Notes under the pieces: generated by a model
Seen by the model: only the letters and a program-made list of their open reading frames with translations
The model's database searches: none
What the model was told of the DNA's origin: nothing
Shown here: piece by piece, positions 1 to 64,000 of the stretch
Layout: the number at the start of each line of letters is the position of its first letter
How positions within the stretch are numbered: the stretch's first letter is position 1
Translations under genes and position numbers: made by a program
Assembly: GCF_900116295.1 (NCBI RefSeq)
Contig: NZ_FPAF01000011.1
Span: forward strand, 1 to 64,000
DNA: 64,000 bases
Direction of reading: 5' to 3'
Origin: Bacillus sp. 103mf
Lineage (GTDB): Bacteria; Bacillota; Bacilli; Bacillales; Bacillaceae_G

Positions 1-1082
1 ATCAATTAACTTTGCGTATTGCGTATAATCTATTTACGCAAAATCCAAATCATGAATATGAAGACTTTGCTTCATGGGCAAAAATTGTTTCTCCGGGTCA
101 AGGAAATGATAAGTATAAAATGAATGGTGCCGGAGAAATGTTAGTATTCTCGGCAGCCGATTTTGAAAAATTTCAAATGCCGCGGCCCGAACTAGCTACG
201 GTGATGGAAGCTGACTTAAAGAAAGTAATTTCTCTATTGGTGGAAAACCGTTGGCCATTCCGTTTACATGCAACTTATGACGAATCAATAACACGTTTCT
301 TAAATGTTTTTGAGGAAGTCAACAGAGAAATTCCTTTTAATGGTCTACGCTGGTGGTTTGACCATGCAGAAACAATCTCAGATCGTAGTATGGAACGTGT
401 TAAGGCTTTAAATGGCGGTATTGCCATCCAAGACCGCATGGCTTTCCAAGGTGAATACTTTGTTGATTTATACGGAAAGGAAGCTGCAAAACGTACTCCT
501 CCGATTTATCGTATGCTAGACCTGGGTATACCTGTTGGCGCCGGTAGTGATGCAACCAGGGTTTCCAGCTATAACCCTTGGGTTGCTCTTTACTGGATGG
601 TTGCCGGAAAAACCATTGGTGGTCTTTCGATATACGATGAAAAGAATAGACTTGACAGAAAAGTAGCCCTAGAACTATATTCCAAAGGAAGTGCGTGGTT
701 CTCTGGTGATGAAGGTAAAAAGGGAACCCTTGCAGTAGGTCAGTTTGCTGATATTGCTGTATTGTCTGCTGACTACTTTACTGTGTCAGAAGAAGAAATC
801 AAGGACCTTGAATCATTACTCACCATTATGGGCGGGCAGGTTGTTTATGGAAATGATGAATTTAAAAATTTATCACCTGAATTGCCGCCAGCATCACCTG
901 ACTGGGCACCGACGGGAGTTTATGGTTATGGTGGTGCCAACCTAGCCCACAATATACTTTCTCACGATGCTCATGATCACAAGTTACATAGTTGCAGTAA
1001 CCCTCTCCATCAACATACTCATACCGTAATAAGAAAAGATGGAACTAAATGGGGTATTGGTTGTACTTGCTTTGCTTTCTAA
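1..1082 (+). CDS. YtcJ-like amidohydrolase, C-terminal part (5' end outside window)
   Basis: The frame is open from base 3, so the start codon lies upstream and about 360 residues are visible. The protein resembles the YtcJ-type amidohydrolases, metal-dependent hydrolases with a TIM-barrel fold. The visible features fit this: an HATYDES segment, a WWFDHAET segment and a GSDATRVSSYNPW segment, which match the usual late metal-ligand and active-site positions (HA..D, H and GSD). The true substrate cannot be told. The last 45 residues are unusual, with a run rich in His and Cys (AHDHKLHSC, HQHTHT, GCTC) that could bind metal. A hairpin terminator follows directly. Family assignment is fairly sure, substrate unknown. 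Confidence 0.75.
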   Translation, partial: QLTLRIAYNLFTQNPNHEYEDFASWAKIVSPGQGNDKYKMNGAGEMLVFSAADFEKFQMPRPELATVMEADLKKVISLLVENRWPFRLHATYDESITRFLNVFEEVNREIPFNGLRWWFDHAETISDRSMERVKALNGGIAIQDRMAFQGEYFVDLYGKEAAKRTPPIYRMLDLGIPVGAGSDATRVSSYNPWVALYWMVAGKTIGGLSIYDEKNRLDRKVALELYSKGSAWFSGDEGKKGTLAVGQFADIAVLSADYFTVSEEEIKDLESLLTIMGGQVVYGNDEFKNLSPELPPASPDWAPTGVYGYGGANLAHNILSHDAHDHKLHSCSNPLHQHTHTVIRKDGTKWGIGCTCFAF

Positions 1083-1087
1083 GTCAG

Positions 1088-1116
1088 AACCACCGGTCTA
1101 ATGCCGGTGGTTTTCT
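1088..1116 (+). terminator. Rho-independent terminator after amidohydrolase
   Basis: A 9-bp G/C-rich stem (AACCACCGG / CCGGTGGTT) is followed by a T-rich run, six bases after the stop codon. Confidence 0.85.
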
Positions 1117-1187
1117 TTCTACAATAAGGGTTTGGGGCCGAGGACGGACCCAAATAGCAATGGTATTAAGATCATAATGGTAATATG

Positions 1188-1328
1188 GGTTTTGGTGCAA
1201 ATAATATGTAGATCCGAAATAGCAGTGTATCCCTAACGGAATCTATTACTATGCGGTAAGACCGAAGAGTTGATTGATTAACTTGATTTGTTTTTTGACA
1301 GACTTCTCTCCTTGCAAAGTCTGTCCTT
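1188..1328 (-). pseudogene. IS6-family transposase relic, C-terminal end only
   Basis: The reverse strand reads KGQTLQGEKSVKKQ followed by INQLFGLTA and a stop at 1250-1252, which is the usual C-terminal tail of IS6/IS240-type transposases. An IS6-like terminal repeat (GGTTTTGGTGCAAA) lies at 1188. Everything upstream of the tail is gone. This relic occupies most of the 441-base gap between the amidohydrolase and LtrA genes; the rest of the gap (1330-1523) holds only an A/T-rich promoter-like stretch. Confidence 0.6.
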
Positions 1329-1523
1329 TTTATATCCACTATCTTAATCGCCTATTTTATACCAAGGGATGCAAATAAGAAACCTGAAGGATCTGTTTTC
1401 TCTTGTTTTATTAAAATTGGAGTAATATTTAATAAAAAAGACTTACCTATTTGCTATATTATTCCCTCTTCCAATCACCATATATTTCTAGTGTACTATT
1501 AACTATAAGGAGGGAGTGCAGAA

Positions 1524-2597
1524 ATGGAAGAAAAGAAAGTGACGTGGTTAGAACTCTTTTATGATTTGTTATTTGTGGCGGGGGTGGCGGCGACTCATGT
1601 TTTACTTCATGTTGAAGATGGTCATATCCATGCAGAGTATTTAGTAAAGTTTGTCTTAATTTTTATTCCGATCTGGTGGGCTTGGGTAGGGCAAACCATC
1701 TTTGTTAACCGGTTTGGAAAGGATTTATTTCATCAACGAATCTTTTTGATCCTGCAAATGTTTTTTGTCCTAATAATGACATCAAGCTTATCAGCTGATT
1801 TTGATCCTTATTATCTTTCTTTTTTAATTGGCTATATTGGCTTAAGGGCCGTGACTGCAATCCAATATCTTGTTGTCCAGCGTATAGAAGAGGGAGCTCG
1901 AAAAAAAGCAGCACTCTTTTTAGGAAGATATTTTTGGATTGGAGTCGTTATTTCATTATTATCCGTCTTTTTTGATTCTTGGATTCGATATGCTGCGTTG
2001 TATTTGGGAATTCTTATCGATATTATTGTCCCACTGCTTGGAAGAAAGTGTTTAGAAAAGGTTCCGACAAATACAGCCCACTTGTTAGAGAGATTTGGTC
2101 TATTTTCCATTATTCTCTTTGGGGAAGCTCTTATAAGCACTCTTGTGGTCATTCAACCCAAACAAGGAAATTGGGATTCAATAAGCTTTGCGATCATTTC
2201 ATTTATCCTCATTATTTCGATGTGGTGGCAATATTTCGATAACATGGAGAAGAAACTCGACAAGTCTAGACAAACTTCCGGTCAAATTATTATTTACGGT
2301 CATCTGTTTATTTTAATGTCTTTGAGTATGGTTGCAGCATCCATTAGACTATTATTTTTACATGAGGTCTATTATTCTTTTATCCTATATTTTGTTTTTG
2401 GTTCTGTATTGCTCTATTTCCTGTCAACTACAATTGTTTTTCATCAATACAGGTTTGAACAACACCGTTTGAAAATTTATCATTTATGCTTGTTTTTAGG
2501 GATTTTAGCAGTCTTTTTTGTTATTAATTTGATTGTAGTAGTACCAAATATTGTGATAATAGGACAATTAACCCCTATTTTTTATCATCTATGCTAA
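1524..2597 (+). CDS. Low temperature requirement protein A (LtrA) family membrane protein
   Basis: A 357-residue integral membrane protein with about ten hydrophobic segments. It starts with the family-typical sequence WLELFYDLLFVAGVAATH, in which an acidic/aromatic FYD motif opens the first helix, and has the later GERFG-like LLERFGLFSIILFGEAL motif. LtrA was named from Listeria mutants that fail to grow in the cold; its molecular activity is unknown. The start is supported by an AAGGAGGG ribosome site at about 1507. The gene stands alone, with IS6 debris on both sides, so its local context gives no further clue. Confidence 0.8.
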   Translation: MEEKKVTWLELFYDLLFVAGVAATHVLLHVEDGHIHAEYLVKFVLIFIPIWWAWVGQTIFVNRFGKDLFHQRIFLILQMFFVLIMTSSLSADFDPYYLSFLIGYIGLRAVTAIQYLVVQRIEEGARKKAALFLGRYFWIGVVISLLSVFFDSWIRYAALYLGILIDIIVPLLGRKCLEKVPTNTAHLLERFGLFSIILFGEALISTLVVIQPKQGNWDSISFAIISFILIISMWWQYFDNMEKKLDKSRQTSGQIIIYGHLFILMSLSMVAASIRLLFLHEVYYSFILYFVFGSVLLYFLSTTIVFHQYRFEQHRLKIYHLCLFLGILAVFFVINLIVVVPNIVIIGQLTPIFYHLC

Positions 2598-2615
2598 ATT
2601 AACAACTACATAAAT

Positions 2616-3160
2616 GGTTCTGGTGCAAAGATAAAATAAAAGAGAATATAGTTTATATATTTCTAGCTGAATTCTATTTTATGCTGTAAGCCCAAACAAT
2701 CGATGGATGAATTTTTTCTAGTTTTGAACAGACTGATGCCGTAAATCCATCTGTTCTTTTTTAATCATATGCATAGCTTCCACTCCTGCAAGAATGGATG
2801 TAGCTGTGCCAAAAGACTTGGACCTTAACATAGAACGAACACGTTTCTTAATAAAACGATGATCTTGCTCTACTATGTTATTCAAGTACTTTTGTTGTCT
2901 AAGTTGCATACCATCAGGTATGCTTTTTCTTTTTTTAGCTGTTCAATTGCTATAGGATAAGCTGGATTCTTATCGACTGTTATAACACGAGGCTTTGAAA
3001 CATGAAAAGACCGTAAAGCTTTCTTGAAAAAGCGCTTTGCAGCCTTCTGGTCTCTTATTTTGCTTAGGAAAAAATCGATTGTGTTTCCTCTCGAATCAAC
3101 AGCACGATACAGGTACATCCATTGACCTTTTACTTTAATATATGTTTTAGCGACCCCGCC
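2616..3160 (-). pseudogene. IS6-family transposase relic, C-terminal two thirds
   Basis: The reverse strand shows two frames of an IS6-type DDE transposase. One carries KVKGQW..LYRAVDSRGNTIDF and RVITVDKNPAYP (the second catalytic Asp region). The other carries EQDHRFIKKRVRSMLRSKSF (around the catalytic Glu). They are separated by a frameshift near 2900, and a further in-frame stop near 2718 precedes a KKFIHRLFGLTA tail ending at 2679. A terminal repeat GGTTCTGGTGCAAAG is present at 2616-2630. The N-terminal helix-turn-helix part is missing, so this copy cannot be active. Confidence 0.8.
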
Positions 3161-3180
3161 CCCCTAAAAGGGATTGTACT

Positions 3181-3545
3181 TTATGCTGAAACCCCAACAA
3201 TTAATGGATGAATGCTTTCTGATTTTGAACAGACTGATCTCGTAAATTAATCTGTTCTTTTTTGATCATATGCATGACTGCTAATCTCAAAATAATAGAT
3301 GTAGCCGTGTCAAAAGACTTGAACCTTAACATTGGAAGGGCTCAGCTCTTAATAGAATGAGGAACAGGTGCATATGAAAAGATACTTGGCTGATTTGATT
3401 TTTCCATTTTTCCTTAAATAAAAAGTCAATGGTATTCCCTTTTGAATCGACTACACCACACATATAAATCCACTGCCCTTTGACTTTAATATAGGCCTCA
3501 TCCCAAGACTTATAGATTATTTTCAATTTTCCTGAAATTTTTACA
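3181..3545 (-). pseudogene. Second IS6-family transposase relic with central deletion
   Basis: The reverse strand encodes SWDEAYIKVKGQWIYMCGV followed by DSKGNTIDFLF, the region of the first catalytic Asp. It then jumps to material matching the C-terminal part of the neighbouring relic (HMIKKEQINLRDQSVQN), ending near 3185. The two halves are joined by an internal deletion. It sits head to tail with the relic at 2616-3160 and abuts the 3' end of the LysR gene. Confidence 0.7.
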
Positions 3546-3566
3546 CTAGAATCATTATTGTTTCTA

Positions 3567-4445
3567 TTATACTGATACTTTTTCAAGATCATTTAACTTC
3601 TGCATAAAGATACGTGCTGCAAAACTTAAAAATTTATCATCAAAGTGAATAAGATTAATATCTTGACTTGGTGTTGGATCAACAATACGAACTATGCTCA
3701 AGGAATCATTATTAACAAAATCAACCAGTGAGAGTGGTATTATGGCAACCCCATGTCCATTGCATACAAGACTCAATAGAGAAATAGAAGATTTTGTTTC
3801 TATATTTGCTACAGATAAAGATAACCCTAAATTTTCACAATATATCTTAATTGATTCACGACAACTGCTTGAAGTCATTATTCTACTCAGCCCTACTAAT
3901 TCTCGAAAAGAAACAAATGATTTTTTATTCAAAGGATGATTTTTTGGAATCACAAGGACGAGCTCTTCGCTATACAAAAAAGTGCTTGTTAATGTGTCTG
4001 GAGTTTGAAAACTACGTGTGATCCCTATATCAATATTATTTTCAACGATTTGATTTACAGTAACTTCTGATTCTATGATTTTTACTAAGATGTTGGGATA
4101 ATGTTGTTGAAATTGCATAATATAAGGTGTTAAATAGGTGAGGTCCTCTAATAACCCTCCTATAGTAATCACGCCTCTTTTCACACCCTTTAATTCAAAG
4201 ATCTCATTATGAACCTCATCAAATAGCTGCATGATAAATTTACCTTTATCCAATAGTAACTTACCTGCTTCTGTAATTTTGATACCCCTTCCAACTCGAT
4301 GAAATAAAGGTGTATCAATTTCACCTTCTAACACACGTATTTGTTGACTTAAAGTCGGCTGTGAAATACCTAGAACTTCCGCAGCTTTAGTAAAACTACC
4401 ATTATTACAAACTTGAATAAAATACTCTAAATGACGTAGTTCCAT
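3567..4445 (-). CDS. LysR-family transcriptional regulator
   Basis: At 292 residues this is a full-length LysR regulator. The N-terminal winged helix-turn-helix (MELRHLEYFIQVCNNGSFTK, AAEVLGISQPTLSQQIRVLE) occupies roughly residues 1-60. It is followed by a periplasmic-binding-type effector domain containing the usual IGGL, IDIGI and GHGVAIIPLSL segments. Overall it is closest in feel to CynR/CidR-like members. No divergent target gene remains next to it: the upstream side holds a marR gene in the same orientation and the downstream side holds IS6 debris. Effector and targets are therefore unknown. Confidence 0.85.
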   Translation of the reverse strand: MELRHLEYFIQVCNNGSFTKAAEVLGISQPTLSQQIRVLEGEIDTPLFHRVGRGIKITEAGKLLLDKGKFIMQLFDEVHNEIFELKGVKRGVITIGGLLEDLTYLTPYIMQFQQHYPNILVKIIESEVTVNQIVENNIDIGITRSFQTPDTLTSTFLYSEELVLVIPKNHPLNKKSFVSFRELVGLSRIMTSSSCRESIKIYCENLGLSLSVANIETKSSISLLSLVCNGHGVAIIPLSLVDFVNNDSLSIVRIVDPTPSQDINLIHFDDKFLSFAARIFMQKLNDLEKVSV

Positions 4446-4565
4446 TCTTAATACCCACCTTCCGCTTTATGAAAGATTCACACTTAAAAGAACACTATGT
4501 ATGCGTTGGCATAACAACTATCTTTCTTTCTTATACTAATTGTAATCCCATGATTTCTTCATTTT

Positions 4566-4600
4566 GGAAACCAATAAATGTACTACATTTATTGGTTTCC
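4566..4600 (-). terminator. 35-bp near-perfect palindrome, probable terminator
   Basis: Two perfect 17-bp arms (GGAAACCAATAAATGTA and its complement) flank one central base. The palindrome lies between the end of the mhqR-like gene and the LysR start, both on the minus strand, so a terminator for mhqR is the simplest reading. An operator role cannot be excluded because no strong T run follows. Confidence 0.5.
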
Positions 4601-4653
4601 CCCCTCCTGTTTATTTACTTTTCTTTAATTTATATTTAAGTAGGATATTACTA

Positions 4654-4664
4654 ATTCGAGATAT
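4654..4664. promoter_or_regulatory. Orphan MhqR-like half operator
   Basis: ATTCGAGATAT repeats one arm of the operator found upstream of the mhqR-like gene (5143-5158). It lies downstream of that gene with no intact gene to control, which suggests a lost target gene. Confidence 0.35.
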
Positions 4665-4676
4665 ATGTTCAAAAAT

Positions 4677-5120
4677 TTATAGTTCTTGCGCATAATAGCC
4701 TAATTTTTTCAACTGTTCGATCATCACTTTTTTCTCACCAGAGTCCAAACCACCAAATATTTGTCGAATCGCCTGTTTATGCTTAGGGAAAATAGTATCC
4801 ATCAATTCAATACCTTCTGGAGTAATTGACGCATACGTGACACGGCGGTCTTTAGGACATGGTTTTCGTATTAATAACCTCTTCTTTTCCAACTTATCAA
4901 CTACATACGTGATACTGCTACTTGCAAGTAATATTTTGTCTCCAATTTTTTGTATAGGCTGATCGCCTTTATTGTATAGTAACTCAAGAACTGCAAATTC
5001 AGTTGGATTAAGTCCATAACTTTTTATATCTTCTTCAATACGCTTTGTGATTGACTGTGCTGCTCGTGATAATATAACAAATAACTTTAAAGATAAATTC
5101 TCATTATTAATCAAACCCAC
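4677..5120 (-). CDS. mhqR: MarR-family regulator, MhqR-like (quinone sensing)
   Basis: This MarR-type dimeric repressor of about 147 residues resembles Bacillus subtilis MhqR closely: the stretches LSLKLFV.LSRA, SYGLNPTEFAVLELLY, KGDQPIQ.IGD, ILLAS.SITYVVDKLE and CPKDRRVTYA are as I remember them from that protein. MhqR represses azoreductase and dioxygenase genes that detoxify quinones. The GTG at 5120 is preferred as start because an AAAGGA site lies nine bases upstream; a TTG nine bases further up leaves no room for it. A palindrome matching the remembered MhqR box lies just upstream, so autoregulation is likely. No quinone-detoxifying partner gene is present nearby. Confidence 0.75.
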   Translation of the reverse strand: MGLINNENLSLKLFVILSRAAQSITKRIEEDIKSYGLNPTEFAVLELLYNKGDQPIQKIGDKILLASSSITYVVDKLEKKRLLIRKPCPKDRRVTYASITPEGIELMDTIFPKHKQAIRQIFGGLDSGEKKVMIEQLKKLGYYAQEL

Positions 5121-5142
5121 AATTACCAATCCTTTACAAAAT

Positions 5143-5158
5143 ATCTCGAATTCAAGAT
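5143..5158. promoter_or_regulatory. MhqR-type operator palindrome
   Basis: ATCTCGAATTCAAGAT is a palindrome with one mismatched pair. It lies about 22 bp upstream of the mhqR-like start and resembles the MhqR box (ATCTCGAA...TTCGAGAT) known from B. subtilis. Confidence 0.55.
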
Positions 5159-5231
5159 TTATTATATGATTATCAAAATATTATGTCAATAATTCAGTTT
5201 AGTTCTATCAAACCACTTATAATTTATTTCT

Positions 5232-5411
5232 CAACATGAGACGTACGGAGGCGTAATAAAGTGAAACTTTAATCAGTGGGGGTTTTCTTCATCCCCCACT
5301 GATTATTAGTTGAACCAATCGGGCTTTTACGGGCAGTTTATCTCCCACCTAACTTCTTTGCTTTCGCCGAATTTTGAGGTGGGAGTATTACTGCCCGTTA
5401 ATGCGGGATAA
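5232..5411 (+). mobile_element. IS200/IS605-type end relic with nested hairpins
   Basis: About 180 bp of strongly structured DNA without a reading frame. One hairpin is AATCAGTGGGGG/CCCCCACTGATT at 5271-5305. A second is a nested pair, ACGGGCAGT/ACTGCCCGT enclosing CTCCCACC/GGTGGGAG, at about 5328-5400. Such hairpin-rich, CCCCAC/GTGGGG-containing ends are typical of IS200/IS605 elements and of tnpB-only relatives. No tnpA or tnpB survives beside it, so it is a solo end or a PATE-like remnant. Confidence 0.5.
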
Positions 5412-5568
5412 ATCAATTGGTAATATATAGACATCTCAATTGCGTTATTTCTTTTAAAGAGAGTTTGTTTTCTGACACAAGCTCTTTTTTTATCATATCC
5501 TACATAGAATTCAGAAACATTTTACCTGGTGAGTTTTGTACCCTTACAGCGATAGAGACCAAAAATCT

Positions 5569-5585
5569 GGTTCTGGTGCAAAACC
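5569..5585. repeat. Solo IS6-type terminal repeat
   Basis: GGTTCTGGTGCAAAACC matches the terminal repeats of the IS6 relics at 1188 and 2616 but has no transposase beside it. Confidence 0.5.
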
Positions 5586-5626
5586 TCAAAACAATTGCAA
5601 TTAATCTCTAAAGTTTGATTAAAGAA

Positions 5627-6817
5627 CTATTTTTCTGTAGCAAAATAAAGCAGTGCTATGACCGGAAAAGCGATTCCCATCCATAATGCTACACTCCATC
5701 CACCTGAGGCGTATGCCCATCCTCCGATAGAGGATCCAATAGCACCACCCAAAAAGAAAATAGCCATGAATAACCCGTTTAATCGACTACGAATTTCTGG
5801 CTCCAAAGAAAAAATCAAACGTTGACTAAGCACAAGGTTTGCGGACACTCCCATGTCCAATAGAATAGCTGCAACTACTAGAACAGCTATTCCGACGGGC
5901 GAATTACTCCGAATCATGAGTGGTAGTAATAAAGAAGCGATGACAACAGCGAGAGCTATCCCAGTGGCAATTCGAGTCCATCCACGATCAGCTAGACGTC
6001 CTCCTACTGGCGCAGCTATCGCACCCGCAATCCCGACAAGTGCATATAGTGCTATAGCTTTCTGAGAAAAATGAAAAGTAGGGCTAGACAATAATAACGG
6101 AACAGTAGTCCAGAATAAGCTGAAAGTCCCGAATACACACGCATGATAAATCGCGCGACGGCGTAAGATCGGGGTAGTTCGCAGTAATTGCCACATTGAA
6201 CCGAGTAAAGCGGTATAATTTGTGTTTGCCATTGGCCTCCTAGTAGGAAGTACTTTTAATAATATGATCGCTAAGGGAACAATTACTGCCGCAGACAAGG
6301 CAAATATTGCATTCCATCCCCAGATGTCAGCTACTAGGCTTGATATCGGACGAGAAAGCATGATACCAAGTAACAGACCACTCATGACATTGCCAACAAC
6401 GCGGCCACGTGTAGCTTCTGACGCAAGGTATGATGCAAAAGGTACGAGCACTTGTGCTGCGACCGATCCCAACCCGATGAAGAATGAAGTCACTAAGAAC
6501 AGTATTCCGTGTTTCACAAATACTATGGCAGTCAGGGCGACTGCACTTAGAAGTAACGATATAACTACCAGCTTTCGGTTTTCAACAATATCTCCTAAAG
6601 GTACAAGAAATAGTAAACCGACAACATATCCAATCTGGGTTAGCGTTACAATCAACCCAGCACTACTAGTAGAAAGCCCAATTGCAGAGCTAATTAACCC
6701 AACCAAGGGCTGTGCATAGTAAAGATTAGCTACAATGATACCACATGCAGTTGCGAGAAGTATGGTTAACCCTGCTGAAATATCTTTATCAATTGTTTGA
6801 TTTTTTAAATTAGACAT
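5627..6817 (-). CDS. MFS drug-efflux transporter (DHA1 type)
   Basis: A 396-residue protein with 12 predicted membrane segments. The motif-A-like sequence between TM2 and TM3 ([20 protein letters not shown]) and the TM4-5 stretch rich in Gly and Pro mark it as a drug:H+ antiporter of the DHA1 group. It is translated after, and overlaps by 8 bp, a 47-codon gene (6810-6953), so the two are probably coupled. The promoter region toward the divergent TetR gene carries three copies of one palindrome, so repression by that TetR protein is likely. The substrate is unknown. Confidence 0.85.
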
Positions 6818-6953
6818 AGTTAACTCCTCCTATACCATTATCCCGAAGTTCTTGAATTATCTTGACAAATGTTGCAGCGGCATCAGTGGCCATTGTACTA
6901 AATTGAGTCTGAACTGCATCCCACTCTTCTTTCAAGACTTTCAATTGTGCCAT
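6810..6953 (-). CDS. Small protein of 47 residues overlapping the MFS gene start
   Basis: Reading leftward, an AAGGAG site about nine bases before an ATG at 6953 opens a 47-residue frame ([18 protein letters not shown], then [20 protein letters not shown]). It ends at 6810, inside the MFS gene, sharing ATGTCTAA. The product would be soluble, alpha-helical and amphipathic, with no recognised domain. It could be a real small partner of the pump or a leader peptide that couples translation. A 28-codon frame further upstream (MLTDATKPK...) lacks a good ribosome site and is not called. Confidence 0.55.
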
Positions 6954-7054
6954 CTCTTTCTTCTCCTTTTCCATGTATTTTTAGTAATAAGTTCTTGTGG
7001 AGTCTTAGGCTTAGTTGCATCAGTTAACATTGCAAGATTTCTTAACAATTAAAT

Positions 7055-7160
7055 ACTAAACGTTTAGTTCATTAATTAAAACAAATAATATACTAAACGT
7101 TCAGTTTTGTAAATGGGTTATTTTATTTTTTATTCAAATTAAGTATACTAAACGTATAGT
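7055..7160. promoter_or_regulatory. Three TetR-type operators between divergent genes
   Basis: The palindrome ACTAAACGTTTAGT occurs at 7055-7068, with close variants ACTAAACGTTCAGT at 7092-7105 and ACTAAACGTATAGT at 7147-7160. Their place between the pump operon and the divergent tetR gene is the classic arrangement for autoregulated repression. Confidence 0.75.
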
Positions 7161-7186
7161 TTATATTTTTGGAAGGAATGATTAAT

Positions 7187-7765
7187 GTGCAAAGTAAAAG
7201 AGGTCGGCCGCGTAATGTCGAAACGCATAAGTCTATCCTTTCCGCATCCTATGAGTTATTGCTGGAAAAGGGCTTTAAAGCGGTCACGGTCGATAAAATT
7301 GCAGATCGTGCTAAGGTTAGCAAGGCCACGATTTATAAATGGTGGCCTAACAAGGCAGCCGTGGTAATGGATGGTTTTCTTTCTGTTGCCGCTGCCAAAT
7401 TACCTGTGCCTGATACGGGCTCGGCATTGAATGATATTCTAATTCACGCCACGAGTTTAGCCAGTTTTTTGACAAGTCGGGAAGGGACCATTATTACAGA
7501 GTTAATAGGCGAAGGGCAGTTTGATTCAAAATTGGCGAAGGAATATCGTACCCGATATTTTCAGCCCCGTCGACTCCAAGCTAAGCATCTTCTGGAGAAG
7601 GGAATTCAGAGAGGAGAATTGAAAGAAACTCTCGATATTGAATTAAGCATCGATCTCATTTACGGGCCGATTTTCTATCGTTTGCTCGTAACTGGCGAAA
7701 AGTTGGATGATTCCTATGTGCATCATTTAGTGATGAGCGCATTTGAAGGAATCCGATTGACCTGA
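7187..7765 (+). CDS. TetR-family transcriptional regulator
   Basis: A repressor of about 192 residues. The N-terminal helix-turn-helix is clear (SILSASYELLLEKGFKAVTV, DKIADRAKVSKATIYKWWPN); the C-terminal ligand domain resembles the TetR_C group found with drug pumps. GTG at 7187 fits best, nine bases after GGAAGGA (7171-7177); an ATG at 7178 is too close and a TTG at 7169 precedes the site. It is divergent from the MFS operon across three palindromes and probably represses both. Ligand unknown. Confidence 0.85.
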   Translation: MQSKRGRPRNVETHKSILSASYELLLEKGFKAVTVDKIADRAKVSKATIYKWWPNKAAVVMDGFLSVAAAKLPVPDTGSALNDILIHATSLASFLTSREGTIITELIGEGQFDSKLAKEYRTRYFQPRRLQAKHLLEKGIQRGELKETLDIELSIDLIYGPIFYRLLVTGEKLDDSYVHHLVMSAFEGIRLT

Positions 7766-8004
7766 ATAACATTCGAACAAAAATTTATTTACCACGAAAT
7801 TGCCGATTCTCCACTCTCCTGATATAATGCGTCATGACCTTTCATCGCTTTAATATCGCTGAGCGATATCGACCACCGGAGAATCGAAGAGCACTTTTTG
7901 AATCTATACCTGACTGATAAACTGGGTTTCCAACCATATTAATGGATTGGATGGTGTGTGAATTTAGAGAGTATTGAAGAGCATTATACGGATACAAATT
8001 TATC

Positions 8005-8032
8005 TTAAGTTGATGGGCATGGGACGGTACCC
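8005..8032. repeat. IS231-type right end plus 11-bp target-like sequence
   Basis: TTAAGTTGATGGGCATG at 8005-8021 matches the ends of the cassettes further along the window. The next 11 bases, GGACGGTACCC, fit the GGG-N5-CCC target type with one change. No body of the element is left on its left side. Confidence 0.6.
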
Positions 8033-8035
8033 CTA

Positions 8036-8119
8036 TTAGAAAATCACTCTTATAAGCAAGTTGAGGAGATAACAGGAATTAGCGAGGGCACATTGATTCG
8101 AGCGAAAAGAAAAGCGTAG
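8036..8119 (+). pseudogene. C-terminal tail of a serine recombinase
   Basis: Twenty-seven codons end in a stop: [16 protein letters not shown] then [11 protein letters not shown]. This matches the helix-turn-helix tail of resolvase/invertase-type recombinases. It begins right after the IS231-type end and target-like sequence, so the insertion probably truncated it. Confidence 0.5.
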
Positions 8120-8489
8120 ATATAAATAATGTATGTTATTGTATCCCTTGTATGTTAGGAAGAACAGTTGATGAAAAAAGAAAAACACAAAATCATATTT
8201 CATGAGAATATATACACTAAGGGACCCAGAGTACCAAATCCATTAAAGTTGAGTCTTAGCGAACAATAAGAGATGAAATGAAGGTACTTGAAATCAAAGA
8301 AATTGATATTTTTCAGATACGTGTATAACTAAGTCATAGTCATACATCATTTACCAGTAAGTTTTTGTAATTAACTCTGCATAGGATAAAGAAAAAACAC
8401 AAAGAATCTAGTTTTATTAAAAATCAAGAGAATAGTTAGAATCATATTCATCAATACATTTTTATTTAATGTCACTCATTATAAAGCAT

Positions 8490-8541
8490 AAAAAAGATGG
8501 ATAGATGAACAATATAAAAATCTGTTCAATCTATCCTTTTT
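8490..8541 (-). terminator. Hairpin terminator
   Basis: The arms AAAAAAGATGGATAGATGAAC and GTTCAATCTATCCTTTTTT pair with one bulge. It is placed to end the minus-strand gene at 8628-8966. Confidence 0.7.
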
Positions 8542-8627
8542 TGTACTACAAATGAGCTATTTACCACAACAAAGAACTTGTATTTTGTTGTACTAAAGCA
8601 CTCATTAGCTTGATAAGAAGCTTTCTT

Positions 8628-8966
8628 TTATTGATATTTAAATGGGAAGTTCTTTATTAATTCATTGAATTTATTTTCCCATTGTAAAAAATCTGAAATA
8701 GGCAATTCCCCCCAAAACTGTAGTCCTGACATTTCAAATGAAACTGATATAAAGTATGTATCTCCTTTTTCCTCATCACCAAACCAGCAGGGAGAAGTGG
8801 TTTGATTTCCCATATAAGATGGCAATATTTCATACACCTTCCCTAAAGCTTCATACGTTTTATTATTAAATTTATCTTCATCAATCATATAGACTCTTTC
8901 AAACTCTATTATGTCGTTAACAACAACATAACTGTTATTATAATAATGTTCGTCTTCTACAACCAT
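8628..8966 (-). CDS. Hypothetical acidic protein, 112 residues
   Basis: No family is recognised. The protein is soluble, acidic and rich in aromatic residues (DEHYYNNSYVVVNDIIEFER near the start, SPCWFGDEEKGDTYFISVSF in the middle). An AAAGGAGGG site lies 14 bases before the ATG, a little far. Size, acidity and a neighbour of similar style (9251-9895) recall immunity proteins of contact or LXG toxins, but no toxin gene is present, so this is only a guess. Confidence 0.6.
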   Translation of the reverse strand: MVVEDEHYYNNSYVVVNDIIEFERVYMIDEDKFNNKTYEALGKVYEILPSYMGNQTTSPCWFGDEEKGDTYFISVSFEMSGLQFWGELPISDFLQWENKFNELIKNFPFKYQ

Positions 8967-8969
8967 ATC

Positions 8970-9250
8970 CGCAAAATATACCCTCCTTTGATTAACTTAT
9001 ACAAGTTTTTTTCCCTCCATATTCCACCACATGTGTCACAAATTTCTTTAGCAAATATATTAATACCTGTGTAAACGTATGAAAAAGGACGAATAAGATT
9101 GTCTGTGTCCAAATGATGGGGGCTAATCCGGTAGCATTTCGACCATACAGAGTAAATCTTTTACTTTTAACATCGAGATTTACTTCTCGCTACATGTTAA
9201 ATTGTTTTGCTATATAATCACCATTTTTATTGTCACCAGTCTATTTAGGA
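8970..9250 (-). other. Decayed coding remnant between two acidic genes
   Basis: One reverse frame keeps a protein-like stretch (GRNATGLAPIIWTQTILFVL, then FHTFTQVLIYLLKKFVTHVV) interrupted by stops on both sides. No family is recognised. It may be the rest of a gene that once lay between the two hypothetical genes. Confidence 0.3.
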
Positions 9251-9895
9251 TTAACAATTATGCGTAACTTCTAGCTCATTATTGGCATATATTGTTCCGT
9301 AAGTAGCACAAAGTAACATACCACCACAAACCTCGCTACTCACTTGAAAGTTAATGTTATCTTCATATGTATCTATGCTATCAGCTCTAATTGTATCTAC
9401 AAGTTTTTTAAAATCAAGAACTGGTAAATATTTCGCTATAATTTCATAGCTTGATAAATTATCTTCATTATTATATGCGTTATATTCCTGAATTTCTTTA
9501 TAAATCGGACTTGGACTATACGGATCATGTTTCAATTGTCCATTTTCATCTTCGAACTTTTTTATTTCTTCTTTCACTATATAATCTGGATAATCTTCAC
9601 TGCCTTCATCTTCATCACAAAATTCCCAAAATGGATATTCTATATCACATAAGTGCGTTATAATCCACATTAGAAATTGCTCATTTATAAAACCCGCATT
9701 TACTTCTAACTCCTTGAATCTATTACCATAATATTTTGTAACTTTGTCTATCTTCTCTTCTTGGGACATATCATCCGTCGCCCCTGTTATATCGCATCCA
9801 TCTAAATTTATAAAAATGCTATTGAACTTACCTAAAACACCTAAATCAACGGTTTCACTCCAATAGGCTTCACCATCTCTATCGATTTTTATCAT
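9251..9895 (-). CDS. Hypothetical acidic protein, 214 residues
   Basis: The protein is not recognised. The start at 9895 (MIKIDRDGEAYWSETVDL) follows GGAGG by six bases; an ATG four codons upstream leaves no room for a ribosome site. It is very acidic, with a cluster WEFCDEDEGSEDYPDYIV near the middle, and has no signal peptide or membrane segment. It ends VCGGMLLCATYGTIYANNEL. Composition and position fit an immunity-type protein, but no partner toxin is visible. An IS3 relic lies directly upstream and may have removed one. Confidence 0.6.
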   Translation of the reverse strand: MIKIDRDGEAYWSETVDLGVLGKFNSIFINLDGCDITGATDDMSQEEKIDKVTKYYGNRFKELEVNAGFINEQFLMWIITHLCDIEYPFWEFCDEDEGSEDYPDYIVKEEIKKFEDENGQLKHDPYSPSPIYKEIQEYNAYNNEDNLSSYEIIAKYLPVLDFKKLVDTIRADSIDTYEDNINFQVSSEVCGGMLLCATYGTIYANNELEVTHNC

Positions 9896-9907
9896 AATAT
9901 CCTCCAT

Positions 9908-10115
9908 TCTGCTGCTATCGCCTCAAACTCACGTTTCCAATTAGCTTTCTTTCTTCGTACTCTCTTACAATATCTGTACGTGATTTGCCATTCACATAAA
10001 GCTGAACCATCTGCCGTTTGAACTCATCTGTAAATGCTCGATGCTCACGTTTGCCCATAACGTTCTCTAATGATTTGTTTTTCTAGAACTTAATAACTGT
10101 CCAATCCAGTGTAGC
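9908..10115 (-). pseudogene. IS3-family OrfA relic
   Basis: From an ATG at 10058 the reverse strand reads MGKREHRAFTDEFKRQMVQL then YVNGKSRTDIVREYE, the helix-turn-helix start of an IS3-type OrfA. The frame breaks after about 47 codons. A probable terminal sequence (TGTCCAATCCAGTG) lies near 10098-10111. OrfB, with the catalytic residues, is missing. Confidence 0.7.
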
Positions 10116-10160
10116 CTATTCAAATCAACCATATCAAGTCTTTGCATCCTGCCAGAAGGA

Positions 10161-10212
10161 AAAAAAGCTTATAGATATAGAGCCAATAGGGCCTTGTCTA
10201 TAAGCTTTTTTA
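10161..10212. terminator. Bidirectional terminator
   Basis: AAAAAAGCTTATAGA pairs with TCTATAAGCTTTTTT. It is placed to end the minus-strand nuclease gene at 10262. Confidence 0.75.
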
Positions 10213-10261
10213 CTTTATCTAACCAAAATAAACATCACTTTTTAAACAGGAATCATTCTAC

Positions 10262-12358
10262 TTATTTTACAAGAGTTTGGACTAAAACAGGGTCGTGGTC
10301 GCTTGCACGGCCATGCTTTTCCATAAATCCTGAATTAATATGGACAATGTCCACCTGCGTATTCGCCGCCATATTATTTGATACAAGAATATGATCAAGC
10401 ACCTGTGCATTTCCCTGATAGTTCTTGGTATAACGCTCTTCTGCTGGAATCTTCTCAATCATATTGGTTAATACATTTCCTTTTAATGCTTTTAAAGGCT
10501 CGGAGAACTCAAAATCATTAAAATCCCCTAATAAAACAATATTGGCATCTTCCTTCTTTGAATGAATATCCTTCACAAAGCTATTGACGACATTAGCCAT
10601 TTTTATTCGCTGCTCTTCACTATGAAATACCGGAGGCTGTATTTTTCCAAATAACGGATAGTCTCCAAGCTTTGAGTTAAAATGGTTAGCAACTACAATA
10701 ACGTCTTTCTCATTAAATTTGAACTGTGCTGCTAATGGTTTTCGACTTGAACAGAAGGCTGGATTGATTGGGTCGATGCGGCCAGGATTTAGAGTCAGCT
10801 TATTGTTTTGAAAGTGGACTGCTTGTGTCGCTGTTCCTTTTGTGCCTTTTATAAGTGATACACGATCCGGATTATACATAAATCCTACACGAATATTTCC
10901 TCCAGGCTCACCACCATCCGCTTTGTCTTCTGGTGCAATATCAGTATAAGTGTAACTAGGTCCACCTAGAGACTTAATTTTAGTAATCAATACTGCTGCA
11001 CTCTTGTTTGCATCAGTCGTGCCGCTGTCTGTTGGTCCATCATTATCCTGTACTTCCATCAGTCCGATAATGTCCGGTTGTTTCATGTTCTTTACAATTG
11101 CTTCTGCTAGTCTTGTGACTTTTGTATCATCCGTTTGAGTTGAAAAATTTTCTATATTATAAGAAGCAATGGTTAATTTTTTTCGATTAGGAGTGATAGT
11201 CGTTGTTTCGCGTTCATTTGAACCTTGTACAAGCTTTGGTAATTCTTCTCTTTTACTCAGTACTTTAAAGTTACTGTAGCTATAGCTAATAACCCCTTTT
11301 ATCGACCCTTCAAAGCGATCGCCCATTTTAGTTATAAAGCTTTTGTCATTAATATCGATGAAGATTCTTTCGGGGTTAAAGTCATTTTCAGATATACGCA
11401 GACCCCCCGCCTTTGTATTTGTATTCATTGTTCCCGGAATAACAACAATTTCACCGGAATTCTGTGGCGCAACAATTTTTGCATTTTCTATTTGGACAAG
11501 CATCCCCTCTAAGCTCTCATAGAAGTCAATTCCATCTTCCTCAGGATCAAAAACAGAAAAGCTGTCATTATCGATTACCTCTGCAGGCGGGATACGGTCT
11601 TTACCGATAACAACCGGTGCTGGGAGCTTCTGATTGCTTGCGGTAACTTGAATGGAGCTTGCATTAATTTCTGTTACAGGCAGGTCGGTTTTAAGTTTAT
11701 CCTCGTAGCCCTCTAATACCCATTCCTTAACTTGGCCGCTGACTTTTACGACATCTCCAACTTTTACTCCATGAGGCATTTTATAAACTAATATACCTTC
11801 AGCTGTTTTATCATTTTTATCAGGCGTTAATTCCTGCATATAGAAGTTATTGTTATTTGCTACAAAGTTTACGATCCCAACAATATTTGTTACATTTTGC
11901 CCCTGATACGGAGAGTAATGCCCCTCCCCCTGAATGTCATGAATGCTGATAACATTCTTTTTAATGGTGTAATGAAAAGAAGCTATCTCACTATTCTCTA
12001 GGCCCGTTTTTACAGCGATGGCTTTAATTTGTACTGCCTCTTTTATAGTTATTGGACCGGTATATTTTGTACTTGATTCCGTTGGAGTACTGCCATCAGT
12101 TGTATAATAGATGGTGGTATTAGGAGCCTCAGTTGATAATGTCACTTCCGTCCCGGGTTTCACTGTTCCTGGAGCAGGAGAGGCTTTTATATCCTGAACC
12201 CTTTCCCTCGTTAAGATTCCGCTATTATTAGCAATGGTATCTGTAACCGAAATAATTTGTGCCGCATTCGAAACGTTTGAATTAGATAGAGTAAAAAAAC
12301 CAAAGGTCATTACCAGAATGAGTAACAAGCTGAATGTTTTTTTTCGTTGTTTTTCCAT
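10262..12358 (-). CDS. Secreted ExeM/NucH-type endonuclease
   Basis: A 698-residue exported nuclease. Residues 1-32 form a signal peptide (KKTFSLLLILVMTFGFFTLS). A chitobiase-C-terminal-like repeat follows (APGTVKPGTEVTLSTEAPN ... YYTTDGSTPTESS, about 58-130). Next comes an OB-fold like that of YhcR (IHDIQGEGHYSPYQGQNVTN, about 140-240). The C-terminal endonuclease/exonuclease/phosphatase domain spans about 390-695, with the catalytic signatures SYNIENF, GLMEVQDN, LLGDFNDFE and RASDHDPVLV. It should degrade extracellular DNA or nucleotides to release phosphate or nucleosides. It is a single gene with its own terminator; no cell-wall sorting signal is seen. Confidence 0.85.
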   Translation of the reverse strand: MEKQRKKTFSLLLILVMTFGFFTLSNSNVSNAAQIISVTDTIANNSGILTRERVQDIKASPAPGTVKPGTEVTLSTEAPNTTIYYTTDGSTPTESSTKYTGPITIKEAVQIKAIAVKTGLENSEIASFHYTIKKNVISIHDIQGEGHYSPYQGQNVTNIVGIVNFVANNNNFYMQELTPDKNDKTAEGILVYKMPHGVKVGDVVKVSGQVKEWVLEGYEDKLKTDLPVTEINASSIQVTASNQKLPAPVVIGKDRIPPAEVIDNDSFSVFDPEEDGIDFYESLEGMLVQIENAKIVAPQNSGEIVVIPGTMNTNTKAGGLRISENDFNPERIFIDINDKSFITKMGDRFEGSIKGVISYSYSNFKVLSKREELPKLVQGSNERETTTITPNRKKLTIASYNIENFSTQTDDTKVTRLAEAIVKNMKQPDIIGLMEVQDNDGPTDSGTTDANKSAAVLITKIKSLGGPSYTYTDIAPEDKADGGEPGGNIRVGFMYNPDRVSLIKGTKGTATQAVHFQNNKLTLNPGRIDPINPAFCSSRKPLAAQFKFNEKDVIVVANHFNSKLGDYPLFGKIQPPVFHSEEQRIKMANVVNSFVKDIHSKKEDANIVLLGDFNDFEFSEPLKALKGNVLTNMIEKIPAEERYTKNYQGNAQVLDHILVSNNMAANTQVDIVHINSGFMEKHGRASDHDPVLVQTLVK

Positions 12359-12618
12359 CTTCTTTTATCTCTCCTAATACTATTTTTCATGTTAATCATT
12401 ACTTTTGGATTAATTATTAAGAATATGCTCTATTCTTTTATCTCACCTTAATCCTGGTTTACAATTCCCTATTAAGTGTCTGTTTATCCTCTTCTCACTC
12501 TGGAATTTTCTGTACTTATCTTATTTAGGAGTACTTTATTTCCCCTCTAATACTATTACAAGTTATATTCTCCTTACTTTTAACTTAATGCATGAAATAC
12601 ACCTGTTTTTCAGAAAAA

Positions 12619-12660
12619 AATAACCTCTTACGGATATCACATCCGAAGAGGTTATTTTTT
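12619..12660. terminator. Bidirectional terminator in 355-base gap
   Basis: AATAACCTCTT pairs with AAGAGGTTATT around an inner CGGAT/ATCCG stem, followed by a T run. It separates the ArsR-type gene from the nuclease promoter region (12359-12618), where nothing else is seen. Confidence 0.75.
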
Positions 12661-12664
12661 AATT

Positions 12665-12687
12665 AAACTTTATTTCAAATCTACATA
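12665..12687. repeat. Short dispersed motif AACTTTATTTCAAA, copy 1
   Basis: AAACTTTATTTCAAATCTACATA is one of five similar copies in the window (others at 42181, 53742, 56100 and 58153). Confidence 0.4.
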
Positions 12688-12713
12688 TTTAGCACTTGGT
12701 TTCACAGACAATA

Positions 12714-13619
12714 CTATACATCAGCATATTGAATAAAATCTATCATTTTCTCCTTTAGTTCAGAAACAAATTCTGTACGTGTACTGAGATAAAATTGATT
12801 ATTACTAGATAGATGTACACGTATAAGGTTTGCTGATCGCAATATCATCAGGTGATGATGGAGGTTTCCTTTAGCTCCGCCTATATAATTTAATATATCC
12901 GTAAATTTATATTTATTTCTTGAAAGGAGCTGAAGTATATCTAAACGTTTTTGATCTGCAAGGGCTTTTGAAATGTTAAATATTTTTTCTCTTGGTTCTT
13001 CAAAACTTACAGGATACCACACAAACATTTTTTCTTTAAAAATACTAAAAGTATGGAGCGGACAAAAGTGAAGAGAAGGAATTAGAACAACATGCTTAAT
13101 TGTTGGAATTTCTATTTTAAGGCCAGTCGCAAACTCTTCTACCAACTCTTCTGGTGAATATGTTTCGGCTTTTTCACTAAATTTTGAAGCCTCATTAATT
13201 ATTTCTTTCTCTGTATTCTCAAATTTAAAGTACTGGTTATACCACTCCGACAGGAAATAAAAATAATTTTTTTTTTGATTTTCTAGATTAAGTAAAAGGT
13301 GAGAATCTTCTTTTTTTAAGTGTGGTGCTAGTAATTCATACAATGTGGTTATTGATACTTTCTGGAACCAATTTAAAAATGAATGAATATCACCTTTTTG
13401 AGGACACCCTTCAATTATTAAGCATAGCACATCCCCAAACGATACATCTTCAAATTGTTCAAGTTTACTTTTATATTGGTCAGTTAGTTTAGCGTTAACT
13501 TTTTCAATCCAACTAGTACCTTTATACAAATATTTTAGATTTTTCCTTCTTTTATATAATAAAAAACTTAAAAGTAATTCATAAACTATTGAATCATCCA
13601 CTGCTACACGATATGACAT
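12714..13619 (-). CDS. ArsR-type helix-turn-helix regulator with long N-terminal domain
   Basis: A 301-residue protein. The C-terminal 80 residues form an ArsR-like winged helix (ISKALADQKRLDILQLLSRN, then IGGAKGNLHHHLMILRSANL). The first 210 residues have no named domain but resemble those of other large Bacillus ArsR-type regulators. The gene is divergent from the oligopeptidase gene 13798-15567, with 178 bases between the start codons, so that peptidase is the likely target. No Cys-rich metal site of the classic ArsR kind is present, so a metal effector is unlikely. Confidence 0.75.
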   Translation of the reverse strand: MSYRVAVDDSIVYELLLSFLLYKRRKNLKYLYKGTSWIEKVNAKLTDQYKSKLEQFEDVSFGDVLCLIIEGCPQKGDIHSFLNWFQKVSITTLYELLAPHLKKEDSHLLLNLENQKKNYFYFLSEWYNQYFKFENTEKEIINEASKFSEKAETYSPEELVEEFATGLKIEIPTIKHVVLIPSLHFCPLHTFSIFKEKMFVWYPVSFEEPREKIFNISKALADQKRLDILQLLSRNKYKFTDILNYIGGAKGNLHHHLMILRSANLIRVHLSSNNQFYLSTRTEFVSELKEKMIDFIQYADV

Positions 13620-13797
13620 TACTTACCTCCCTCTCCTATTAGGATATTAATTATAGAATATCAAAATATGCAACATTCGAACAAGAATAATCATTCTAAA
13701 TTTATTTTCATTTTTATATTTTTCTGATAATATTGAACTTGTAATTTAGTTCTTAATTTGAAGAACTAATACGATAATACTATTGGAGGTTGTATTT

Positions 13798-15567
13798 ATG
13801 AATCAAATTCCTCATAATCCTACACGCTGGGACTTACAAAGATTATATCCAAATGAATGTGATCAAACTTTATCTAATGAATTAAACGAAATTAAAATTT
13901 TAATTCATTATTTAAAAGAAGAGACTTATTCAAAATTTAACAGTGAAAGTTTTATTGATAAAAAAATGCTGCAGAGCTTCTCCGATGTCCGCAGCAGGCT
14001 TGAAAAAGCAGAATACTATTGTTACTGTCTTACTTCTGAATCAAAAGATCATTCTATTCCTACTTCATTGCATAACAAAATAACTTCCCTCAAAGATGAA
14101 GCTCATTCTTTATTGTCAGATTGGCAAAAATATATAAGCAAACTTCCTGCTGAAACCCAAAAGGAATGGTATAGCCTTCCTTTTATGCAACCCTTTATTT
14201 CTGATTTATCTACTAACATTTATACTGGTATTGAAGAACAAATTATAAATTTTACAAGAAATGAATTAAATCATTGGAAAGATATGTACACTCAGCTTAA
14301 AAATAAATTAGAGATTGAATTTATTTCTGATGATAATAAAAAAGTAGTTTCTTTTAGTGAAGTGAATGATTTAGCTATGAATCATGATGACCCTATCAAA
14401 AGAATGAAAGCGTTTGAGCTTCTAACAAGTAAATTGGATAAGGAAAAGGATCTTTTTGGTGCCGTTTTTAATAACTTTGCACGATTACGGTTGTCTCAAA
14501 ACTGCGCCCTACAAAAAGACGATATATTATCAGATTCTCTTCATTTGAATGGAATTTCTCAAAAATCACTCTTTACAATGTGGGAGACAATAGATAAGAA
14601 TTTTAAAAATTTAACTCGTTTTCTAGACTTTAAAAAGAATAATGTGGAAAAGTTAACATGGCATCAATTAATGACTTCTCAACAAAATAAACAAAGAAAA
14701 ATGTCTTTTTCAAAAGCTGTAGAAGAAATATTCAATTCATTTAAAATTATTGATGATGAAATTGCTCACTTTGCACTTCATGTAATAACAGATGGTTGGG
14801 TAGATGCAGAACCAAGAACGAATAAACCTCCTGGAGGTTTTTGTGCGCCCTTTCTAAGTGAGGGAGAATCTAGAATTTCTTTACGATATAACGGAACTAT
14901 AGAAAGTGCAAGGATACTAGCACATGAAATAGGACATGCATGGCATTTTAAACAGTTAAAAGATGCTCCCTCTCTTTCTTTTTTAGAAGAACATTTTCCA
15001 ATGAGTATCGCAGAGTGTTCATCTATTTTATTTGAATTAATTTTTGTGGATCATTTAATTACCGTTACGAGTGATTTGGAAGTTAAACAATCTTTGCTTA
15101 ACTATAAAATACAAAGTAGCTTAAATTATTTAATGGCAGTTCGAGGATCATTTATATTTGAACAACTTTTCTATGAAGAAAGTAAAGATGGTCCATTAAG
15201 TTCCATTCAAATAGAGGAGTTATCAATCGAATCTCAGAAAAGAGCCTATGGTGATAGCTTAGAACAGTATCAACCTTTTGTTTGGATAAAATATGGGCAT
15301 TTTTATGAACCTAACATTCCTTTTTATAATTATCCTTATACTTTTGGCTATCTATTAAGTTTAGGTCTGTTAGCCATTGCAAAACAGGATGGTAGTGAAT
15401 TTAATTCGAAATATAAAAGGTTCTTAAGTGAAACTGGAAAAAGGCCAGTTGAAGAATTAGTATACCATTACTTTAATATTGATCTTTCTAATCCAAAATT
15501 TTGGCAGCAATCTATTAATCAAATTATTAAGGATATAGAAGAATATATTCATCTTTCAAATAGTTAA
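13798..15567 (+). CDS. pepF: Oligoendopeptidase F family (M3) zinc peptidase
   Basis: A 589-residue cytosolic metallopeptidase of family M3. The zinc site LAHEIGHAWHF (HExxH) lies near residue 385, and the third ligand Glu comes in MSIAECSSILFE about 25 residues later. It should cut short peptides. The ATG at 13798 follows TTGGAGG by eight bases; an in-frame upstream GTG-less extension is not needed. It is slightly shorter and more diverged than the housekeeping PepF, which suggests a paralogue. It is transcribed divergently from the ArsR-type gene and ends in a strong terminator. Confidence 0.85.
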   Translation: MNQIPHNPTRWDLQRLYPNECDQTLSNELNEIKILIHYLKEETYSKFNSESFIDKKMLQSFSDVRSRLEKAEYYCYCLTSESKDHSIPTSLHNKITSLKDEAHSLLSDWQKYISKLPAETQKEWYSLPFMQPFISDLSTNIYTGIEEQIINFTRNELNHWKDMYTQLKNKLEIEFISDDNKKVVSFSEVNDLAMNHDDPIKRMKAFELLTSKLDKEKDLFGAVFNNFARLRLSQNCALQKDDILSDSLHLNGISQKSLFTMWETIDKNFKNLTRFLDFKKNNVEKLTWHQLMTSQQNKQRKMSFSKAVEEIFNSFKIIDDEIAHFALHVITDGWVDAEPRTNKPPGGFCAPFLSEGESRISLRYNGTIESARILAHEIGHAWHFKQLKDAPSLSFLEEHFPMSIAECSSILFELIFVDHLITVTSDLEVKQSLLNYKIQSSLNYLMAVRGSFIFEQLFYEESKDGPLSSIQIEELSIESQKRAYGDSLEQYQPFVWIKYGHFYEPNIPFYNYPYTFGYLLSLGLLAIAKQDGSEFNSKYKRFLSETGKRPVEELVYHYFNIDLSNPKFWQQSINQIIKDIEEYIHLSNS

Positions 15568-15625
15568 CTTAATCCAGTTCATTTCAAAGGTAGAATAATT
15601 TTTTCGTACCCAAGATAGTAAATTT

Positions 15626-15665
15626 TCAAGTTCCATAAACGGTCGTTTATGGAACTTGATTTATT
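15626..15665 (+). terminator. Terminator after pepF
   Basis: TCAAGTTCCATAAACG pairs perfectly with CGTTTATGGAACTTGA and is followed by TTTATTT. The rest of the gap to 15981 is A/T-rich with nothing recognised. Confidence 0.85.
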
Positions 15666-15981
15666 TCTACTCAAACAGAGCCAAATACTATTCAAATCTA
15701 GAAACCCCTAGGACCTGCTAACCAGTTTATTGCTAAATTGTTTTTTGTCTTCCTTTGTTTTTAAATATAAGTAAAATCCATAATCAGTCATAACGGAAGC
15801 ATATTTCCATTCTTAAACCCTCACATACTAACAAATCAAATTCTGTTTTATGTAGTACTCCCCTCATAGATAGTTTTCTCATTTTAATTTATTTTTTACT
15901 ATTTTCCCCAACAACAACATTGATTCTTCCTCATTTGGAATGTGAAGCAAATTATTTTTAATAAAATCTCTCGCTCTCTAC

Positions 15982-16221
15982 TTATCTCCTACTTACAATC
16001 CCAAAAATAAATTTGAATTCATTACGGTTCTTTTTTATTTTCTTAAAACCTTCTTTTGTATCTATAATGAAACAAGTTTCCCTTACCCAACATCTCATAT
16101 ATGCCGATTCAAAATGAATTGGCTTCACAATACCACGCTGCTCCGTCTCAGTTCCGTCATCATATTCTATTTCTGTCCTAACAAGCCACTTATTTCCGAT
16201 TCCAAATTCAATATATTTCAA
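15982..16221 (-). CDS. DUF3977-family small protein
   Basis: A 79-residue protein that reads as a DUF3977 member from Bacillus: MKYIEFGIGNKWLVRTEIEY at the start and a KKIKKNRNEFKFIFGIVS end. Function is unknown. It has no membrane segment or signal peptide. It stands alone; the 300 bases upstream (16222-16523) hold only A/T-rich promoter-like sequence. Confidence 0.7.
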   Translation of the reverse strand: MKYIEFGIGNKWLVRTEIEYDDGTETEQRGIVKPIHFESAYMRCWVRETCFIIDTKEGFKKIKKNRNEFKFIFGIVSRR

Positions 16222-16523
16222 TTGTAATTCTCCTTATCAAAATACTTATCAGTTTCCACATTAACATAATTATATTATGTTAACTTCTGTTTCTTATATT
16301 GATTTTCTCTTTTGGCCATACTATTTGTTCTATGAATGGAATATAGAATCCTTCTTTTATTGCTCATTAACAAACCATAGTCATTCCATTTGGGACACTG
16401 ACTATCATCAAAACTAGCAAAGCATTGTCATAAGAAGCATTTTATGAAAAGATATAAATGACCAAAAATACAGAATAATCATTTTTTAAAGTTAACTTCA
16501 AATATTTTAAGGAGGTAAAAATT

Positions 16524-17393
16524 ATGCAGCACTCTATCACTGAAGACATACTAAAAGACCTTGAAAATAAAGGAATTATTGAACCTTTCGGCTACTATAA
16601 AAGCCTAAATGGCGGAAGCAGCAGTACAGTTGGCGTTATTACATATGACGATACTCCCTTATATGTAGTGAAAATGAACAAGCCTAATGTCTTACAAGCT
16701 GAATCACTGTTTTTGAATCGCTACCGAGACCAGCATTTATTTCCGCAACTCATGTATATGGATCCTAATGACAACTACATAGTTTATAAATATATGACCG
16801 GTTCAACGAATAATCGCAAAAGTAATAAACGTACTGTACTAACTTTCCTTTCATCACATATAATAAACTCTTATCATCCAATGTGTGATGAAAACAAATG
16901 GGGATGGGTAGATGCGCCAGAATCAACATGGGGATTATTTCTACATACTCGCATTACCGAAGCTTACGAAACCATTCAATCCCACTTAAATACTGAAGAT
17001 CATTAACTCATTCGGAACATCGTAACGAATCGGCTGAAAAGAAATAAGAATGATACACCTTATCTAATACACGGGGACTTTGGTTTTCATAATTTCCTTT
17101 TTAGCGATGAACAATTAGTTGGTGTTATTGATCCTACTCCAATTGCAGGGCCTCCCATTTACGACCTTGTATATGCATTTTGTTCAACGCCAAACAATTT
17201 AGAATTGCATGTTATCCAACCAGCTGTTTCTCTTCTAAACAATTGGCAGCCTCAAAATGAAATAGATTTATATGAGGAAATATTACTAGGTTTATATTGT
17301 CGCATCGCTACTTCCATTCGACATCATCCAGAGGATTTACCACGATACATTGTAGCGTGGAATAGATGGAAGGTTGATACTGGTTTGAAATAA
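16524..17393 (+). pseudogene. Aminoglycoside phosphotransferase-like kinase interrupted by one in-frame stop
   Basis: A good ribosome site (AAGGAGG, about 16510) precedes an ATG at 16524. The frame runs 160 codons to TAA at 17004-17006, then continues in the same frame to 17393. The full product would be about 289 residues. The N-lobe has GGSSSTVGVIT and the lysine VVKMNK. The catalytic loop HGDFGFHNFLF and the metal loop VIDPTPIAGPPIYDL lie after the stop. The family phosphorylates small molecules such as antibiotics or amino sugars. CAT TAA probably replaced CAT CAA. As it stands the kinase core is split, so it should be inactive unless the stop is read through. Confidence 0.8.
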
Positions 17394-17431
17394 AGTCAAA
17401 TATTAATTGAACGTGCATTTACTGTAAATAA

Positions 17432-17475
17432 AAGGAATCCATTTTGAAAAAAGGTTCAAAATGGATTCCTTATTA
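17432..17475 (+). terminator. Strong terminator
   Basis: AAGGAATCCATTTTGA pairs with TCAAAATGGATTCCTT and a T-containing tail follows. It ends the kinase-like gene. Confidence 0.85.
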
Positions 17476-17517
17476 AAGCATCTGACATTTTAGAATACGC
17501 TATCTTCAAATGCTTCC

Positions 17518-17712
17518 TTAATTTTTACTTTGTTGATAACATTGTTTACACAAAATTTCTTTCGCATGTTTTACTAATACTTTATCTAACACCCCAACTG
17601 GCATTAACGATTTAGTTGGTAGATTCAACCGAGCAACAAATTCTTCTCCTTCAATAATTTCCTTAGAACAAATATAACAAACTAGCTTTTTTTCTTTAAA
17701 AAATGACAACAA
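17518..17712 (-). CDS. Small zinc-ribbon-like protein, 64 residues
   Basis: Two CxxC pairs (CYICSKEI near residue 12 and CKQCYQQ near residue 55) suggest a zinc ribbon. No other domain is seen. Similar small proteins in the B. cereus group have been given misleading transporter names; nothing here supports transport. It follows the XRE-membrane pair on the same strand with a gap of 15 bases and may belong to that operon. Confidence 0.65.
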   Translation of the reverse strand: MLSFFKEKKLVCYICSKEIIEGEEFVARLNLPTKSLMPVGVLDKVLVKHAKEILCKQCYQQSKN

Positions 17713-17727
17713 TTATATCACTACCTT

Positions 17728-18159
17728 CTACTCATCTTCTAACTCCTGTACTTGCTTCACTCTTAATTTATACGCATAAACAATTGGTATAAAACCACAG
17801 ATAAATATAATAGCTCCTATTAATAAACCATCTCCCCAGCCAAAGTTGAGTGTAATTGAAGTAAGATAAGCAAAAACTGCCACAATAACAGTTAATACGA
17901 CCATGCCAATAATAAATGATTTCTTAGGGTCTTTTATTTCTTTTTCATGTTCTACACCGATACTCATCGATAAATAACCAGCTACAACAGTGGTTAACAT
18001 AAATACCATCCAAAGAGGATTCTCACGCATCCTCTCCATTCCCCCTTGAATAAAATCGTAGCCAAGAATACATAAAACCCCCATTGTTTGGACAATATAA
18101 GCGATTTTAATATTTTGTAAATTTCTTAAAACGAGTCTTTCATCTGTAATTTTTTTCAT
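17728..18159 (-). CDS. Four-helix membrane protein co-transcribed with XRE regulator
   Basis: A 143-residue protein with four hydrophobic segments (AYIVQTMGVLCILGYDFI; WMVFMLTTVVAGYLSMSIGV; FIIGMVVLTVIVAVFAYLTS; LLIGAIIFICGFIPIVYAY) and charged ends. It resembles the unnamed membrane proteins that commonly follow small XRE regulators in Bacillus (DUF6773-like). Its ATG overlaps the regulator stop by four bases, so the two are translated together. Function unknown; such pairs may regulate each other. Confidence 0.7.
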   Translation of the reverse strand: MKKITDERLVLRNLQNIKIAYIVQTMGVLCILGYDFIQGGMERMRENPLWMVFMLTTVVAGYLSMSIGVEHEKEIKDPKKSFIIGMVVLTVIVAVFAYLTSITLNFGWGDGLLIGAIIFICGFIPIVYAYKLRVKQVQELEDE

Positions 18160-18362
18160 TCAAAATCCTCCTGATCCACCCAAAATATTTCATCTAATGT
18201 TGCATTTACGGCATAGCAAATTTGTAAACATAACTTTAATGACGGATTATATTTCCCTTTTTCAATCAGGCTAACCGTTTGTCTTGTAATACCGACCGCA
18301 TCAGCAAGCTGTTGTTGTGTCAAATCAACTTTTACGCGAGCAACCTTTACATGATTTTTCAT
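18156..18362 (-). CDS. XRE-family helix-turn-helix regulator
   Basis: A 68-residue protein that is almost wholly a Cro/CI-type helix-turn-helix (TQQQLADAVGITRQTVSLIE, KGKYNPSLKLCLQICYAVNA), similar to YozG-like small regulators. It is first in the operon with the membrane protein and perhaps the zinc-ribbon gene. A TATA-rich promoter lies immediately upstream. Confidence 0.85.
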   Translation of the reverse strand: MKNHVKVARVKVDLTQQQLADAVGITRQTVSLIEKGKYNPSLKLCLQICYAVNATLDEIFWVDQEDFE

Positions 18363-18431
18363 ATAACACCCTCCACTTAAAATGTAATATATATATTCCT
18401 TTATGTAAAGTATAATTTACATAAAAATAAC

Positions 18432-18465
18432 AGTTCCTCCGTATCTCAAGGTAGGAGGAACTATC
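18432..18465 (-). terminator. Terminator after lysyl-tRNA synthetase
   Basis: AGTTCCTCC pairs with GGAGGAACT. On the minus strand GTTATTTTTATG follows. It lies about 130 bases past the synthetase stop. Confidence 0.6.
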
Positions 18466-18591
18466 ATTTTGAAAGGTATCTTCAATTTATAAAATTTCTT
18501 TCAAAAAAATAAGAAATAATTTTTAACAAACATTATAAAATAAAAAATATTGTTTATGGATACAACCTTATCTATTCACATGCTATTTTTA

Positions 18592-20145
18592 TTAAAAATC
18601 TAACAAAGAAACCATTCGCTCAATCCCTACTGCCTGAATGAATAGCGGCAATCGCGGACCAACTGAACTATTCAAAACAAGCATATATACCATATGAAAT
18701 AATAATTTTTGATTGGCTCTCATGATTTTCTTATCCTCATCATGACAAATTGCATATATTTTCTCCATTAATTGATCTATCTGCTGACTATTACGAAGTA
18801 TGTCACAAAATTCTTTTAACCACTTTTTCTGAATCTCATCTAATGTTTCATAGTATTCGATATCTTTCTTATCATTTATACGAATCATTTTTTGTGGATT
18901 CCAATTTTTAATCCAATATTCTACCCGATCGCTTATTTTCTTAATATCTGTTACGGTATATTCCTCATCTGTTTTACTAAGCACACTTTGTAATGCCTGC
19001 ACATGAAAGTTTACTAATGGTAAGACACCTGCTACTTGGTTAAATTTCGGAAACACTTCATTTTCACCATTAACTTTTGATAATTCAAGTGAAGAACATA
19101 TATCTTTATCTTGTAACGTTCCATTTCGGTAATTCTCTTGAAACCTTTCATATTCAGAATAATTTCTAATCACATCTTCATCTAGACCAATGTTAAAAGA
19201 TGCATTTGGTTTATACTTCGAAAACATAAAGAGGATAATTTCAGGCAAATATATATTTAGTAGTTCGTTTGGCGTTATAATATTTCCAGCTGAGCTAGAC
19301 ATTTTTTTATGATCGCCTTTTATTCCTATAAATTCATAAGCTACATAACTAGGAGCTTCATAGTTAAAAATCCTCCTGGCGATTTCTTTTGATACGTTAT
19401 AACTCCCTGTTTCTGATGAGTGATCTCTTCCTCCAGGTTCGAAAATGACATCTTCAACCATCCATCTCATTGGCCAATCTATTTTCCAATTCAGTTTCAT
19501 ATTATTTGCACTCATCACTGATAATATTGAATGGTTTCCACAACTACAAACATATTCAATCGTTTTATTTTCTTCATCAAACTTTTTTATTTCTGTATGA
19601 TCTTTTCCACAATTCTCACAATATAGTGCAATTGGGTAGAAAGCATTTTTCTCTTCTTCTGAAATATCACTCGTCTTAAATTTCATGACTATATCATATA
19701 TTTCTTTTCTTTGTTGTAATGCATGAAGAATGTGCTTGTTATATCTACCAGTTCTATATTCCTTACTCTGATATAGAAACTCCACTTCAATCCCAAAGGC
19801 TGCTAGAGACTTTTCAAATTCTTTTTCAAAGTGTTCTGCATACGACGTATGACACCCAAAAGGATCCGGAATATCTGAATACGGCAAACCAATATATTTT
19901 TCAAAAGATGGATCAACATTTTTAGGAACTTTTCTAAAACGATCATAATCGTCCCAAGAGAAAATAAAACGTGTTTTCTTCCCTAAGTCTTGTAGCGCTT
20001 TTATTACAAAATGTGTTGTTACAATCTCTCGAAAGTTCCCTATATGAACTGATCCCGAAGGACTAATTCCTGACGCGCACACAAAAGTATCTTTATTTGG
20101 ATACGTATTAATTAATTCATTTGCTATTTTATATGCCCAGTGCAT
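18592..20145 (-). CDS. lysK: Class I lysyl-tRNA synthetase (LysRS1)
   Basis: A 517-residue class I enzyme that charges tRNA-Lys. The HIGH-type signature is ASGISPSGSVHIGN (residues 24-37) and the KMSKS-type loop is KKMSSSAGN (near 280). A zinc-knuckle-like CENCGKDHTE..CSCG lies between. Most bacteria use the unrelated class II LysRS; B. cereus is known to carry both. The leader holds a T-box, so the gene should be turned on when uncharged tRNA accumulates. It is a single-gene unit with its own terminator. The assignment is firm. Confidence 0.95.
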   Translation of the reverse strand: MHWAYKIANELINTYPNKDTFVCASGISPSGSVHIGNFREIVTTHFVIKALQDLGKKTRFIFSWDDYDRFRKVPKNVDPSFEKYIGLPYSDIPDPFGCHTSYAEHFEKEFEKSLAAFGIEVEFLYQSKEYRTGRYNKHILHALQQRKEIYDIVMKFKTSDISEEEKNAFYPIALYCENCGKDHTEIKKFDEENKTIEYVCSCGNHSILSVMSANNMKLNWKIDWPMRWMVEDVIFEPGGRDHSSETGSYNVSKEIARRIFNYEAPSYVAYEFIGIKGDHKKMSSSAGNIITPNELLNIYLPEIILFMFSKYKPNASFNIGLDEDVIRNYSEYERFQENYRNGTLQDKDICSSLELSKVNGENEVFPKFNQVAGVLPLVNFHVQALQSVLSKTDEEYTVTDIKKISDRVEYWIKNWNPQKMIRINDKKDIEYYETLDEIQKKWLKEFCDILRNSQQIDQLMEKIYAICHDEDKKIMRANQKLLFHMVYMLVLNSSVGPRLPLFIQAVGIERMVSLLDF

Positions 20146-20195
20146 ACCATCACCTCTTCATAAAATCATTTCAATTCTTTTTTGCCTTTTTCCCA

Positions 20196-20485
20196 AATAA
20201 AAAAACTCCCACCCCCAAGATTATAAATCTTGAGGACGAGAGTTATGCTCATCGTGGTACCACCTCAGTTTATTGATATGTCACCATATCAACCTCTTCG
20301 GGTACGGCAAATTGCGTATACCCTATCTCTATAACGGGAGAACCCGTCGCATTACCCCTAATCATCTTAGTTCCATACGAAGCTCCAAGTCTTTTTTCAT
20401 TAAGAACGCTATCCCCCCTTCTCAGCTACCGGAGTTCTCTGTCACATAACATTTCTTAATTACTCTTCTCTTCATCGCTGCTAAT
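20196..20485 (-). promoter_or_regulatory. T-box leader of LysRS1
   Basis: The reverse strand carries the T-box core GGTGGTACCACG (about 20253-20264). Next to it is a terminator hairpin, AACTCTCGTCCTCAAGATT / AATCTTGGGGGTGGGAGTT plus a T run (about 20200-20245). Upstream lies a long stem I region with an AGAGAACTCCGGTAGCTGAGAA segment. An AAG lysine triplet sits where the specifier is expected (about 20366-20368). Uncharged tRNA would favour the antiterminator. Published work on B. cereus 14579 describes a working T-box on this gene. Confidence 0.9.
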
Positions 20486-20604
20486 ATTTTCAATTTTTTA
20501 ATTGCATTAATAATAATCAGAAAAATAATTATTGTCAATCATTTCTTCTGATTATTATTTGTATCAGGTTGCACCGCTTCACTAGTAGTGCACTTAAGTT
20601 AAAC

Positions 20605-20660
20605 ATTGAACTACCCCCACCTACCGTTTCGTGCTTGAGGTGGCGGTCTTCTCGCCAGAT
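20605..20660. mobile_element. IS200/IS605-type end relic
   Basis: The hairpin ACCCCCACCT..TTGAGGTGGCGGTCTTCTCGCC, with a bulged stem, resembles the structured ends of IS200/IS605 elements and the one at 53530-53640. No transposase gene remains. Confidence 0.45.
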
Positions 20661-20717
20661 ATGATAAATTACGTACCAAATCTTGACAAAACAGAAATTA
20701 TTCAATAAGCTTACATT

Positions 20718-20737
20718 AATACTAAACGTTTAGTATT
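20718..20737. promoter_or_regulatory. 20-bp perfect palindrome upstream of padR
   Basis: AATACTAAACGTTTAGTATT contains the same ACTAAACGTTTAGT core as the three operators at 7055-7160. It lies about 30 bases before the padR ribosome site, overlapping the likely promoter. Confidence 0.65.
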
Positions 20738-20765
20738 AAATGTTTTCTATCTTAACGGAGGGATA

Positions 20766-21335
20766 ATGATGACAAGATTAATGGTACTTGGTTTATTAAT
20801 GCAGTATGGCCCTATGTCTGGCTACGAATTACAGCAAGCCATGCAATCTGCGCAAACTGATACATGGGCAGGTGTTTTCCCTGCTTCTATTTACCACGCT
20901 TTAAAAAAAATGGACAAAGAAGGGTTAGTAGAACTAGATACTGTTGAAAAAACAGGAAATCGTTCCAAAGCAATATATAGTATCACACCAGCTGGAAAAG
21001 AAGAATTTCACAGGTTAATGATTGAATCTTTTCAGCAATCTTCGGTAATTTTTCCAACTCATCTATATACAGCACTAACTTTTTTCACAGCTGATGCAGT
21101 TTCTATCGAGAAAATTACAGTTGCTTTGCGAGAACAAAAAAAAGAAATTATAAACATGTTCGAAAATATGAAAGCAGGACAATCGATTAAAGAGAAAATG
21201 ATTGACGTTCCTGAGCATGTAACTCTTATCTTTGAAAATATTTATGAACAATGTGAGATGCAGCTTCGTTTTATCGAAAAGCTAGAAAAGAAGTTATCTA
21301 TATTAGAAGAAAAGACCAGAAAGGAGGAAAAATGA
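20766..21335 (+). CDS. PadR-family transcriptional regulator
   Basis: A 189-residue PadR regulator: winged helix in residues 1-85 (GLLMQYGPMSGYELQQAMQS, PASIYHALKKMDKEGLVELD) and a C-terminal coiled-coil dimer domain (IYEQCEMQLRFIEKLEKKLS). Two ATGs lie in tandem; the second, at 20769, sits six bases from GGAGGG and is the better start. It overlaps the following MFS gene by four bases, so it probably controls that pump in response to a drug. Confidence 0.85.
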   Translation: MMTRLMVLGLLMQYGPMSGYELQQAMQSAQTDTWAGVFPASIYHALKKMDKEGLVELDTVEKTGNRSKAIYSITPAGKEEFHRLMIESFQQSSVIFPTHLYTALTFFTADAVSIEKITVALREQKKEIINMFENMKAGQSIKEKMIDVPEHVTLIFENIYEQCEMQLRFIEKLEKKLSILEEKTRKEEK

Positions 21336-22513
21336 TGGAATCTCAAGTAAAAATGTCTCGACTGCAAAAAGCTGCTTTATGGGTTGTAGCAGTAGCTGTC
21401 TTTACTGACATGCTTATTTATGGAATGATCGTGCCGATCATTCCAAGCTACGCAAAAACACTTGGGGCCACGCAAGCTGAGATTGGCTTTTTATTCGGCA
21501 GCTATGCCATTACGTTACTTCTCGCAACCCCAATTTTAGGAGTGCTCTCTGATAAAGTAGGAAGAAGACTCCCTATGATTCTAGGTTTATTTGGATTAGC
21601 AGCTGCAACTATATTATTTGGATTTGCGAACAGTTTTTGGTTATTGATTGTAGCACGAATGCTACAAGGTATATCTGCAGCTGCAACATGGACAGCTGGG
21701 TTAGCCCTTCTTGCAGATGTATTCCCTCTGCAAGAACGCGGGAAAGCAATGGGGATCGCTCTATCCGGCCAAGCAATTGGGATGCTTTTAGGACCAACTA
21801 TCGGCGGCTTTCTTTACCAATGGGGCGGCTATCACTTACCATTTATATTCGCAGCAGCAATCGCACTTATTGATGGGATATTACGAATCACATTGCTTCA
21901 TGATGAACCGAAACAAGATACAGAGCAACGCGTTTCTTATCGTTCCATCTTAAAGATGCACTCTTTATTTATGATTATCGGAATTATTATAATTGGAGCT
22001 GCCTTGCCTAGCGCTTTAGAACCGACTCTTCCTTTATATTTACATAATGTTTTACACGTAAGTTCAGGAACAATTGGACTTTTATTTGCTGTTCCTACTC
22101 TCGCCTATGGGTTTACTGCTCCAGTAATTGGGACACTGTCAAATAAGCTTGGCAGAAATCAAACAATGATTATTGGACTTATTATTGCTGCTCTATGTTT
22201 TCCATTCGTAACACTCGTTCCTAATATGATCACTGAAATATTTGTTCTTGCTGTGCTAGGAATTAGCTTCAGTTTCTTACTAGCACCCGCCCTGCCAGAA
22301 CTGACATACCTCGCAGACAAAAATGGAATTCGTGCATACGGTACACTCTTTGCTATCTATAACACAGCATACTCTATTGGCATGTTCTGCGGTCCAACCT
22401 TAAGCGGCAGCCTATCAGATTTATTCGGATTAACAAATGCATTGTACACTTTTAGTCTTATTCTTCTATGTTATCTTGGTCTGTTTTTTTTGAAAATCAA
22501 AAAACAAACGTGA
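21332..22513 (+). CDS. MFS multidrug efflux transporter
   Basis: A 393-residue protein with 12 membrane segments. Motif A is clear between TM2 and TM3 (GVLSDKVGRRLPMILG), and motif C is in TM5 (GIALSGQAIGMLLGPTIGGF), the mark of drug:H+ antiporters of the DHA1 group. AAGGAGG lies just upstream, and the start overlaps the padR stop by four bases. The substrate cannot be told from sequence. Confidence 0.85.
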   Translation: MMESQVKMSRLQKAALWVVAVAVFTDMLIYGMIVPIIPSYAKTLGATQAEIGFLFGSYAITLLLATPILGVLSDKVGRRLPMILGLFGLAAATILFGFANSFWLLIVARMLQGISAAATWTAGLALLADVFPLQERGKAMGIALSGQAIGMLLGPTIGGFLYQWGGYHLPFIFAAAIALIDGILRITLLHDEPKQDTEQRVSYRSILKMHSLFMIIGIIIIGAALPSALEPTLPLYLHNVLHVSSGTIGLLFAVPTLAYGFTAPVIGTLSNKLGRNQTMIIGLIIAALCFPFVTLVPNMITEIFVLAVLGISFSFLLAPALPELTYLADKNGIRAYGTLFAIYNTAYSIGMFCGPTLSGSLSDLFGLTNALYTFSLILLCYLGLFFLKIKKQT

Positions 22514-22686
22514 CTATCCTATAACGTATTTTTAAAAGATTTAACGTTAGATTAAAAATGTAGCCAAGATATTATCTTTTCTTCTTTGTTCATTCTAGTA
22601 TATTTAAGTGTCATTTTGAGTGTACTACGATTCAGTATTTCTTATAACATGGCTACATCTTTTGTTTGCTTCTCGGGATCCTGCCA

Positions 22687-22794
22687 CATCACCATCAAGC
22701 TAAAGGAACGAGTTATCCCCAAACAATAAATACGAGCAAAATGCAAAAAATTTTCGTTCTGGGGGTGGTATGAGAGTTTAAGTTGATGGGCATG
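22687..22794. repeat. bcr1-like palindromic mini-element with IS231-type ends (108 bp)
   Basis: Begins CATCACCATCAAGCTAA and ends TTAAGTTGATGGGCATG. Inside are an ATCCCCAAA arm and a TTTTCGTTCTGGGGG arm. It is preceded by GGATCCTGCCA and followed by the 11-bp spacer GGGTGGGACCC. Confidence 0.7.
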
Positions 22795-22805
22795 GGGTGG
22801 GACCC

Positions 22806-22934
22806 CATCGCCATCAACTTAAGAAATTGATTGTTCCCCAAAACGAAAAAAATGAGCCAAATTCTTATAAATAGCTGTAAAAAGGTAAAATTCTCGTTAT
22901 GGGGGTGTCTTAAAATCTTAGCTTGATGGGCATG
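22806..22934. repeat. bcr1-like palindromic mini-element with IS231-type ends (129 bp)
   Basis: Begins CATCGCCATCAACTTAAG and ends TTAGCTTGATGGGCATG. Its body pairs CCCCAAAACGAAAAAAATG with a TCTCGTTATGGGGG arm. The left spacer (GGGTGGGACCC) is shared with the previous element; the right flank is TGGTGCTACCC. Confidence 0.75.
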
Positions 22935-23014
22935 TGGTGCTACCCCAAAAGGAAATACCGTAATACGGAGTTAAAACATTTTACTTCCTAGTGGAGTGAA
23001 ATTTGGTTTCATTT

Positions 23015-23617
23015 CTACAACTTTCCCTGTTTCCACTCTTTATTATGAATATCTAATCCTTCTTGACCAAAGAAATGGAGAATAAACTCTTTTTCATCGC
23101 TATCAGTTTTTTGGGCTAGGTTAGATCCCTCCGCACTTTGCTTTTTTCCAAAACGTAAATAAAGAATTTCTCTATAGTCTTCAACTGCAGATTCGAAATT
23201 TCCATCGTACCATTTGTTCAGAATAGATTCATATTTTGGTCTTTCATCATTATTGATAACATTTAAGTTGTTTTTTAAGTATTGAATGTTTTCTTTGGTC
23301 ATTTGAAATCGACCTACATTACGGGTACCAGGAATATGAAGATTATTCCCATTGAATGTGAGTTTTTGGAAAGACATATGTATCATCATGTCATTTATAG
23401 TTTGCTCGTTTTGGATTTCTCCAATAGACTGAGCTGCTTTAGATAAATCATCATTGCTAACTACATAACTATCTTTTTGTTGCTTTTGAATGGTTTGAAC
23501 TTTAGGTTTTTCCTGAACTTTTTCTTCTACTTTTTTATTATTATATGTTAGAGTGATGTACGTTCCTACTGATAAAGTTACTAAAACAATTACACTATAA
23601 GTAATTTTCTTTTTCAT
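23015..23617 (-). CDS. Hypothetical exported protein (DUF6241-like)
   Basis: A 200-residue protein that starts with an uncleaved or lipid-free signal/anchor (MKKKITYSVIVLVTLSVGTY), followed by a Lys/Gln-rich linker (VEEKVQEKPKVQTIQKQQKD) and a C-terminal domain containing MIHMSFQKL, GRFQMTKENI and LRFGK. This layout fits DUF6241 proteins of Bacillus; I hold that name with moderate confidence. It is probably a membrane-anchored outer-surface protein of unknown role. It lies between bcr1-like repeats and a metallopeptidase-like gene. Confidence 0.6.
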   Translation of the reverse strand: MKKKITYSVIVLVTLSVGTYITLTYNNKKVEEKVQEKPKVQTIQKQQKDSYVVSNDDLSKAAQSIGEIQNEQTINDMMIHMSFQKLTFNGNNLHIPGTRNVGRFQMTKENIQYLKNNLNVINNDERPKYESILNKWYDGNFESAVEDYREILYLRFGKKQSAEGSNLAQKTDSDEKEFILHFFGQEGLDIHNKEWKQGKL

Positions 23618-23818
23618 AATAAATCCTCCTGCGAATATCTTTAAAAACTGATTTCTTACTCTAATGTGATGAAGGGCCGCTAATCCTAATCAGATTAACT
23701 AAATCTTCTTCGAATTCTTTCACTAAAGATTTAGGATAATTTATTAAACTTTAGTAATTTTTAGGCGGGTATTTAGTCCGTATTAATTCGTGAGAGACAC
23801 TTCTCTAATATTCCCTTA

Positions 23819-24298
23819 TTATGAATATATAATATTACTTATTTCATCTGCTAAACGATAATCAATTTTCAACTGAAAGCCAAAAATCCTTAAAATTTCT
23901 TCACTGTGTTTTTTCATTTTTTCATCTTGGAATAAATTATTTTCAAATTGCCATGCATGACGAATCTCATGATACAGATTACCAATTAAATTAATGACTT
24001 CTGTAGGATTCCTTTTTAAGTCTTGAAAAAGGAATAAAAAAATTTTAATTTTGCCCTCTTCACAAATAGTTAAGCCCGCCGTTTCTATTTCACCATTTAA
24101 TATTTGTTCATAATGCTCTCTCTTTAAATTAGGCTTATTATCACGCTCTCTTTGAAGTTTTTCTCGGGTCTCATAAAAGTATATAGTGAAATTAAAAGAC
24201 ATATATTCTTCACCTAATAGCGCAATACATTTTTTTATTTTCATTTCTAAACTCTTATTTAATTGTCGTATATTTACCTCACAACCATTCCTTTCCAA
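23819..24298 (-). CDS. Putative small zinc metallopeptidase-like protein
   Basis: A protein of up to 159 residues containing LYHEIRHAWQF (HExxH, about residues 112-116), flanked by a helix upstream (NPTEVINLIGN) and RLADEISNI downstream, whose Glu could be the third zinc ligand. The layout recalls ImmA/IrrE-like or phage-borne peptidases, but no XRE-type partner repressor is adjacent. The start is uncertain: a TTG at 24298 has no ribosome site, and an ATG 18 codons later has only a weak one. Possible remnant of the neighbouring transposon cargo. Confidence 0.55.
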   Translation of the reverse strand: MERNGCEVNIRQLNKSLEMKIKKCIALLGEEYMSFNFTIYFYETREKLQRERDNKPNLKREHYEQILNGEIETAGLTICEEGKIKIFLFLFQDLKRNPTEVINLIGNLYHEIRHAWQFENNLFQDEKMKKHSEEILRIFGFQLKIDYRLADEISNIIYS

Positions 24299-24368
24299 TT
24301 ATTCTGATTATAACAAATAGTGTTCTGTTATGCTTTTTTATGTACAAATATTTCTTGAGACTTACCTG

Positions 24369-24493
24369 TTTGTAAAGGTATACCTTTATAAACGATTAAA
24401 GAGCATCTATGAAACATTGAAATATCAAGTTTGTAAAGGTGAAAAAATCATTTTATAAACGTTTATTTTCGGTTAACACCTTTATAGACAAAA
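24369..24493 (+). other. Resolvase res-like recombination site
   Basis: Three subsites precede the resolvase gene. Subsite I (24369-24394) is TTTGTAAAGG-TATA-CCTTTATAAA. Subsite II (about 24430-24461) has arms TTTGTAAAGG and TTTATAAACG. Subsite III is near 24473-24493 (ACACCTTTATAGACAAA). The repeated half sites TTTGTAAAGG match those of the second resolvase locus at 41165-41305 in style. Confidence 0.75.
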
Positions 24494-24534
24494 GTGGTAT
24501 AATTGTGATAACAAATGTAAGGAGAATATCAAAC

Positions 24535-25179
24535 ATGGCGAATATTTATGGATATATACGTGTAAGTACAAAAGATCAAAATGAACAACGCCAATTACAT
24601 AAGATGATGGAACGGGGGGTGGAAGCTCGACGTATTTTTGTCGATAAAGCAAGTGGCAGACATTTTGATCGTCCTCAGTATCAACTACTACGAAAAGTAT
24701 TAAGTACAGGTGATATTGTTTACATAGATGCTTTAGATCGTATGGGACGTAACTATGATGAAGTAATTTCGGAGTGGAAATACATAACAAGGGAATTACA
24801 AGCTGATATTGTTGTTTTAGAAAACGAAACTTTGTTTGATAGTCGTAAATTTCGTGATATGGGTGATATGGGAAGATTAATGGAAGACCAATTTTTATCT
24901 TTGCTTTCATATGTTGCAGATCAAGAACGTAAGAAAATTCATCAGAGACAGGCTGAGGGGATTGCGGTAGCTAAATCACAAGGTAAACATTTAGGTCGTC
25001 CTCAGTTTAACCTTTCAACACTAAACCAAAAGCAATTACTTATAATAGAAGAAACATATCCAAAATGGAAAAACAAAGAAATAACTGGAATTCAATTTAT
25101 GAAACTGTTAGAACTGAAGAAAAACACTTTTTATAAGATACTGAAAGAGTATGAAGAAAACAAATTACAAACTAAATAA
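24535..25179 (+). CDS. Serine recombinase (Tn3-type resolvase)
   Basis: A 214-residue resolvase/invertase. The ATG at 24535 follows AAGGAG and opens with MANIYGYIRVSTKDQNEQRQ, where Ser11 is the nucleophile. The Arg motifs (DALDRMGRNYDE) and the long E helix (YVADQERKKIHQRQAEGIAV) follow, and a C-terminal helix-turn-helix ends the protein. It should resolve cointegrates at the res site directly upstream. The stop is followed by a terminator and then by a 38-bp Tn3-family terminal repeat, so this is the tnpR end of a Tn3-type element whose transposase is absent. Confidence 0.9.
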   Translation: MANIYGYIRVSTKDQNEQRQLHKMMERGVEARRIFVDKASGRHFDRPQYQLLRKVLSTGDIVYIDALDRMGRNYDEVISEWKYITRELQADIVVLENETLFDSRKFRDMGDMGRLMEDQFLSLLSYVADQERKKIHQRQAEGIAVAKSQGKHLGRPQFNLSTLNQKQLLIIEETYPKWKNKEITGIQFMKLLELKKNTFYKILKEYEENKLQTK

Positions 25180-25181
25180 AG

Positions 25182-25227
25182 AAAATGAGCCGAATATTCC
25201 TTAGAGTAGGAAATTCGGCTCATTTTA
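25182..25227 (+). terminator. Terminator between resolvase and transposon end
   Basis: AAAATGAGCCGAAT(ATTCC) pairs with GGAAATTCGGCTCATTTTA. A related hairpin (CCGATTTTC/GAAAATCGG) sits at the same place next to the transposon-end relic at 46391. Confidence 0.8.
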
Positions 25228-25239
25228 TGTCGAAATTTG

Positions 25240-25277
25240 CTTAGCGTATATTTTCGTTAAAATGTGGGCGGTACCCC
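25240..25277. repeat. 38-bp Tn3-family terminal inverted repeat, type A (interior to the left)
   Basis: Read on the reverse strand it starts GGGGTACCGCCCACATTTTA and ends TACGCTAAG, exactly 38 bp, closely resembling the Tn4430 repeat as I remember it. The conserved inner sequence CAAATTTCGACA follows. An IS231-type mini-element is inserted at its outermost base. Confidence 0.85.
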
Positions 25278-25405
25278 ATGTCCATCAAGCTAATATTTTA
25301 GAGTATCCCCAAAACGAAAATTGTATCTCTTCATAGTTGTTCATGAAAATCCAGTTCATTTTTTTCATTTTGTGGAACAATTAGTCTCTTAAGTTGATTG
25401 GCATG
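25277..25405. repeat. bcr1-like mini-element inserted in transposon ends (129 bp)
   Basis: Begins CATGTCCATCAAGCTAA and ends CTTAAGTTGATTGGCATG. The left flank is GGGCGGTACCC, inside the type A repeat. The right flank is TATGGTGACCC, the outermost part of a type B repeat. The two flanks differ, so the element now joins two unrelated transposon ends. Confidence 0.75.
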
Positions 25406-25451
25406 TATGGTGACCCCATTTACTAAATATATAATTGTGCTCTTTTTATTT

Positions 25452-26000
25452 CTAATTTGATTTTACGGTAGCCGATGAGGCTTCGTCATTCCATATTCTT
25501 TCCCCATCACCCATAGAGCTACTTAAATTATAAAGAGCTCCTGTATTCGCTAGTCCAATCGCTCGACCATTCCCATCAAAATCTTCATATATAATTGTAT
25601 AATCTCCATGGGCATGTGTACGAACAGAAGAAATAGAATCATTAGAATCCCCAGTGAAATTAAAAATTTTCACAGGATTTTTACTTGCAGGTATATTTAT
25701 AGTAGCCCCGTTACCATCAGCATCTTTATAAAAAGTCGAATGTATGGCCGTTCTATTTATCACTAAGCTACTATTATTCGGGTTATTTCGATTAACAGGA
25801 TGTTCTTTTAAGTAGTCTTCAAAATCGGCTTTGTTTTTAAAATCAATTGACATTTGTGGTCCAATCATTCCTTTAATCATTACTTGATAAGGTGCAACAG
25901 ATTTTGGTAGAGAAGCTGCAGAGGCCTCTGAATTAGATACACCTAGCACTAGAGTTCCAGCTAATAATGCTGTAGAAAGTACGCCAACTATACGTTTCAA
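25452..26000 (-). CDS. Secreted beta/gamma-crystallin-like protein
   Basis: The protein has about 182 residues. A TTG at 26000, eight bases after AAAGGAG, is the best start and gives a signal peptide (KRIVGVLSTALLAGTLVLGV ... SEASAA). The C-terminal half has the crystallin-type pattern: a Greek-key strand YEDFDGNGRAIGL and the calcium-site motif WNDEASS (N/D-N/D-x-x-S/T-S). A further DADGNGATI stretch may be a second copy. Such proteins bind calcium and sit outside the cell; some are classed as peptidase inhibitors of family I36. Its exact role here is unknown. Confidence 0.7.
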   Translation of the reverse strand: MKRIVGVLSTALLAGTLVLGVSNSEASAASLPKSVAPYQVMIKGMIGPQMSIDFKNKADFEDYLKEHPVNRNNPNNSSLVINRTAIHSTFYKDADGNGATINIPASKNPVKIFNFTGDSNDSISSVRTHAHGDYTIIYEDFDGNGRAIGLANTGALYNLSSSMGDGERIWNDEASSATVKSN

Positions 26001-26114
26001 TATCAACACTCCTTTAAGGTTTATAATACATATTCTATACGTAACATCATAATTTTTAGAAGTAGTGATATTAAATTCACCTAGTTACATTTTAGAAAGT
26101 TTCTTTGTCTACAA

Positions 26115-26152
26115 GGGGTCACCTTATCAAAAAAAGAAAATTGTACGTTAAG
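26115..26152. repeat. 38-bp Tn3-family-like terminal repeat, type B left (interior to the right)
   Basis: It begins GGGGTCACCTTATC and ends GTACGTTAAG, exactly 38 bp. It matches the reverse complement of 33096-33133 at 34 of 38 positions. GGGG at the outer edge and TTAAG at the inner edge follow the Tn3-family pattern. Confidence 0.75.
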
Positions 26153-26483
26153 CGTAAGGATAATTAAATAAGTTAATATGAGCCGAGGTTAAAATGTCGT
26201 TTTGTTAACCACAAAATCAAATTTCCTCATTTTGCGAAACTGGTGAATCAGTAGTAAGATGTACTCGACTACTACTCATTTTGGCCTTTCCTTATTTTAG
26301 CTCCGCATTTGCGGGGCTTCTTTTTAATAACGGATACGCTGCCATCAGTTCCCGGATTTTATAATTTAAGACAAAATGAATAACTTCACTCAGTTAAAGT
26401 GAAGTTGTTTTTTATATAAATATCACTTGGCCATAGAATAACCACTAATGCTTATACCATAAAAAAGTTCCATTATTGGGTTT
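26153..26483. other. Interior end of type B element, no gene
   Basis: It contains two plus-strand terminator-like hairpins, GCTCCGCATTTGCGGGGC plus T run (about 26300-26325) and AACTTCACT/AGTGAAGTT plus T run (26381-26412). No plus-strand gene is found before them, so they may end a lost gene or an untranslated RNA. Confidence 0.4.
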
Positions 26484-26843
26484 CTAATCACTATTTTTCA
26501 CTCCTTGCACATCAACAATGTCAATAAACTTAAAAGTAAATTTATTATAAAATGCGTCTGTACATACTACAGATTTGTTCAAAGGATCTATGTCAATTAC
26601 AGTAATATAGCTTGTAAGTAGATGCCCATCCTCGTAATAAGTAATTATTATTTCTTCTTCTGAAAGTAATGAGCATAATAGCCTATTTTCAATTATCTCT
26701 TTAGCATCTTTGGTTAATACTGGCCGTGATACTTTCATTTTTTCCTCAATGATTTTACTAATACCAACAAACTGTTCTGGTAATGCAGAAAACGGACTCC
26801 ATTTCACCATTCTCCTACCCTTTGGCATATTTGCGTTATTCAT
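26484..26843 (-). CDS. YolD-like protein
   Basis: A 119-residue YolD-like protein: GRRMVKWSPFSALPEQF at the start, then an OB-like ITYYEDGHLLTSYITVIDID region. YolD proteins are encoded next to Y-family polymerases and may act like UmuD, though the mechanism is not known. The ATG overlaps the uvrX stop by four bases (ATGA), so the two form one translational unit. Confidence 0.85.
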   Translation of the reverse strand: MNNANMPKGRRMVKWSPFSALPEQFVGISKIIEEKMKVSRPVLTKDAKEIIENRLLCSLLSEEEIIITYYEDGHLLTSYITVIDIDPLNKSVVCTDAFYNKFTFKFIDIVDVQGVKNSD

Positions 26844-28105
26844 GCTTTATGTCCTCCTAATAATGTGTTTTTGTATCTTGTAGTAGCGCTGTTTGTATAA
26901 GAAATTCCTCTTAAAATACTGTTTTTCCCAAACTTTGTACGTATTTCATCCATTACTTTCGTTAATTTCATTTCTTTTTCACGTTGTATTACATTATCAA
27001 AAAGCGAGAGTTGTTCTTCTCCCTCATTCACTAAATTTGTTAAAGAAAGACTTATTGATCTAATTGGTTCACCAGTGTATAGGTCATGTGAAAAATATGT
27101 ACAAATACGGTAAATATCCATTGTTAGATTGGTTGGTCGGCTTAAAGTGTGAGTTTTTTTGATACCACTACCATAAATTTTGCTGTAACCAACTGAAAAA
27201 TGAAGTGTTTGAGCGAGTTTGTTCAATTTTCTTAATCGATAACAGAATTCTTCAATATGTTCTAAAAGAACAATTGGAAATTCTTCTATTGAGTAATCCC
27301 TCATTAAAATTTGACTCTTACCAACAGAAGTTTTCGTTGGTACATATTTTTCAGAAATACGACTAAAATCAATCCCATTGCTATGAAGATGCATCTCTTC
27401 ACCAATGACACCAAAACTTTGTTTTAAGTATTTAAGAGGATAGTTAGCTAAATCTCCAATCGTATGTATTCCTTTTCGGTTTAATTTTAATTCTGTCTTA
27501 TGCGAAATTCCCCAAAACTTATGAAGGGGACGTATTGGCCACAATTTTATAGGCACATCTTCGTACTTCCAGTATGCAATACAGTCTTTGTTCTTCTTTG
27601 CTTCTATATCGAGAGCGACCTTGCTCATTAAAGGGTTAGGTCCAATTCCTATTGTGCATTCAATCCTAGTCCGTTCATAAATTTCACTTTTGAATTTTAG
27701 TGCAAATTCATACGGATCATTAGCAAACAAATGAATACTGTCTGTAATATCCATAAAAAATTCGTCAATTGAATACTGATGAAAATCCTCAATAGGAACA
27801 TATTGTAAAGCTAATTCAGTTATGTAATTTGAACATTTGATATAAGTTCCCATCATCGGATTGACTACGAGGATGTCTTTTTGACGTGGTAGTTCATATA
27901 GTCGAGCCATCTTCTTGATTCCTAATGCCTTTAATGGTGGAGTCGCAGCAAGGACAATTGAACCTTGTCTATTTACATCACCAACTACAGCAAGTTTAGT
28001 ATACAAAGGATCTAATCCCATTTTGATGCATGATACACTTGCATAAAAACTACGAAGATCTACACAAAAAATAATTCGATTAGGTAATAGCGAATAATCA
28101 TACAA
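26840..28105 (-). CDS. uvrX: UvrX-like Y-family DNA polymerase
   Basis: A protein of about 421 residues related to UmuC and Pol IV. The catalytic carboxylates are in FCVDLRSFYASV (near residue 15) and YSIDEFFMDIT (near 115). A thumb with helix-hairpin-helix (IHTIGDLANYPLKYLKQSFG) and a little-finger domain follow. It copies damaged DNA. The start is set at TTG 28105, seven bases after TTGGAG, which gives MYDYSLLPNR as in B. subtilis UvrX; a TTG at 28126 lacks a ribosome site. A LexA box lies upstream. With yolD it is probably cargo of the type B element. Confidence 0.85.
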   Translation of the reverse strand: MYDYSLLPNRIIFCVDLRSFYASVSCIKMGLDPLYTKLAVVGDVNRQGSIVLAATPPLKALGIKKMARLYELPRQKDILVVNPMMGTYIKCSNYITELALQYVPIEDFHQYSIDEFFMDITDSIHLFANDPYEFALKFKSEIYERTRIECTIGIGPNPLMSKVALDIEAKKNKDCIAYWKYEDVPIKLWPIRPLHKFWGISHKTELKLNRKGIHTIGDLANYPLKYLKQSFGVIGEEMHLHSNGIDFSRISEKYVPTKTSVGKSQILMRDYSIEEFPIVLLEHIEEFCYRLRKLNKLAQTLHFSVGYSKIYGSGIKKTHTLSRPTNLTMDIYRICTYFSHDLYTGEPIRSISLSLTNLVNEGEEQLSLFDNVIQREKEMKLTKVMDEIRTKFGKNSILRGISYTNSATTRYKNTLLGGHKA

Positions 28106-28148
28106 GGTAATTTCTCCAAATAACAAGAACGTTTGTGCTTATTGTACA

Positions 28149-28162
28149 CGAACCTATGTTCT
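28149..28162. promoter_or_regulatory. LexA (SOS) box
   Basis: CGAACCTATGTTCT contains GAAC-N4-GTTC, the Gram-positive LexA operator core, about 44 bases before the uvrX start. DNA damage should switch on uvrX-yolD. Confidence 0.8.
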
Positions 28163-28284
28163 TTTATAAAGGTTTTTTTTCATAAAAAAAGAGCAAGATC
28201 TTTTGATTTAGCTCAATTAATAATTGGAGGATTTTTACTGAGTACATGCATATATTTTAATTGTAAGCCATGGAAAGAGGAGTG

Positions 28285-28502
28285 ATGGCACAGCGATATA
28301 TCAATATGAATTTGATTTTTCTGTGATGTATAGCGACAGAGTAACAACTGTACAATTCACAACAGTTCCAGCACATTCATTAGAATTTGCAAAAGAAAAA
28401 TTAAAAACAGAAATTAAACGAAGAATAGATAATTGTGAAATTATGATTCATTCCGCAAGCTTGCAAGTTTCAGAAGACGAAAAGTATAATATTGTGATCT
28501 AA
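28285..28502 (+). pseudogene. Small gene broken by a duplicated AT dinucleotide
   Basis: AAGAGGAG precedes an ATG that reads MAQRY and then shifts frame. Removing one AT from CGATATATCAA restores an open frame of 71 residues: MAQRYQYEFDFSVMYSDRV, ending VSEDEKYNIVI. A terminator follows directly, so it was an independent gene. The family is not recognised; the product would be a small charged soluble protein. Confidence 0.55.
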
Positions 28503-28536
28503 ATCCTTTGAGAACCACCCAAGGGATTTTTTTATC
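28500..28536 (+). terminator. Terminator
   Basis: AATCCTTTG pairs with CAAGGGATT and is followed by a run of seven T. Confidence 0.75.
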
Positions 28537-28789
28537 CTTTATGTATTTAGTGTGGGTAGGACCCCATACCCATCAAGCTAATATTTTGAAGTATCCCCAA
28601 AACGAAAAAATGAACTGTCATAGACAACAGTAGCAACATAGATTTTTCGCTTTTAAATAAGGAATCTACTGAATTCTCTAAAAGTATGGAAAAATTCTAG
28701 ATATGTAAGAGATCAGAGGCTACTCTCTAGACATACTTTAAACTCTCAAGAATAATGAAGATGTACCTAAAAAGTGGGAGGCATCATAT

Positions 28790-29704
28790 ATGATAAATTT
28801 AAATGATTTGGAACCTGGCATTCGGACCTTGGTCGCTCAATTCATAGAGGCTGATCGACCTTCGGCAAGACAGCAGAGCTTTCATGAACGCCGACAAGGA
28901 TATTTGAATACAATTGATCTTGCCGGAGAAGCCATGCCTGTATGGAATATTATTGATCAAACAATTGACGGCTTACCGCTTCGTATTTATAAATCGTCGG
29001 ATCAACTCAATCTTCCTATTCTGATTTATTATCACGGTGGCTGTTTTGTCAGCGGCGATTTCGAAACTCATGATCGTCAAATGCGTCGGTTAGCTAACTT
29101 GAGTAAATCCCTCGTTATTGCCGTCGGTTACCGATTGGCACCGGAGCACGTTTATCCAGCCGCACACGACGATGCGGTTAAAGCTACATATATTGTCCGT
29201 CAGTATGCTTCGGCTTGGGGGGGAAATCCAGACAATATTACTCTCGCAGGTGACAGCGCAGGCGGACATCTTACTCTAGTTACTTGCCTTCGCCTTAAAA
29301 CGGAAGGCAAGTGGCTTCCCCAGCGACAAATTCTTATTTATCCGATGCTGGACGCGAACGGTTTAAGCAATAGTTATAAGGAATTTGGAGACGATTATTT
29401 GATTACTCGAGATATGTTGCTTAGTGGTTTTGAAGCCTATTTATCTAATCTGCCTTCCAATCATCCAGAAGCTAGTCCATTATATCGAGAAGATTTTACC
29501 GGTCTTCCAGAAACTCACATTTTAACAGCAGAATTTGATCCTCTTGTCGATGAAGGTGAGATGTTGTATCGCCGTTTACTAGAAGCAGGCGTAAAAGTAC
29601 AATGCCGTCGGTACCTCGGAGTAAACCACGGATTCTTTCAATTGGCTGGTATCAGTCCAGCTGGTAAGAAAGCGATTGAGGATGTTGCATCTATTGTCAG
29701 GTAG
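28790..29704 (+). CDS. Alpha/beta hydrolase, HSL-type esterase
   Basis: A 304-residue enzyme of the hormone-sensitive-lipase group. The oxyanion-hole motif is YYHGGCFVSG (near residue 80), the nucleophile elbow GDSAGGH (near 154), the acid EFDPLVDEG (near 247) and the histidine VNHGFFQL (near 280). It should cleave short acyl esters. No signal peptide is present, so it is cytosolic. GTGGGAGG lies upstream of the ATG. Its G+C content is a little above the surroundings. It is the passenger gene of IS231-type cassette 1. Confidence 0.85.
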   Translation: MINLNDLEPGIRTLVAQFIEADRPSARQQSFHERRQGYLNTIDLAGEAMPVWNIIDQTIDGLPLRIYKSSDQLNLPILIYYHGGCFVSGDFETHDRQMRRLANLSKSLVIAVGYRLAPEHVYPAAHDDAVKATYIVRQYASAWGGNPDNITLAGDSAGGHLTLVTCLRLKTEGKWLPQRQILIYPMLDANGLSNSYKEFGDDYLITRDMLLSGFEAYLSNLPSNHPEASPLYREDFTGLPETHILTAEFDPLVDEGEMLYRRLLEAGVKVQCRRYLGVNHGFFQLAGISPAGKKAIEDVASIVR

Positions 29705-29801
29705 GTACTATTTATTAAATTAAGGAATGAGATAACTCCTTAAAGCAAAAAAATACGCTATTCTTTTTGTAGAAATATACCGAAAGGATGGCGTTTTTAA
29801 T

Positions 29802-31233
29802 ATGAATTTATCGATTTCTGATGAACTACAATTATTTTCTAAAGAATTACAACGACATATGTCACCTGATGCTTTAGAGAAATTAGCTAGAGAAATAGGA
29901 TTTGTTCAACGAAAAAGTAAATATCGAGCACAAGATTTAGTGGCTCTTTGTGTTTGGCTAAGTCAGAACGTAGCGTATACTTCACTTACGCAATTATGTA
30001 GTTCGATTAGAAGCTAACACCGGTATTTCTATGAGTCCAGAAGGACTCAATCAACGTTTTAATTCTCAAGCTGTTCAGTTTTTACAACAGCTCTTAGCAC
30101 ATTTACTTCATCAACAATTTTGTTCTTCTAGCAAGATTCCAATTTTGTATACAAATTATTTTCGGCGTATTCGTATATTGGATTCTACCCACTTTCAAGT
30201 TCCAGATAAATTCTCTTCTACATACCAAGGTGCAGGAGGAAGTGGTCAAAATGCTGGTGTAAAAATTCAATTAGAGTATGATTTACTAAGTGGTCAGTTT
30301 CTACATGTTCATGTAGGCTCAGGAAAACACAATGATAAAACGTATGGATCTACTTGTTTAACATCTCTTCAATCGAACGATGTATGTATACGGGATTTAG
30401 GATACTTCGACTTAAAAGACCTATATACTATAGAAAAGTGTAATGCTTATTTTATTTCGAGATTAAAGCTCAATACACGTATATATCAGAAGAATAAAGA
30501 GCCTGAATACTTTCAAAATGGAACAATAAAAAAACACTCTGAGTACACCCAATTAGATATGGAGCAATTCATTGACCAATTACAGTCAGGTGAAACATAT
30601 GAAATTCCTGAAATTTACATTGGAATGTATCAAAAGCTTCCTGCAAGACTAATTCTGTATAAATTAACTGAAACGCAAATGAAACGTAGACAAAAGGATT
30701 TAGCCTCTAAAGAGCATAAGAAGCAAATTACCTATAAAGAACGCAGTAAGAGGCTTAGTGCAATTAACTTTTACATTACAAATATTCCTTTGGAATATCT
30801 CCCAAAGGAACAAGTATACGATTTTTACTCCTTACGCTGGCAAATTGAACTTATCTTTAAAACATGGAAATCATTTTTTCGTATTCATCACTGTAATTCT
30901 GTAAAATTAGAACGACTAGAATGTCACCTATACGGACAGTTAATAAGTATCCTTCTTTGTTCCTCCACCATGTTTCAAATGCGCCAATTACTCCTCATCA
31001 AGAAGAAGCGAGAATTAAGTGAGTATAAAGCAATTTATATCATAAAAGATTATTTTCAACCTATTTATCAATCCTTACAAAAAGGCACCCAAGAATTAAC
31101 AAAGATCCTCTTTCGTCTGTTCAATCTCTTACAGAAAAACGGACGAAAATCCCATAGGTATGAGAAGAAAACAGTCTTTGATATCTTGGGTGTCGTATAC
31201 AACTTTTCTATGTCTCACAATCATGTAGCATAA
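29802..31233 (+). pseudogene. IS231-family transposase (IS4 group), frameshifted
   Basis: A 476-codon transposase almost identical to the intact copy at 37728-39158, split by one extra T near 30002 (TGTAGTTCGATTAGA against TGTAGTCGATTAGA). Frame 1 covers 29802-30017. The rest is open to 31233 and keeps the DDE residues (ILDSTHFQVPD, IRDLGYFDLKD, and the YREK-like YSLRWQIELIFKTWK). A programmed shift is unlikely because no slippery heptamer is present. Confidence 0.9.
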
Positions 31234-31493
31234 TCCAAAAAATTGAAACCCGATAGGGTTTATTTGGTATGCAAATCTTTAAAGAACTTACACTGGATCT
31301 TTAGAAAAAAGAAAAATCACATGTGAAATTAAACTTATATAAGCTTAGCTTGATGGCGATGGGGTCCCACCCCATAGCTATCAAGCTAATATTTTGAAGT
31401 GTCCCCAAATTTTTCTTGAAAATAAGTTGGGGCTTTTGAAACAGAAAAGTATATTTTTAACTATGAAAACTACGATGAATTTTTCCTTTTTTC

Positions 31494-32663
31494 CTACTTG
31501 CTAAATTCAGCAAGTAAAATATTTTTAAAAGGATTAGGACTGTCAGTTCTACCCAAACTATTCCAATTGACGACCAACGTATGCTTGCCTCCAAGTTTAC
31601 CTCCAACAAGAGTAGTAAACCCTAGAATGCCACCTGTGTGTCCCCATATCGAGACACCGCTTGGAAGCTTAGTTTCATAGATTCCAAGACCATATCCATC
31701 GATTCCTTCTTTTCCTGTAGGAACTGTAGTAAGCATTTGTTTTAGTTGCTGTTCTTTCAGTAATTTGCCACCGAGCAAGTAAGAGAAGAATTTGTTTAAG
31801 TCGTCAGCAGTAGAAATCATATCTCCAGCAGAGCTACCTGCACTTGGGTTATAATAAGTAACGTCTTTTAGCTCACTTGCTCCGTCTGGTTGGACATATC
31901 CACGGGCATGGTTAGTGCCTGGAATAACACTTGAGTTGCCTGGTAGGAATGTATTCGACAATTCAAGTGGTTCAATAATCCGATTTTCAATCTCTTCCGC
32001 ATAGCTGTTTCTGGTTACTTTTTCAATAAGAATGCCCAGTAATACGTATCCTGTGTTTGAATAAGACCAGCCATCTCCTGGGGCAAAGTCTGGAGGCAGA
32101 GAAACCCCCATCTTCACTAACTCTTCAGCCGTATACGATTTTTTTGTATCCGTAAAATCAGCGTCTTTTGACCTTGAGTATTCAGCGATACCACTTGTAT
32201 GGTTCAATATCTGCCGGATAGTAATCTTGTTACCATCATATCCATTTCCTTGAATGACACCAGGCAACCAGTTTTCGATGTAGTCGTCTAGATTCAGGCG
32301 ATTCTCTCCAGCTAATTGAAGTACAACTGTTGCGGTGAACGTCTTCGTCACACTCCCAATGCGAAAGCGAAAATCTGTTTTCATTGGTTTCTTGGTTCTC
32401 AGATCCGCTATCCCAGCGGCATACCCCCACGTTTTTCCACCCTCAGAAGTTTTAGCAAGTATCCCCGGGTATCCAAGTTGCAATGTATCCCGCATTGCTT
32501 GCTTGACGGAAGTATGATCTCGTTGAGTATTTGTTTGTAACGAACTAGATACATTTTGAGTGGGCTCTGCTTTTACAATTGAGGTTGGTGTTGTATATAA
32601 CAGGGAACTTCCAGCTATTAAAAGGGCCAGACTTGCACATGTAATTTGACTACGTATTTTCAT
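31494..32663 (-). CDS. adp: Alkaline D-peptidase / D-stereospecific endopeptidase
   Basis: A secreted serine hydrolase of about 389 residues with a beta-lactamase/DD-peptidase fold. The signal peptide is KIRSQITCASLALLIAGSSL, the catalytic SxxK is SVTKTF (near residue 85), the tyrosine motif YSNTGY (near 180) and the third motif GHTGG (near 340). The ATG at 32663 follows GAGGAG. The sequence matches the D-stereospecific endopeptidase gene known as the passenger of MIC231 in B. cereus, as far as memory allows. It cleaves peptides with D-amino acids outside the cell. Confidence 0.85.
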   Translation of the reverse strand: MKIRSQITCASLALLIAGSSLLYTTPTSIVKAEPTQNVSSSLQTNTQRDHTSVKQAMRDTLQLGYPGILAKTSEGGKTWGYAAGIADLRTKKPMKTDFRFRIGSVTKTFTATVVLQLAGENRLNLDDYIENWLPGVIQGNGYDGNKITIRQILNHTSGIAEYSRSKDADFTDTKKSYTAEELVKMGVSLPPDFAPGDGWSYSNTGYVLLGILIEKVTRNSYAEEIENRIIEPLELSNTFLPGNSSVIPGTNHARGYVQPDGASELKDVTYYNPSAGSSAGDMISTADDLNKFFSYLLGGKLLKEQQLKQMLTTVPTGKEGIDGYGLGIYETKLPSGVSIWGHTGGILGFTTLVGGKLGGKHTLVVNWNSLGRTDSPNPFKNILLAEFSK

Positions 32664-33095
32664 ATGGCATTCCTCTCCTCTATTCATATTGTATAAGTGT
32701 TTGCTTACTGTTCCTTACTTCCTGACAAGACTTAGGGAAAGGCCCTCACGCATATAGATTAAAGCCCCAGTACAAAGGTATCTATCAATACCAACAATTT
32801 GAGCCAGTTAAATCTCCATCCCTTCTATAACAAAATTATTCAAAGGTATGAAAGCATATTATGTACCCTTAGTTATTGTTAGGATTAACACAACATGAGA
32901 CATAGCCCCAACCCATATTTTACTTTATTTATCCATGATATGTATTGAGAAAGAATATAAATTCGAATCCTTTCCGTACCCCAACTATTGATCGTTTTTT
33001 TCACCTATTATAATTAGTTATTTAGAATTTCATAATAAAAAACTGTAAAAAAATAACGAGTCCCTTAACGAACAGGAAGTGGTTTAAAAATATGT

Positions 33096-33133
33096 CTAAA
33101 CGCACAATTATCTTTTTTTGATATGGTGACCCC
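33096..33133. repeat. 38-bp Tn3-family-like terminal repeat, type B right (interior to the left)
   Basis: On the reverse strand it reads GGGGTCACCATATC...GTGCGTTTAG, the inverted partner of 26115-26152. Its outer 11 bases TATGGTGACCC (33122-33132) are the target of an IS231-type left end. The rest of the 32664-33095 gap holds nothing recognised. Confidence 0.75.
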
Positions 33134-33300
33134 ATCGCCATCAAGCTAAGATAAGTGTATATACCCAAAACAAGTAAAAAGAAAATTTCATGCAATTAAG
33201 CGCTTATTAGCATCTTTCATACTGAAAGATGTTATTTTCTATTTTGTTATGTTGTTTTACGACATATGTCGTGTTACGATATTGTTCAGGGGGTGAAAAA

Positions 33301-33630
33301 ATGGATAAAGAGATGATGAAAGGAAGTATTGATATACTTGTGCTCTCTATAATTTCTCACCATGATACTTATGGTTATGAAATTATTCAAAAACTTAAAG
33401 AACAAAGCAATGACGTTTACCATATGAGTCAAGGTACACTATATCCAGCACTCAAACGAATGGAACAAAAGAAGTTGATTGAATCTTACTGGGGAGAATC
33501 AGAAACAGGAATGAAGAGAAAATTTTACTCGATTACTGTGGCTGGCAAGCAGGAACTAGAGAAGAAATTGGATTATTGGGGACAAATCACTGCACTTATT
33601 CAAGCTTGCAGGAAAGGGGACTTCGCATGA
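33301..33630 (+). CDS. PadR-family regulator
   Basis: A 109-residue short-type PadR protein: MDKEMMKGSIDILVLSIISH opens the winged helix, and SQGTLYPALKRMEQKKLIES is the recognition region. The ATG at 33301 follows GGGGGTG by about six bases. The stop overlaps the next start (ATGA). PadR genes of this length usually repress the membrane protein gene that follows. Confidence 0.85.
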   Translation: MDKEMMKGSIDILVLSIISHHDTYGYEIIQKLKEQSNDVYHMSQGTLYPALKRMEQKKLIESYWGESETGMKRKFYSITVAGKQELEKKLDYWGQITALIQACRKGDFA

Positions 33631-34355
33631 AAGATTTTGAAAATTACATAGAATGTATTGTGGAAAATACTAATCTAGATAGGTCATCCCGAGACGAGCT
33701 GGCTTTAGAATTACTTGATCATCTCACTAGTTTAAAAGAAGAATATATTAAAAAAGGGATGTCTATTGAGCAAGCAAAACAAATGGCGATACAACATTTT
33801 GGAGAACCAAATTCTATTGGAGGGGAGCTTCAAAAATCTATTTTTCCATATGAAAAATTCATAAAGCGTTCTGTATGGTCTTTATTTGTTGCTTATATAT
33901 TGTTCTTTATTTGGTATCAGTACTTAGGAAATGGCTTTGGGCGTGAATGGTTTTTTGGGATTATTGAACAATTTTCAAGAAATCATGATGTAATGTGGTT
34001 GCTTCGCACTTTTATTGATATTACACCTTTCTATATGCTTTTTCTTCATAACAACATACCTGGTTATTGGATAGTTCATGCAGTTAAACCAATTATCTTA
34101 TTGATTCCATTGGGATTTTTAATTCCTATTCTATTTCATAGGTTCCGTTCTTCTAAAGCAGCTTTTATGCTCTTTGTTAAATTAACTTTAATCATTGAGT
34201 TGTTGTATATTGTCATGTTAGTAGGTACTTTTGACACTACTAGTATTATTTGTCATTTGGTTGGCCTCTTAGTTGGATTTATGGGATGGAAATTACTACA
34301 AAAACTGCAGGTTAAAAAATTCCTTACACCATCTAATATGAACTATGTGAAGTAA
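33627..34355 (+). CDS. HAAS-domain membrane protein with VanZ-like C-terminus
   Basis: A 242-residue protein. Residues 1-75 form a HAAS/permease-prefix domain (LALELLDHLTSLKEEYIKKG, MAIQHFGEPNSIGGEL), commonly paired with PadR regulators. About five membrane segments follow. The last part resembles VanZ (IPLGFLIPILFHRFRSSKAA, TLIIELLYIVMLVGTFDTTS, CHLVGLLVGFMGW), a family linked to glycopeptide and lipopeptide tolerance. The domain order HAAS plus VanZ is uncommon. It is translated together with padR and is cargo of cassette 2. Confidence 0.75.
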   Translation: MKDFENYIECIVENTNLDRSSRDELALELLDHLTSLKEEYIKKGMSIEQAKQMAIQHFGEPNSIGGELQKSIFPYEKFIKRSVWSLFVAYILFFIWYQYLGNGFGREWFFGIIEQFSRNHDVMWLLRTFIDITPFYMLFLHNNIPGYWIVHAVKPIILLIPLGFLIPILFHRFRSSKAAFMLFVKLTLIIELLYIVMLVGTFDTTSIICHLVGLLVGFMGWKLLQKLQVKKFLTPSNMNYVK

Positions 34356-34701
34356 AAATTTTATTGTGATTAATTCACAGAGGATCTTGGAACCAAATAA
34401 AAAATGTACAAGAATTTAATAATGGTTTGTCTTTATTATTCAGGTAGCATCACCTCTTTAGAAAACAGAAAAAATCTAGTTGAACGGACTTTTACTTAAT
34501 CTTAGGTTGATGGGCATGGGGTCCCACCCCATGCCCATCAACCTAATGTTTTAGATCACCCCCAAAACGAGAATTCTATTCATTTTTGACTACTGATAAG
34601 TGGGGGATGTTAACTACAAAACCCCTGACTGGAGTAGCGCCCCTATAATACGGATTTACAACGTTAAGTTGTTTATAGTATTAAATATGAATGAAATTTA
34701 G

Positions 34702-35433
34702 TTAGCTTTTCATTTTTCTCTTAAAGCCCCAAACAGCAATTAAGAAGATAATTATCGTATAGCCAACTACCCATAATAATGGTACAACAATATCTCTGTA
34801 CTCACCAGATAAAGCAAATCGTGTAGCATCAACTGCATGAGCAAATGGTAATGCATAACCGATTGTTTTAAAAGTACCACCAATTATATCTAACTTAAAC
34901 CAAGTTCCACTTAACCACGTTGTAAGATTTACGAATATCGCAAAAATCCCACCGACCTGTTTGTCAGTGAAGAACGTTCCGAGTAGTAAACCAAATCCAA
35001 TGTAAAGCGTTGCAATGATAACAAGCAGAAAACTAGCAAATATTACATTCGTACTAATAGATAAACCTAAGAAAAATGCAGAAATAAAACAAATAACAAT
35101 TTGAAGAAATACAACAGGTAATAGAGGGAGAGTATACCCAGCAATATAATCTGTCGCAGTCATAGGGGAAGCGAAAATTCTCATTAAAAACGAACTACTT
35201 TTATCCTTTCCAATCAGCATCCCTGAAAATAACGTAGCGAACGAAAAACTGAAAACAATCACTCCTGGTGTTAAGTTTTCTATGCTATAAAGTTCAAATG
35301 GCATATTTTTCTGCATGATTGAAAAAAGACACATGATAATAATCGGAAGTACAATCCCAAATACAAGTGTCAAAGGGTCTCGTAAAATCTCTTTACGATT
35401 ACGCGTAGCAAATGCTAAAGTTCTCATAGTCAA
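34702..35433 (-). CDS. ABC-2 type transporter permease
   Basis: A 243-residue permease with six membrane segments of the ABC-2 fold (LVFGIVLPIIIMCLFSI; GVIVFSFSFATLFSGML; LPLLPVVFLQIVICFI; FASFLLVIIATLYIGFGLLL; YALPFAHAVDATRF). It pairs with the ATPase gene just upstream, overlapping it by four bases. Drug or peptide export is likely from the family; substrate unknown. Last gene of the LytTR operon, carried in cassette 3. Confidence 0.85.
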   Translation of the reverse strand: MTMRTLAFATRNRKEILRDPLTLVFGIVLPIIIMCLFSIMQKNMPFELYSIENLTPGVIVFSFSFATLFSGMLIGKDKSSSFLMRIFASPMTATDYIAGYTLPLLPVVFLQIVICFISAFFLGLSISTNVIFASFLLVIIATLYIGFGLLLGTFFTDKQVGGIFAIFVNLTTWLSGTWFKLDIIGGTFKTIGYALPFAHAVDATRFALSGEYRDIVVPLLWVVGYTIIIFLIAVWGFKRKMKS

Positions 35434-36152
35434 GCCCCCTCTTCAGTTAGCTTAAGGAATATATCCTCTAAGTAAGATTCTCCCGTACTCTCTTTTAACT
35501 CATCAATCGTTCCAAGTGCACGCAACTTACCATCGTGCATGATCCCAATACGATCAGCAAGTGCTTCTACTTCTTCTAGATAATGTGTCGTTAAAATAGT
35601 TGTGATTTTCCCCTTTAACTCAAGAAGTGTTTTCCATAAATCATGTCTCGCACGAATATCCAGCCCTAGTGTTGGCTCATCTAGGAAAATAATTTCAGGT
35701 GACGAAATAAGTGCCATCGATATGCTTAATCGGCGCTGCAACCCACCTGATAATGTTTTAGCTTTATTTTCTGCTCGCTCCAAAAGTCCAAACTTCCTCA
35801 TCATTTCCACCGCTTTTTGCGTAGCGTCTTGCTTCTTGCTTCCATATATACTTGCGATAAATTCTAAATTTTCTTTTACAGAAAGATTCGGAGCTACCGC
35901 AGTTTCCTGTGGCGAAATATTTATTTTTTGTTTTACTGCCGTTGGGTTCTCGACAATACTATCCCCTAACATCAGAGCGTCTCCACTTGTAGGTGTAAGC
36001 AAGCAGCTAAGCATTTTAATCGTCGTTGTTTTCCCGGCAGCATTTTGTCCTAGAAGTGCAAAAAATTCTCCCTTCTCAATCGTCAGTGAAAGATTATCGA
36101 CAGCTGTATGCTCTTTATAATTTTTTGTTAAATTCTTTATAGCAATGGCCAT
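35430..36152 (-). CDS. ABC transporter ATP-binding protein
   Basis: A 240-residue nucleotide-binding subunit: Walker A GQNAAGKTT (near residue 35), Q-loop NISPQETAV, signature LSGGLQRR (near 135) and Walker B IIFLDEPTLGLD (near 157). It belongs to the CcmA/DRA group that works with ABC-2 permeases. It starts directly after the DUF3021 stop and overlaps the permease start by four bases. Confidence 0.9.
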   Translation of the reverse strand: MAIAIKNLTKNYKEHTAVDNLSLTIEKGEFFALLGQNAAGKTTTIKMLSCLLTPTSGDALMLGDSIVENPTAVKQKINISPQETAVAPNLSVKENLEFIASIYGSKKQDATQKAVEMMRKFGLLERAENKAKTLSGGLQRRLSISMALISSPEIIFLDEPTLGLDIRARHDLWKTLLELKGKITTILTTHYLEEVEALADRIGIMHDGKLRALGTIDELKESTGESYLEDIFLKLTEEGA

Positions 36153-36623
36153 TTATTCATCACCTCTCCCTTCTAATTGTTTCGATTGAATCGCAGCATT
36201 AATTCGTTTGATATCATTCTTTGAAATCATGTATTGAATAACCCACGTGACAACATACGTACCTAAAAAACTAATAAAAAAAATCATTGTGCTTGTGAAT
36301 GTTTTTGGCATCCAAAGCAGTGTCACTATTGGTACCCATACCAATGCTGTTATGCAAAAGTGAACGATGTACTGTTTCAATAGACTCCACTTCGCTATTT
36401 CAAAAACAAGAGAACTTGTAGCGAACGTGACTCCAATGATCCCTGTTAACATTATTTGTACAATGACAGCGGTCATCTCACTAACAAAGAAAGAGCGAAA
36501 GTGATCCACAACTGATATATATTCTCCATGTCCTAATTTGAGTGAAATAAGGATTTGTACGACTTGTCCTATAATCACGCCGATGACAAAACCACCAAAA
36601 ACTCGATTTATTAAATTTTTCAC
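36153..36623 (-). CDS. DUF3021 membrane protein
   Basis: A 156-residue protein with four membrane segments (GGFVIGVIIGQVVQILISL; AVIVQIMLTGIIGVTFATSS; VHFCITALVWVPIVTLLWM; MIFFISFLGTYVVTWVI). DUF3021 proteins nearly always follow LytTR regulators, as here, and may modulate them from the membrane. It lies 12 bases after the LytTR gene and is immediately followed by the ATPase gene. Confidence 0.85.
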   Translation of the reverse strand: MKNLINRVFGGFVIGVIIGQVVQILISLKLGHGEYISVVDHFRSFFVSEMTAVIVQIMLTGIIGVTFATSSLVFEIAKWSLLKQYIVHFCITALVWVPIVTLLWMPKTFTSTMIFFISFLGTYVVTWVIQYMISKNDIKRINAAIQSKQLEGRGDE

Positions 36624-36635
36624 GATGTTTTCACC

Positions 36636-37076
36636 TCATATTCCGAACAATTTCTTAATTTTTGAAACATAGCGTCGAGAAGCATACGTTTTGATATTAC
36701 CTGCTAATAAAACGCCAATTGTTCCTGTTATACTAATATCCATATTCGTAATCATTTTAATGTTAACAATCTCTGAGTTTGAAATACGAACGAAAAATTG
36801 ACTATTTAGTTTCGCTTCTAGTTCATATAACCTTGAACGAACCGTATAGATACCAGCAACAGTTTGGAGAAATACCTTCTGTTTCTCCGCATAGATTCTG
36901 ACGATATCTTTACATTCGACTATTTCAACACCTCTTTCTGAAAATACAGCCAATGAATCCATACGAGCCTCTGAGAGCCGTTTCATAATATCAGATATCT
37001 CATCTGTCATTTTATCTGTAAGAATGATAATTTTCGGTTCTTTATAAGATGGGTCTATCGAAACTTCAAACTTCAC
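36636..37076 (-). CDS. LytTR-domain DNA-binding regulator
   Basis: A 146-residue protein: a short N-terminal region and a C-terminal LytTR domain (AEKQKVFLQTVAGIYTVRSR, FVRISNSEIVNIKMITNMDI, ASRRYVSKIKKLFGI). It lacks a receiver domain, so it probably responds through DUF3021 or by self-regulation. It is the first gene of a four-gene operon with DUF3021 and the ABC exporter, and is likely its activator. Confidence 0.85.
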   Translation of the reverse strand: MKFEVSIDPSYKEPKIIILTDKMTDEISDIMKRLSEARMDSLAVFSERGVEIVECKDIVRIYAEKQKVFLQTVAGIYTVRSRLYELEAKLNSQFFVRISNSEIVNIKMITNMDISITGTIGVLLAGNIKTYASRRYVSKIKKLFGI

Positions 37077-37635
37077 TTCACCACTTCCCTTTCGCTCGCT
37101 CTAAATATAAAAGCTATTTAAGTTACTGTAAATGGATTTTCGATAATCGGTCGTTTTCACACGATAACTGGTCAAAATACGAATATAGCAATTCTTTTTA
37201 GATGCTTCAGGAACACATTCTCCTTATTTACAATAAAAAAGTGCACGAAGACAGGCACTCTGTGTACTAATCCAATATATGTATTTCTTAATAAAAATCG
37301 TTTTTGAAAATTTTTCCATATAGGTAAATAGCCTGTATGAAAGGCTTTATAATATTCAAAAAACTATATCTTTATGAAAAGCTTTACCCTATTAATAAAA
37401 TGAACTTTTTTATATTTCTATTATACATGAATAAAAAAACGGCACTTTATTTTGTGGCGTGTGGCTCTAACTAAATAATTTTATTGTTTTTTAAGGGACT
37501 TTATTATTTATGAACATTATATTTTCTTAAGTGAATTATATTTATATCTGTTAGTAAAGACTATGTGAACGAAGAAACCCTTCAGAAAATCTGAAGGGTT
37601 TCTAGATGCATTAAATACTAATAGGGATATCATCC
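37077..37635. other. Promoter region of LytTR operon and spacer to IS231
   Basis: A/T-rich region with a strong hairpin GAAACCCTTCAG/CTGAAGGGTTTC at 37573-37602 (terminator-like). No clear LytTR direct repeats could be picked by eye. The last bases, GGATATCATCC (37625-37635), are the target-like flank of the IS231 copy. Confidence 0.5.
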
Positions 37636-39287
37636 CATCGCTATCAAATTGAGATAAATTTGTATCTAAATATTATGAAAAACGCTATTATTTATTTAGA
37701 AATATATAGAAAGGATGGCGTTTTCATATGAATCTATCAACTTCTGATGAACTACAATTATTTTCTAAAGAATTACAGAGATATATGTCACCACATGCTT
37801 TGAATGAGTTAGCTAGAAAAGTAGGATTTGTTCAACGAAAAAGTAAATACCGCGCACAAGATTTAGTATCCTTATGTGTTTGGTTAAGCCAAAATGTAGC
37901 TCATACATCATTAACACAATTATGTAGTCGATTAGAAGTAAACACAGGCATTTCTATGAGTCCAGAAGGACTCAATCAACGTTTTAATTCTCAAGCTGTC
38001 CAGTTTTTACAACAACTCCTAGCACGTTTACTTCACCAACAATTTTGTTCTTCTAGCAAAATTCCAACTCTATATATAAACTTTTTTCGTCGTATTCGTG
38101 TATTAGATTCTACACATTTTCAGGTTCCAGATAAATTCGCTTCTACATATCAAGGTTCAGGAGGTAGTGGGCATAGTGCTGGTGTAAAAATACAATTAGA
38201 ATACGATTTACTAAGTGGTCAGTTTTTATATGTTCATGTAGGTTCGGGAAAACATAATGATAAAACGTATGGTTCTACTTGCTTAACATCTCTTCAATCA
38301 CATGATGTATGTATACGAGATTTAGGATACTTCGATTTAAAGGATCTACATACGATAGACAAGTGTGGTGCGTATTTCATTTCACGATTAAAGCTTAACA
38401 CTCGTATATATCAGAAAAATAAAGAGCCTGAATACTTTCAAAATGGAACAATAAAAAAGCACTCTGAGTACGTCCAATTAGATATGGAGCAATTCATTGA
38501 CCAATTACAGTCAGGTGAAACATATGAAATTCCTGAGATTTATATTGGAATGTATCAAAAGCTCCCTGCAAGACTAATTATGTATAAATTAACTGAAACG
38601 CAAATGAAACGGAGACAAAAGGATTTAGCATCTAAAGAATATAAGAAACAAATTACCTATAAAGAACGTAGTAAGCGACTTAGTGCTATTAACTTTTACA
38701 TTACAAATATTCCTTCAGAATATCTCCCGAAAGAACAAGTATACGATTTTTATTCCTTACGATGGCAAATTGAACTTATCTTTAAAACATGGAAATCGGT
38801 CTTTCGTATTCATCACTGTAATTCTGTAAAATTAGAACGACTAGAATGTCACTTATATGGACAATTAATAAGCATCCTTCTTTGTTCCTCCACCATGTTT
38901 CAAATGCGCCAATTACTCCTCATCAAGAAGAAACGGGAATTAAGCGAATATAAATCGATTTATATCATAAAAGATTATTTTTCACTTATTTATCAATCCT
39001 TACAAAAAGACACCCAAGAATTAACAAAGATATTGTTTCGTCTGTTCAATCTTTTACAGAAAAATGGACGAAAATCTCATAGGTATGAGAAGAAAACTGT
39101 CTTTGATATCTTAAGTGTCGTATACAACTTTTCTATGTCTCACAATCATGTAGCGTAATTAAAAAATTTGAAACCCGATAGGGTTTATTTGGTATGCAAA
39201 TCTTTAAAAAACTTACACTGGATCTTTAGAAAAAAGAAAAAGTCTCACGTGAAATTAAATTAAAACAGGCTTAACTTGATGGGCATG
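37636..39287. mobile_element. Complete IS231-family element (about 1.65 kb)
   Basis: The left end is CATCGCTATCAAATTGAG at 37636, diverged; the right end is CTTAACTTGATGGGCATG at 39287. The length of 1652 bp agrees with IS231. The flanks differ (GGATATCATCC left, GGGTCCCACCC right), so it has rearranged since insertion. The 3' tail with its GAAACCCGATAGGGTTT hairpin is shared with cassette 1. Confidence 0.8.
37728..39158 (+). CDS. tnpA: IS231-family transposase, intact
   Basis: At 476 residues this is full length for the IS231 branch of the IS4 family. It keeps the DDE triad regions: Asp in RVLDSTHFQVPD (near 130), Asp in IRDLGYFDLKD (near 200) and Glu in the YREK-type helix YSLRWQIELIFKTWKS (near 345). 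It cuts and joins at IS231-type ends with about 11-bp target duplication. It could move all cassettes in this window that keep both ends. Confidence 0.93.
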   Translation: MNLSTSDELQLFSKELQRYMSPHALNELARKVGFVQRKSKYRAQDLVSLCVWLSQNVAHTSLTQLCSRLEVNTGISMSPEGLNQRFNSQAVQFLQQLLARLLHQQFCSSSKIPTLYINFFRRIRVLDSTHFQVPDKFASTYQGSGGSGHSAGVKIQLEYDLLSGQFLYVHVGSGKHNDKTYGSTCLTSLQSHDVCIRDLGYFDLKDLHTIDKCGAYFISRLKLNTRIYQKNKEPEYFQNGTIKKHSEYVQLDMEQFIDQLQSGETYEIPEIYIGMYQKLPARLIMYKLTETQMKRRQKDLASKEYKKQITYKERSKRLSAINFYITNIPSEYLPKEQVYDFYSLRWQIELIFKTWKSVFRIHHCNSVKLERLECHLYGQLISILLCSSTMFQMRQLLLIKKKRELSEYKSIYIIKDYFSLIYQSLQKDTQELTKILFRLFNLLQKNGRKSHRYEKKTVFDILSVVYNFSMSHNHVA

Positions 39288-39324
39288 GGGTCCCACCCAC
39301 ATTTTAACGAAAACATACGCTAAG
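39287..39324. repeat. 38-bp Tn3-family terminal repeat, type A (interior to the right)
   Basis: It starts GGGGTCCCACCCACATTTTA and ends TACGCTAAG, exactly 38 bp, with CAAATTTCGAC following as at 25227-25239. Bases 2-12 (GGGTCCCACCC) are the spacer sequence used at three cassette junctions. Confidence 0.85.
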
Positions 39325-39716
39325 CAAATTTCGACCGTGAAGAGCAACTAAGGCAGCTACACGAAAAAAGGAAACAGACAACTATAGCTAAGGTTGAGGA
39401 AGCTATAAAACGTCTAACCAAGAGCTCTAAAGCAATTAACTTCAATAGTGTGGCAGAAGAAGCCGGAGTGAGTAAAGCCACACTGTATAACCATACAGAG
39501 CTCAAAGAACGCATCAATTTCTTGCGAAATCAACAAGAAAAAGCATTTGTGGACTCTAGGATTAAATGGGACGAGAACAATCAAAATGCCGTCATCGCTT
39601 CTCTTAAAAGAAGAATTGAAACGTTAGAGAAAAAGAATAAAGAGCTTGAAGAAGAAAATAAGCAATTGCGTGAAAAAGAAAATGAAAAGCTTACTGATTA
39701 CTTCATGAAGTTATAA
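39324..39716 (+). pseudogene. DUF6262/TnpC-like protein, 5' truncated at transposon end
   Basis: An open frame runs from inside the Tn3-type repeat to 39716 with no ATG. It reads REEQLRQLHEKRKQTTIAKV, then INFNSVAEEAGVSKATLYNH with a helix-turn-helix, then a coiled coil (LKRRIETLEKKNKELEEENK). This matches DUF6262 proteins, the TnpC partner of Tn554-type transposons. The first codons are lost at the repeat boundary; a GTG at 39450 could give an 88-residue product. The tnpA and tnpB partners are absent. Confidence 0.7.
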
Positions 39717-39720
39717 AATT

Positions 39721-39764
39721 AGGACCGTACATATTAGACATATCTAAAATGTACGGTCCTTTTG
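39721..39764 (+). terminator. Terminator
   Basis: AGGACCGTACAT pairs with ATGTACGGTCCT, followed by TTTTG. Confidence 0.85.
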
Positions 39765-39812
39765 TTTACTAGTGGTTCACTTATCTAACCTAAAGATAAG
39801 TATGTGGTCCTT

Positions 39813-40472
39813 TTACAATTTGAATTTCTTTTTAAGCTTCTTATATTTTCTATATGAACGTCTAACAATGTTTAACATGAAATACGGTATTTTAACAGGG
39901 AAAGGCAATTTATAAATGAAAGGCAAGTAAAATGTAAAATATGCCTTTTCTAGGTCTCTCCACTTACTATCTTCTTTTGTTTTTAAGAAATCAGATACAT
40001 CGACTACATATCCCCTTCCGTTTTCCATCATCACATTTTTCCCGTGAACATCACAAGGAGTTAATCCTTGTTTCCTTGCATACTCTAAAGCTTCATTGAT
40101 ATCAAGGATTACCTGCTTAGGAATTTTAATCCCCTTATGAATAGCATCGTATAAGGTAATTTCTTTTAAACGTTTCAATACTATGAAATTTTCTCCTTTA
40201 TATATAAGCTTCGAATAAGAAGGATGATTTCCGATTCTTCGGTATACTTCTGACTCTTTTTCAATTCCTTCTCCTTCTCGCGCGTAAACTTTCACTACCC
40301 AATCTTTGTATTCTTTGTGCATAAATACTGCGGCATAATTACCTGTCCCTAAACACTTCCAAAGTCTAGGAATATCTTTAACTACTACAGGCTCGAATTC
40401 ATCCTCACTTCTTATGCCTACCTCTTTTAATAATTCGTCCTTTATCAATCTCACAAAACTATTTATACTCAT
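39813..40472 (-). CDS. Small protein-kinase-like protein (YrzF-type)
   Basis: A protein of about 219 residues with a reduced kinase fold: glycine-rich LGTGNYAAVF (near 42), lysine VVKVYA (near 60), catalytic loop DVHGKNVM (near 140) and the metal motif VVDVSDF (in place of DFG, near 157). It resembles YrzF-like Ser/Thr kinases of Bacillus, whose targets are unknown. The C-terminal tail is strongly basic (RRSYRKYKKLKKKFK) and may touch membrane or nucleic acid. The start is chosen eight bases from GGAG. It lies between type A transposon ends, so it is probably cargo. Confidence 0.7.
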   Translation of the reverse strand: MSINSFVRLIKDELLKEVGIRSEDEFEPVVVKDIPRLWKCLGTGNYAAVFMHKEYKDWVVKVYAREGEGIEKESEVYRRIGNHPSYSKLIYKGENFIVLKRLKEITLYDAIHKGIKIPKQVILDINEALEYARKQGLTPCDVHGKNVMMENGRGYVVDVSDFLKTKEDSKWRDLEKAYFTFYLPFIYKLPFPVKIPYFMLNIVRRSYRKYKKLKKKFKL

Positions 40473-40497
40473 CATTTCCACTCCGGTTTTGTTAAAA

Positions 40498-40535
40498 GGG
40501 GTCCCATCTACATTTTAAAATGAATATGTCAAAAC
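40498..40535. repeat. Decayed type A Tn3-family end (interior to the right)
   Basis: GGGGTCCCATCTACATTTTA matches the outer 20 bases of the type A repeat at 18 positions; the inner part has drifted. It sits directly next to the resolvase pseudogene, in the same arrangement as at 25240 but mirrored. Confidence 0.6.
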
Positions 40536-40544
40536 ATATACATT

Positions 40545-41158
40545 TTAATTTTCCTCATACTGTTTGGCAAGTTTATAAAATGAAGAACGTTTGATTCTAT
40601 ATTTTTCCATAGCTCCTACGGCTGTAATTGAACCGGATTTCCATTCCTTATAAGCATCCGTAAATTCTTCTGTTATTTCGATAGGCGGACGCCCTAAACG
40701 TTTACCTTGTTTTCTGGCAAGAGCAATTCCTTCAGCTTGACGTGGTTTAATATCAATGCGCTCTTTTTCTGCAAAGGCAGATAATATTGTAAGTGTTGCT
40801 TTTTTTGAATTGCGCTCTGAATAACACCATTTGTACTTTCTCCAGTGTAATTGACGTTAATATAGGGTTCCTTTATAAATTGTAAATTTACTCTATGCTT
40901 TTCATAGTACCTAAATTCTTCTAATGCATCATTCATATTTCTCCCAAGTCTTGTTAAGGAATCAAATACAATGGTATCTTCCGCACGAACAAGACGTTTT
41001 AGCATTTGATAGTTCTCTCGCTCCATATTTTTTCCAGATTCTTTATCAATGAAAATATCCCGATCTTCTATCCCTAAATCCTTCATATTCTGAATTTGTC
41101 GTTCTTCGTTTTGATCTTTACTTGAAACTCGTACATAACCAAATTTTTTATGTTTCAT
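40545..41158 (-). pseudogene. Serine recombinase (resolvase), frameshifted in a poly-A run
   Basis: It opens with MKHKKFGYVRVSSKDQNEER (nucleophile Ser12) and keeps the DSLTRLGRN motif. It then shifts frame at a run of seven A (minus strand, about 40800). The other frame continues ATLTILSAFAEKERIDIKPR, QAEGIALARKQGKRLGRP, and ends KLAKQYEEN with a stop at 40545. Restoring the run to five or eight A gives a full resolvase of about 204 residues. It lies beside its res-like site and a decayed type A repeat. Confidence 0.85.
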
Positions 41159-41164
41159 ATACTA

Positions 41165-41305
41165 CACCTCACTGGTAATTTTACCAATTATGTCTGTAAA
41201 AGTGTATAAAATAAATAGATGTCTGTAAAGTTCGAAACAGACATTTATAGACGTGGTTTTTTATAGTTTTCTATTTATCTGTAAAGGTATACTTTTACAG
41301 ATAAC
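41165..41305 (-). other. Second res-like site
   Basis: Half sites of the type TCTGTAAA occur in inverted pairs: ATCTGTAAAGG..TTTTACAGAT near 41278-41304, GTCTGTAAAG..CATTTATAGAC near 41221-41254, and TGTCTGTAAAAG near 41189. This is the expected three-part binding region upstream of the resolvase. Confidence 0.65.
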
Positions 41306-41385
41306 TCAAGGGACTAACTTAACACCAAATACATGAAAGTAAAAAGTGTATCTAAAGGTGTGCCTTTTGAAGCGCGTAGAAAAAG

Positions 41386-41414
41386 GAACCCGTTGTGGAT
41401 TCCTTTTTGTTTTG
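41386..41414. terminator. Terminator-like hairpin
   Basis: AAAAAGGAACCC pairs with GGATTCCTTTTT with one mismatch. The rest of 41306-41519 shows no gene. Confidence 0.6.
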
Positions 41415-41519
41415 TAATGCTTTTATGAAACAGCTTACTTTCTTAAAAAGTATTTTTCAACTTGTTTAAAATATGGAATTAATTATTGAAATTGATTTGA
41501 AGACTGTAATTTTTCTTTT

Positions 41520-41617
41520 ATCAATAAAGAAAAAATCTCACATGAAATTAAAATTATATAAGCTTAGCTTGATGGGCATGGCGTACCGCCCACATTTTAA
41601 CGATTTTATAAGCCAAG
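41520..41617. repeat. IS231 right-end tail joined to a type A repeat
   Basis: Bases 41520-41580 share GAAAAA.TCTCAC.TGAAATTA and TTAGCTTGATGGGCATG with the tails of both IS231 copies. The next 11 bases, GCGTACCGCCC, begin a 38-bp type A repeat (41580-41617) whose inner half has drifted. No transposase or left end belongs to this piece. Confidence 0.65.
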
Positions 41618-41649
41618 AGATTCTGATTTAAATGATGCGTTCTGAGACA

Positions 41650-42156
41650 CTATTCTTCTTCTAAAATAGAGTAATAATACTCATCCCACCATTCATTACC
41701 ATGTGGTATACACTTCCTGAAATAGCCTTCTCTTCTCATTCCAATCTTCTCCATCACTCGATATGATGGGGTATTCTGTGGCTGACATGTAGCTATAATT
41801 CTATGTAATTTCATTTCCTTAAACCCATATTTCAATGTAGCTTGTGCTGCTTCAGAAGCATATCCTTTATTGAAATATTTAGGATTGAACACCCAACCAA
41901 TCTCATAAGTATGTTCACCAAAATATTTATGAAAAACAATATGACCAATTAGGATATTGTCATCTATTAATACCACAGGAAAGTTCTTAGCATTTTCACC
42001 AATGTTTTCATTAACAAAGTTTCTTGTATCTTCTTCAGTAAAAACCCCTTCGGGTATGTATTTCATCACATTGATATCTGATGTATACTCATGGACAGCT
42101 TGCCAATCTTTGAACTCAAATTTTCGTATCAATAATCGTTCTGTCTTTACAAACAT
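41650..42156 (-). CDS. GNAT acetyltransferase, RimJ/RimL type
   Basis: A 168-residue N-acetyltransferase: TERLLIRKFEFKDWQAVHEY at the start, the acetyl-CoA strand and P-loop region EIGWVFNPKYFNKGYASEAA (near 85-105) and HRIIATCQPQNTPSYRVMEK (near 125-145). It resembles enzymes that acetylate protein N-termini or small amines; the substrate is unknown. Single gene with a terminator upstream on the other side. Confidence 0.85.
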   Translation of the reverse strand: MFVKTERLLIRKFEFKDWQAVHEYTSDINVMKYIPEGVFTEEDTRNFVNENIGENAKNFPVVLIDDNILIGHIVFHKYFGEHTYEIGWVFNPKYFNKGYASEAAQATLKYGFKEMKLHRIIATCQPQNTPSYRVMEKIGMRREGYFRKCIPHGNEWWDEYYYSILEEE

Positions 42157-42180
42157 TTACTTTTCCTCCTCAAAAAATCG

Positions 42181-42204
42181 TAACTTTATTTCAAATCCAC
42201 ATTT
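42181..42204. repeat. Short dispersed motif AACTTTATTTCAAA, copy 2
   Basis: TAACTTTATTTCAAATCCACATTT lies just upstream of the GNAT gene start. Confidence 0.4.
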
Positions 42205-42216
42205 AACCCCAAAAAC

Positions 42217-42252
42217 AAATAGAACTTGTAGGAATCCCTACAAGTTCTATTT
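42217..42252. terminator. Terminator-like perfect hairpin
   Basis: AAATAGAACTTGTAGG pairs perfectly with CCTACAAGTTCTATTT around four bases. It lies upstream of the GNAT gene and downstream of no known plus-strand gene. Confidence 0.7.
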
Positions 42253-43314
42253 AGTCTCAGGTGAATATAAGGGACAAACAAACCATCTTACAGATTCATC
42301 ATAGAAACTACAGGGGTAATGCTTTGACAAGTTTATTATATAACAAATATTAACATCCATAGATTTTAATTTTGAAAATTATGTGAATTAAGAAAACAAA
42401 ATGGTATATCATTTTCTCTACCTAAAAAATTTAAAGTTATTTTGTTTAAATAACTTTAAATTAATATATAAATCATAATAAATTAGTGAAATTATAAATA
42501 TAGGTAAATAAAGAAGAATATAGTATTCTTACCTAACTACCTATATTTATATTTAGGTTTAATTAACTATAATAAAACTAATTTCATGTTATAGATAAGT
42601 ATAATTTTTCAACACATACACAGTACGACCATTTCTATCATTTATTTTGGGAAAAGTTTAATTTATATATTTTTCACAAAAACAAGATATAATTCTTATT
42701 GAAGAGCAATTTGTAAGTCACATTGAAATATGTGATAACTTACGTGGGCTAAGGAATGTATATTCAAAAAGAGATAATGCAGGTAATTAAAGTGTTCTTA
42801 TCTCTTTTTTACTTATATAATGAAGAAATTTATTTGGAAAAAGTAAACAAACAATTATTTGAAGAATATGATGTACTATTCTTTCAGACTGATATTTTAT
42901 TCCTTACAGTATCAAAAGAAGGTACTTTATCAAAAGCTAGCTAGTGGTATTGGAATATTTAATTAATGTCTACTTTATTGAATTTCATTTTTATTGTGTA
43001 GTTTCTATATAACAGAGAAAAATGCACCCTATTTGGATGCTTACATGATTGTTTAGGTTCTGTTGCGATGCGGTGGCTTGGAGAAGGTTGAGAGTAGTCT
43101 TGACCTTGAATTGATTCATTTCGAAATTCCCCTTTCGTGAATGTTTCTCCCATCCCCTTTATAAAGCTCGATTACTTCGAAGGCTCAAGTTCCACTAGGG
43201 TTATTAGTAGGAGTAATGGGGATTTTTTACTAATATACCGGAATTTAGTGTACAATTCAAAATTAGGATAGTATAATATTTGATGTGTAAAATATATTAA
43301 GGGGAGGATTAATT
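42253..43314. other. Long A/T-rich gap with inverted repeats
   Basis: About 1 kb without a supported gene. It holds an inverted repeat TTTAAAGTTAT/ATAACTTTAAA (42430-42459), ATAAATATAGG/CCTATATTTAT (42494-42550) around AAGAATATAGTATTCTT, and a hairpin AAGAGATA/TATCTCTTTTTT near 42769-42812. An IS6-like terminal sequence GGTTCTGTTGCGATG is at about 43054. A 62-codon frame at 42756-42944 has no ribosome site or family and is not called. Confidence 0.4.
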
Positions 43315-43782
43315 ATGAAAAAAATTATGGTAGCAATATTATCTATAGTTTTTGTTTTTAATGCTTTTATTACTACTACTACTGTTTCTGCTGCTGGGTT
43401 TTTGAAATATTACGCAGGTAAAGATGGTTACTGGGAACAACATTCATCAGGTAATTGGCAGTTTATCAATAAAAATACTCGGATTCCAATACTATATGGT
43501 TGGGTAAAAGGTCAGGACGGCTATTGGTATTTCATTAATTATCATAGCATGATTTACGCTGGTGATGGTATTACGTCAAAAGATGGTTGGAAGATGCTAG
43601 ATGATAGATGGTATTTGTTTGCTGGCGATGGAAAACTAGTTCAGAAATCTGGTTGGGAATGGTCGGCTAATGCCGAAAAGTGGATGTACTGGGTTCCTGG
43701 AGATTACGGTATAGCGACATCTGAAACTCTTGTGATTGATGGGAAAGAATATTCTTTTGATAGATTCGGTTATTTGAAATAA
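43315..43782 (+). CDS. Secreted protein with cell-wall/choline-binding-like repeats
   Basis: A 155-residue protein with a signal peptide (KKIMVAILSIVFVFNAFITT ... TVSAAG), followed by aromatic-Gly repeats of the glucan/choline-binding type: KDGYWEQHSSGNWQFIN, GWVKGQDGYWYFIN, GWKMLDDRWYLFAGDGKLV and SGWEWSANAEKWMYWV. Such repeats bind cell-wall polymers; there is no catalytic domain, so it may be a binding or competition factor, or a fragment of a larger enzyme. GGGGAGG lies well placed before the ATG. Confidence 0.7.
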   Translation: MKKIMVAILSIVFVFNAFITTTTVSAAGFLKYYAGKDGYWEQHSSGNWQFINKNTRIPILYGWVKGQDGYWYFINYHSMIYAGDGITSKDGWKMLDDRWYLFAGDGKLVQKSGWEWSANAEKWMYWVPGDYGIATSETLVIDGKEYSFDRFGYLK

Positions 43783-43784
43783 AG

Positions 43785-43815
43785 GTGAAAGCATCCATAA
43801 AGGGTGCTTTTCTTT
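43785..43815 (+). terminator. Terminator
   Basis: AAAGCATCC pairs with GGGTGCTTT, followed by TCTTTG. Confidence 0.75.
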
Positions 43816-44033
43816 GTTATATTGAAATTACACATTAAACGTGAATATGAATGAAATGGACAACTGGATTACAGATAAAGAGACAAATAACCACAAACCA
43901 AGTCGAATTCCTTTTTTATTTTTAAACATATAACACCTCTTTAAATTAAATAAACATAATATTAAAATCATTATATTAAACATCCATTTTTCTGTCAATT
44001 ATATTTGTAACTTGTCTAATTAGCGTACCATCC

Positions 44034-44176
44034 CATCATTATCAAGCTAAAAAGAACGGGTTACTTCAAAACAATAAAAACGAGCATAATGCACAAAATT
44101 TTCGTAGACAACTATAGAGAGATAAAGTGAAACTTCCATTTTGGGGATACTCCAAAATATTAGCTTGATAGTGATG
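44034..44176. repeat. bcr1-like palindromic mini-element (143 bp)
   Basis: Begins CATCATTATCAAGCTAA and ends TTAGCTTGATAGTGATG. The left flank is GCGTACCATCC, much like GCGTACCGCCC at 41581. The right flank is TGTTGTGACTC, like the TATGGTGACCC type. The other part of the 43816-44219 gap has no supported gene; a 28-codon frame at 43847 is not called. Confidence 0.7.
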
Positions 44177-44219
44177 TGTTGTGACTCCGTTTAGTAAAAT
44201 AAACTTATCACACAATCTT

Positions 44220-44411
44220 TCACTTAAATGTATTGTTAACTCGTTCCTCCATCATTTCCACCAAATCACGAAAACTGAGGTTGTACCGTGTAGATACCAT
44301 CTCACGGTTAGTAAAATAATACCAGGCAGATAATGCTTCCATTTGAACAAATTTTGATTTTCCATACCGATTACATCCCTTTTTTTTGAGTACTAGTATC
44401 AATATGTCCAA
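44220..44411 (-). pseudogene. IS6-family transposase relic, N-terminal part
   Basis: The reverse strand reads ALSAWYYFTNREMVSTRYNL then SFRDLVEMMEERVN, the helix-turn-helix opening of IS6-type transposases. The frame ends at once after this; the catalytic domain is missing. Confidence 0.65.
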
Positions 44412-44608
44412 GATTCAGAGATTAATTGCTATTATCTCGAGGTTTTCGCACCAAAACCAAGGGCTGCTTTTTCCCATTATTGGCGTTTATCATATAAACA
44501 TTGTACAAAAGTTTGTTATCCCTATTAAGTAGAAACTTGCTATATAGAATAATTTTTTTATATGATAAAGTGGGCTTATGCTTAAATGAAAAAAGGAGAG
44601 TGACCCAG

Positions 44609-44959
44609 ATGACAAACCAAAATGAAACGAACGCTTTACCACCAAAAACATGTACGATTGAACGTCTCATCACGATTCAGGAGGACATTGAAAAAGTGCT
44701 TGCAGGACATAAAACAGCTACTCGCCGCAACGGGAGATATGCGGATGTCGGGGAAGTAATGGAGCTTCAAGGTCACCGGTATGTTGTGGAGAAGGTCTAT
44801 TCGCAGTCACTTGGCGAATTGACTGATGAGCATGCCCGTCAAGAAGGCTATACGAATGTGGAGGAATATAAGCACTCTATCCTGTCTCTTCACCCTGGCA
44901 TGCCATGGCTGCCAAATATGAGAGTTTGGGTTCATGAATTCCGTCCCATCGAAGGTTAA
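44609..44959 (+). CDS. ASCH-domain protein
   Basis: A 116-residue protein. The ATG at 44609 follows AAAAGGAGAG. The ASCH fold is suggested by KVLAGHKTATRRNGRYADVG, EVMELQGHRYVVEKVYSQSL and the final MRVWVHEF. ASCH proteins are thought to bind or modify RNA bases; some remove N4-acetyl groups from cytidine. G+C content is clearly above the surroundings, and this gene and the next seem to have entered together. Confidence 0.75.
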   Translation: MTNQNETNALPPKTCTIERLITIQEDIEKVLAGHKTATRRNGRYADVGEVMELQGHRYVVEKVYSQSLGELTDEHARQEGYTNVEEYKHSILSLHPGMPWLPNMRVWVHEFRPIEG

Positions 44960-44971
44960 TGTGATATAAGG

Positions 44972-45418
44972 ATGGACATGTTGTATCGACTGCTTCTGTA
45001 TGTACATATTTTCAGTGTAATCTTATCCATCGGCCCATTTTTTGTATTGCTTCCGCTCATCAAAAAATTGCGGGCTTCAGAGGCCGGAACACAGCAGGCT
45101 TATCTGGATATATTCCGATTTTCGGTAAGGCTGGCCAAGCATGCCGGGCATGTGCTGGTTGCATCCGGGGTTCTGCTTGTACTGGCGGGCCCTTGGACTT
45201 GGAAGACCCCTTGGATAGTGATGACCCTTATTCTCATGGCGAGTTCATTATTTTTCCTGGCCCGCGCCTTTTCGCCGACCATTCGGAAATTCGGCGAAAA
45301 GGGCCAAGACAAGGACGCCTTGATTCAATTGTTGCGGCGTTCTGTTTGGATTTACATTGTTCTTTTAATGGCGATGTTATGGTTCATGGTGACAAAGCCT
45401 GCGTTGTGGCAGGGATGA
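44972..45418 (+). CDS. Four-helix membrane protein (DUF2269-like)
   Basis: A 148-residue protein with four membrane segments (YRLLLYVHIFSVILSIGPFF; HAGHVLVASGVLLVLAGPW; PWIVMTLILMASSLFFLARA; WIYIVLLMAMLWFMV). A His in helix 1 (YVHIFSV) and one in helix 2 fit the DUF2269/CopD-like layout. It lies 12 bases after the ASCH gene on the same strand and shares its higher G+C content. Function unknown. A terminator follows. Confidence 0.65.
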   Translation: MDMLYRLLLYVHIFSVILSIGPFFVLLPLIKKLRASEAGTQQAYLDIFRFSVRLAKHAGHVLVASGVLLVLAGPWTWKTPWIVMTLILMASSLFFLARAFSPTIRKFGEKGQDKDALIQLLRRSVWIYIVLLMAMLWFMVTKPALWQG

Positions 45419-45481
45419 TAGATCTAGGGCGAATAGCGGCTTGGTGTGATTGCCGTTTGAATTCGCCGGGCGGCATGGAAC

Positions 45482-45513
45482 AAGGACAAGCCAAAACTGG
45501 CTTGTCCTTATTG
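45482..45513 (+). terminator. Terminator
   Basis: AAGGACAAGCC pairs perfectly with GGCTTGTCCTT, followed by ATTGT. Confidence 0.8.
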
Positions 45514-45569
45514 TAATTACGCTTTGAAGAGGTGATGGAATAGCCTTTTACGATCTGGGCCTACTATCT

Positions 45570-45698
45570 CATCACTATCAAGTTAAGAAATACATTCTTC
45601 CTCAAAACGAAAAAAATGAACTAAATTTCTATGGACAACTATGAAAGGATGAAGTTTTCGTTTTGGGGATACTTCAAAATCTTAGGTTGATGGGCATA
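45570..45698. repeat. bcr1-like palindromic mini-element (129 bp)
   Basis: The best-kept copy: CATCACTATCAAGTTAAG to CTTAGGTTGATGGGCATA, with the long arms CCTCAAAACGAAAAAAATGA and TTTTCGTTTTGGGGATACTT. The right spacer, AGGTCCTGCCA, is shared with the next element. Confidence 0.75.
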
Positions 45699-45709
45699 AG
45701 GTCCTGCCA

Positions 45710-45795
45710 CATTGCCATCAACCTAAAAAAACGAGTTACCCATAGGGAAATATTCTCGTTCGGGGGTATTAAAAGATCTTAACTTAATGGGCAAG
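45710..45795. repeat. Short bcr1-like mini-element (86 bp)
   Basis: Begins CATTGCCATCAACCTAAA and ends TTAACTTAATGGGCAAG. The right flank AGACGGTACCT matches GGACGGTACCC at 8022 in 9 of 11 bases. Confidence 0.7.
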
Positions 45796-45810
45796 AGACG
45801 GTACCTCCCC

Positions 45811-46302
45811 TTAAAGTTTTTTAAACCTAATTGGACTTACCATTAAGAGAGCGAGGATTAAGGTAATCCATGCATTGCTATATGAAAACAACCCCATACC
45901 AGCCAATGGTAATCCAGCAGCTGGAATAGGTAATCCCTTAAAATATCCAATGGTTGGTTTAACACTAAATTTAGCTAATCTTAATGCACCCATTGTTGGA
46001 AAAAGGATAAATGCCAAAGAAGTTAAAATAGATGGTGCCGCTATCGAATGAAATAGAAGTGCAGGAGCAACGCCAAAACTAACAATATCAGCTAAGGAAT
46101 CCAATTCTACGCCAAACTCGCTATTCACTTTTAATTTTCTTGCAATCCTTCCATCAAAAAAATCTAAAACAGCCGAAAAGAAAATAAATATGGAGGCCGC
46201 TTCCAAAAAGCCGCTCATATTTAAGCTGATTGAAAAAACACCGCATAATAAATTTCCAATCGTAAATAAATTAGGTACAGATTTTACTATCCAATTGAAC
46301 AA
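45811..46302 (-). CDS. pssA: CDP-diacylglycerol-serine O-phosphatidyltransferase
   Basis: A 163-residue membrane enzyme that makes phosphatidylserine from CDP-diacylglycerol and serine, the precursor of phosphatidylethanolamine. The CDP-alcohol phosphotransferase signature D-G-x2-A-R-x8-G-x3-D-x3-D is exact in DGRIARKLKVNSEFGVELD plus SLAD (near residues 49-71). Five or six membrane helices follow. No decarboxylase gene is adjacent, so this may be a second copy carried in the mobile zone. Confidence 0.85.
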   Translation of the reverse strand: MFNWIVKSVPNLFTIGNLLCGVFSISLNMSGFLEAASIFIFFSAVLDFFDGRIARKLKVNSEFGVELDSLADIVSFGVAPALLFHSIAAPSILTSLAFILFPTMGALRLAKFSVKPTIGYFKGLPIPAAGLPLAGMGLFSYSNAWITLILALLMVSPIRFKKL

Positions 46303-46390
46303 AGTTGTCCCCCCTAAGTTGATTAAACTTCCTATTTATGTAGCATTTTCTATATATTCTTCCGTTATTCTTAAAAATACATGACCAGTG

Positions 46391-46450
46391 TACGCTAAGC
46401 AAATTTCGACAAGAAAAAAGCCGATTTTCTGTATGTTAAGGAAAATCGGA
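46391..46450. repeat. Inner part of a type A Tn3-family end
   Basis: TACGCTAAGCAAATTTCGAC repeats the inner edge and adjoining sequence of the ends at 25240 and 39287. A CCGATTTTC/GAAAATCGG hairpin follows (46421-46449), as at 25182-25227. The outer repeat has decayed. Confidence 0.6.
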
Positions 46451-46571
46451 CCAATTGCCATTAAAGCAGAATTGCCTAAAGGAAGATCGAACTTATTTCA
46501 TTTTTTATCGTATTTTCATCATTAATGAAAATCATCTTACTCTACTCACAACTTCACTTACAAACATATAT

Positions 46572-47270
46572 TTAATTTTGTTTATAAACATCTGCCGCTA
46601 ACTCTTGCAATAAGGACTCGTCTATTACTTTGAAATAACTCTCCTTCTTCTCTAACAATCCTTTATCACAAAGAATATTTAATGTTCGCAGTAAATGCCG
46701 ATAGCTCGTTCCTAATAACTCCGATATTTCCGTTAAATTCCCTTGAAATATCATTGTTTTTTCTTCCTCTCCTACCCTCTCACCTGTCGCAAGAATGTAA
46801 CTCGCTAATCGATTCTCAAGTGGATAAAGTAAATTAATGGAACTATTTTGTGCAAGTCTAGCGAGTTTATGGGCTAACGAATCACAAATAAAACTTAAAA
46901 AGGTTGCATCATGAAGTAAACGCGTTCTAATTTTTTCTAAGGGAATTCCAATGCAATATGAGTCCTCTATCACTTGAACATTGGAAAACGTTTTTTGAGA
47001 ACGAACTAATTCTACATCTCCCATGACTTCAAACCCATTATAAAAAGTTAATAATAACGATTTACCGTTACTTAAAGTCGTATACACCTTTGCTTTTCCC
47101 TCTACAAAAAAGTAAAGATAATGAAGTGTTTCATTTTCTCTACATATATATTCATTCTTTTTAAATAACAACAACTCCATTACAGACTTTATGTCATGAC
47201 TAAAAAAATCTTCAATATTATTCTTTTGAATATACACATCTAACTTCTTCGAATCATATATTTTTTTCAT
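46572..47270 (-). CDS. Crp/Fnr-family regulator (YeiL-like)
   Basis: A protein of about 232 residues. It has an N-terminal cyclic-nucleotide-type beta barrel (YICRENETLHYLYFFVEGKA, GFEVMGDVELVRS) and a C-terminal winged helix (LTEISELLGTSYRHLLRTLN). It resembles YeiL-type members; no Cys cluster for an iron-sulfur centre is seen. The start at 47270 gives MKKIYDSKKLDVY. It is divergent from the ydcZ pair across a 16-bp palindrome, so it probably controls both. Confidence 0.8.
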   Translation of the reverse strand: MKKIYDSKKLDVYIQKNNIEDFFSHDIKSVMELLLFKKNEYICRENETLHYLYFFVEGKAKVYTTLSNGKSLLLTFYNGFEVMGDVELVRSQKTFSNVQVIEDSYCIGIPLEKIRTRLLHDATFLSFICDSLAHKLARLAQNSSINLLYPLENRLASYILATGERVGEEEKTMIFQGNLTEISELLGTSYRHLLRTLNILCDKGLLEKKESYFKVIDESLLQELAADVYKQN

Positions 47271-47294
47271 AAATTCTCCAAATCCCCTCTTTAC

Positions 47295-47310
47295 TATGAC
47301 ATATGTCATA
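47295..47310. promoter_or_regulatory. 16-bp palindrome between crp-type gene and ydcZ pair
   Basis: TATGACATATGTCATA is a perfect palindrome of the size expected for a Crp/Fnr-type dimer, placed in the divergent promoter region. Confidence 0.65.
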
Positions 47311-47366
47311 ATACACGATACTTCAATCATGGTAAATTAACTTTAAAAATGCAAGGGGGAAACACT

Positions 47367-47789
47367 ATGTATAAATTGCTTTCCGCACTTATCGGTGCTC
47401 TCATCGCACTGATGATTCCACTAAACGGCATCTTAGCAGAAGTTATAGGAAATTATAACGCTAGCGTTCTTATTCATATTGTTGGATTAATTGCGGTTAT
47501 TATCATTTTAATAGTAGGGAAATTTAAAATTAAGATTCATAAAGAAATTCCGCTGTACTTATATAGTGCAGGAGCTATCGGGGTGTTCACCGTACTCTTT
47601 ACTAATGTTAGCTTTTCAACACTCGGTGTATCTTTAACAATCGCTTTAGGTTTACTCGGTCAGTCGATCACTTCTATTATCATCGATCATTTCGGATTAT
47701 TAGGAATGCAAGTTGTGAAGTTTGAAAAAAAGAAAATGGTCGGCTTATTACTGATTGCTTCTGGAATTGTTGTTATGAATATTTTCTAA
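47367..47789 (+). CDS. DMT-superfamily transporter subunit (YdcZ/DUF606), first half
   Basis: A 140-residue protein with about five membrane segments (KLLSALIGALIALMIPLNGI ... TIALGLLGQSITSIIIDHFG). The DUF606 family often occurs as adjacent pairs that act as two halves of one small-molecule transporter. The ATG at 47367 follows AGGGGG. The next gene begins 10 bases after its stop. Confidence 0.8.
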   Translation: MYKLLSALIGALIALMIPLNGILAEVIGNYNASVLIHIVGLIAVIIILIVGKFKIKIHKEIPLYLYSAGAIGVFTVLFTNVSFSTLGVSLTIALGLLGQSITSIIIDHFGLLGMQVVKFEKKKMVGLLLIASGIVVMNIF

Positions 47790-47799
47790 TGGAGGAGAA

Positions 47800-48267
47800 A
47801 TGATGTTATATATATGTATTGCCATTTTAGCTGGCTGTTCCATCGTAATCGCAAGGGTGATTAATGCAAATTTAGCAACGCAAATTGGAATTTTCCAAGG
47901 AACTTTTTTCAACTATATTACTGGTCTCGCTTTTTCGTTGCTATTTTTAGTTTTTAGTAATGAATCTTTTAACATGTCCTACACAACATTGCAATCCATA
48001 CCGCTTCTTGCTTATTTAGGTGGATTAGTAGGTGTTATAGTAATTGGGTTATCGAACTATATTATTCCTAAAATATCTTCCTTCTATTTGACATTACTCA
48101 TTTTTATTGGTCAGTTAAGCATGGGAATTATCATTGATTTTTTCAATTCACATGAACTATCAATCGGTAAGATAGTAGGTGGTTTGTTAGTATTAATGGG
48201 ACTCACATATAATTTAATCATTGATCGGACCGATATACCTGTTCAAGATAAGAAACAAGCTTATTAA
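47800..48267 (+). CDS. DMT-superfamily transporter subunit (YdcZ/DUF606), second half
   Basis: A 155-residue protein with five membrane segments (YICIAILAGCSIVIARVINA; QGTFFNYITGLAFSLLFLVF; LTLLIFIGQLSMGIIIDFF), homologous to the preceding gene. GGAGGAG precedes two tandem ATGs (47800, 47803). It should pair with the first half as a heterodimer. A terminator overlaps its stop region. Substrate unknown. Confidence 0.8.
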   Translation: MMLYICIAILAGCSIVIARVINANLATQIGIFQGTFFNYITGLAFSLLFLVFSNESFNMSYTTLQSIPLLAYLGGLVGVIVIGLSNYIIPKISSFYLTLLIFIGQLSMGIIIDFFNSHELSIGKIVGGLLVLMGLTYNLIIDRTDIPVQDKKQAY

Positions 48268-48282
48268 CGCTTGTTTCTTATT
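48250..48282. terminator. Terminator after ydcZ pair
   Basis: AAGAAACAAGC pairs perfectly with GCTTGTTTCTT. It also lies at the end of the small minus-strand frame 48278-48409, so it may serve both directions. Confidence 0.75.
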
Positions 48283-48409
48283 CAATTATGTGCATAATAT
48301 TTTCTAAATCTAAACTGGATAATACCAACTGACCGTTTTCCAATTTCTCTGTCCTCAATCGTTCTAAATTAAAATAATAACGAAGAGAACATTCAGCAAT
48401 TCCAGTCAC
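48278..48409 (-). CDS. Possible small protein, 43 residues
   Basis: GGGGAGGAGG lies nine bases before a GTG that opens TGIAECSLRYYFNLERLRTE then KLENGQLVLSSLDLENIMHI, ending at a shared terminator. No family is recognised. The strong ribosome site and terminator support expression; the short length argues for caution. It may be the remnant of a larger regulator. Confidence 0.4.
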   Translation of the reverse strand: MTGIAECSLRYYFNLERLRTEKLENGQLVLSSLDLENIMHIIE

Positions 48410-48612
48410 CTTATAAACCTCCTCCCCTTTCAAACAGTTTAATTTCCCCAAATGACTTTAACAATAATTGTTAAAGGAAAATTAAACCAGTATAAAAACT
48501 AACATCTTTTTTTACATATGCTAGAATTCTATTTAGAGATTCTAGTCAAATGCATTTATTTTCAGTACCGTTTCAGAAGGAAAAATATACTTTTAATTAT
48601 AGGAGGACTACT

Positions 48613-49347
48613 ATGAAACGTAGAGAGAAAGAGCAGTTTGTACAAATCAGTGGTTTCAAATTATTTACAAAGTTGTATGGAGAGCAAACAGACAAACCTA
48701 CCATTATAATGGATGCTGGATATGGAGACTATTCTAAAGCTTGGAGTTCAATAATTACTGAAATCTCTATGCTAACGGAAGTGTTTGTCTATGATAGAGC
48801 TGGATTAGGAAAAAGCGAAAAAAGTCCTAATCCTAGAACGAGCCAAGAGATGGTAGAAGAATTGAACCAACTTCTAATAAAAATGAAGATACAACCCCCA
48901 TACATATTAGTAGGTCATTCTTTTGGTGGAGTAAACATGAGGATATATGCTACAAAGTATCCTGACAACGTCGCTGCATTACTTTTGATTGATTCTACAC
49001 CAGAAGATTATAAAGAAAGATTTCTTCCCACAATGTCAAAAGAATTTCAACAAGCATATAACAACCAATTTATTTATGAAAGTACATACGATGAATTCAC
49101 TGCAAGTCTAAAGCAACTAAAACAAACAAAACAACAATTAAATGTTCCCTTGATTGTTTTATCAGCAGGAAAAAAAGATTATTATTCTAAAAAATCTCAA
49201 GAATTATGGAATGAAATGCAAAAAGAGATTCTTGAGATATCTACAAAAAGTGAGCTTATAATTGTAGAAGATAGTGCCCACTATATACAAAACGATGAAC
49301 CATTTGTAGTAATTGATGCAATAAAGCGTTTAATTAATAACTTCTAA
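48613..49347 (+). CDS. Alpha/beta hydrolase
   Basis: A 244-residue alpha/beta-hydrolase. The oxyanion strand is TIIMDAGYGDYS (near 30), VYDRAGLGKSE follows, the nucleophile is VGHSFGG (Ser near 107), the acid is probably in VLSAGKKDYY, and the histidine is EDSAHYIQND (near 222). It resembles lactonase or esterase-like members. There is no signal peptide. AGGAGG stands before the ATG at 48613. Single-gene unit ended by a strong terminator. Confidence 0.85.
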   Translation: MKRREKEQFVQISGFKLFTKLYGEQTDKPTIIMDAGYGDYSKAWSSIITEISMLTEVFVYDRAGLGKSEKSPNPRTSQEMVEELNQLLIKMKIQPPYILVGHSFGGVNMRIYATKYPDNVAALLLIDSTPEDYKERFLPTMSKEFQQAYNNQFIYESTYDEFTASLKQLKQTKQQLNVPLIVLSAGKKDYYSKKSQELWNEMQKEILEISTKSELIIVEDSAHYIQNDEPFVVIDAIKRLINNF

Positions 49348-49396
49348 ATTGAATTAATTATATTTTTTGTTAATCCCTTAGACTCTTTAGTTTAGT

Positions 49397-49441
49397 AAAA
49401 GGAGAGCATATTGTATACATGACTAATATGCGCTCTCCTTT
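49397..49441. terminator. Bidirectional terminator
   Basis: AAAGGAGAGCATATT pairs with AATATGCGCTCTCCTTT. It serves the hydrolase gene and the convergent MFS gene. Confidence 0.85.
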
Positions 49442-49477
49442 CTTCTTTCTAACAAAGAAAAACTTACTCTTTCTTAT

Positions 49478-50677
49478 TTAATAACTTCTTTTCCTCATAA
49501 TCGAATTTTCTATTATTAAGAAATGAATAATTGGCAGTACTAAGAAACTAGCAATTGCACACAATATACCAATAGCTAAAAATGTTTGTCCGCCTACCAA
49601 TAACCAGGAAGCACCGGCAGAGGCAAACATCATTCCCATATACATTGCTGAGCTATTCAGAGCCATTACGGTCCCCCTTACTTTGGGGCTTAATTCTGAA
49701 ATTAAGGCTGTTAATGAAGATTGACCAAATCCAATTGATGTACTCCATAGTACATGTACAATCATTGCAAATATTACATGTTCAGTTAACAAAGAGAAAC
49801 TAATAACTCCAATTGCAGCGATAATAGTAGCAATTGAACCAACTGCTTTTTTACCGATTTGATCTGCTAATTTACCACCTATGACGTTGCCTATAATACT
49901 ACCGGCTCCTGCCAAAAAAATTACCATTCCTGTTTTTTCTACACTAAAATCAAAATTCTCTTTATAGTAAACTCCAATATAAGAAAATATACCTTGTAAA
50001 CTAACAGTCCACAAAAAAGTAGATAATAATGCAAAGAACACAGATGTATTGGTAAAGGCTGTCTTTATTGCAGAAATCATTGCTACTGATGCAGAAACTG
50101 GAATTTCATTTGTTGGTGGCGTTTTAGGCAAGATGCCCATTATAATAAATGCAACCAACATTGCTAAAACCCCTATACTATAAAAAGTCCATTGCCAATT
50201 ACCAACAGAAGTTAAAAAAGCCCCAATTGGTACACCTAACACAGTAGAGCCAACCATAGCCCCCATCATCATTCCCATTGCTGTGCCTCTCATATTATAA
50301 GGTACTTTATCACCTATTAACGCAAAAATACTTGGCATCACCATAGCCCCTGATAAGCCTGTTAATGCACGAAAACCCAAAATTGTATGAAAATCTTGTG
50401 ATAGTCCTGTACAAAAAGTTCCAATTGAAAATATGATCATTCCTGTCACAATCATTTGTTTGCGCCCAAATTTATCAGAAATCGGGCCAAAAAATGGAGC
50501 AGTTAATCCATAGAATAATGCATAAGAGGTAATTAACCACCCTCCCCTTTCCATTGGTACTGCGGTAGCTTTAGCAATATCAGGAATTAAAGGTGATACC
50601 ACTAAAGAATCCATCCCAATAAAAAATGCTACAATTGCTAGTAGAATTAACATAGGTTTCATTCCATTATCACTCAC
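49478..50677 (-). CDS. MFS multidrug transporter under MarR control
   Basis: A 399-residue protein with 12 membrane segments. Motif A is GPISDKFGRKQMIVTG after TM2, and TM5 carries GAMVGSTVLGVPIGAF (motif C). It is a drug:H+ antiporter. Its upstream region carries TTCACATATGAA and TTCATATATGAA palindromes, also present upstream of the marR gene at 50995-51432, so that MarR protein is its likely repressor. Confidence 0.85.
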   Translation of the reverse strand: MSDNGMKPMLILLAIVAFFIGMDSLVVSPLIPDIAKATAVPMERGGWLITSYALFYGLTAPFFGPISDKFGRKQMIVTGMIIFSIGTFCTGLSQDFHTILGFRALTGLSGAMVMPSIFALIGDKVPYNMRGTAMGMMMGAMVGSTVLGVPIGAFLTSVGNWQWTFYSIGVLAMLVAFIIMGILPKTPPTNEIPVSASVAMISAIKTAFTNTSVFFALLSTFLWTVSLQGIFSYIGVYYKENFDFSVEKTGMVIFLAGAGSIIGNVIGGKLADQIGKKAVGSIATIIAAIGVISFSLLTEHVIFAMIVHVLWSTSIGFGQSSLTALISELSPKVRGTVMALNSSAMYMGMMFASAGASWLLVGGQTFLAIGILCAIASFLVLPIIHFLIIENSIMRKRSY

Positions 50678-50706
50678 TTAAATCTCTCCCTTAGTTTCTG
50701 ATTTTA

Positions 50707-50752
50707 TTTCACATATGAAATAAATACCCAAAAATATACTTCATATATGAAA
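50707..50752. promoter_or_regulatory. MarR-type operators upstream of MFS gene
   Basis: TTTCACATATGAAA at about 50708 and TTCATATATGAA at 50740-50751 share the core of the large palindrome at 51558-51593. Confidence 0.65.
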
Positions 50753-50994
50753 TATTTATGTAAACAAAAATGCAACTATTATATTATATAAATCCATTTT
50801 GATTTTTCGACATATACATTGCTGCTATGCAGAAAAAAAGGAACCTACACTTGCTCTTTCTCCCTTTGTGTTCACTTCACATGTGGCAGAAAAAGACCCT
50901 GACCGCTTCTATGCACGGTCAGATGCTCTCGTCCACCTAAAAAGAATGGTTTTATGGCGTTTTTTAAATTTGGATTTATATAGTTACACTTTTG
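50753..50994. other. Spacer between marR and MFS gene
   Basis: The minus strand contains a hairpin TGACCG/CGGTCA (about 50897-50922) followed by a T-rich run, possibly a terminator for marR. A plus-strand open frame across it looks fortuitous. Confidence 0.35.
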
Positions 50995-51432
50995 TTATTT
51001 CTTTTCAACGTTTAATAAATGAAGTTTATAGTCTTCAAGAATTTCTGATAATGTTATAAATTTTTCTTCACCAAAATAAGAAAAATTTTCTTTAAGGAAT
51101 GCTTTGTATTGAACATTTACTTTTTCTTTCGTTTCTTTACCTTTTTCAGTTAAATATACGAATGTTTCTCTTTGATCAGCTGGGTTTTTAGTAGTTGTTA
51201 CAAAGCCATCTCTTTTCATTCGTTGAACCATAGTAGTAACATTACTAGGAGCACAACCAATTTTTTGTTTTAATTCAGACATCGAAGTTTTTTCTGATTC
51301 TGATAACACTTGTATAACTCCAAATTGAACTACACTAATATCGAATTGTTTCAATTGATTCTCGAGATTATTTTGTAATTGATGATATACATCTCTAATT
51401 AAAGCATATAATTCCCTTGCCGTTATTTGCAT
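50995..51432 (-). CDS. MarR-family regulator
   Basis: A protein of about 145 residues with a winged helix (ISVVQFGVIQVLSESEKTSM, ELKQKIGCAPSNVTTMVQRM) and the conserved wing DGFVTTTKNPADQRETFVYL. The ATG at 51432 lies eight bases from AGAAAGGG. A 36-bp perfect palindrome stands upstream, and related half sites lie in front of the MFS gene downstream, so it should repress itself and the pump. Confidence 0.85.
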   Translation of the reverse strand: MQITARELYALIRDVYHQLQNNLENQLKQFDISVVQFGVIQVLSESEKTSMSELKQKIGCAPSNVTTMVQRMKRDGFVTTTKNPADQRETFVYLTEKGKETKEKVNVQYKAFLKENFSYFGEEKFITLSEILEDYKLHLLNVEKK

Positions 51433-51557
51433 AGAAAACACCCTTTCTTCAGAGAATAAAGTCTACACTAAACAAGTCAAATATAAATAATTATATTCCC
51501 AAACATTTATCTGGAGTTTTACAACTATTTCTATGTATCTTCCACATTTCTCTAAAA

Positions 51558-51593
51558 GTTAACATATAATTCATATATGAATTATATGTTAAC
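51558..51593. promoter_or_regulatory. 36-bp perfect palindrome upstream of marR
   Basis: GTTAACATATAATTCATA followed by its exact reverse complement, centred on TTCATATATGAA. Probably the operator for MarR autoregulation. Confidence 0.75.
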
Positions 51594-51720
51594 AATACAT
51601 AACTGTCAACGATTCGCAATATCGTAATAATTTAATATATCACTTTGCAAACTTAGCTATCTTTAAACTAACTCATATATTATAGCAAAAACAAGAAACA
51701 GTAGCTTAAAACCTCTTATT

Positions 51721-52350
51721 TTATGTAAAAAAGCCCTTCATTAAATTGTACATAGACCATAAACCAAACATTAATATAATGAATCCAGAAATACGATTCA
51801 CAATATTTAACGGGAAATTTTTCATTCGATTCATCAATATTCCTGTTACACTGCTAAGAATTAGCCACCATAATGTAGAACCCAAAAATACTCCTAATAC
51901 TACGACTAAGCTAGTTATTGTATCATTATTCGAATTAGACATTCCAAGTCCAGAAAAAATGGCTAGGAAAGATAATATAGTTACTGGATTTGTAATAGTT
52001 AAAAGAAAGGTTGAAGCATATGCTCCAAAAACATTATTACCATTGGCTTTAGCTGATATTTTGGATGGTTTTGAAACAAAAATTTTCAATCCTATATATA
52101 ATAAAAACACACTACCAATGAAGTGAATCCATCCTTGTTGTTCAACTAAAAAATTAGTTATAAATGTTAAACCGAGTCCAGCAATCAGCCCATACAGCCC
52201 ATCAGCTGTTGCTGCACCTAAGCCTGACATAAAACCAATACATTTTCCGTACTCCAATGTGCGTCGTATACATAAAATCCCAATAGGTCCAACAGGAGCA
52301 GCTATACTAAGCCCAATGATTAATCCTTTGATAAACAATTCAATGACCAA
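51721..52350 (-). CDS. LysE-family amino-acid exporter
   Basis: A 209-residue protein with six membrane segments. The N-terminal LysE signature is clear: LIIGLSIAAPVGPIGILCIR followed by GFMSGLGAATADGLYGLIAG. The central NPVTILSFLAIFSGLG is the second conserved block. The family exports amino acids or homoserine lactone-like compounds. Single gene. Confidence 0.9.
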   Translation of the reverse strand: MVIELFIKGLIIGLSIAAPVGPIGILCIRRTLEYGKCIGFMSGLGAATADGLYGLIAGLGLTFITNFLVEQQGWIHFIGSVFLLYIGLKIFVSKPSKISAKANGNNVFGAYASTFLLTITNPVTILSFLAIFSGLGMSNSNNDTITSLVVVLGVFLGSTLWWLILSSVTGILMNRMKNFPLNIVNRISGFIILMFGLWSMYNLMKGFFT

Positions 52351-52475
52351 CTTATTCTCCCTCCGATATTAATACTATCCTTTTATGTGTCTTATTCTCA
52401 TTTGCGCTAGTATCGTACCACCAAACAAAGTGGAATTTTTTCTATTTTGTGAAATGCTAAAAAACTGAAAGTAGT

Positions 52476-52504
52476 GAAAGAGACCGTTATCAACGGTCTC
52501 TTTC
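52476..52504 (-). terminator. Terminator overlapping VOC pseudogene stop
   Basis: GAAAGAGACCGTT pairs perfectly with AACGGTCTCTTTC. Confidence 0.8.
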
Positions 52505-52989
52505 ATTGACATTGTACTTCACTCATTAAAGCATGAGTATTACTTTCTGTATCTTTAAAGAATGTCATCCATGTTTCTATTTGTCCCATTTTCGATACAA
52601 TATGCGGTTCATCAATAAAAACAATTTCTTTACTTAATAGATCTCCATAAGTCTTTTTAATTTTTTCAACTTGAAAATAAATGACTGAACTAGATTGAGC
52701 AAATTCCTCTTTTTCTGGGAGACTTAAAAAGAGGCGTAACCCGTTACATTCAAAGAATGCCATACTATCAGTTTTAAATAGAATGATTTGCATTAACTTA
52801 TGAAATTGTTCTTCATAACCAACTGGATTATTCTCAAGAATAGGTAATTTCAAATTTTGTTATTCCAGCTAGTAAAGTTTTACTTGTATCATAAGTTTTT
52901 TCAAAGAATTCGATACAACTCTTATCCTTAAAAGGATCGCTACGAAGTCTATTGTTTGCTTCTCTTAATGAGTTTAAAATTTCCTCTGC
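52503..52989 (-). pseudogene. VOC-family (glyoxalase-like) remnant fused to unknown sequence
   Basis: The C-terminal half reads AFFECNGLRLFLSLPEKEEF, SVIYFQVEKIKKTYGDL and TWMTFFKDTESNTHALMSEV, a single VOC/glyoxalase domain end. The usual N-terminal beta-alpha unit is missing. An unrelated frame (ILNSLREANNRLRSDPFKDK ... FFEKTYDTSKTLLAGITKFE) runs into it at about 52853. The gene is broken and its 5' side joins another remnant on the opposite strand. Confidence 0.6.
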
Positions 52990-53157
52990 AAATCCATCTT
53001 TTCCGAAATAATTGAACCTGAAAAGATTGTTATCCACCATCTGGGGCCAATACATGAATTTTTACTAACCATTACATTTGCTGAGAAAGAAGGCAAAACC
53101 GAACTTATATGGCAAATGCTCCACAAATCAGTTAAAGAATGCGAAAAAGAATCTCAT
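52990..53157 (+). pseudogene. SRPBCC/AHSA1-domain fragment
   Basis: Fifty-six open codons on the plus strand read KSIFSEIIEPEKIVIHH, LGPIHEFLLTITFAEKEG and KTELIWQMLHKSVKECEK, the middle of an AHSA1/SRPBCC domain (the typical IVEPEKIV.. and TFAE.dGkT pattern). Both ends are missing. It abuts a tnpB fragment on the right and VOC debris on the left. Confidence 0.65.
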
Positions 53158-53463
53158 TTTTGCGTCATTATAAACAAAAGAATCATTACTTTTATCTAAG
53201 TAATCATATTTGGCCGTGATCGTTGTATAATTTGGAACTTTATAACGAATACATCCACTTTCAAAACCGATAGATTCTAAATATTCATACAAACCAGAGA
53301 CATATTCGTTATACACTTTTCGTTCACATCCAAACGATTTTTCTAATTTCGTTACTTGTTCAGGTGTGGGAAAAATAGCGTATCGAAATGCATAGGTAGA
53401 CCATCCATCCGGTAACGACTTTTTTGTTCCTTTTATATGCACACCCTCTTTTGTGGTTGCCAT
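53158..53463 (-). pseudogene. tnpB-type (IS200/IS605) N-terminal fragment
   Basis: The ATG at 53463 follows AAAGGAG and opens MATTKEGVHIKGTKKSLPDG, then STYAFRYAIFPTPEQVTKLE, KSFGCERKVYNEYVSGLYEY. This is the start of TnpB-type nucleases (YKFRIYPT..Q...L.. and C..VYN). It stops matching at about 53158, so the RuvC-like catalytic domain is lost. Hairpin-rich IS200/IS605 end sequence lies upstream. Confidence 0.7.
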
Positions 53464-53529
53464 ATACATTCTCCTTTCTTTCGTATTTTCATATTTATTA
53501 TATCGCATAGTCTCAAAAGTACATACAAA

Positions 53530-53640
53530 GAACATATGTAGGCGATCGCCTACCGAAAATTCATCCCCCACCTACTCGCTGGGCTACGCCTTTCTCGCTC
53601 CTTGAGGAAGGGGACTTCTTTTCGGAAAGTATGTTAAAAG
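53530..53640. mobile_element. IS200/IS605-type end with hairpins
   Basis: GTAGGCGATCGCCTAC is a perfect 16-bp palindrome (53539-53554). A CGAAAA..CCCC.CC / GGGGACTTCTTTTCG foldback follows. It lies directly upstream of the tnpB fragment. Confidence 0.6.
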
Positions 53641-53659
53641 GATGATTCAATTGAATTTA

Positions 53660-53706
53660 GAAAAAGCGTGTTTTGATCAATCTTTTTTCAAAACACGCTT
53701 TTTCTA
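53660..53706. terminator. Terminator
   Basis: AAAAAGCGTGTTTTGA pairs perfectly with TCAAAACACGCTTTTT. Confidence 0.8.
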
Positions 53707-53741
53707 TTTGTTCCTTTATCAAGGTTTATTAAGTTAATTTA

Positions 53742-53768
53742 ATCAAACTTTATTTTAAATATACACTT
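53742..53768. repeat. Short dispersed motif AACTTTATTTCAAA, copy 3
   Basis: ATCAAACTTTATTTTAAATATACACTT, one base different from the core of the other copies. Confidence 0.35.
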
Positions 53769-53844
53769 GAAATATTTCCCAAGAGGTATTATACTCTTAT
53801 ATAACACCAGTATACAATAACACTATAAATGAAAGGAGGACGTC

Positions 53845-54222
53845 ATGAAGTCAGCTCTGGATAGTAACCGTCCCATTTATCTACAAATCAAAGAGGCCAT
53901 TGAGGAGGATATTCTTAACGGGCGGTTGGCACCTGAAGAACAGATACCCTCAAACAGCCAGCTTGTCAGCCATTACAACATAAATCCCGTCACTGTACTG
54001 AAAGGGATTAACCTTCTGGTGGATGAGGGAATAATTTTTAAAAAGCGCGGGCTAGGAATGTATGTGAGCCCCGATGCACCTGAAAAGCTTAAAAGACGCT
54101 TTTCAGGTGCATTTTTCCAGGAACATGTAGAGCCTCTTACGGCCCTGGCAAAGCCCCTGGGCTTTACCCTTCGGGAGATTCATGAAATGATCGATAGTGC
54201 GTGGAAAGGAGAAAAAAAATGA
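53845..54222 (+). CDS. GntR-family regulator (YtrA type)
   Basis: A 125-residue protein: winged helix of the GntR family (LQIKEAIEEDILNGRLAPEE, NSQLVSHYNINPVTVLKGIN, GLGMYVSP) and a short C-terminal dimer region, as in YtrA. YtrA-type regulators control ABC exporters, and an ABC ATPase gene follows with a four-base overlap. A perfect 15-bp inverted repeat with a T run lies inside the gene (54074-54116). AAAGGAGG stands before the ATG. G+C content is well above the window average, suggesting transfer. Confidence 0.85.
   Translation: MKSALDSNRPIYLQIKEAIEEDILNGRLAPEEQIPSNSQLVSHYNINPVTVLKGINLLVDEGIIFKKRGLGMYVSPDAPEKLKRRFSGAFFQEHVEPLTALAKPLGFTLREIHEMIDSAWKGEKK
54074..54116 (+). terminator. Terminator-like hairpin inside the GntR gene
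   Basis: ATGCACCTGAAAAGC (54074-54088) pairs with GCTTTTCAGGTGCAT (54098-54112) without mismatch around a 9-base loop, and TTTTT ends at 54116. It lies entirely within the coding frame. Confidence 0.65.
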
Positions 54223-55091
54223 TTAATATTGAAAATGTATCGCTTAAATACGGAAATACCCTTGCACTCAATAATATAAGTTTAAACCTTCCCGAGCAGG
54301 CAATCTGCGGGCTGATTGGCAGGAACGGTGCAGGAAAAACCTCACTTTTGTCGCTGCTCAGCGCCTACCGCAGACCATCCTCAGGAACAATAACCATATC
54401 CGGCGAAAATCCTTATGAAAACAGGACCATAATGCCACAAATCGCCTATATCTATGACAATCAGAATGAAACAGAAAATGCCTTACATGTAAAAGACTTG
54501 TTTAAAATAACGGCTGCGCTCCGTCCTAACTGGGATGCCGCCTATGCAGAAAAACTTATGAAGCTGTTTGAAATACCGATGAAGAAAACAATGGGAGCCT
54601 TAAGTCACGGTATGCGTTCAGCGGTACATGTGATTATCGGGCTAGCTGGACAGACGCCGATTACCATTTATGACGAAGCATATCTCGGCATGGATGCCGC
54701 CGTACGCAAGCTGTTTATCAGCGAACTTTTATCAGACTATACGCAGAGGCCAAAGCTTATTTTGTTTTCAACACATTTTATCAATGAGATGGAGGGGCTT
54801 TTCAGCGAAGCTATAATTATTAATAAGGGACAGGTAATTGCCCACGACGACTGTGATACCCTGCGTTCAAAAGGAACAGCCGTAACAGGATTTAGCGAAG
54901 CCGTAGACAGCTTCGTTAACGGTCGTGAAAGCTTGTTGCAGCGAACCTTAGGCCGGCAGAAAGAGGCTGTATTGTTCGGGGAGTTGTCAGAACAGGACCG
55001 CCTTGACGCCGCAAAAGCAGGTCTTGAATTCTCTCAGCCCTCGCTGCAGGATTTATTCATCTACATGACCGAAAAAGGAGGAAAAGAGTAA
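54219..55091 (+). CDS. ABC transporter ATP-binding protein (YtrB/BcrA-like)
   Basis: A protein of about 290 residues. Walker A is GRNGAGKTS (near residue 35). The signature is weak, LSHGMRSAV, in place of LSGG. Walker B is ITIYDEAYLGMD, with Ala-Tyr after the catalytic Glu instead of Pro-Thr. These variants are typical of ATPases paired with YtrA-type regulators. The ATG at 54219 overlaps the gntR stop. It works with the membrane protein that follows, probably in antibiotic or peptide resistance; substrate unknown. Confidence 0.8.
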   Translation: MINIENVSLKYGNTLALNNISLNLPEQAICGLIGRNGAGKTSLLSLLSAYRRPSSGTITISGENPYENRTIMPQIAYIYDNQNETENALHVKDLFKITAALRPNWDAAYAEKLMKLFEIPMKKTMGALSHGMRSAVHVIIGLAGQTPITIYDEAYLGMDAAVRKLFISELLSDYTQRPKLILFSTHFINEMEGLFSEAIIINKGQVIAHDDCDTLRSKGTAVTGFSEAVDSFVNGRESLLQRTLGRQKEAVLFGELSEQDRLDAAKAGLEFSQPSLQDLFIYMTEKGGKE

Positions 55092-55690
55092 TGATGAAAA
55101 AAGCTTTGAAGCTTCTGCTATCAACACAGGCTAAGGCCACATGTTGGTTTATAGGCATCTATGCCTTGACAATGGCTATTCTTATAGTGTTTTCTAATGT
55201 AATAATAGATGATACTTTATTGATACGAAATTCCATCATATATGCTCCTAAAATATACCTTCTGGTAATGGGAATTGTATATCCACTGGTTGCAACAAAA
55301 CTATATGTGTCACGGGGCCTGACCAGAAAACAGTTCTTTTGGGCCTATACTGGAGCAATGAGCATTGTATCACTGTTTCTGCTCATACCGATTTTAGCTT
55401 CAATCATTTACTTTGATAACATTTCACTGTTGTCTGTAATTACACATTATCTGCATATGCCGCTGTTTTTTCTCATAGGCTGGAGTTCTGTGGTGGGTTT
55501 TCAACTCCGAAAATGGCACATGGCGATATTTGGGGTTTTAGGTGCTGTAGTGATGTTTCATGCCATGACTACTTTACCTGGAATTCTTGCTTTATCGGAA
55601 CTGGCAGTATTAGGCTCTGTGTTACTGTTATTAGCTGCAGTGTTACTAATTCTGCCGCGCATCATTTCTCAAATTCCGTTGAAGGTCTGA
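55091..55690 (+). CDS. Membrane subunit of the GntR-ABC operon
   Basis: A 199-residue protein with six membrane segments (WFIGIYALTMAILIVFSNVI; IYLLVMGIVYPLVATKLYVS; MSIVSLFLLIPILASIIYF; PLFFLIGWSSVVGFQL; AIFGVLGAVVMFHAM; VLGSVLLLLAAVLLILPRII). It overlaps the ATPase stop by one base (TAATG) and so is its likely permease partner. The family is not named. Higher G+C content is shared with the other two genes. Confidence 0.75.
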   Translation: MMKKALKLLLSTQAKATCWFIGIYALTMAILIVFSNVIIDDTLLIRNSIIYAPKIYLLVMGIVYPLVATKLYVSRGLTRKQFFWAYTGAMSIVSLFLLIPILASIIYFDNISLLSVITHYLHMPLFFLIGWSSVVGFQLRKWHMAIFGVLGAVVMFHAMTTLPGILALSELAVLGSVLLLLAAVLLILPRIISQIPLKV

Positions 55691-55805
55691 GCGGTCTTGG
55701 GTCCGCCATATAATTCAGAATATAATGAGACTGAAGATGCCTTCCGCCTCGTTGAAACGTGGCAAAAAAAAACGCTAACGTTCGCCGCTTCGCATTGAAC
55801 GTTTA

Positions 55806-55862
55806 GGTGTCTGCCCATACTCATATTGTATGCCGTGGGCACCCCTGTATTTTCAGGGCTTT
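55806..55862 (+). terminator. Terminator pair after ABC operon
   Basis: GGTGTCTGCCCATAC pairs with GTATGCCGTGGGCACC, and CCCTG/CAGGG plus a T run follows at once. Confidence 0.7.
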
Positions 55863-55959
55863 TGTGTCACTCGTCAGTTGAACAAGAATTAAGTGATGTT
55901 AGGATTAAGATCATATTTTCATTATTCCATTAAAGGCGCGATTGTGGAAAAGAAGTAAA

Positions 55960-56008
55960 AGATCAATACATATTAGTAATGTCTAATATGTATCGATCTT
56001 TATTTTTT
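55960..56008. terminator. Terminator-like hairpin
   Basis: AGATCAATACATATTAG pairs with CTAATATGTATCGATCT with one mismatch, followed by a T-rich run. The rest of 55863-56099 shows nothing recognised. Confidence 0.7.
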
Positions 56009-56099
56009 TGACTTTTTACGATTAAGGTCTTGATAAAAAGATTTTTCAAAATGAATTCTTCTTATTTACCGTAAAATACAGGTTTGTGAGGTATTTTTG

Positions 56100-56124
56100 A
56101 TCAAACTTTATTTCAAAGCAACAT
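56100..56124. repeat. Short dispersed motif AACTTTATTTCAAA, copy 4
   Basis: ATCAAACTTTATTTCAAAGCAACA directly precedes the IS110 relic. Confidence 0.4.
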
Positions 56125-56125
56125 A

Positions 56126-56650
56126 TTGTACTCTTTTCCTTTTATGAGCGATAACTGGACTTGTACTCTTATCGGAGCGATTGGTGATGTTGAACGATTT
56201 AGTACATACAAAGAGTTCAAAAAGTATCTCGATGTTTCGGCTGAAAATAAACAATCAGGAACATCAGTAAAGGGGACAAGAATGACCTTTAATGGTGTTC
56301 GAGATGCACGTCGTGTACTCTTTCAAATGGCGATGATTATCATTGCGATGAAAAAACAACCAATCCGTATTCAGTTCCTATTATCATCGTCTAGTAGAGC
56401 GTAATATGAATGGGAAAACAGCAATTGGACAATATGTGTGGCAAAATTGCCAAAATCCTTTATATGATGTTTAAAACAGGGCAAAAATATGACCTTTGAA
56501 ACACGCACAAGCAACAGGTATTCCTTGTAATTCTGTTTATGATAAAAGAAAAAAGGGTATCAACACGGAGAAATTTTATCAAGAAGCATCAGAGCTTGCC
56601 GGGGATTCAATATTTGGCGATGTTGAATTAATTGAAACAGAGGAAGAATA
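56126..56650 (+). pseudogene. IS110-family transposase, C-terminal relic
   Basis: The plus strand shows IGDVERFSTYKEFKKYLDVS and ENKQSGTSVKGTRMTFNGVR then DARRVLFQMAMIII, the Tnp_20 domain with its catalytic-serine region (SG.S). It then continues in broken frames with MNGKTAIGQYV, PLKHAQATGIP and EASELAGDSIFGDVELIETE up to about 56650. The N-terminal DEDD domain and both ends are missing. Confidence 0.7.
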
Positions 56651-56705
56651 AGATTAGCCTGTAAGTGTTTTAAAAAGTAAAAAACAGCTGTTTTCTGCAC
56701 AAAAA

Positions 56706-56752
56706 TAGTGCTATTTCCAAGAAGAATTTTTTATTTTCTTCTTGGAAAGCAC
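56706..56752. terminator. Terminator after truncated araC gene
   Basis: TTTCCAAGAAGAA pairs with TTCTTCTTGGAAA, with AGTGCT/AGCACT flanks extending the stem. Confidence 0.75.
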
Positions 56753-56756
56753 TACA

Positions 56757-56945
56757 CTACATTGTATAAGACCCTTCATTAAGAAGTAAATATCTACTTT
56801 CCTCGACAGCAAAAAAACCTTTACTAGTCCTGTAATGTGCTTTTCCATTAGAAAATGTTTTAATAGATAATTGGCCATTCCCTTCCCAATAAAACTGCTT
56901 ACTTTTTGCATGTAAAACAAAATTAGTAGAATCCATATAATTCAT
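56757..56945 (-). pseudogene. AraC-family regulator, N-terminal stub
   Basis: A 62-residue frame, MNYMDSTNFVLHAKSKQFYW then FSNGKAHYRTSKGFFAVEES, resembles the cupin-like sensor start of AraC regulators. The rest, including both helix-turn-helix motifs, is absent, and a terminator follows directly. It is either a deletion remnant or a free sensor domain. Confidence 0.5.
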
Positions 56946-57043
56946 AATAACGTCTCCGTAAGTATGTGATTATAATTTTCAGATAACTCGATTATACATA
57001 ATAATGGAAGTTTAGCCACAAACCTTTTACTTTCCTAATGAAG

Positions 57044-57080
57044 AGAGAGGAGTGGTCATAAGGACCACTCCTTTCTCATG
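57044..57080. terminator. Terminator
   Basis: GAGAGGAGTGGTC pairs with GACCACTCCTTTCTC; it ends the endonuclease gene on the minus strand. Confidence 0.8.
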
Positions 57081-57111
57081 TTTATATTTTTCAAACTATA
57101 ATTTTACTTAT

Positions 57112-57948
57112 TTATTTCCAAATTTCATTTGCCCATTCAGGATGATCAATAAATGGATTCCGGTTATGTTGATACTTTGTATAGATTATTTCATTACGAT
57201 TTCGCTCAAAATCATCAACAGGATCTTGTTCATTCCATTTTAGTAAAACAGATAGCTTTCCCATATAAGGAGCTTTGTTATTGTTTACTTTATCATTTAG
57301 TTCCAAATCTACTTCACGGTTATCCCCTTCATAACGAACAGCCATGTAAAATAACATTCTAGCAATATCACCTTTTACACTATCACGAGGCTCCCAGGAA
57401 TCACTATCATATTTACATTCTGTTGCTTCTGGATGATTCACACCACCGTTATCAAAATCCAAATTTCCACGTGAACTATTTACAGATACATCTGTAGCTC
57501 TTAAATGATGAAGATCCGTTCCAGGCCCTGCAGCCGTCCCAAACTCACCGTGAGATTTCGCCCAAACATGCTCTCGGTTCCAATTATCGACTCCTGAACC
57601 ACTTGTAAATTTCCCTTGCGAACGCCCTGTATATAAGAGAAGTACATTATTTTTATTATTTGGATCTTCATCAGTATCTCTTAGCGCTTCCCAAACTGCA
57701 CTGTATGATATCTTTGTATGATTATCAATAATATTATGAAGTTCCTTTTTTAACTCTAAGCCCGTTTTCCCCTTCATGCTATTATAATATGTATCATCAT
57801 AATTAGTTGAAGTTACCCCTTGATTTATTTTTGAAGACGAAGAAACTCCTTCACCATACACGGTATCTGTAAATGATAAGGATGAAGAACCTAAAATAAA
57901 AAATGAAGAAATAGTAAAGATAGCAAGTTTTGTATTTCGGAACACCAT
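57112..57948 (-). CDS. Secreted endonuclease I family nuclease (YurI/Bsn-like)
   Basis: A protein of about 278 residues. The ATG at 57948 lies nine bases from AAAGGGGGA; a GTG two codons up is too close. The signal peptide is NTKLAIFTISSFFILGSSSL. The endonuclease I domain carries the metal-His active-site block NREHVWAKSHGEFG and DLHHLRATDVSVNSSRGNLD (near 115-165). B. subtilis relatives are extracellular ribonucleases or non-specific nucleases. Single gene with its own terminator. Confidence 0.85.
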   Translation of the reverse strand: MVFRNTKLAIFTISSFFILGSSSLSFTDTVYGEGVSSSSKINQGVTSTNYDDTYYNSMKGKTGLELKKELHNIIDNHTKISYSAVWEALRDTDEDPNNKNNVLLLYTGRSQGKFTSGSGVDNWNREHVWAKSHGEFGTAAGPGTDLHHLRATDVSVNSSRGNLDFDNGGVNHPEATECKYDSDSWEPRDSVKGDIARMLFYMAVRYEGDNREVDLELNDKVNNNKAPYMGKLSVLLKWNEQDPVDDFERNRNEIIYTKYQHNRNPFIDHPEWANEIWK

Positions 57949-58152
57949 ATACACAAATCCCCCTTTAAATTTAATTTTTACTCATTAGCAAAAACAATTC
58001 TTTAAAAATATACTTTAATAATAACCTATATTTTTCAATTTATTTATGCAATTATGCATATTTAGTTACTAATTAAGAACCTACAAAGAAAACTACACAA
58101 CAAAATGTTTGGCATCTAGAACCGAAATAACAATCAGACTTTTTTATAATTT

Positions 58153-58175
58153 ATCGAACTTTATTTCAAAGCCAT
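58153..58175. repeat. Short dispersed motif AACTTTATTTCAAA, copy 5
   Basis: ATCGAACTTTATTTCAAAGCCAT. The rest of the 57955-58348 gap is A/T-rich with nothing recognised. Confidence 0.4.
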
Positions 58176-58348
58176 AGCTGATAATAAAGCCGTTCATTTT
58201 TACTGTCTAAAATACAAGAGCCTACAGTCATAGAATTCATTATAGGCCATTAAAGAATAGAGAAATTAGATACATCAATTAATTGTAGTTATAGTTATCG
58301 TTTATATTCTAGAGCCTATTTACAAATTTGCTAATATACAGTTACTAT

Positions 58349-59176
58349 TCATAAAGGATACCAAAACGAATGAAAAATTGTAACTTTTAAATAAATAGCG
58401 ATAATCAAAACACAAATCCCAATAAGAATCGTCATATAATCAAGAGACTGCATTTCCGTTCTATAGTACCAAGTTCGTTTCTCCTTTTTTCCAAAACCTC
58501 GTAAATCCATAGCATTCGAAACGGTATCAATTCGATCCAATGAATTGATTACAAGTGGCCAAAAAATCGTCACTCGATTTTTAATGCGTTGAAATAGAGT
58601 TGCTTCTCCTTTATGAAATGGAATCCCCCTTGCTTCCTGCGCATGTTTAATGAGTTCATATTCTGTTTGTATGTTCGGAATATAGCGCAGTGCAATATTA
58701 ACTGCATAGGCAATTTTATAATGCAGTCCAATTTTGTTTAAGCTGCTAGCAAATTGACTTGGATGTGTTGTGTAAATAAAAATAAGTGTAAACGGTAATA
58801 AGGTAAAATATTTTAATGATAGTGTCATTGCATAAAAAAGAGTTTCTATTGTAATAGTCGCATAACCAATGTGGAGAAGTGGCGTATATGTACCAGTTAG
58901 CTCCGATCCATGTGTTGGGGTAATCAATAAAATCATGATGGAATTCAGAATACTAAATGTGAAAATAACACTAAAAATAAGTAATATACTACGCGTTGGG
59001 ATTTTTGCGATACCTAACAGTGTGCAGCCGATTAGAAATAAGAATAATAAAATACGAAAATCAAAAAATAGGAATGTAAGAATCATCCATATAATAAATA
59101 GGATGAGCTTTACAGCACCATCCATACGATGGAAATAGGATTCACCTTCTATGTATAATGTCCCCATCTTACTCAT
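58349..59176 (-). CDS. ykoC: ECF transporter transmembrane T component (YkoC)
   Basis: A 275-residue EcfT protein: about six membrane segments and the cytoplasmic coupling motifs AQEARGIPF and AMDLRGFG (the A-R-G pairs that touch the ATPases). It starts at 59176, overlapping the ykoD stop by four bases. With YkoD and YkoE it forms an energy-coupling-factor importer, in B. subtilis linked to thiamine or its hydroxymethylpyrimidine part. Confidence 0.9.
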   Translation of the reverse strand: MSKMGTLYIEGESYFHRMDGAVKLILFIIWMILTFLFFDFRILLFLFLIGCTLLGIAKIPTRSILLIFSVIFTFSILNSIMILLITPTHGSELTGTYTPLLHIGYATITIETLFYAMTLSLKYFTLLPFTLIFIYTTHPSQFASSLNKIGLHYKIAYAVNIALRYIPNIQTEYELIKHAQEARGIPFHKGEATLFQRIKNRVTIFWPLVINSLDRIDTVSNAMDLRGFGKKEKRTWYYRTEMQSLDYMTILIGICVLIIAIYLKVTIFHSFWYPL

Positions 59177-60867
59177 GAACGGTTCCTCCTTCTTGCTTCC
59201 ATATAAGATTGAACAAATTGCTGCGGAATTGGCATGTTCCCATGTTTCGCTAGACGGGTAAGTGAGCTCACGCGAAGGTTTGCACGTTTTAAAACACACT
59301 CATTCGCCAACACGGTAGTTACTGCATCATCTGCAATAACTTCTCCATTATGTAGCACAATCGCGCGATTTGCGTATTCTATCGCTAAGTTCATATCATG
59401 TGTAATCAATAAAAAAGCAAGTCCACGTTTTGCTAATTTTTGTATAAACATCATAAACTCTTTGTAGTGAAAATAATCTTGTCCTGCAGTGGGTTCGTCT
59501 AAAATAATAAGTTTGGGACTTGTAACAAGAATCGAGGCTATCGTTAGACGCTTTTTTTGTCCATAACTTAATGCTTGTACTGGCCATTTTCGAAATGGAT
59601 ACAAACCGCAAATTTGTAATGCATGTTCTACTTTTTTATGCATTTCTTCTGAAGCATTCTTCAGTTTTAAAGCAAACGCAGCTTCTTCCCAAACCGTTGC
59701 TTGTGTAATCATGTGATTCGGGTTTTGCATCACATAAGCGACGACCTCTCCCCGCTTTCGGATTGACCATCTTGTCATATCCGTTCCTTCTAAAAGAATT
59801 TTACCTTGATGAGTTTTTTTTATTCCCGTCATAATATGAGCAAGTGTTGATTTTCCAGCACCGTTGTTTCCTAAAAGAGCGCGTACTTCTCCTTTGTATA
59901 TAGACATAGATACATCCTTCAATGCAAAATTTCTATTTGGATATGCAAATGATATATTCTCTATTTTACATAGACATTCTTTTTCGAGTATTACTGTATG
60001 TATCGGATTTTGTAACATCCATTTTGATAGCGTTTCGTGTAATGTATGAGAATTAACATTTTCTATCGGATAAACTTCTTCGGTCGAGAGTGGATATTCC
60101 AATGTTTTTAATGCTTCTATGTATACAGGCTCCCTTAGCCCTGCTTTTTGTAAAACATTTGTCCGTAATATTTCAAGCGGTGCTTCGATTGCAATAATAC
60201 GGCCATTTTCCAAAATAATAATTTTATCTAAATCAAGATCGAGTATTTCTTCAATGCGATGCTCAATAATGATTATTGTTTTATTCGTTTGTCTATGAAT
60301 CTTTTTCATAAGTTGAATTGCTTTTTCGCTGCTTACAGGATCTAAATTCGCTAAAGGTTCATCAAACAGCAAAATCTCGGCATTTGTAGCTAGTACGCCT
60401 GCAAGAGAAACGGACTGTTTTTGTCCTCCTGATAAATCGTGAGGGCTATGTGAATAAAACTTAATCATGTCTACCTCTTCAAGTGAACGTTCTACAATTT
60501 GCTTCATTTCCCTTTGCCCCGTACAGTCATTTTCCATCGCAAACGCAACGTCTTCTTCAACCGTTAATCCGATAAATTGAGAATCTTGATCTTGCAGAAT
60601 CGTTCCTACATGTTCACTTAACTCAAATATACTCGTATGTCTAGGATCTATACCACATACAGAAAGGCTCCCTGTACTTGTCCCTTCATAAGAAAAAGGA
60701 ATGAGCCCATTAATACAATGAGCTAATGTAGATTTTCCCGACCCGCTTCGCCCAGCGATTAACACTTTTTCTCCAGGATAAATATGAAAGGTAATATCCT
60801 GCAAAGTCGGTTCAGCTACGCTTTTATATTGAAATGTGAATTCTTCAAAAGAAACAATCGGTTTCAT
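59173..60867 (-). CDS. ykoD: ECF transporter fused double ATPase (YkoD)
   Basis: A protein of about 564 residues with two ATP-binding domains in tandem. Domain 1: Walker A GRSGSGKST, signature LSGGQKQ, Walker B ILLFDEPLANLD. Domain 2: Walker A GNNGAGKST, signature LSYGQKKR, Walker B LIILDEPTAGQD. Fusion of both ATPases in one chain is usual for YkoD. The second ATG (60867) is preferred. It lies 10 bases after ykoE and overlaps ykoC. Confidence 0.92.
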   Translation of the reverse strand: MKPIVSFEEFTFQYKSVAEPTLQDITFHIYPGEKVLIAGRSGSGKSTLAHCINGLIPFSYEGTSTGSLSVCGIDPRHTSIFELSEHVGTILQDQDSQFIGLTVEEDVAFAMENDCTGQREMKQIVERSLEEVDMIKFYSHSPHDLSGGQKQSVSLAGVLATNAEILLFDEPLANLDPVSSEKAIQLMKKIHRQTNKTIIIIEHRIEEILDLDLDKIIILENGRIIAIEAPLEILRTNVLQKAGLREPVYIEALKTLEYPLSTEEVYPIENVNSHTLHETLSKWMLQNPIHTVILEKECLCKIENISFAYPNRNFALKDVSMSIYKGEVRALLGNNGAGKSTLAHIMTGIKKTHQGKILLEGTDMTRWSIRKRGEVVAYVMQNPNHMITQATVWEEAAFALKLKNASEEMHKKVEHALQICGLYPFRKWPVQALSYGQKKRLTIASILVTSPKLIILDEPTAGQDYFHYKEFMMFIQKLAKRGLAFLLITHDMNLAIEYANRAIVLHNGEVIADDAVTTVLANECVLKRANLRVSSLTRLAKHGNMPIPQQFVQSYMEARRRNRS

Positions 60868-60877
60868 ATGCATCTTC

Positions 60878-61429
60878 CTACTTCTCGGCCTTTAATTGTG
60901 TATTTTTTTTATTCGCCTTCGCAAGTCCTAACACGATTGGTAAACCGAGGATAAAGAACACGAGAACATCTGCGATAATCGCACCACCTACTTGAATAGC
61001 AATTTTATCAAACGGTTCGCCCATAATGAAAATGTCAAATATACCAGCAAAGACGATTCCTAAAAGAATACCAATTACACCCGTAATAGAAAGGTAAACG
61101 ATATCTCCCTTACTATACGTTCCATTTTTCACACTAAATGCAGGGCGCTTTTGGACAAACCCCATAAATAAACCAATGATTCCTGAACTTAATACCCAGC
61201 CCCACCAAATGCCCCAACCAGCAATAGCATCTGTAATTGTATGACCGATAAGTCCAATTAATAAAGCTGCAATGGGTCCAAAGATAGCACCGAAAATCGT
61301 TAATAAAGCAAGTGCTGGTTTAATAAAAGTATTCGGCGCAATGGAGAATCCCCATAATCCTAATACACCATATATGGCTGAACCAATTCCAATTGCAACA
61401 ACTAGCTTTGTAGAAAGTTTTTGATTCAT
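60878..61429 (-). CDS. ykoE: ECF transporter substrate-binding S component (YkoE)
   Basis: A 183-residue protein with about five membrane segments ([98 protein letters not shown]). YkoE is the substrate-capturing subunit; the W-rich loop GWGIWWGW may line the site. B. subtilis YkoE imports thiamine or HMP under TPP riboswitch control, but no such leader could be recognised upstream here. Confidence 0.85.
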
Positions 61430-63492
<2,063 letters not shown>

Positions 63493-63512
63493 ATTTCACT
63501 CCCCTTTATATA

Positions 63513-63562
63513 GTGAAAGAGGCTGTCCCAAAAATGAAACTTTTGGGACAGCCTCTTTCATC
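63513..63562. terminator. Terminator after npr
   Basis: TGAAAGAGGCTGTCCCAAAA pairs perfectly with its complement around ATGAAAC: a 20-bp stem. Confidence 0.9.
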
Positions 63563-63700
63563 TCTAAGTACAAATTTAATGATACCAAGATTCTCACTTA
63601 ATAGAAAATCCACAAGCTAAACCTCTTCGCTTGTGTCAGTAATTTAATTTATTCTAATAAAATGCAGTTTACTACTCCTTAATATAAAAATACTTTGTTT

Positions 63701-64000
63701 TCACAAATAATACTCAAACATTTTTGCAACCTTTTCCTTCATTTTTTCTTTTATAGATAATTGATTGACGTCAGAGGATGTTACTCGCTTTGAATTTTGT
63801 AAGTCTGCATTAATGACTGGCTTTATTTTCGAAATATAGACAGGGTCATGGATATAACAGTTCATTTCTTCATTTAAATGAAACGAGCGCGAATCAAAAT
63901 TCACGGTCCCGACCATCAATACTTTTTCATCAATCAAAAATACTTTACCGTGTAACACTCCCTTTTTATAACCATATACTTCTATTCCCTGTTTTAATGC
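63701..64000 (-). CDS. cls: Cardiolipin synthase, C-terminal part (gene runs off the window)
   Basis: One hundred codons are visible to the window edge on the minus strand. The second phospholipase-D HKD motif is complete (HGKVFLIDEKVLMVGTVNFD), followed by the usual RSFHLNEEMNCYIHD and a C-terminal helix EKVAKMFEYYL. The enzyme joins two phosphatidylglycerols into cardiolipin at the membrane. Confidence 0.85.
   Translation of the reverse strand, partial: ALKQGIEVYGYKKGVLHGKVFLIDEKVLMVGTVNFDSRSFHLNEEMNCYIHDPVYISKIKPVINADLQNSKRVTSSDVNQLSIKEKMKEKVAKMFEYYL

Follow-up and report, generated by a model that had tools for sequence, protein, structure and literature searches.

Successive IS231-type transposons, two of them composite, spaced by an 11-bp Tn3/Tn4430-type tip in Bacillus sp. 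103mf

Three transposon-like units lie in a row between positions 28565 and 39287 of the stretch of DNA analysed here (the window, 64,000 bp of Bacillus sp. 103mf contig NZ_FPAF01000011.1). The spacers that separate them are 11 bp long and have the sequence of a Tn3-type transposon tip, and three identical copies of this 11-mer flank units 2 and 3. We consider it likely that the row is a stack of cut-and-paste transposons of the IS231 type (IS4 family), two of them composite, that inserted successively into one 11-bp Tn3/Tn4430-type tip.

The units (unit 1, 28565-31361, 2,797 bp; unit 2, 31373-34518, 3,146 bp; unit 3, 34530-39287, 4,758 bp; all on the + strand) are each bounded by IS231-type ends and neighboring units are separated by exactly 11 bp, which confirms both the coordinates and the spacing that a first-pass annotation, made by inspection of the sequence, had proposed. 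A search of the window for opposed ends, with gaps of 5-17 bp allowed, found three junctions (22778/22806, 31345/31373 and 34502/34530), all of 11 bp, and 100 shuffled versions of the window contained none; the end motif itself (up to one mismatch) has 22 matches in the window versus 1.65 expected. The four 11-mers of the array are not all alike. Those at 31362-31372, 34519-34529 and 39288-39298 read GGGTCCCACCC (T/T/T around units 2 and 3), but 28554-28564, to the left of unit 1, is GGGTAGGACCC, which matches none of the others, and hence unit 1 does not have an original duplication at its left edge. Two smaller arrays are also present in the window: two MITE-sized elements (22687-22794 and 22806-22934) with the spacer GGGTGGGACCC between them, and a decayed pair, also MITE-sized and 11 bp apart, at 45570-45793 (its right-hand limit is approximate). 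By eye, the facing ends at junctions are alike at bases 13-14 in four of four cases in the window and in about three of nine elsewhere.

Unit 1 has a MITE-like left end, an alpha/beta hydrolase gene (28790-29704, + strand, PF07859), an IS4-family transposase and an IS231-type right end. The transposase is present as the first-pass annotation said, but it is split over two frames (29802-31233, + strand; ORFs 29802-30017 and 30031-31233); the DNA around it (29751-31356) is 89.9% identical to the complete IS231-type copy. Unit 2 begins with a MITE-like left end and an adp-like serine hydrolase gene of the beta-lactamase fold (31494-32687, - strand, PF00144; the label "adp" is taken from the MIC231A1 literature and the earlier annotation), followed by a Tn3-type repeat and an inner cassette with its own left end (33133-34518, + strand) that encodes a PadR regulator (33301-33630) and a VanZ-like membrane protein (33627-34355). 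These three are the only genes found in it, so unit 2 has the make-up of a MIC231 element, namely IS231-type ends around passengers without a transposase. Unit 3 has a MITE-derived left end, a Tn3-type repeat, a passenger operon for an ABC-2 permease, an ABC ATPase, a DUF3021 protein and a LytTR regulator (34702-37076, - strand) and a complete IS231-type element of 1,652 bp (37636-39287, + strand), whose transposase is a single ORF of 476 aa (37728-39158). The latter matches PF01609, scores above the cut-off of NF033592 (IS4 family) and carries the Y(2)R(3)E(6)K signature, which can be read directly in its translation as YSLRWQIELIFKTWK. The ends agree with the IS231 terminal consensus CAT-------AA--TAA (PMC2266710, Table 1), with a deviation at one place in the inner left end at 37636 (ATTGA), and direct repeats within the 10-12 bp range of IS231 are present at units 2 and 3 (11 bp) and absent at unit 1. 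These features support the earlier assignment of the units as IS231/MIC231-type cassettes. No integrase was found among the window ORFs that were run against Pfam. Outside the array, the product of 61828-63492 is a neutral protease similar to thermolysins and to the neutral protease of solved structure 1npc; the gene content suggests that the host belongs to the B. cereus group.

What is the 11-bp spacer? GGGTCCCACCC makes up bases 2-12 of a terminal repeat of the Tn3/Tn4430 type, 38 bp long and complete at 39287-39324 (+ strand): the last spacer, which starts at 39288, runs on into ACATTTTAACGAAAACATACGCTAAG and, together with the preceding base, which the end of unit 3 contributes, gives a 38-bp repeat with 0 mismatches to the generic pattern. 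This repeat leads straight into a DUF6262 gene that lacks a start codon. Other Tn3-type repeats lie at 33096-33133 (- strand, 2 mismatches), whose tip TATGGTGACCC adjoins the inner left end of unit 2; at 34631-34668 (+ strand, 1 mismatch), about 100 bp in from where unit 3 starts; at 26115 (within 1-2 mismatches); and at 25240-25277 (- strand, 0 mismatches), which is adjoined by a resolvase gene and carries a MITE-sized element on its tip (25277-25405) followed by the 11-mer TATGGTGACCC, the whole arrangement occupying 25240-25416. The insertion is located one base inside the 38-bp repeat at 39287-39324, 25240-25277 and 33096-33133. The generic pattern with up to two mismatches is matched six times in the window versus 0.57 expected; one of these matches, at 22909, is not a Tn3 repeat and is merely an IS231-type end read through. 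The 26115 and 33133 repeats were considered as a Tn3 pair with a common 5-bp duplication, but this did not hold up (TACAA versus ATTTA), and inspection by eye of about nine units gave no convincing 5-bp Tn3 duplication beyond paired outward-pointing tips.

The same relationship is seen in a larger sample of 78 exact IS231-type ends from the window and 23 fetched loci. Their flanking 11-mers, each read in its better orientation, have a consensus of about GGGTMCCRCCM, and GGG-N5-CCC, which the first-pass annotation took to be the target, occurs in only 13 of the 78; the target is better described as the Tn3-type tip. Where an IS231-type end (which starts with CAT) lies beside a tip the junction reads ATG-GGGT, that is, the G of the end replaces the first G of the Tn3 repeat, and each junction therefore again presents the target with its neighboring bases. 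An inner Tn3 motif is present at offset 30 in nine ends and at offset 29 in two (11/78, versus 0.013 expected per offset). The generic pattern identified 59 Tn3-type repeats (the reversed-pattern control gave 1) in 11 genomes selected for their junctions; an IS231-type end sits exactly at the tip of 17 of them and the other 42 have no exact IS231-type end there, so tips with and without insertions both exist, in support of the first-pass annotation. All 17 occupied repeats match the full 38-bp pattern, but the pattern demands this, so it describes their anatomy and is not a test. At the outer edge of the tip a fourth C is present in 21 of 22 flanks, and in a wider and looser set of 39 flanks (one of which is a stray junction) five A+T-rich bases lie beyond it; A+T-rich bases are expected beside a Tn3 insertion.

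Stacks of this kind are not confined to the window. With gaps of 0-30 bp allowed we found 16 distinct junctions in 11 Bacillales genomes outside it, of which 14 are 11 bp, one is 10 bp and one is 12 bp; this shows that the spacing is a rule and not a peculiarity of the window, and it bears out the fixed spacer length that the first-pass annotation predicted for opposed ends. The search covered three overlapping genome sets, and junctions were present in nine of the nine genomes that had been chosen from the first scan, in four of 19 genomes of one family and in five of 397 genomes of an order-wide sample. The order sample alone has nine junctions (eight of 11 bp, one of 12), and the reversed-pattern control gave one match in its 397 genomes versus five genomes with true matches. 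In a genome contig collection (gaps of 5-17 bp) there were 27 stretches with the pattern, 10 in Bacillales (nine of 11 bp, one of 10) and 17 elsewhere; the latter, with gaps from 5 to 15 bp and only one of 11, were taken as chance, as were nine stretches in viral contigs whose gaps, read from match lengths, were 9, 18, 24, 28 and 30 bp and never 11. The phage collection, searched with the array DNA, gave no match. Three of 36 genomes in the genus of G205 and two of 23 in the family of G002 matched, without new junctions in either. Among plasmids, one of the nine records behind nine of the loci has a junction, two IS231-type elements follow one another on the P. simplex plasmid pSHB26, and no record in the plasmid collection covers most of the array. 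IS231 members were also found in Peribacillus, Priestia, Ectobacillus, Cytobacillus, Shimazuella and Seinonella. The best matches to the flank DNA in the 19-genome family were at about 72%, and no close relative of the window, nor any member of the B. cereus group, was found in the collections searched.

The end pairs of the units are as the first-pass annotation gave them, but units 2 and 3 each have a second left end inside. The inner left end of unit 2 is at 33133, on the tip of the Tn3 repeat 33096-33133, with TATGGTGACCC as its outside 11-mer; in unit 3 the inner left end belongs to the complete element and lies at 37636, with GGATATCATCC outside. Over their leftmost 40-50 bases units 1-3 look like the ends of MITE-sized elements from other parts of the window, and on the right units 1 and 3 terminate in IS231 right ends. 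A Peribacillus locus (L084, 8620-13664) is alike in design to units 2 and 3, and in all three the flank on the right matches that of the outer left end, not that of the inner one, as is expected if the transposase paired the outer left end with the neighbor's right end and moved what lies between them. Equal flanks are absent from L087, L095 and L137, three further units that contain two left ends. On a Peribacillus plasmid, the stretch with the adp-like gene and the repeat is 94% identical to window 31480-33150, and a MITE-sized element occupies the position at which the window has the PadR/VanZ-like cassette, so that the same tip carries other content.

Are the arrays the products of repeated insertion, or could other processes have built them? 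The flanks of 38 two-ended units speak to this: eight are identical direct repeats, one pair is identical but inverted, and 29 are unlike (none of the eight units with identical direct flanks is an element of <200 bp). The first-pass annotation had each cassette land in the 11-bp duplication of its neighbor, and T/T/T around units 2 and 3 is what re-use of one target predicts, but the left side of unit 1 does not follow this scheme, nor do many arrays elsewhere, given that 30 of the 38 two-ended units are without identical direct flanks. The 42 of 59 Tn3-type repeats that have no exact IS231-type end on their tip also count against successive insertion. Among arrays in which all three spacers are readable, three identical copies occur only at window units 2-3, and the array on the P. 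simplex plasmid (L085) has three different 11-mers. Two identical 11-mers, followed by a further left end, at L083 and L092 speak for re-use of one tip. That identical direct flanks are found in only 8 of 38 units indicates that recombination also shapes such arrays. It might even be proposed that junctions arise mainly by homologous recombination between IS231 or MITE copies in different Tn3 tips and not by repeated insertion, the 11-bp spacers persisting because each copy brings its own 11-bp flank. The 30 of 38 units whose flanks are unlike yet tip-like fit such exchange, as do complementary swaps (tip A/MITE/tip B at window 25240-25416 and tip B/MITE/A-like tip in the Peribacillus plasmid) and L055, where the two Tn3 repeats on either side of an IS231-type element differ from each other. 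Nevertheless, we find this unlikely as the main route, since recombination inside elements cannot by itself place two unlike elements exactly 11 bp apart, so that adjacent insertion is still needed, and T/T/T around two units that differ in content is not something it predicts. In our view, the 11-bp spacing originated in stepwise insertion, and the main process afterwards was recombination between copies.

Arrival of the entire 10.7 kb (28565-39287) in a single step as one composite transposon is very improbable; its outer left and outer right ends do have the right orientation, but the outer 11-mers are GGGTAGGACCC and GGGTCCCACCC, the inner spacers are the same as the right outer one, and the inner T copies are left unexplained. 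A chance or annotation artefact, IS231-like words arising in AT-rich DNA, could appeal only to the low complexity of the region and is refuted by the junction-free shuffles and the reversed-pattern control described above.

Stepwise insertion could have operated as follows. Each insertion would duplicate the tip, and since an IS231-type end has C as its first base (and G where the element finishes), it would restore the first G of the GGGG tip so that the Tn3 repeat is again complete. The landing site would thus survive beside every new element and stacks could build up. Cargo cassettes would form when the transposase pairs a MITE-like outer left end with a neighbor's right end and carries everything between them, while the inner left end, which is not used, would remain as a scar together with its former 11-bp flank. 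Later recombination between copies would swap flanks, which may account for the odd left edge of unit 1. The most likely meaning of these arrays is that the cassettes share a favorite landing spot, the tip of another transposon, that is usable again after each insertion, and hence they stack. If this is correct, it accounts for the accumulation of passenger genes at safe places in Bacillales genomes and for the acquisition of cargo by IS231 cassettes, in which an outer end is paired with an end of the neighbor and a readable scar is left; the rule that tip-adjacent targets are preferred and survive insertion is directly testable, and opposed ends 11 bp apart are a search pattern with which more stacks can be found. 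The first-pass annotation's word "platform" would be an interpretation of this arrangement.

Comparable systems are known. IS4321 and IS5075, which insert in Tn21-family repeats, are likewise specialized on 38-bp transposon tips, but they use IS110/IS1111 chemistry, and we know of no 11-bp duplication or stacks described for them. In integron cassette arrays, too, genes line up one after another at a single landing site that outlasts each insertion; in contrast, the row described here would do without an integrase, attC sites or a common promoter, and each unit is a two-ended transposon. The ingredients of the present arrays are already known, namely IS231, MIC231 and IS231 in Tn3 tips. Published IS231 subgroup members are 1450-5400 bp long, passenger genes between the left end and the transposase are a known trait, and the members were found almost only in the B. 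cereus group in the 2008 paper (PMC2266710). The window units resemble the subgroup in their ends, transposase family, YREK spacing, 11-bp flanks, lengths (1.65-4.76 kb) and extra DNA between left end and transposase, and differ in being stacked in line at 11 bp and in the wider range of genera found here. The adp gene is the passenger of MIC231A1 (PMC3913671); unit 2 shares with MIC231 the IS231-type ends around passengers without their own transposase, but pairs a MITE-like left end with another cassette's right end and keeps the inner left end. Insertion of IS231 one base inside Tn3-family terminal repeats has been reported for Tn4430, TnBtoxis, TnBt9727 and TnBMB165 (PMC1626470; also PMC1196294), the same position as here, but in the available portions of those papers these are single insertions, whereas the window tip carries two to three units. 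No description of cassettes stacked at 11 bp was found in the literature searched, which was available in part and lacks the original 1987-2004 IS231/MIC231 papers.

More tentatively, IS231-type ends and Tn3 tips might together form a self-renewing docking pair, in which the IS231 end rebuilds the first base of the Tn3 repeat and so keeps the 38 bp complete (giving GGGG-N5-CCCC-like junctions) and a landing site also lies within the ends, so that stacks could grow without limit as an integrase-free, transposase-driven cassette row that is harmless to genes and to the host transposon. A second landing site may be present within IS231-type ends, 22-32 bp from the terminus. One Ectobacillus genome with 79 ends has four pairs of exact, same-direction ends 32 bp apart. 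In one of them, L138, the first 33 bases of the outer end are the same as in an insertion-free end, L142, with the inner element starting after base 32.

Four pairs of IS231-type ends that point in the same direction are present in a single Ectobacillus genome (at 598/630 in locus L137, 1662/1694 in L138, 643/675 in L139 and 1063/1095 in L140, in coordinates local to each locus), and the spacing within each of the four is exactly 32 bp, as if an insertion had occurred at bases 22-32 within the end of another element. The unoccupied counterpart of one such end is found at L142, also from Ectobacillus.

The 11-mers on either side of the IS231-type element at 2959-4624 of fetched locus L061 are identical but inverted (GGGTCCCGTCA and TGACGGGACCC), and it looks as if this element had taken the place of what once lay between the ends of a Tn3-type transposon. 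At 3140-4795 of L055, from plasmid record CP079755, two unlike Tn3-type repeats that face each other enclose an IS231-type element. The organism label of this record, Klebsiella grimontii, may be wrong; the genes nearby, with one for a small acid-soluble spore protein, resemble those of a spore former. The 11-mer TATGGTGACCC, which is found at L055 and at another fetched locus, L028, occurs twice in the window, adjoining a MITE-sized element (25406-25416) and, within unit 2, the inner left end (33122-33132).

Another IS231-type left end, for which no partner was found, lies at a Tn3-like tip in the window (8005-8021), next to genes for an MFS transporter and a TetR-like protein. Exactly at the end of the complete 38-bp Tn3 repeat at 39287-39324 is a Tn554-type DUF6262 gene that lacks a start codon (39324-39799); the intact gene is present on Priestia plasmids, there preceded by two tyrosine recombinases. 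Finally, an 8-kb unit at 449-8475 of fetched locus L083 bears identical 11-mers on both sides, is adjoined by proline genes, and contains a truncated IS231-type transposase together with genes that, judged by eye from their ORFs, are ApbE-like, FMN-binding-like and of the two-component type.
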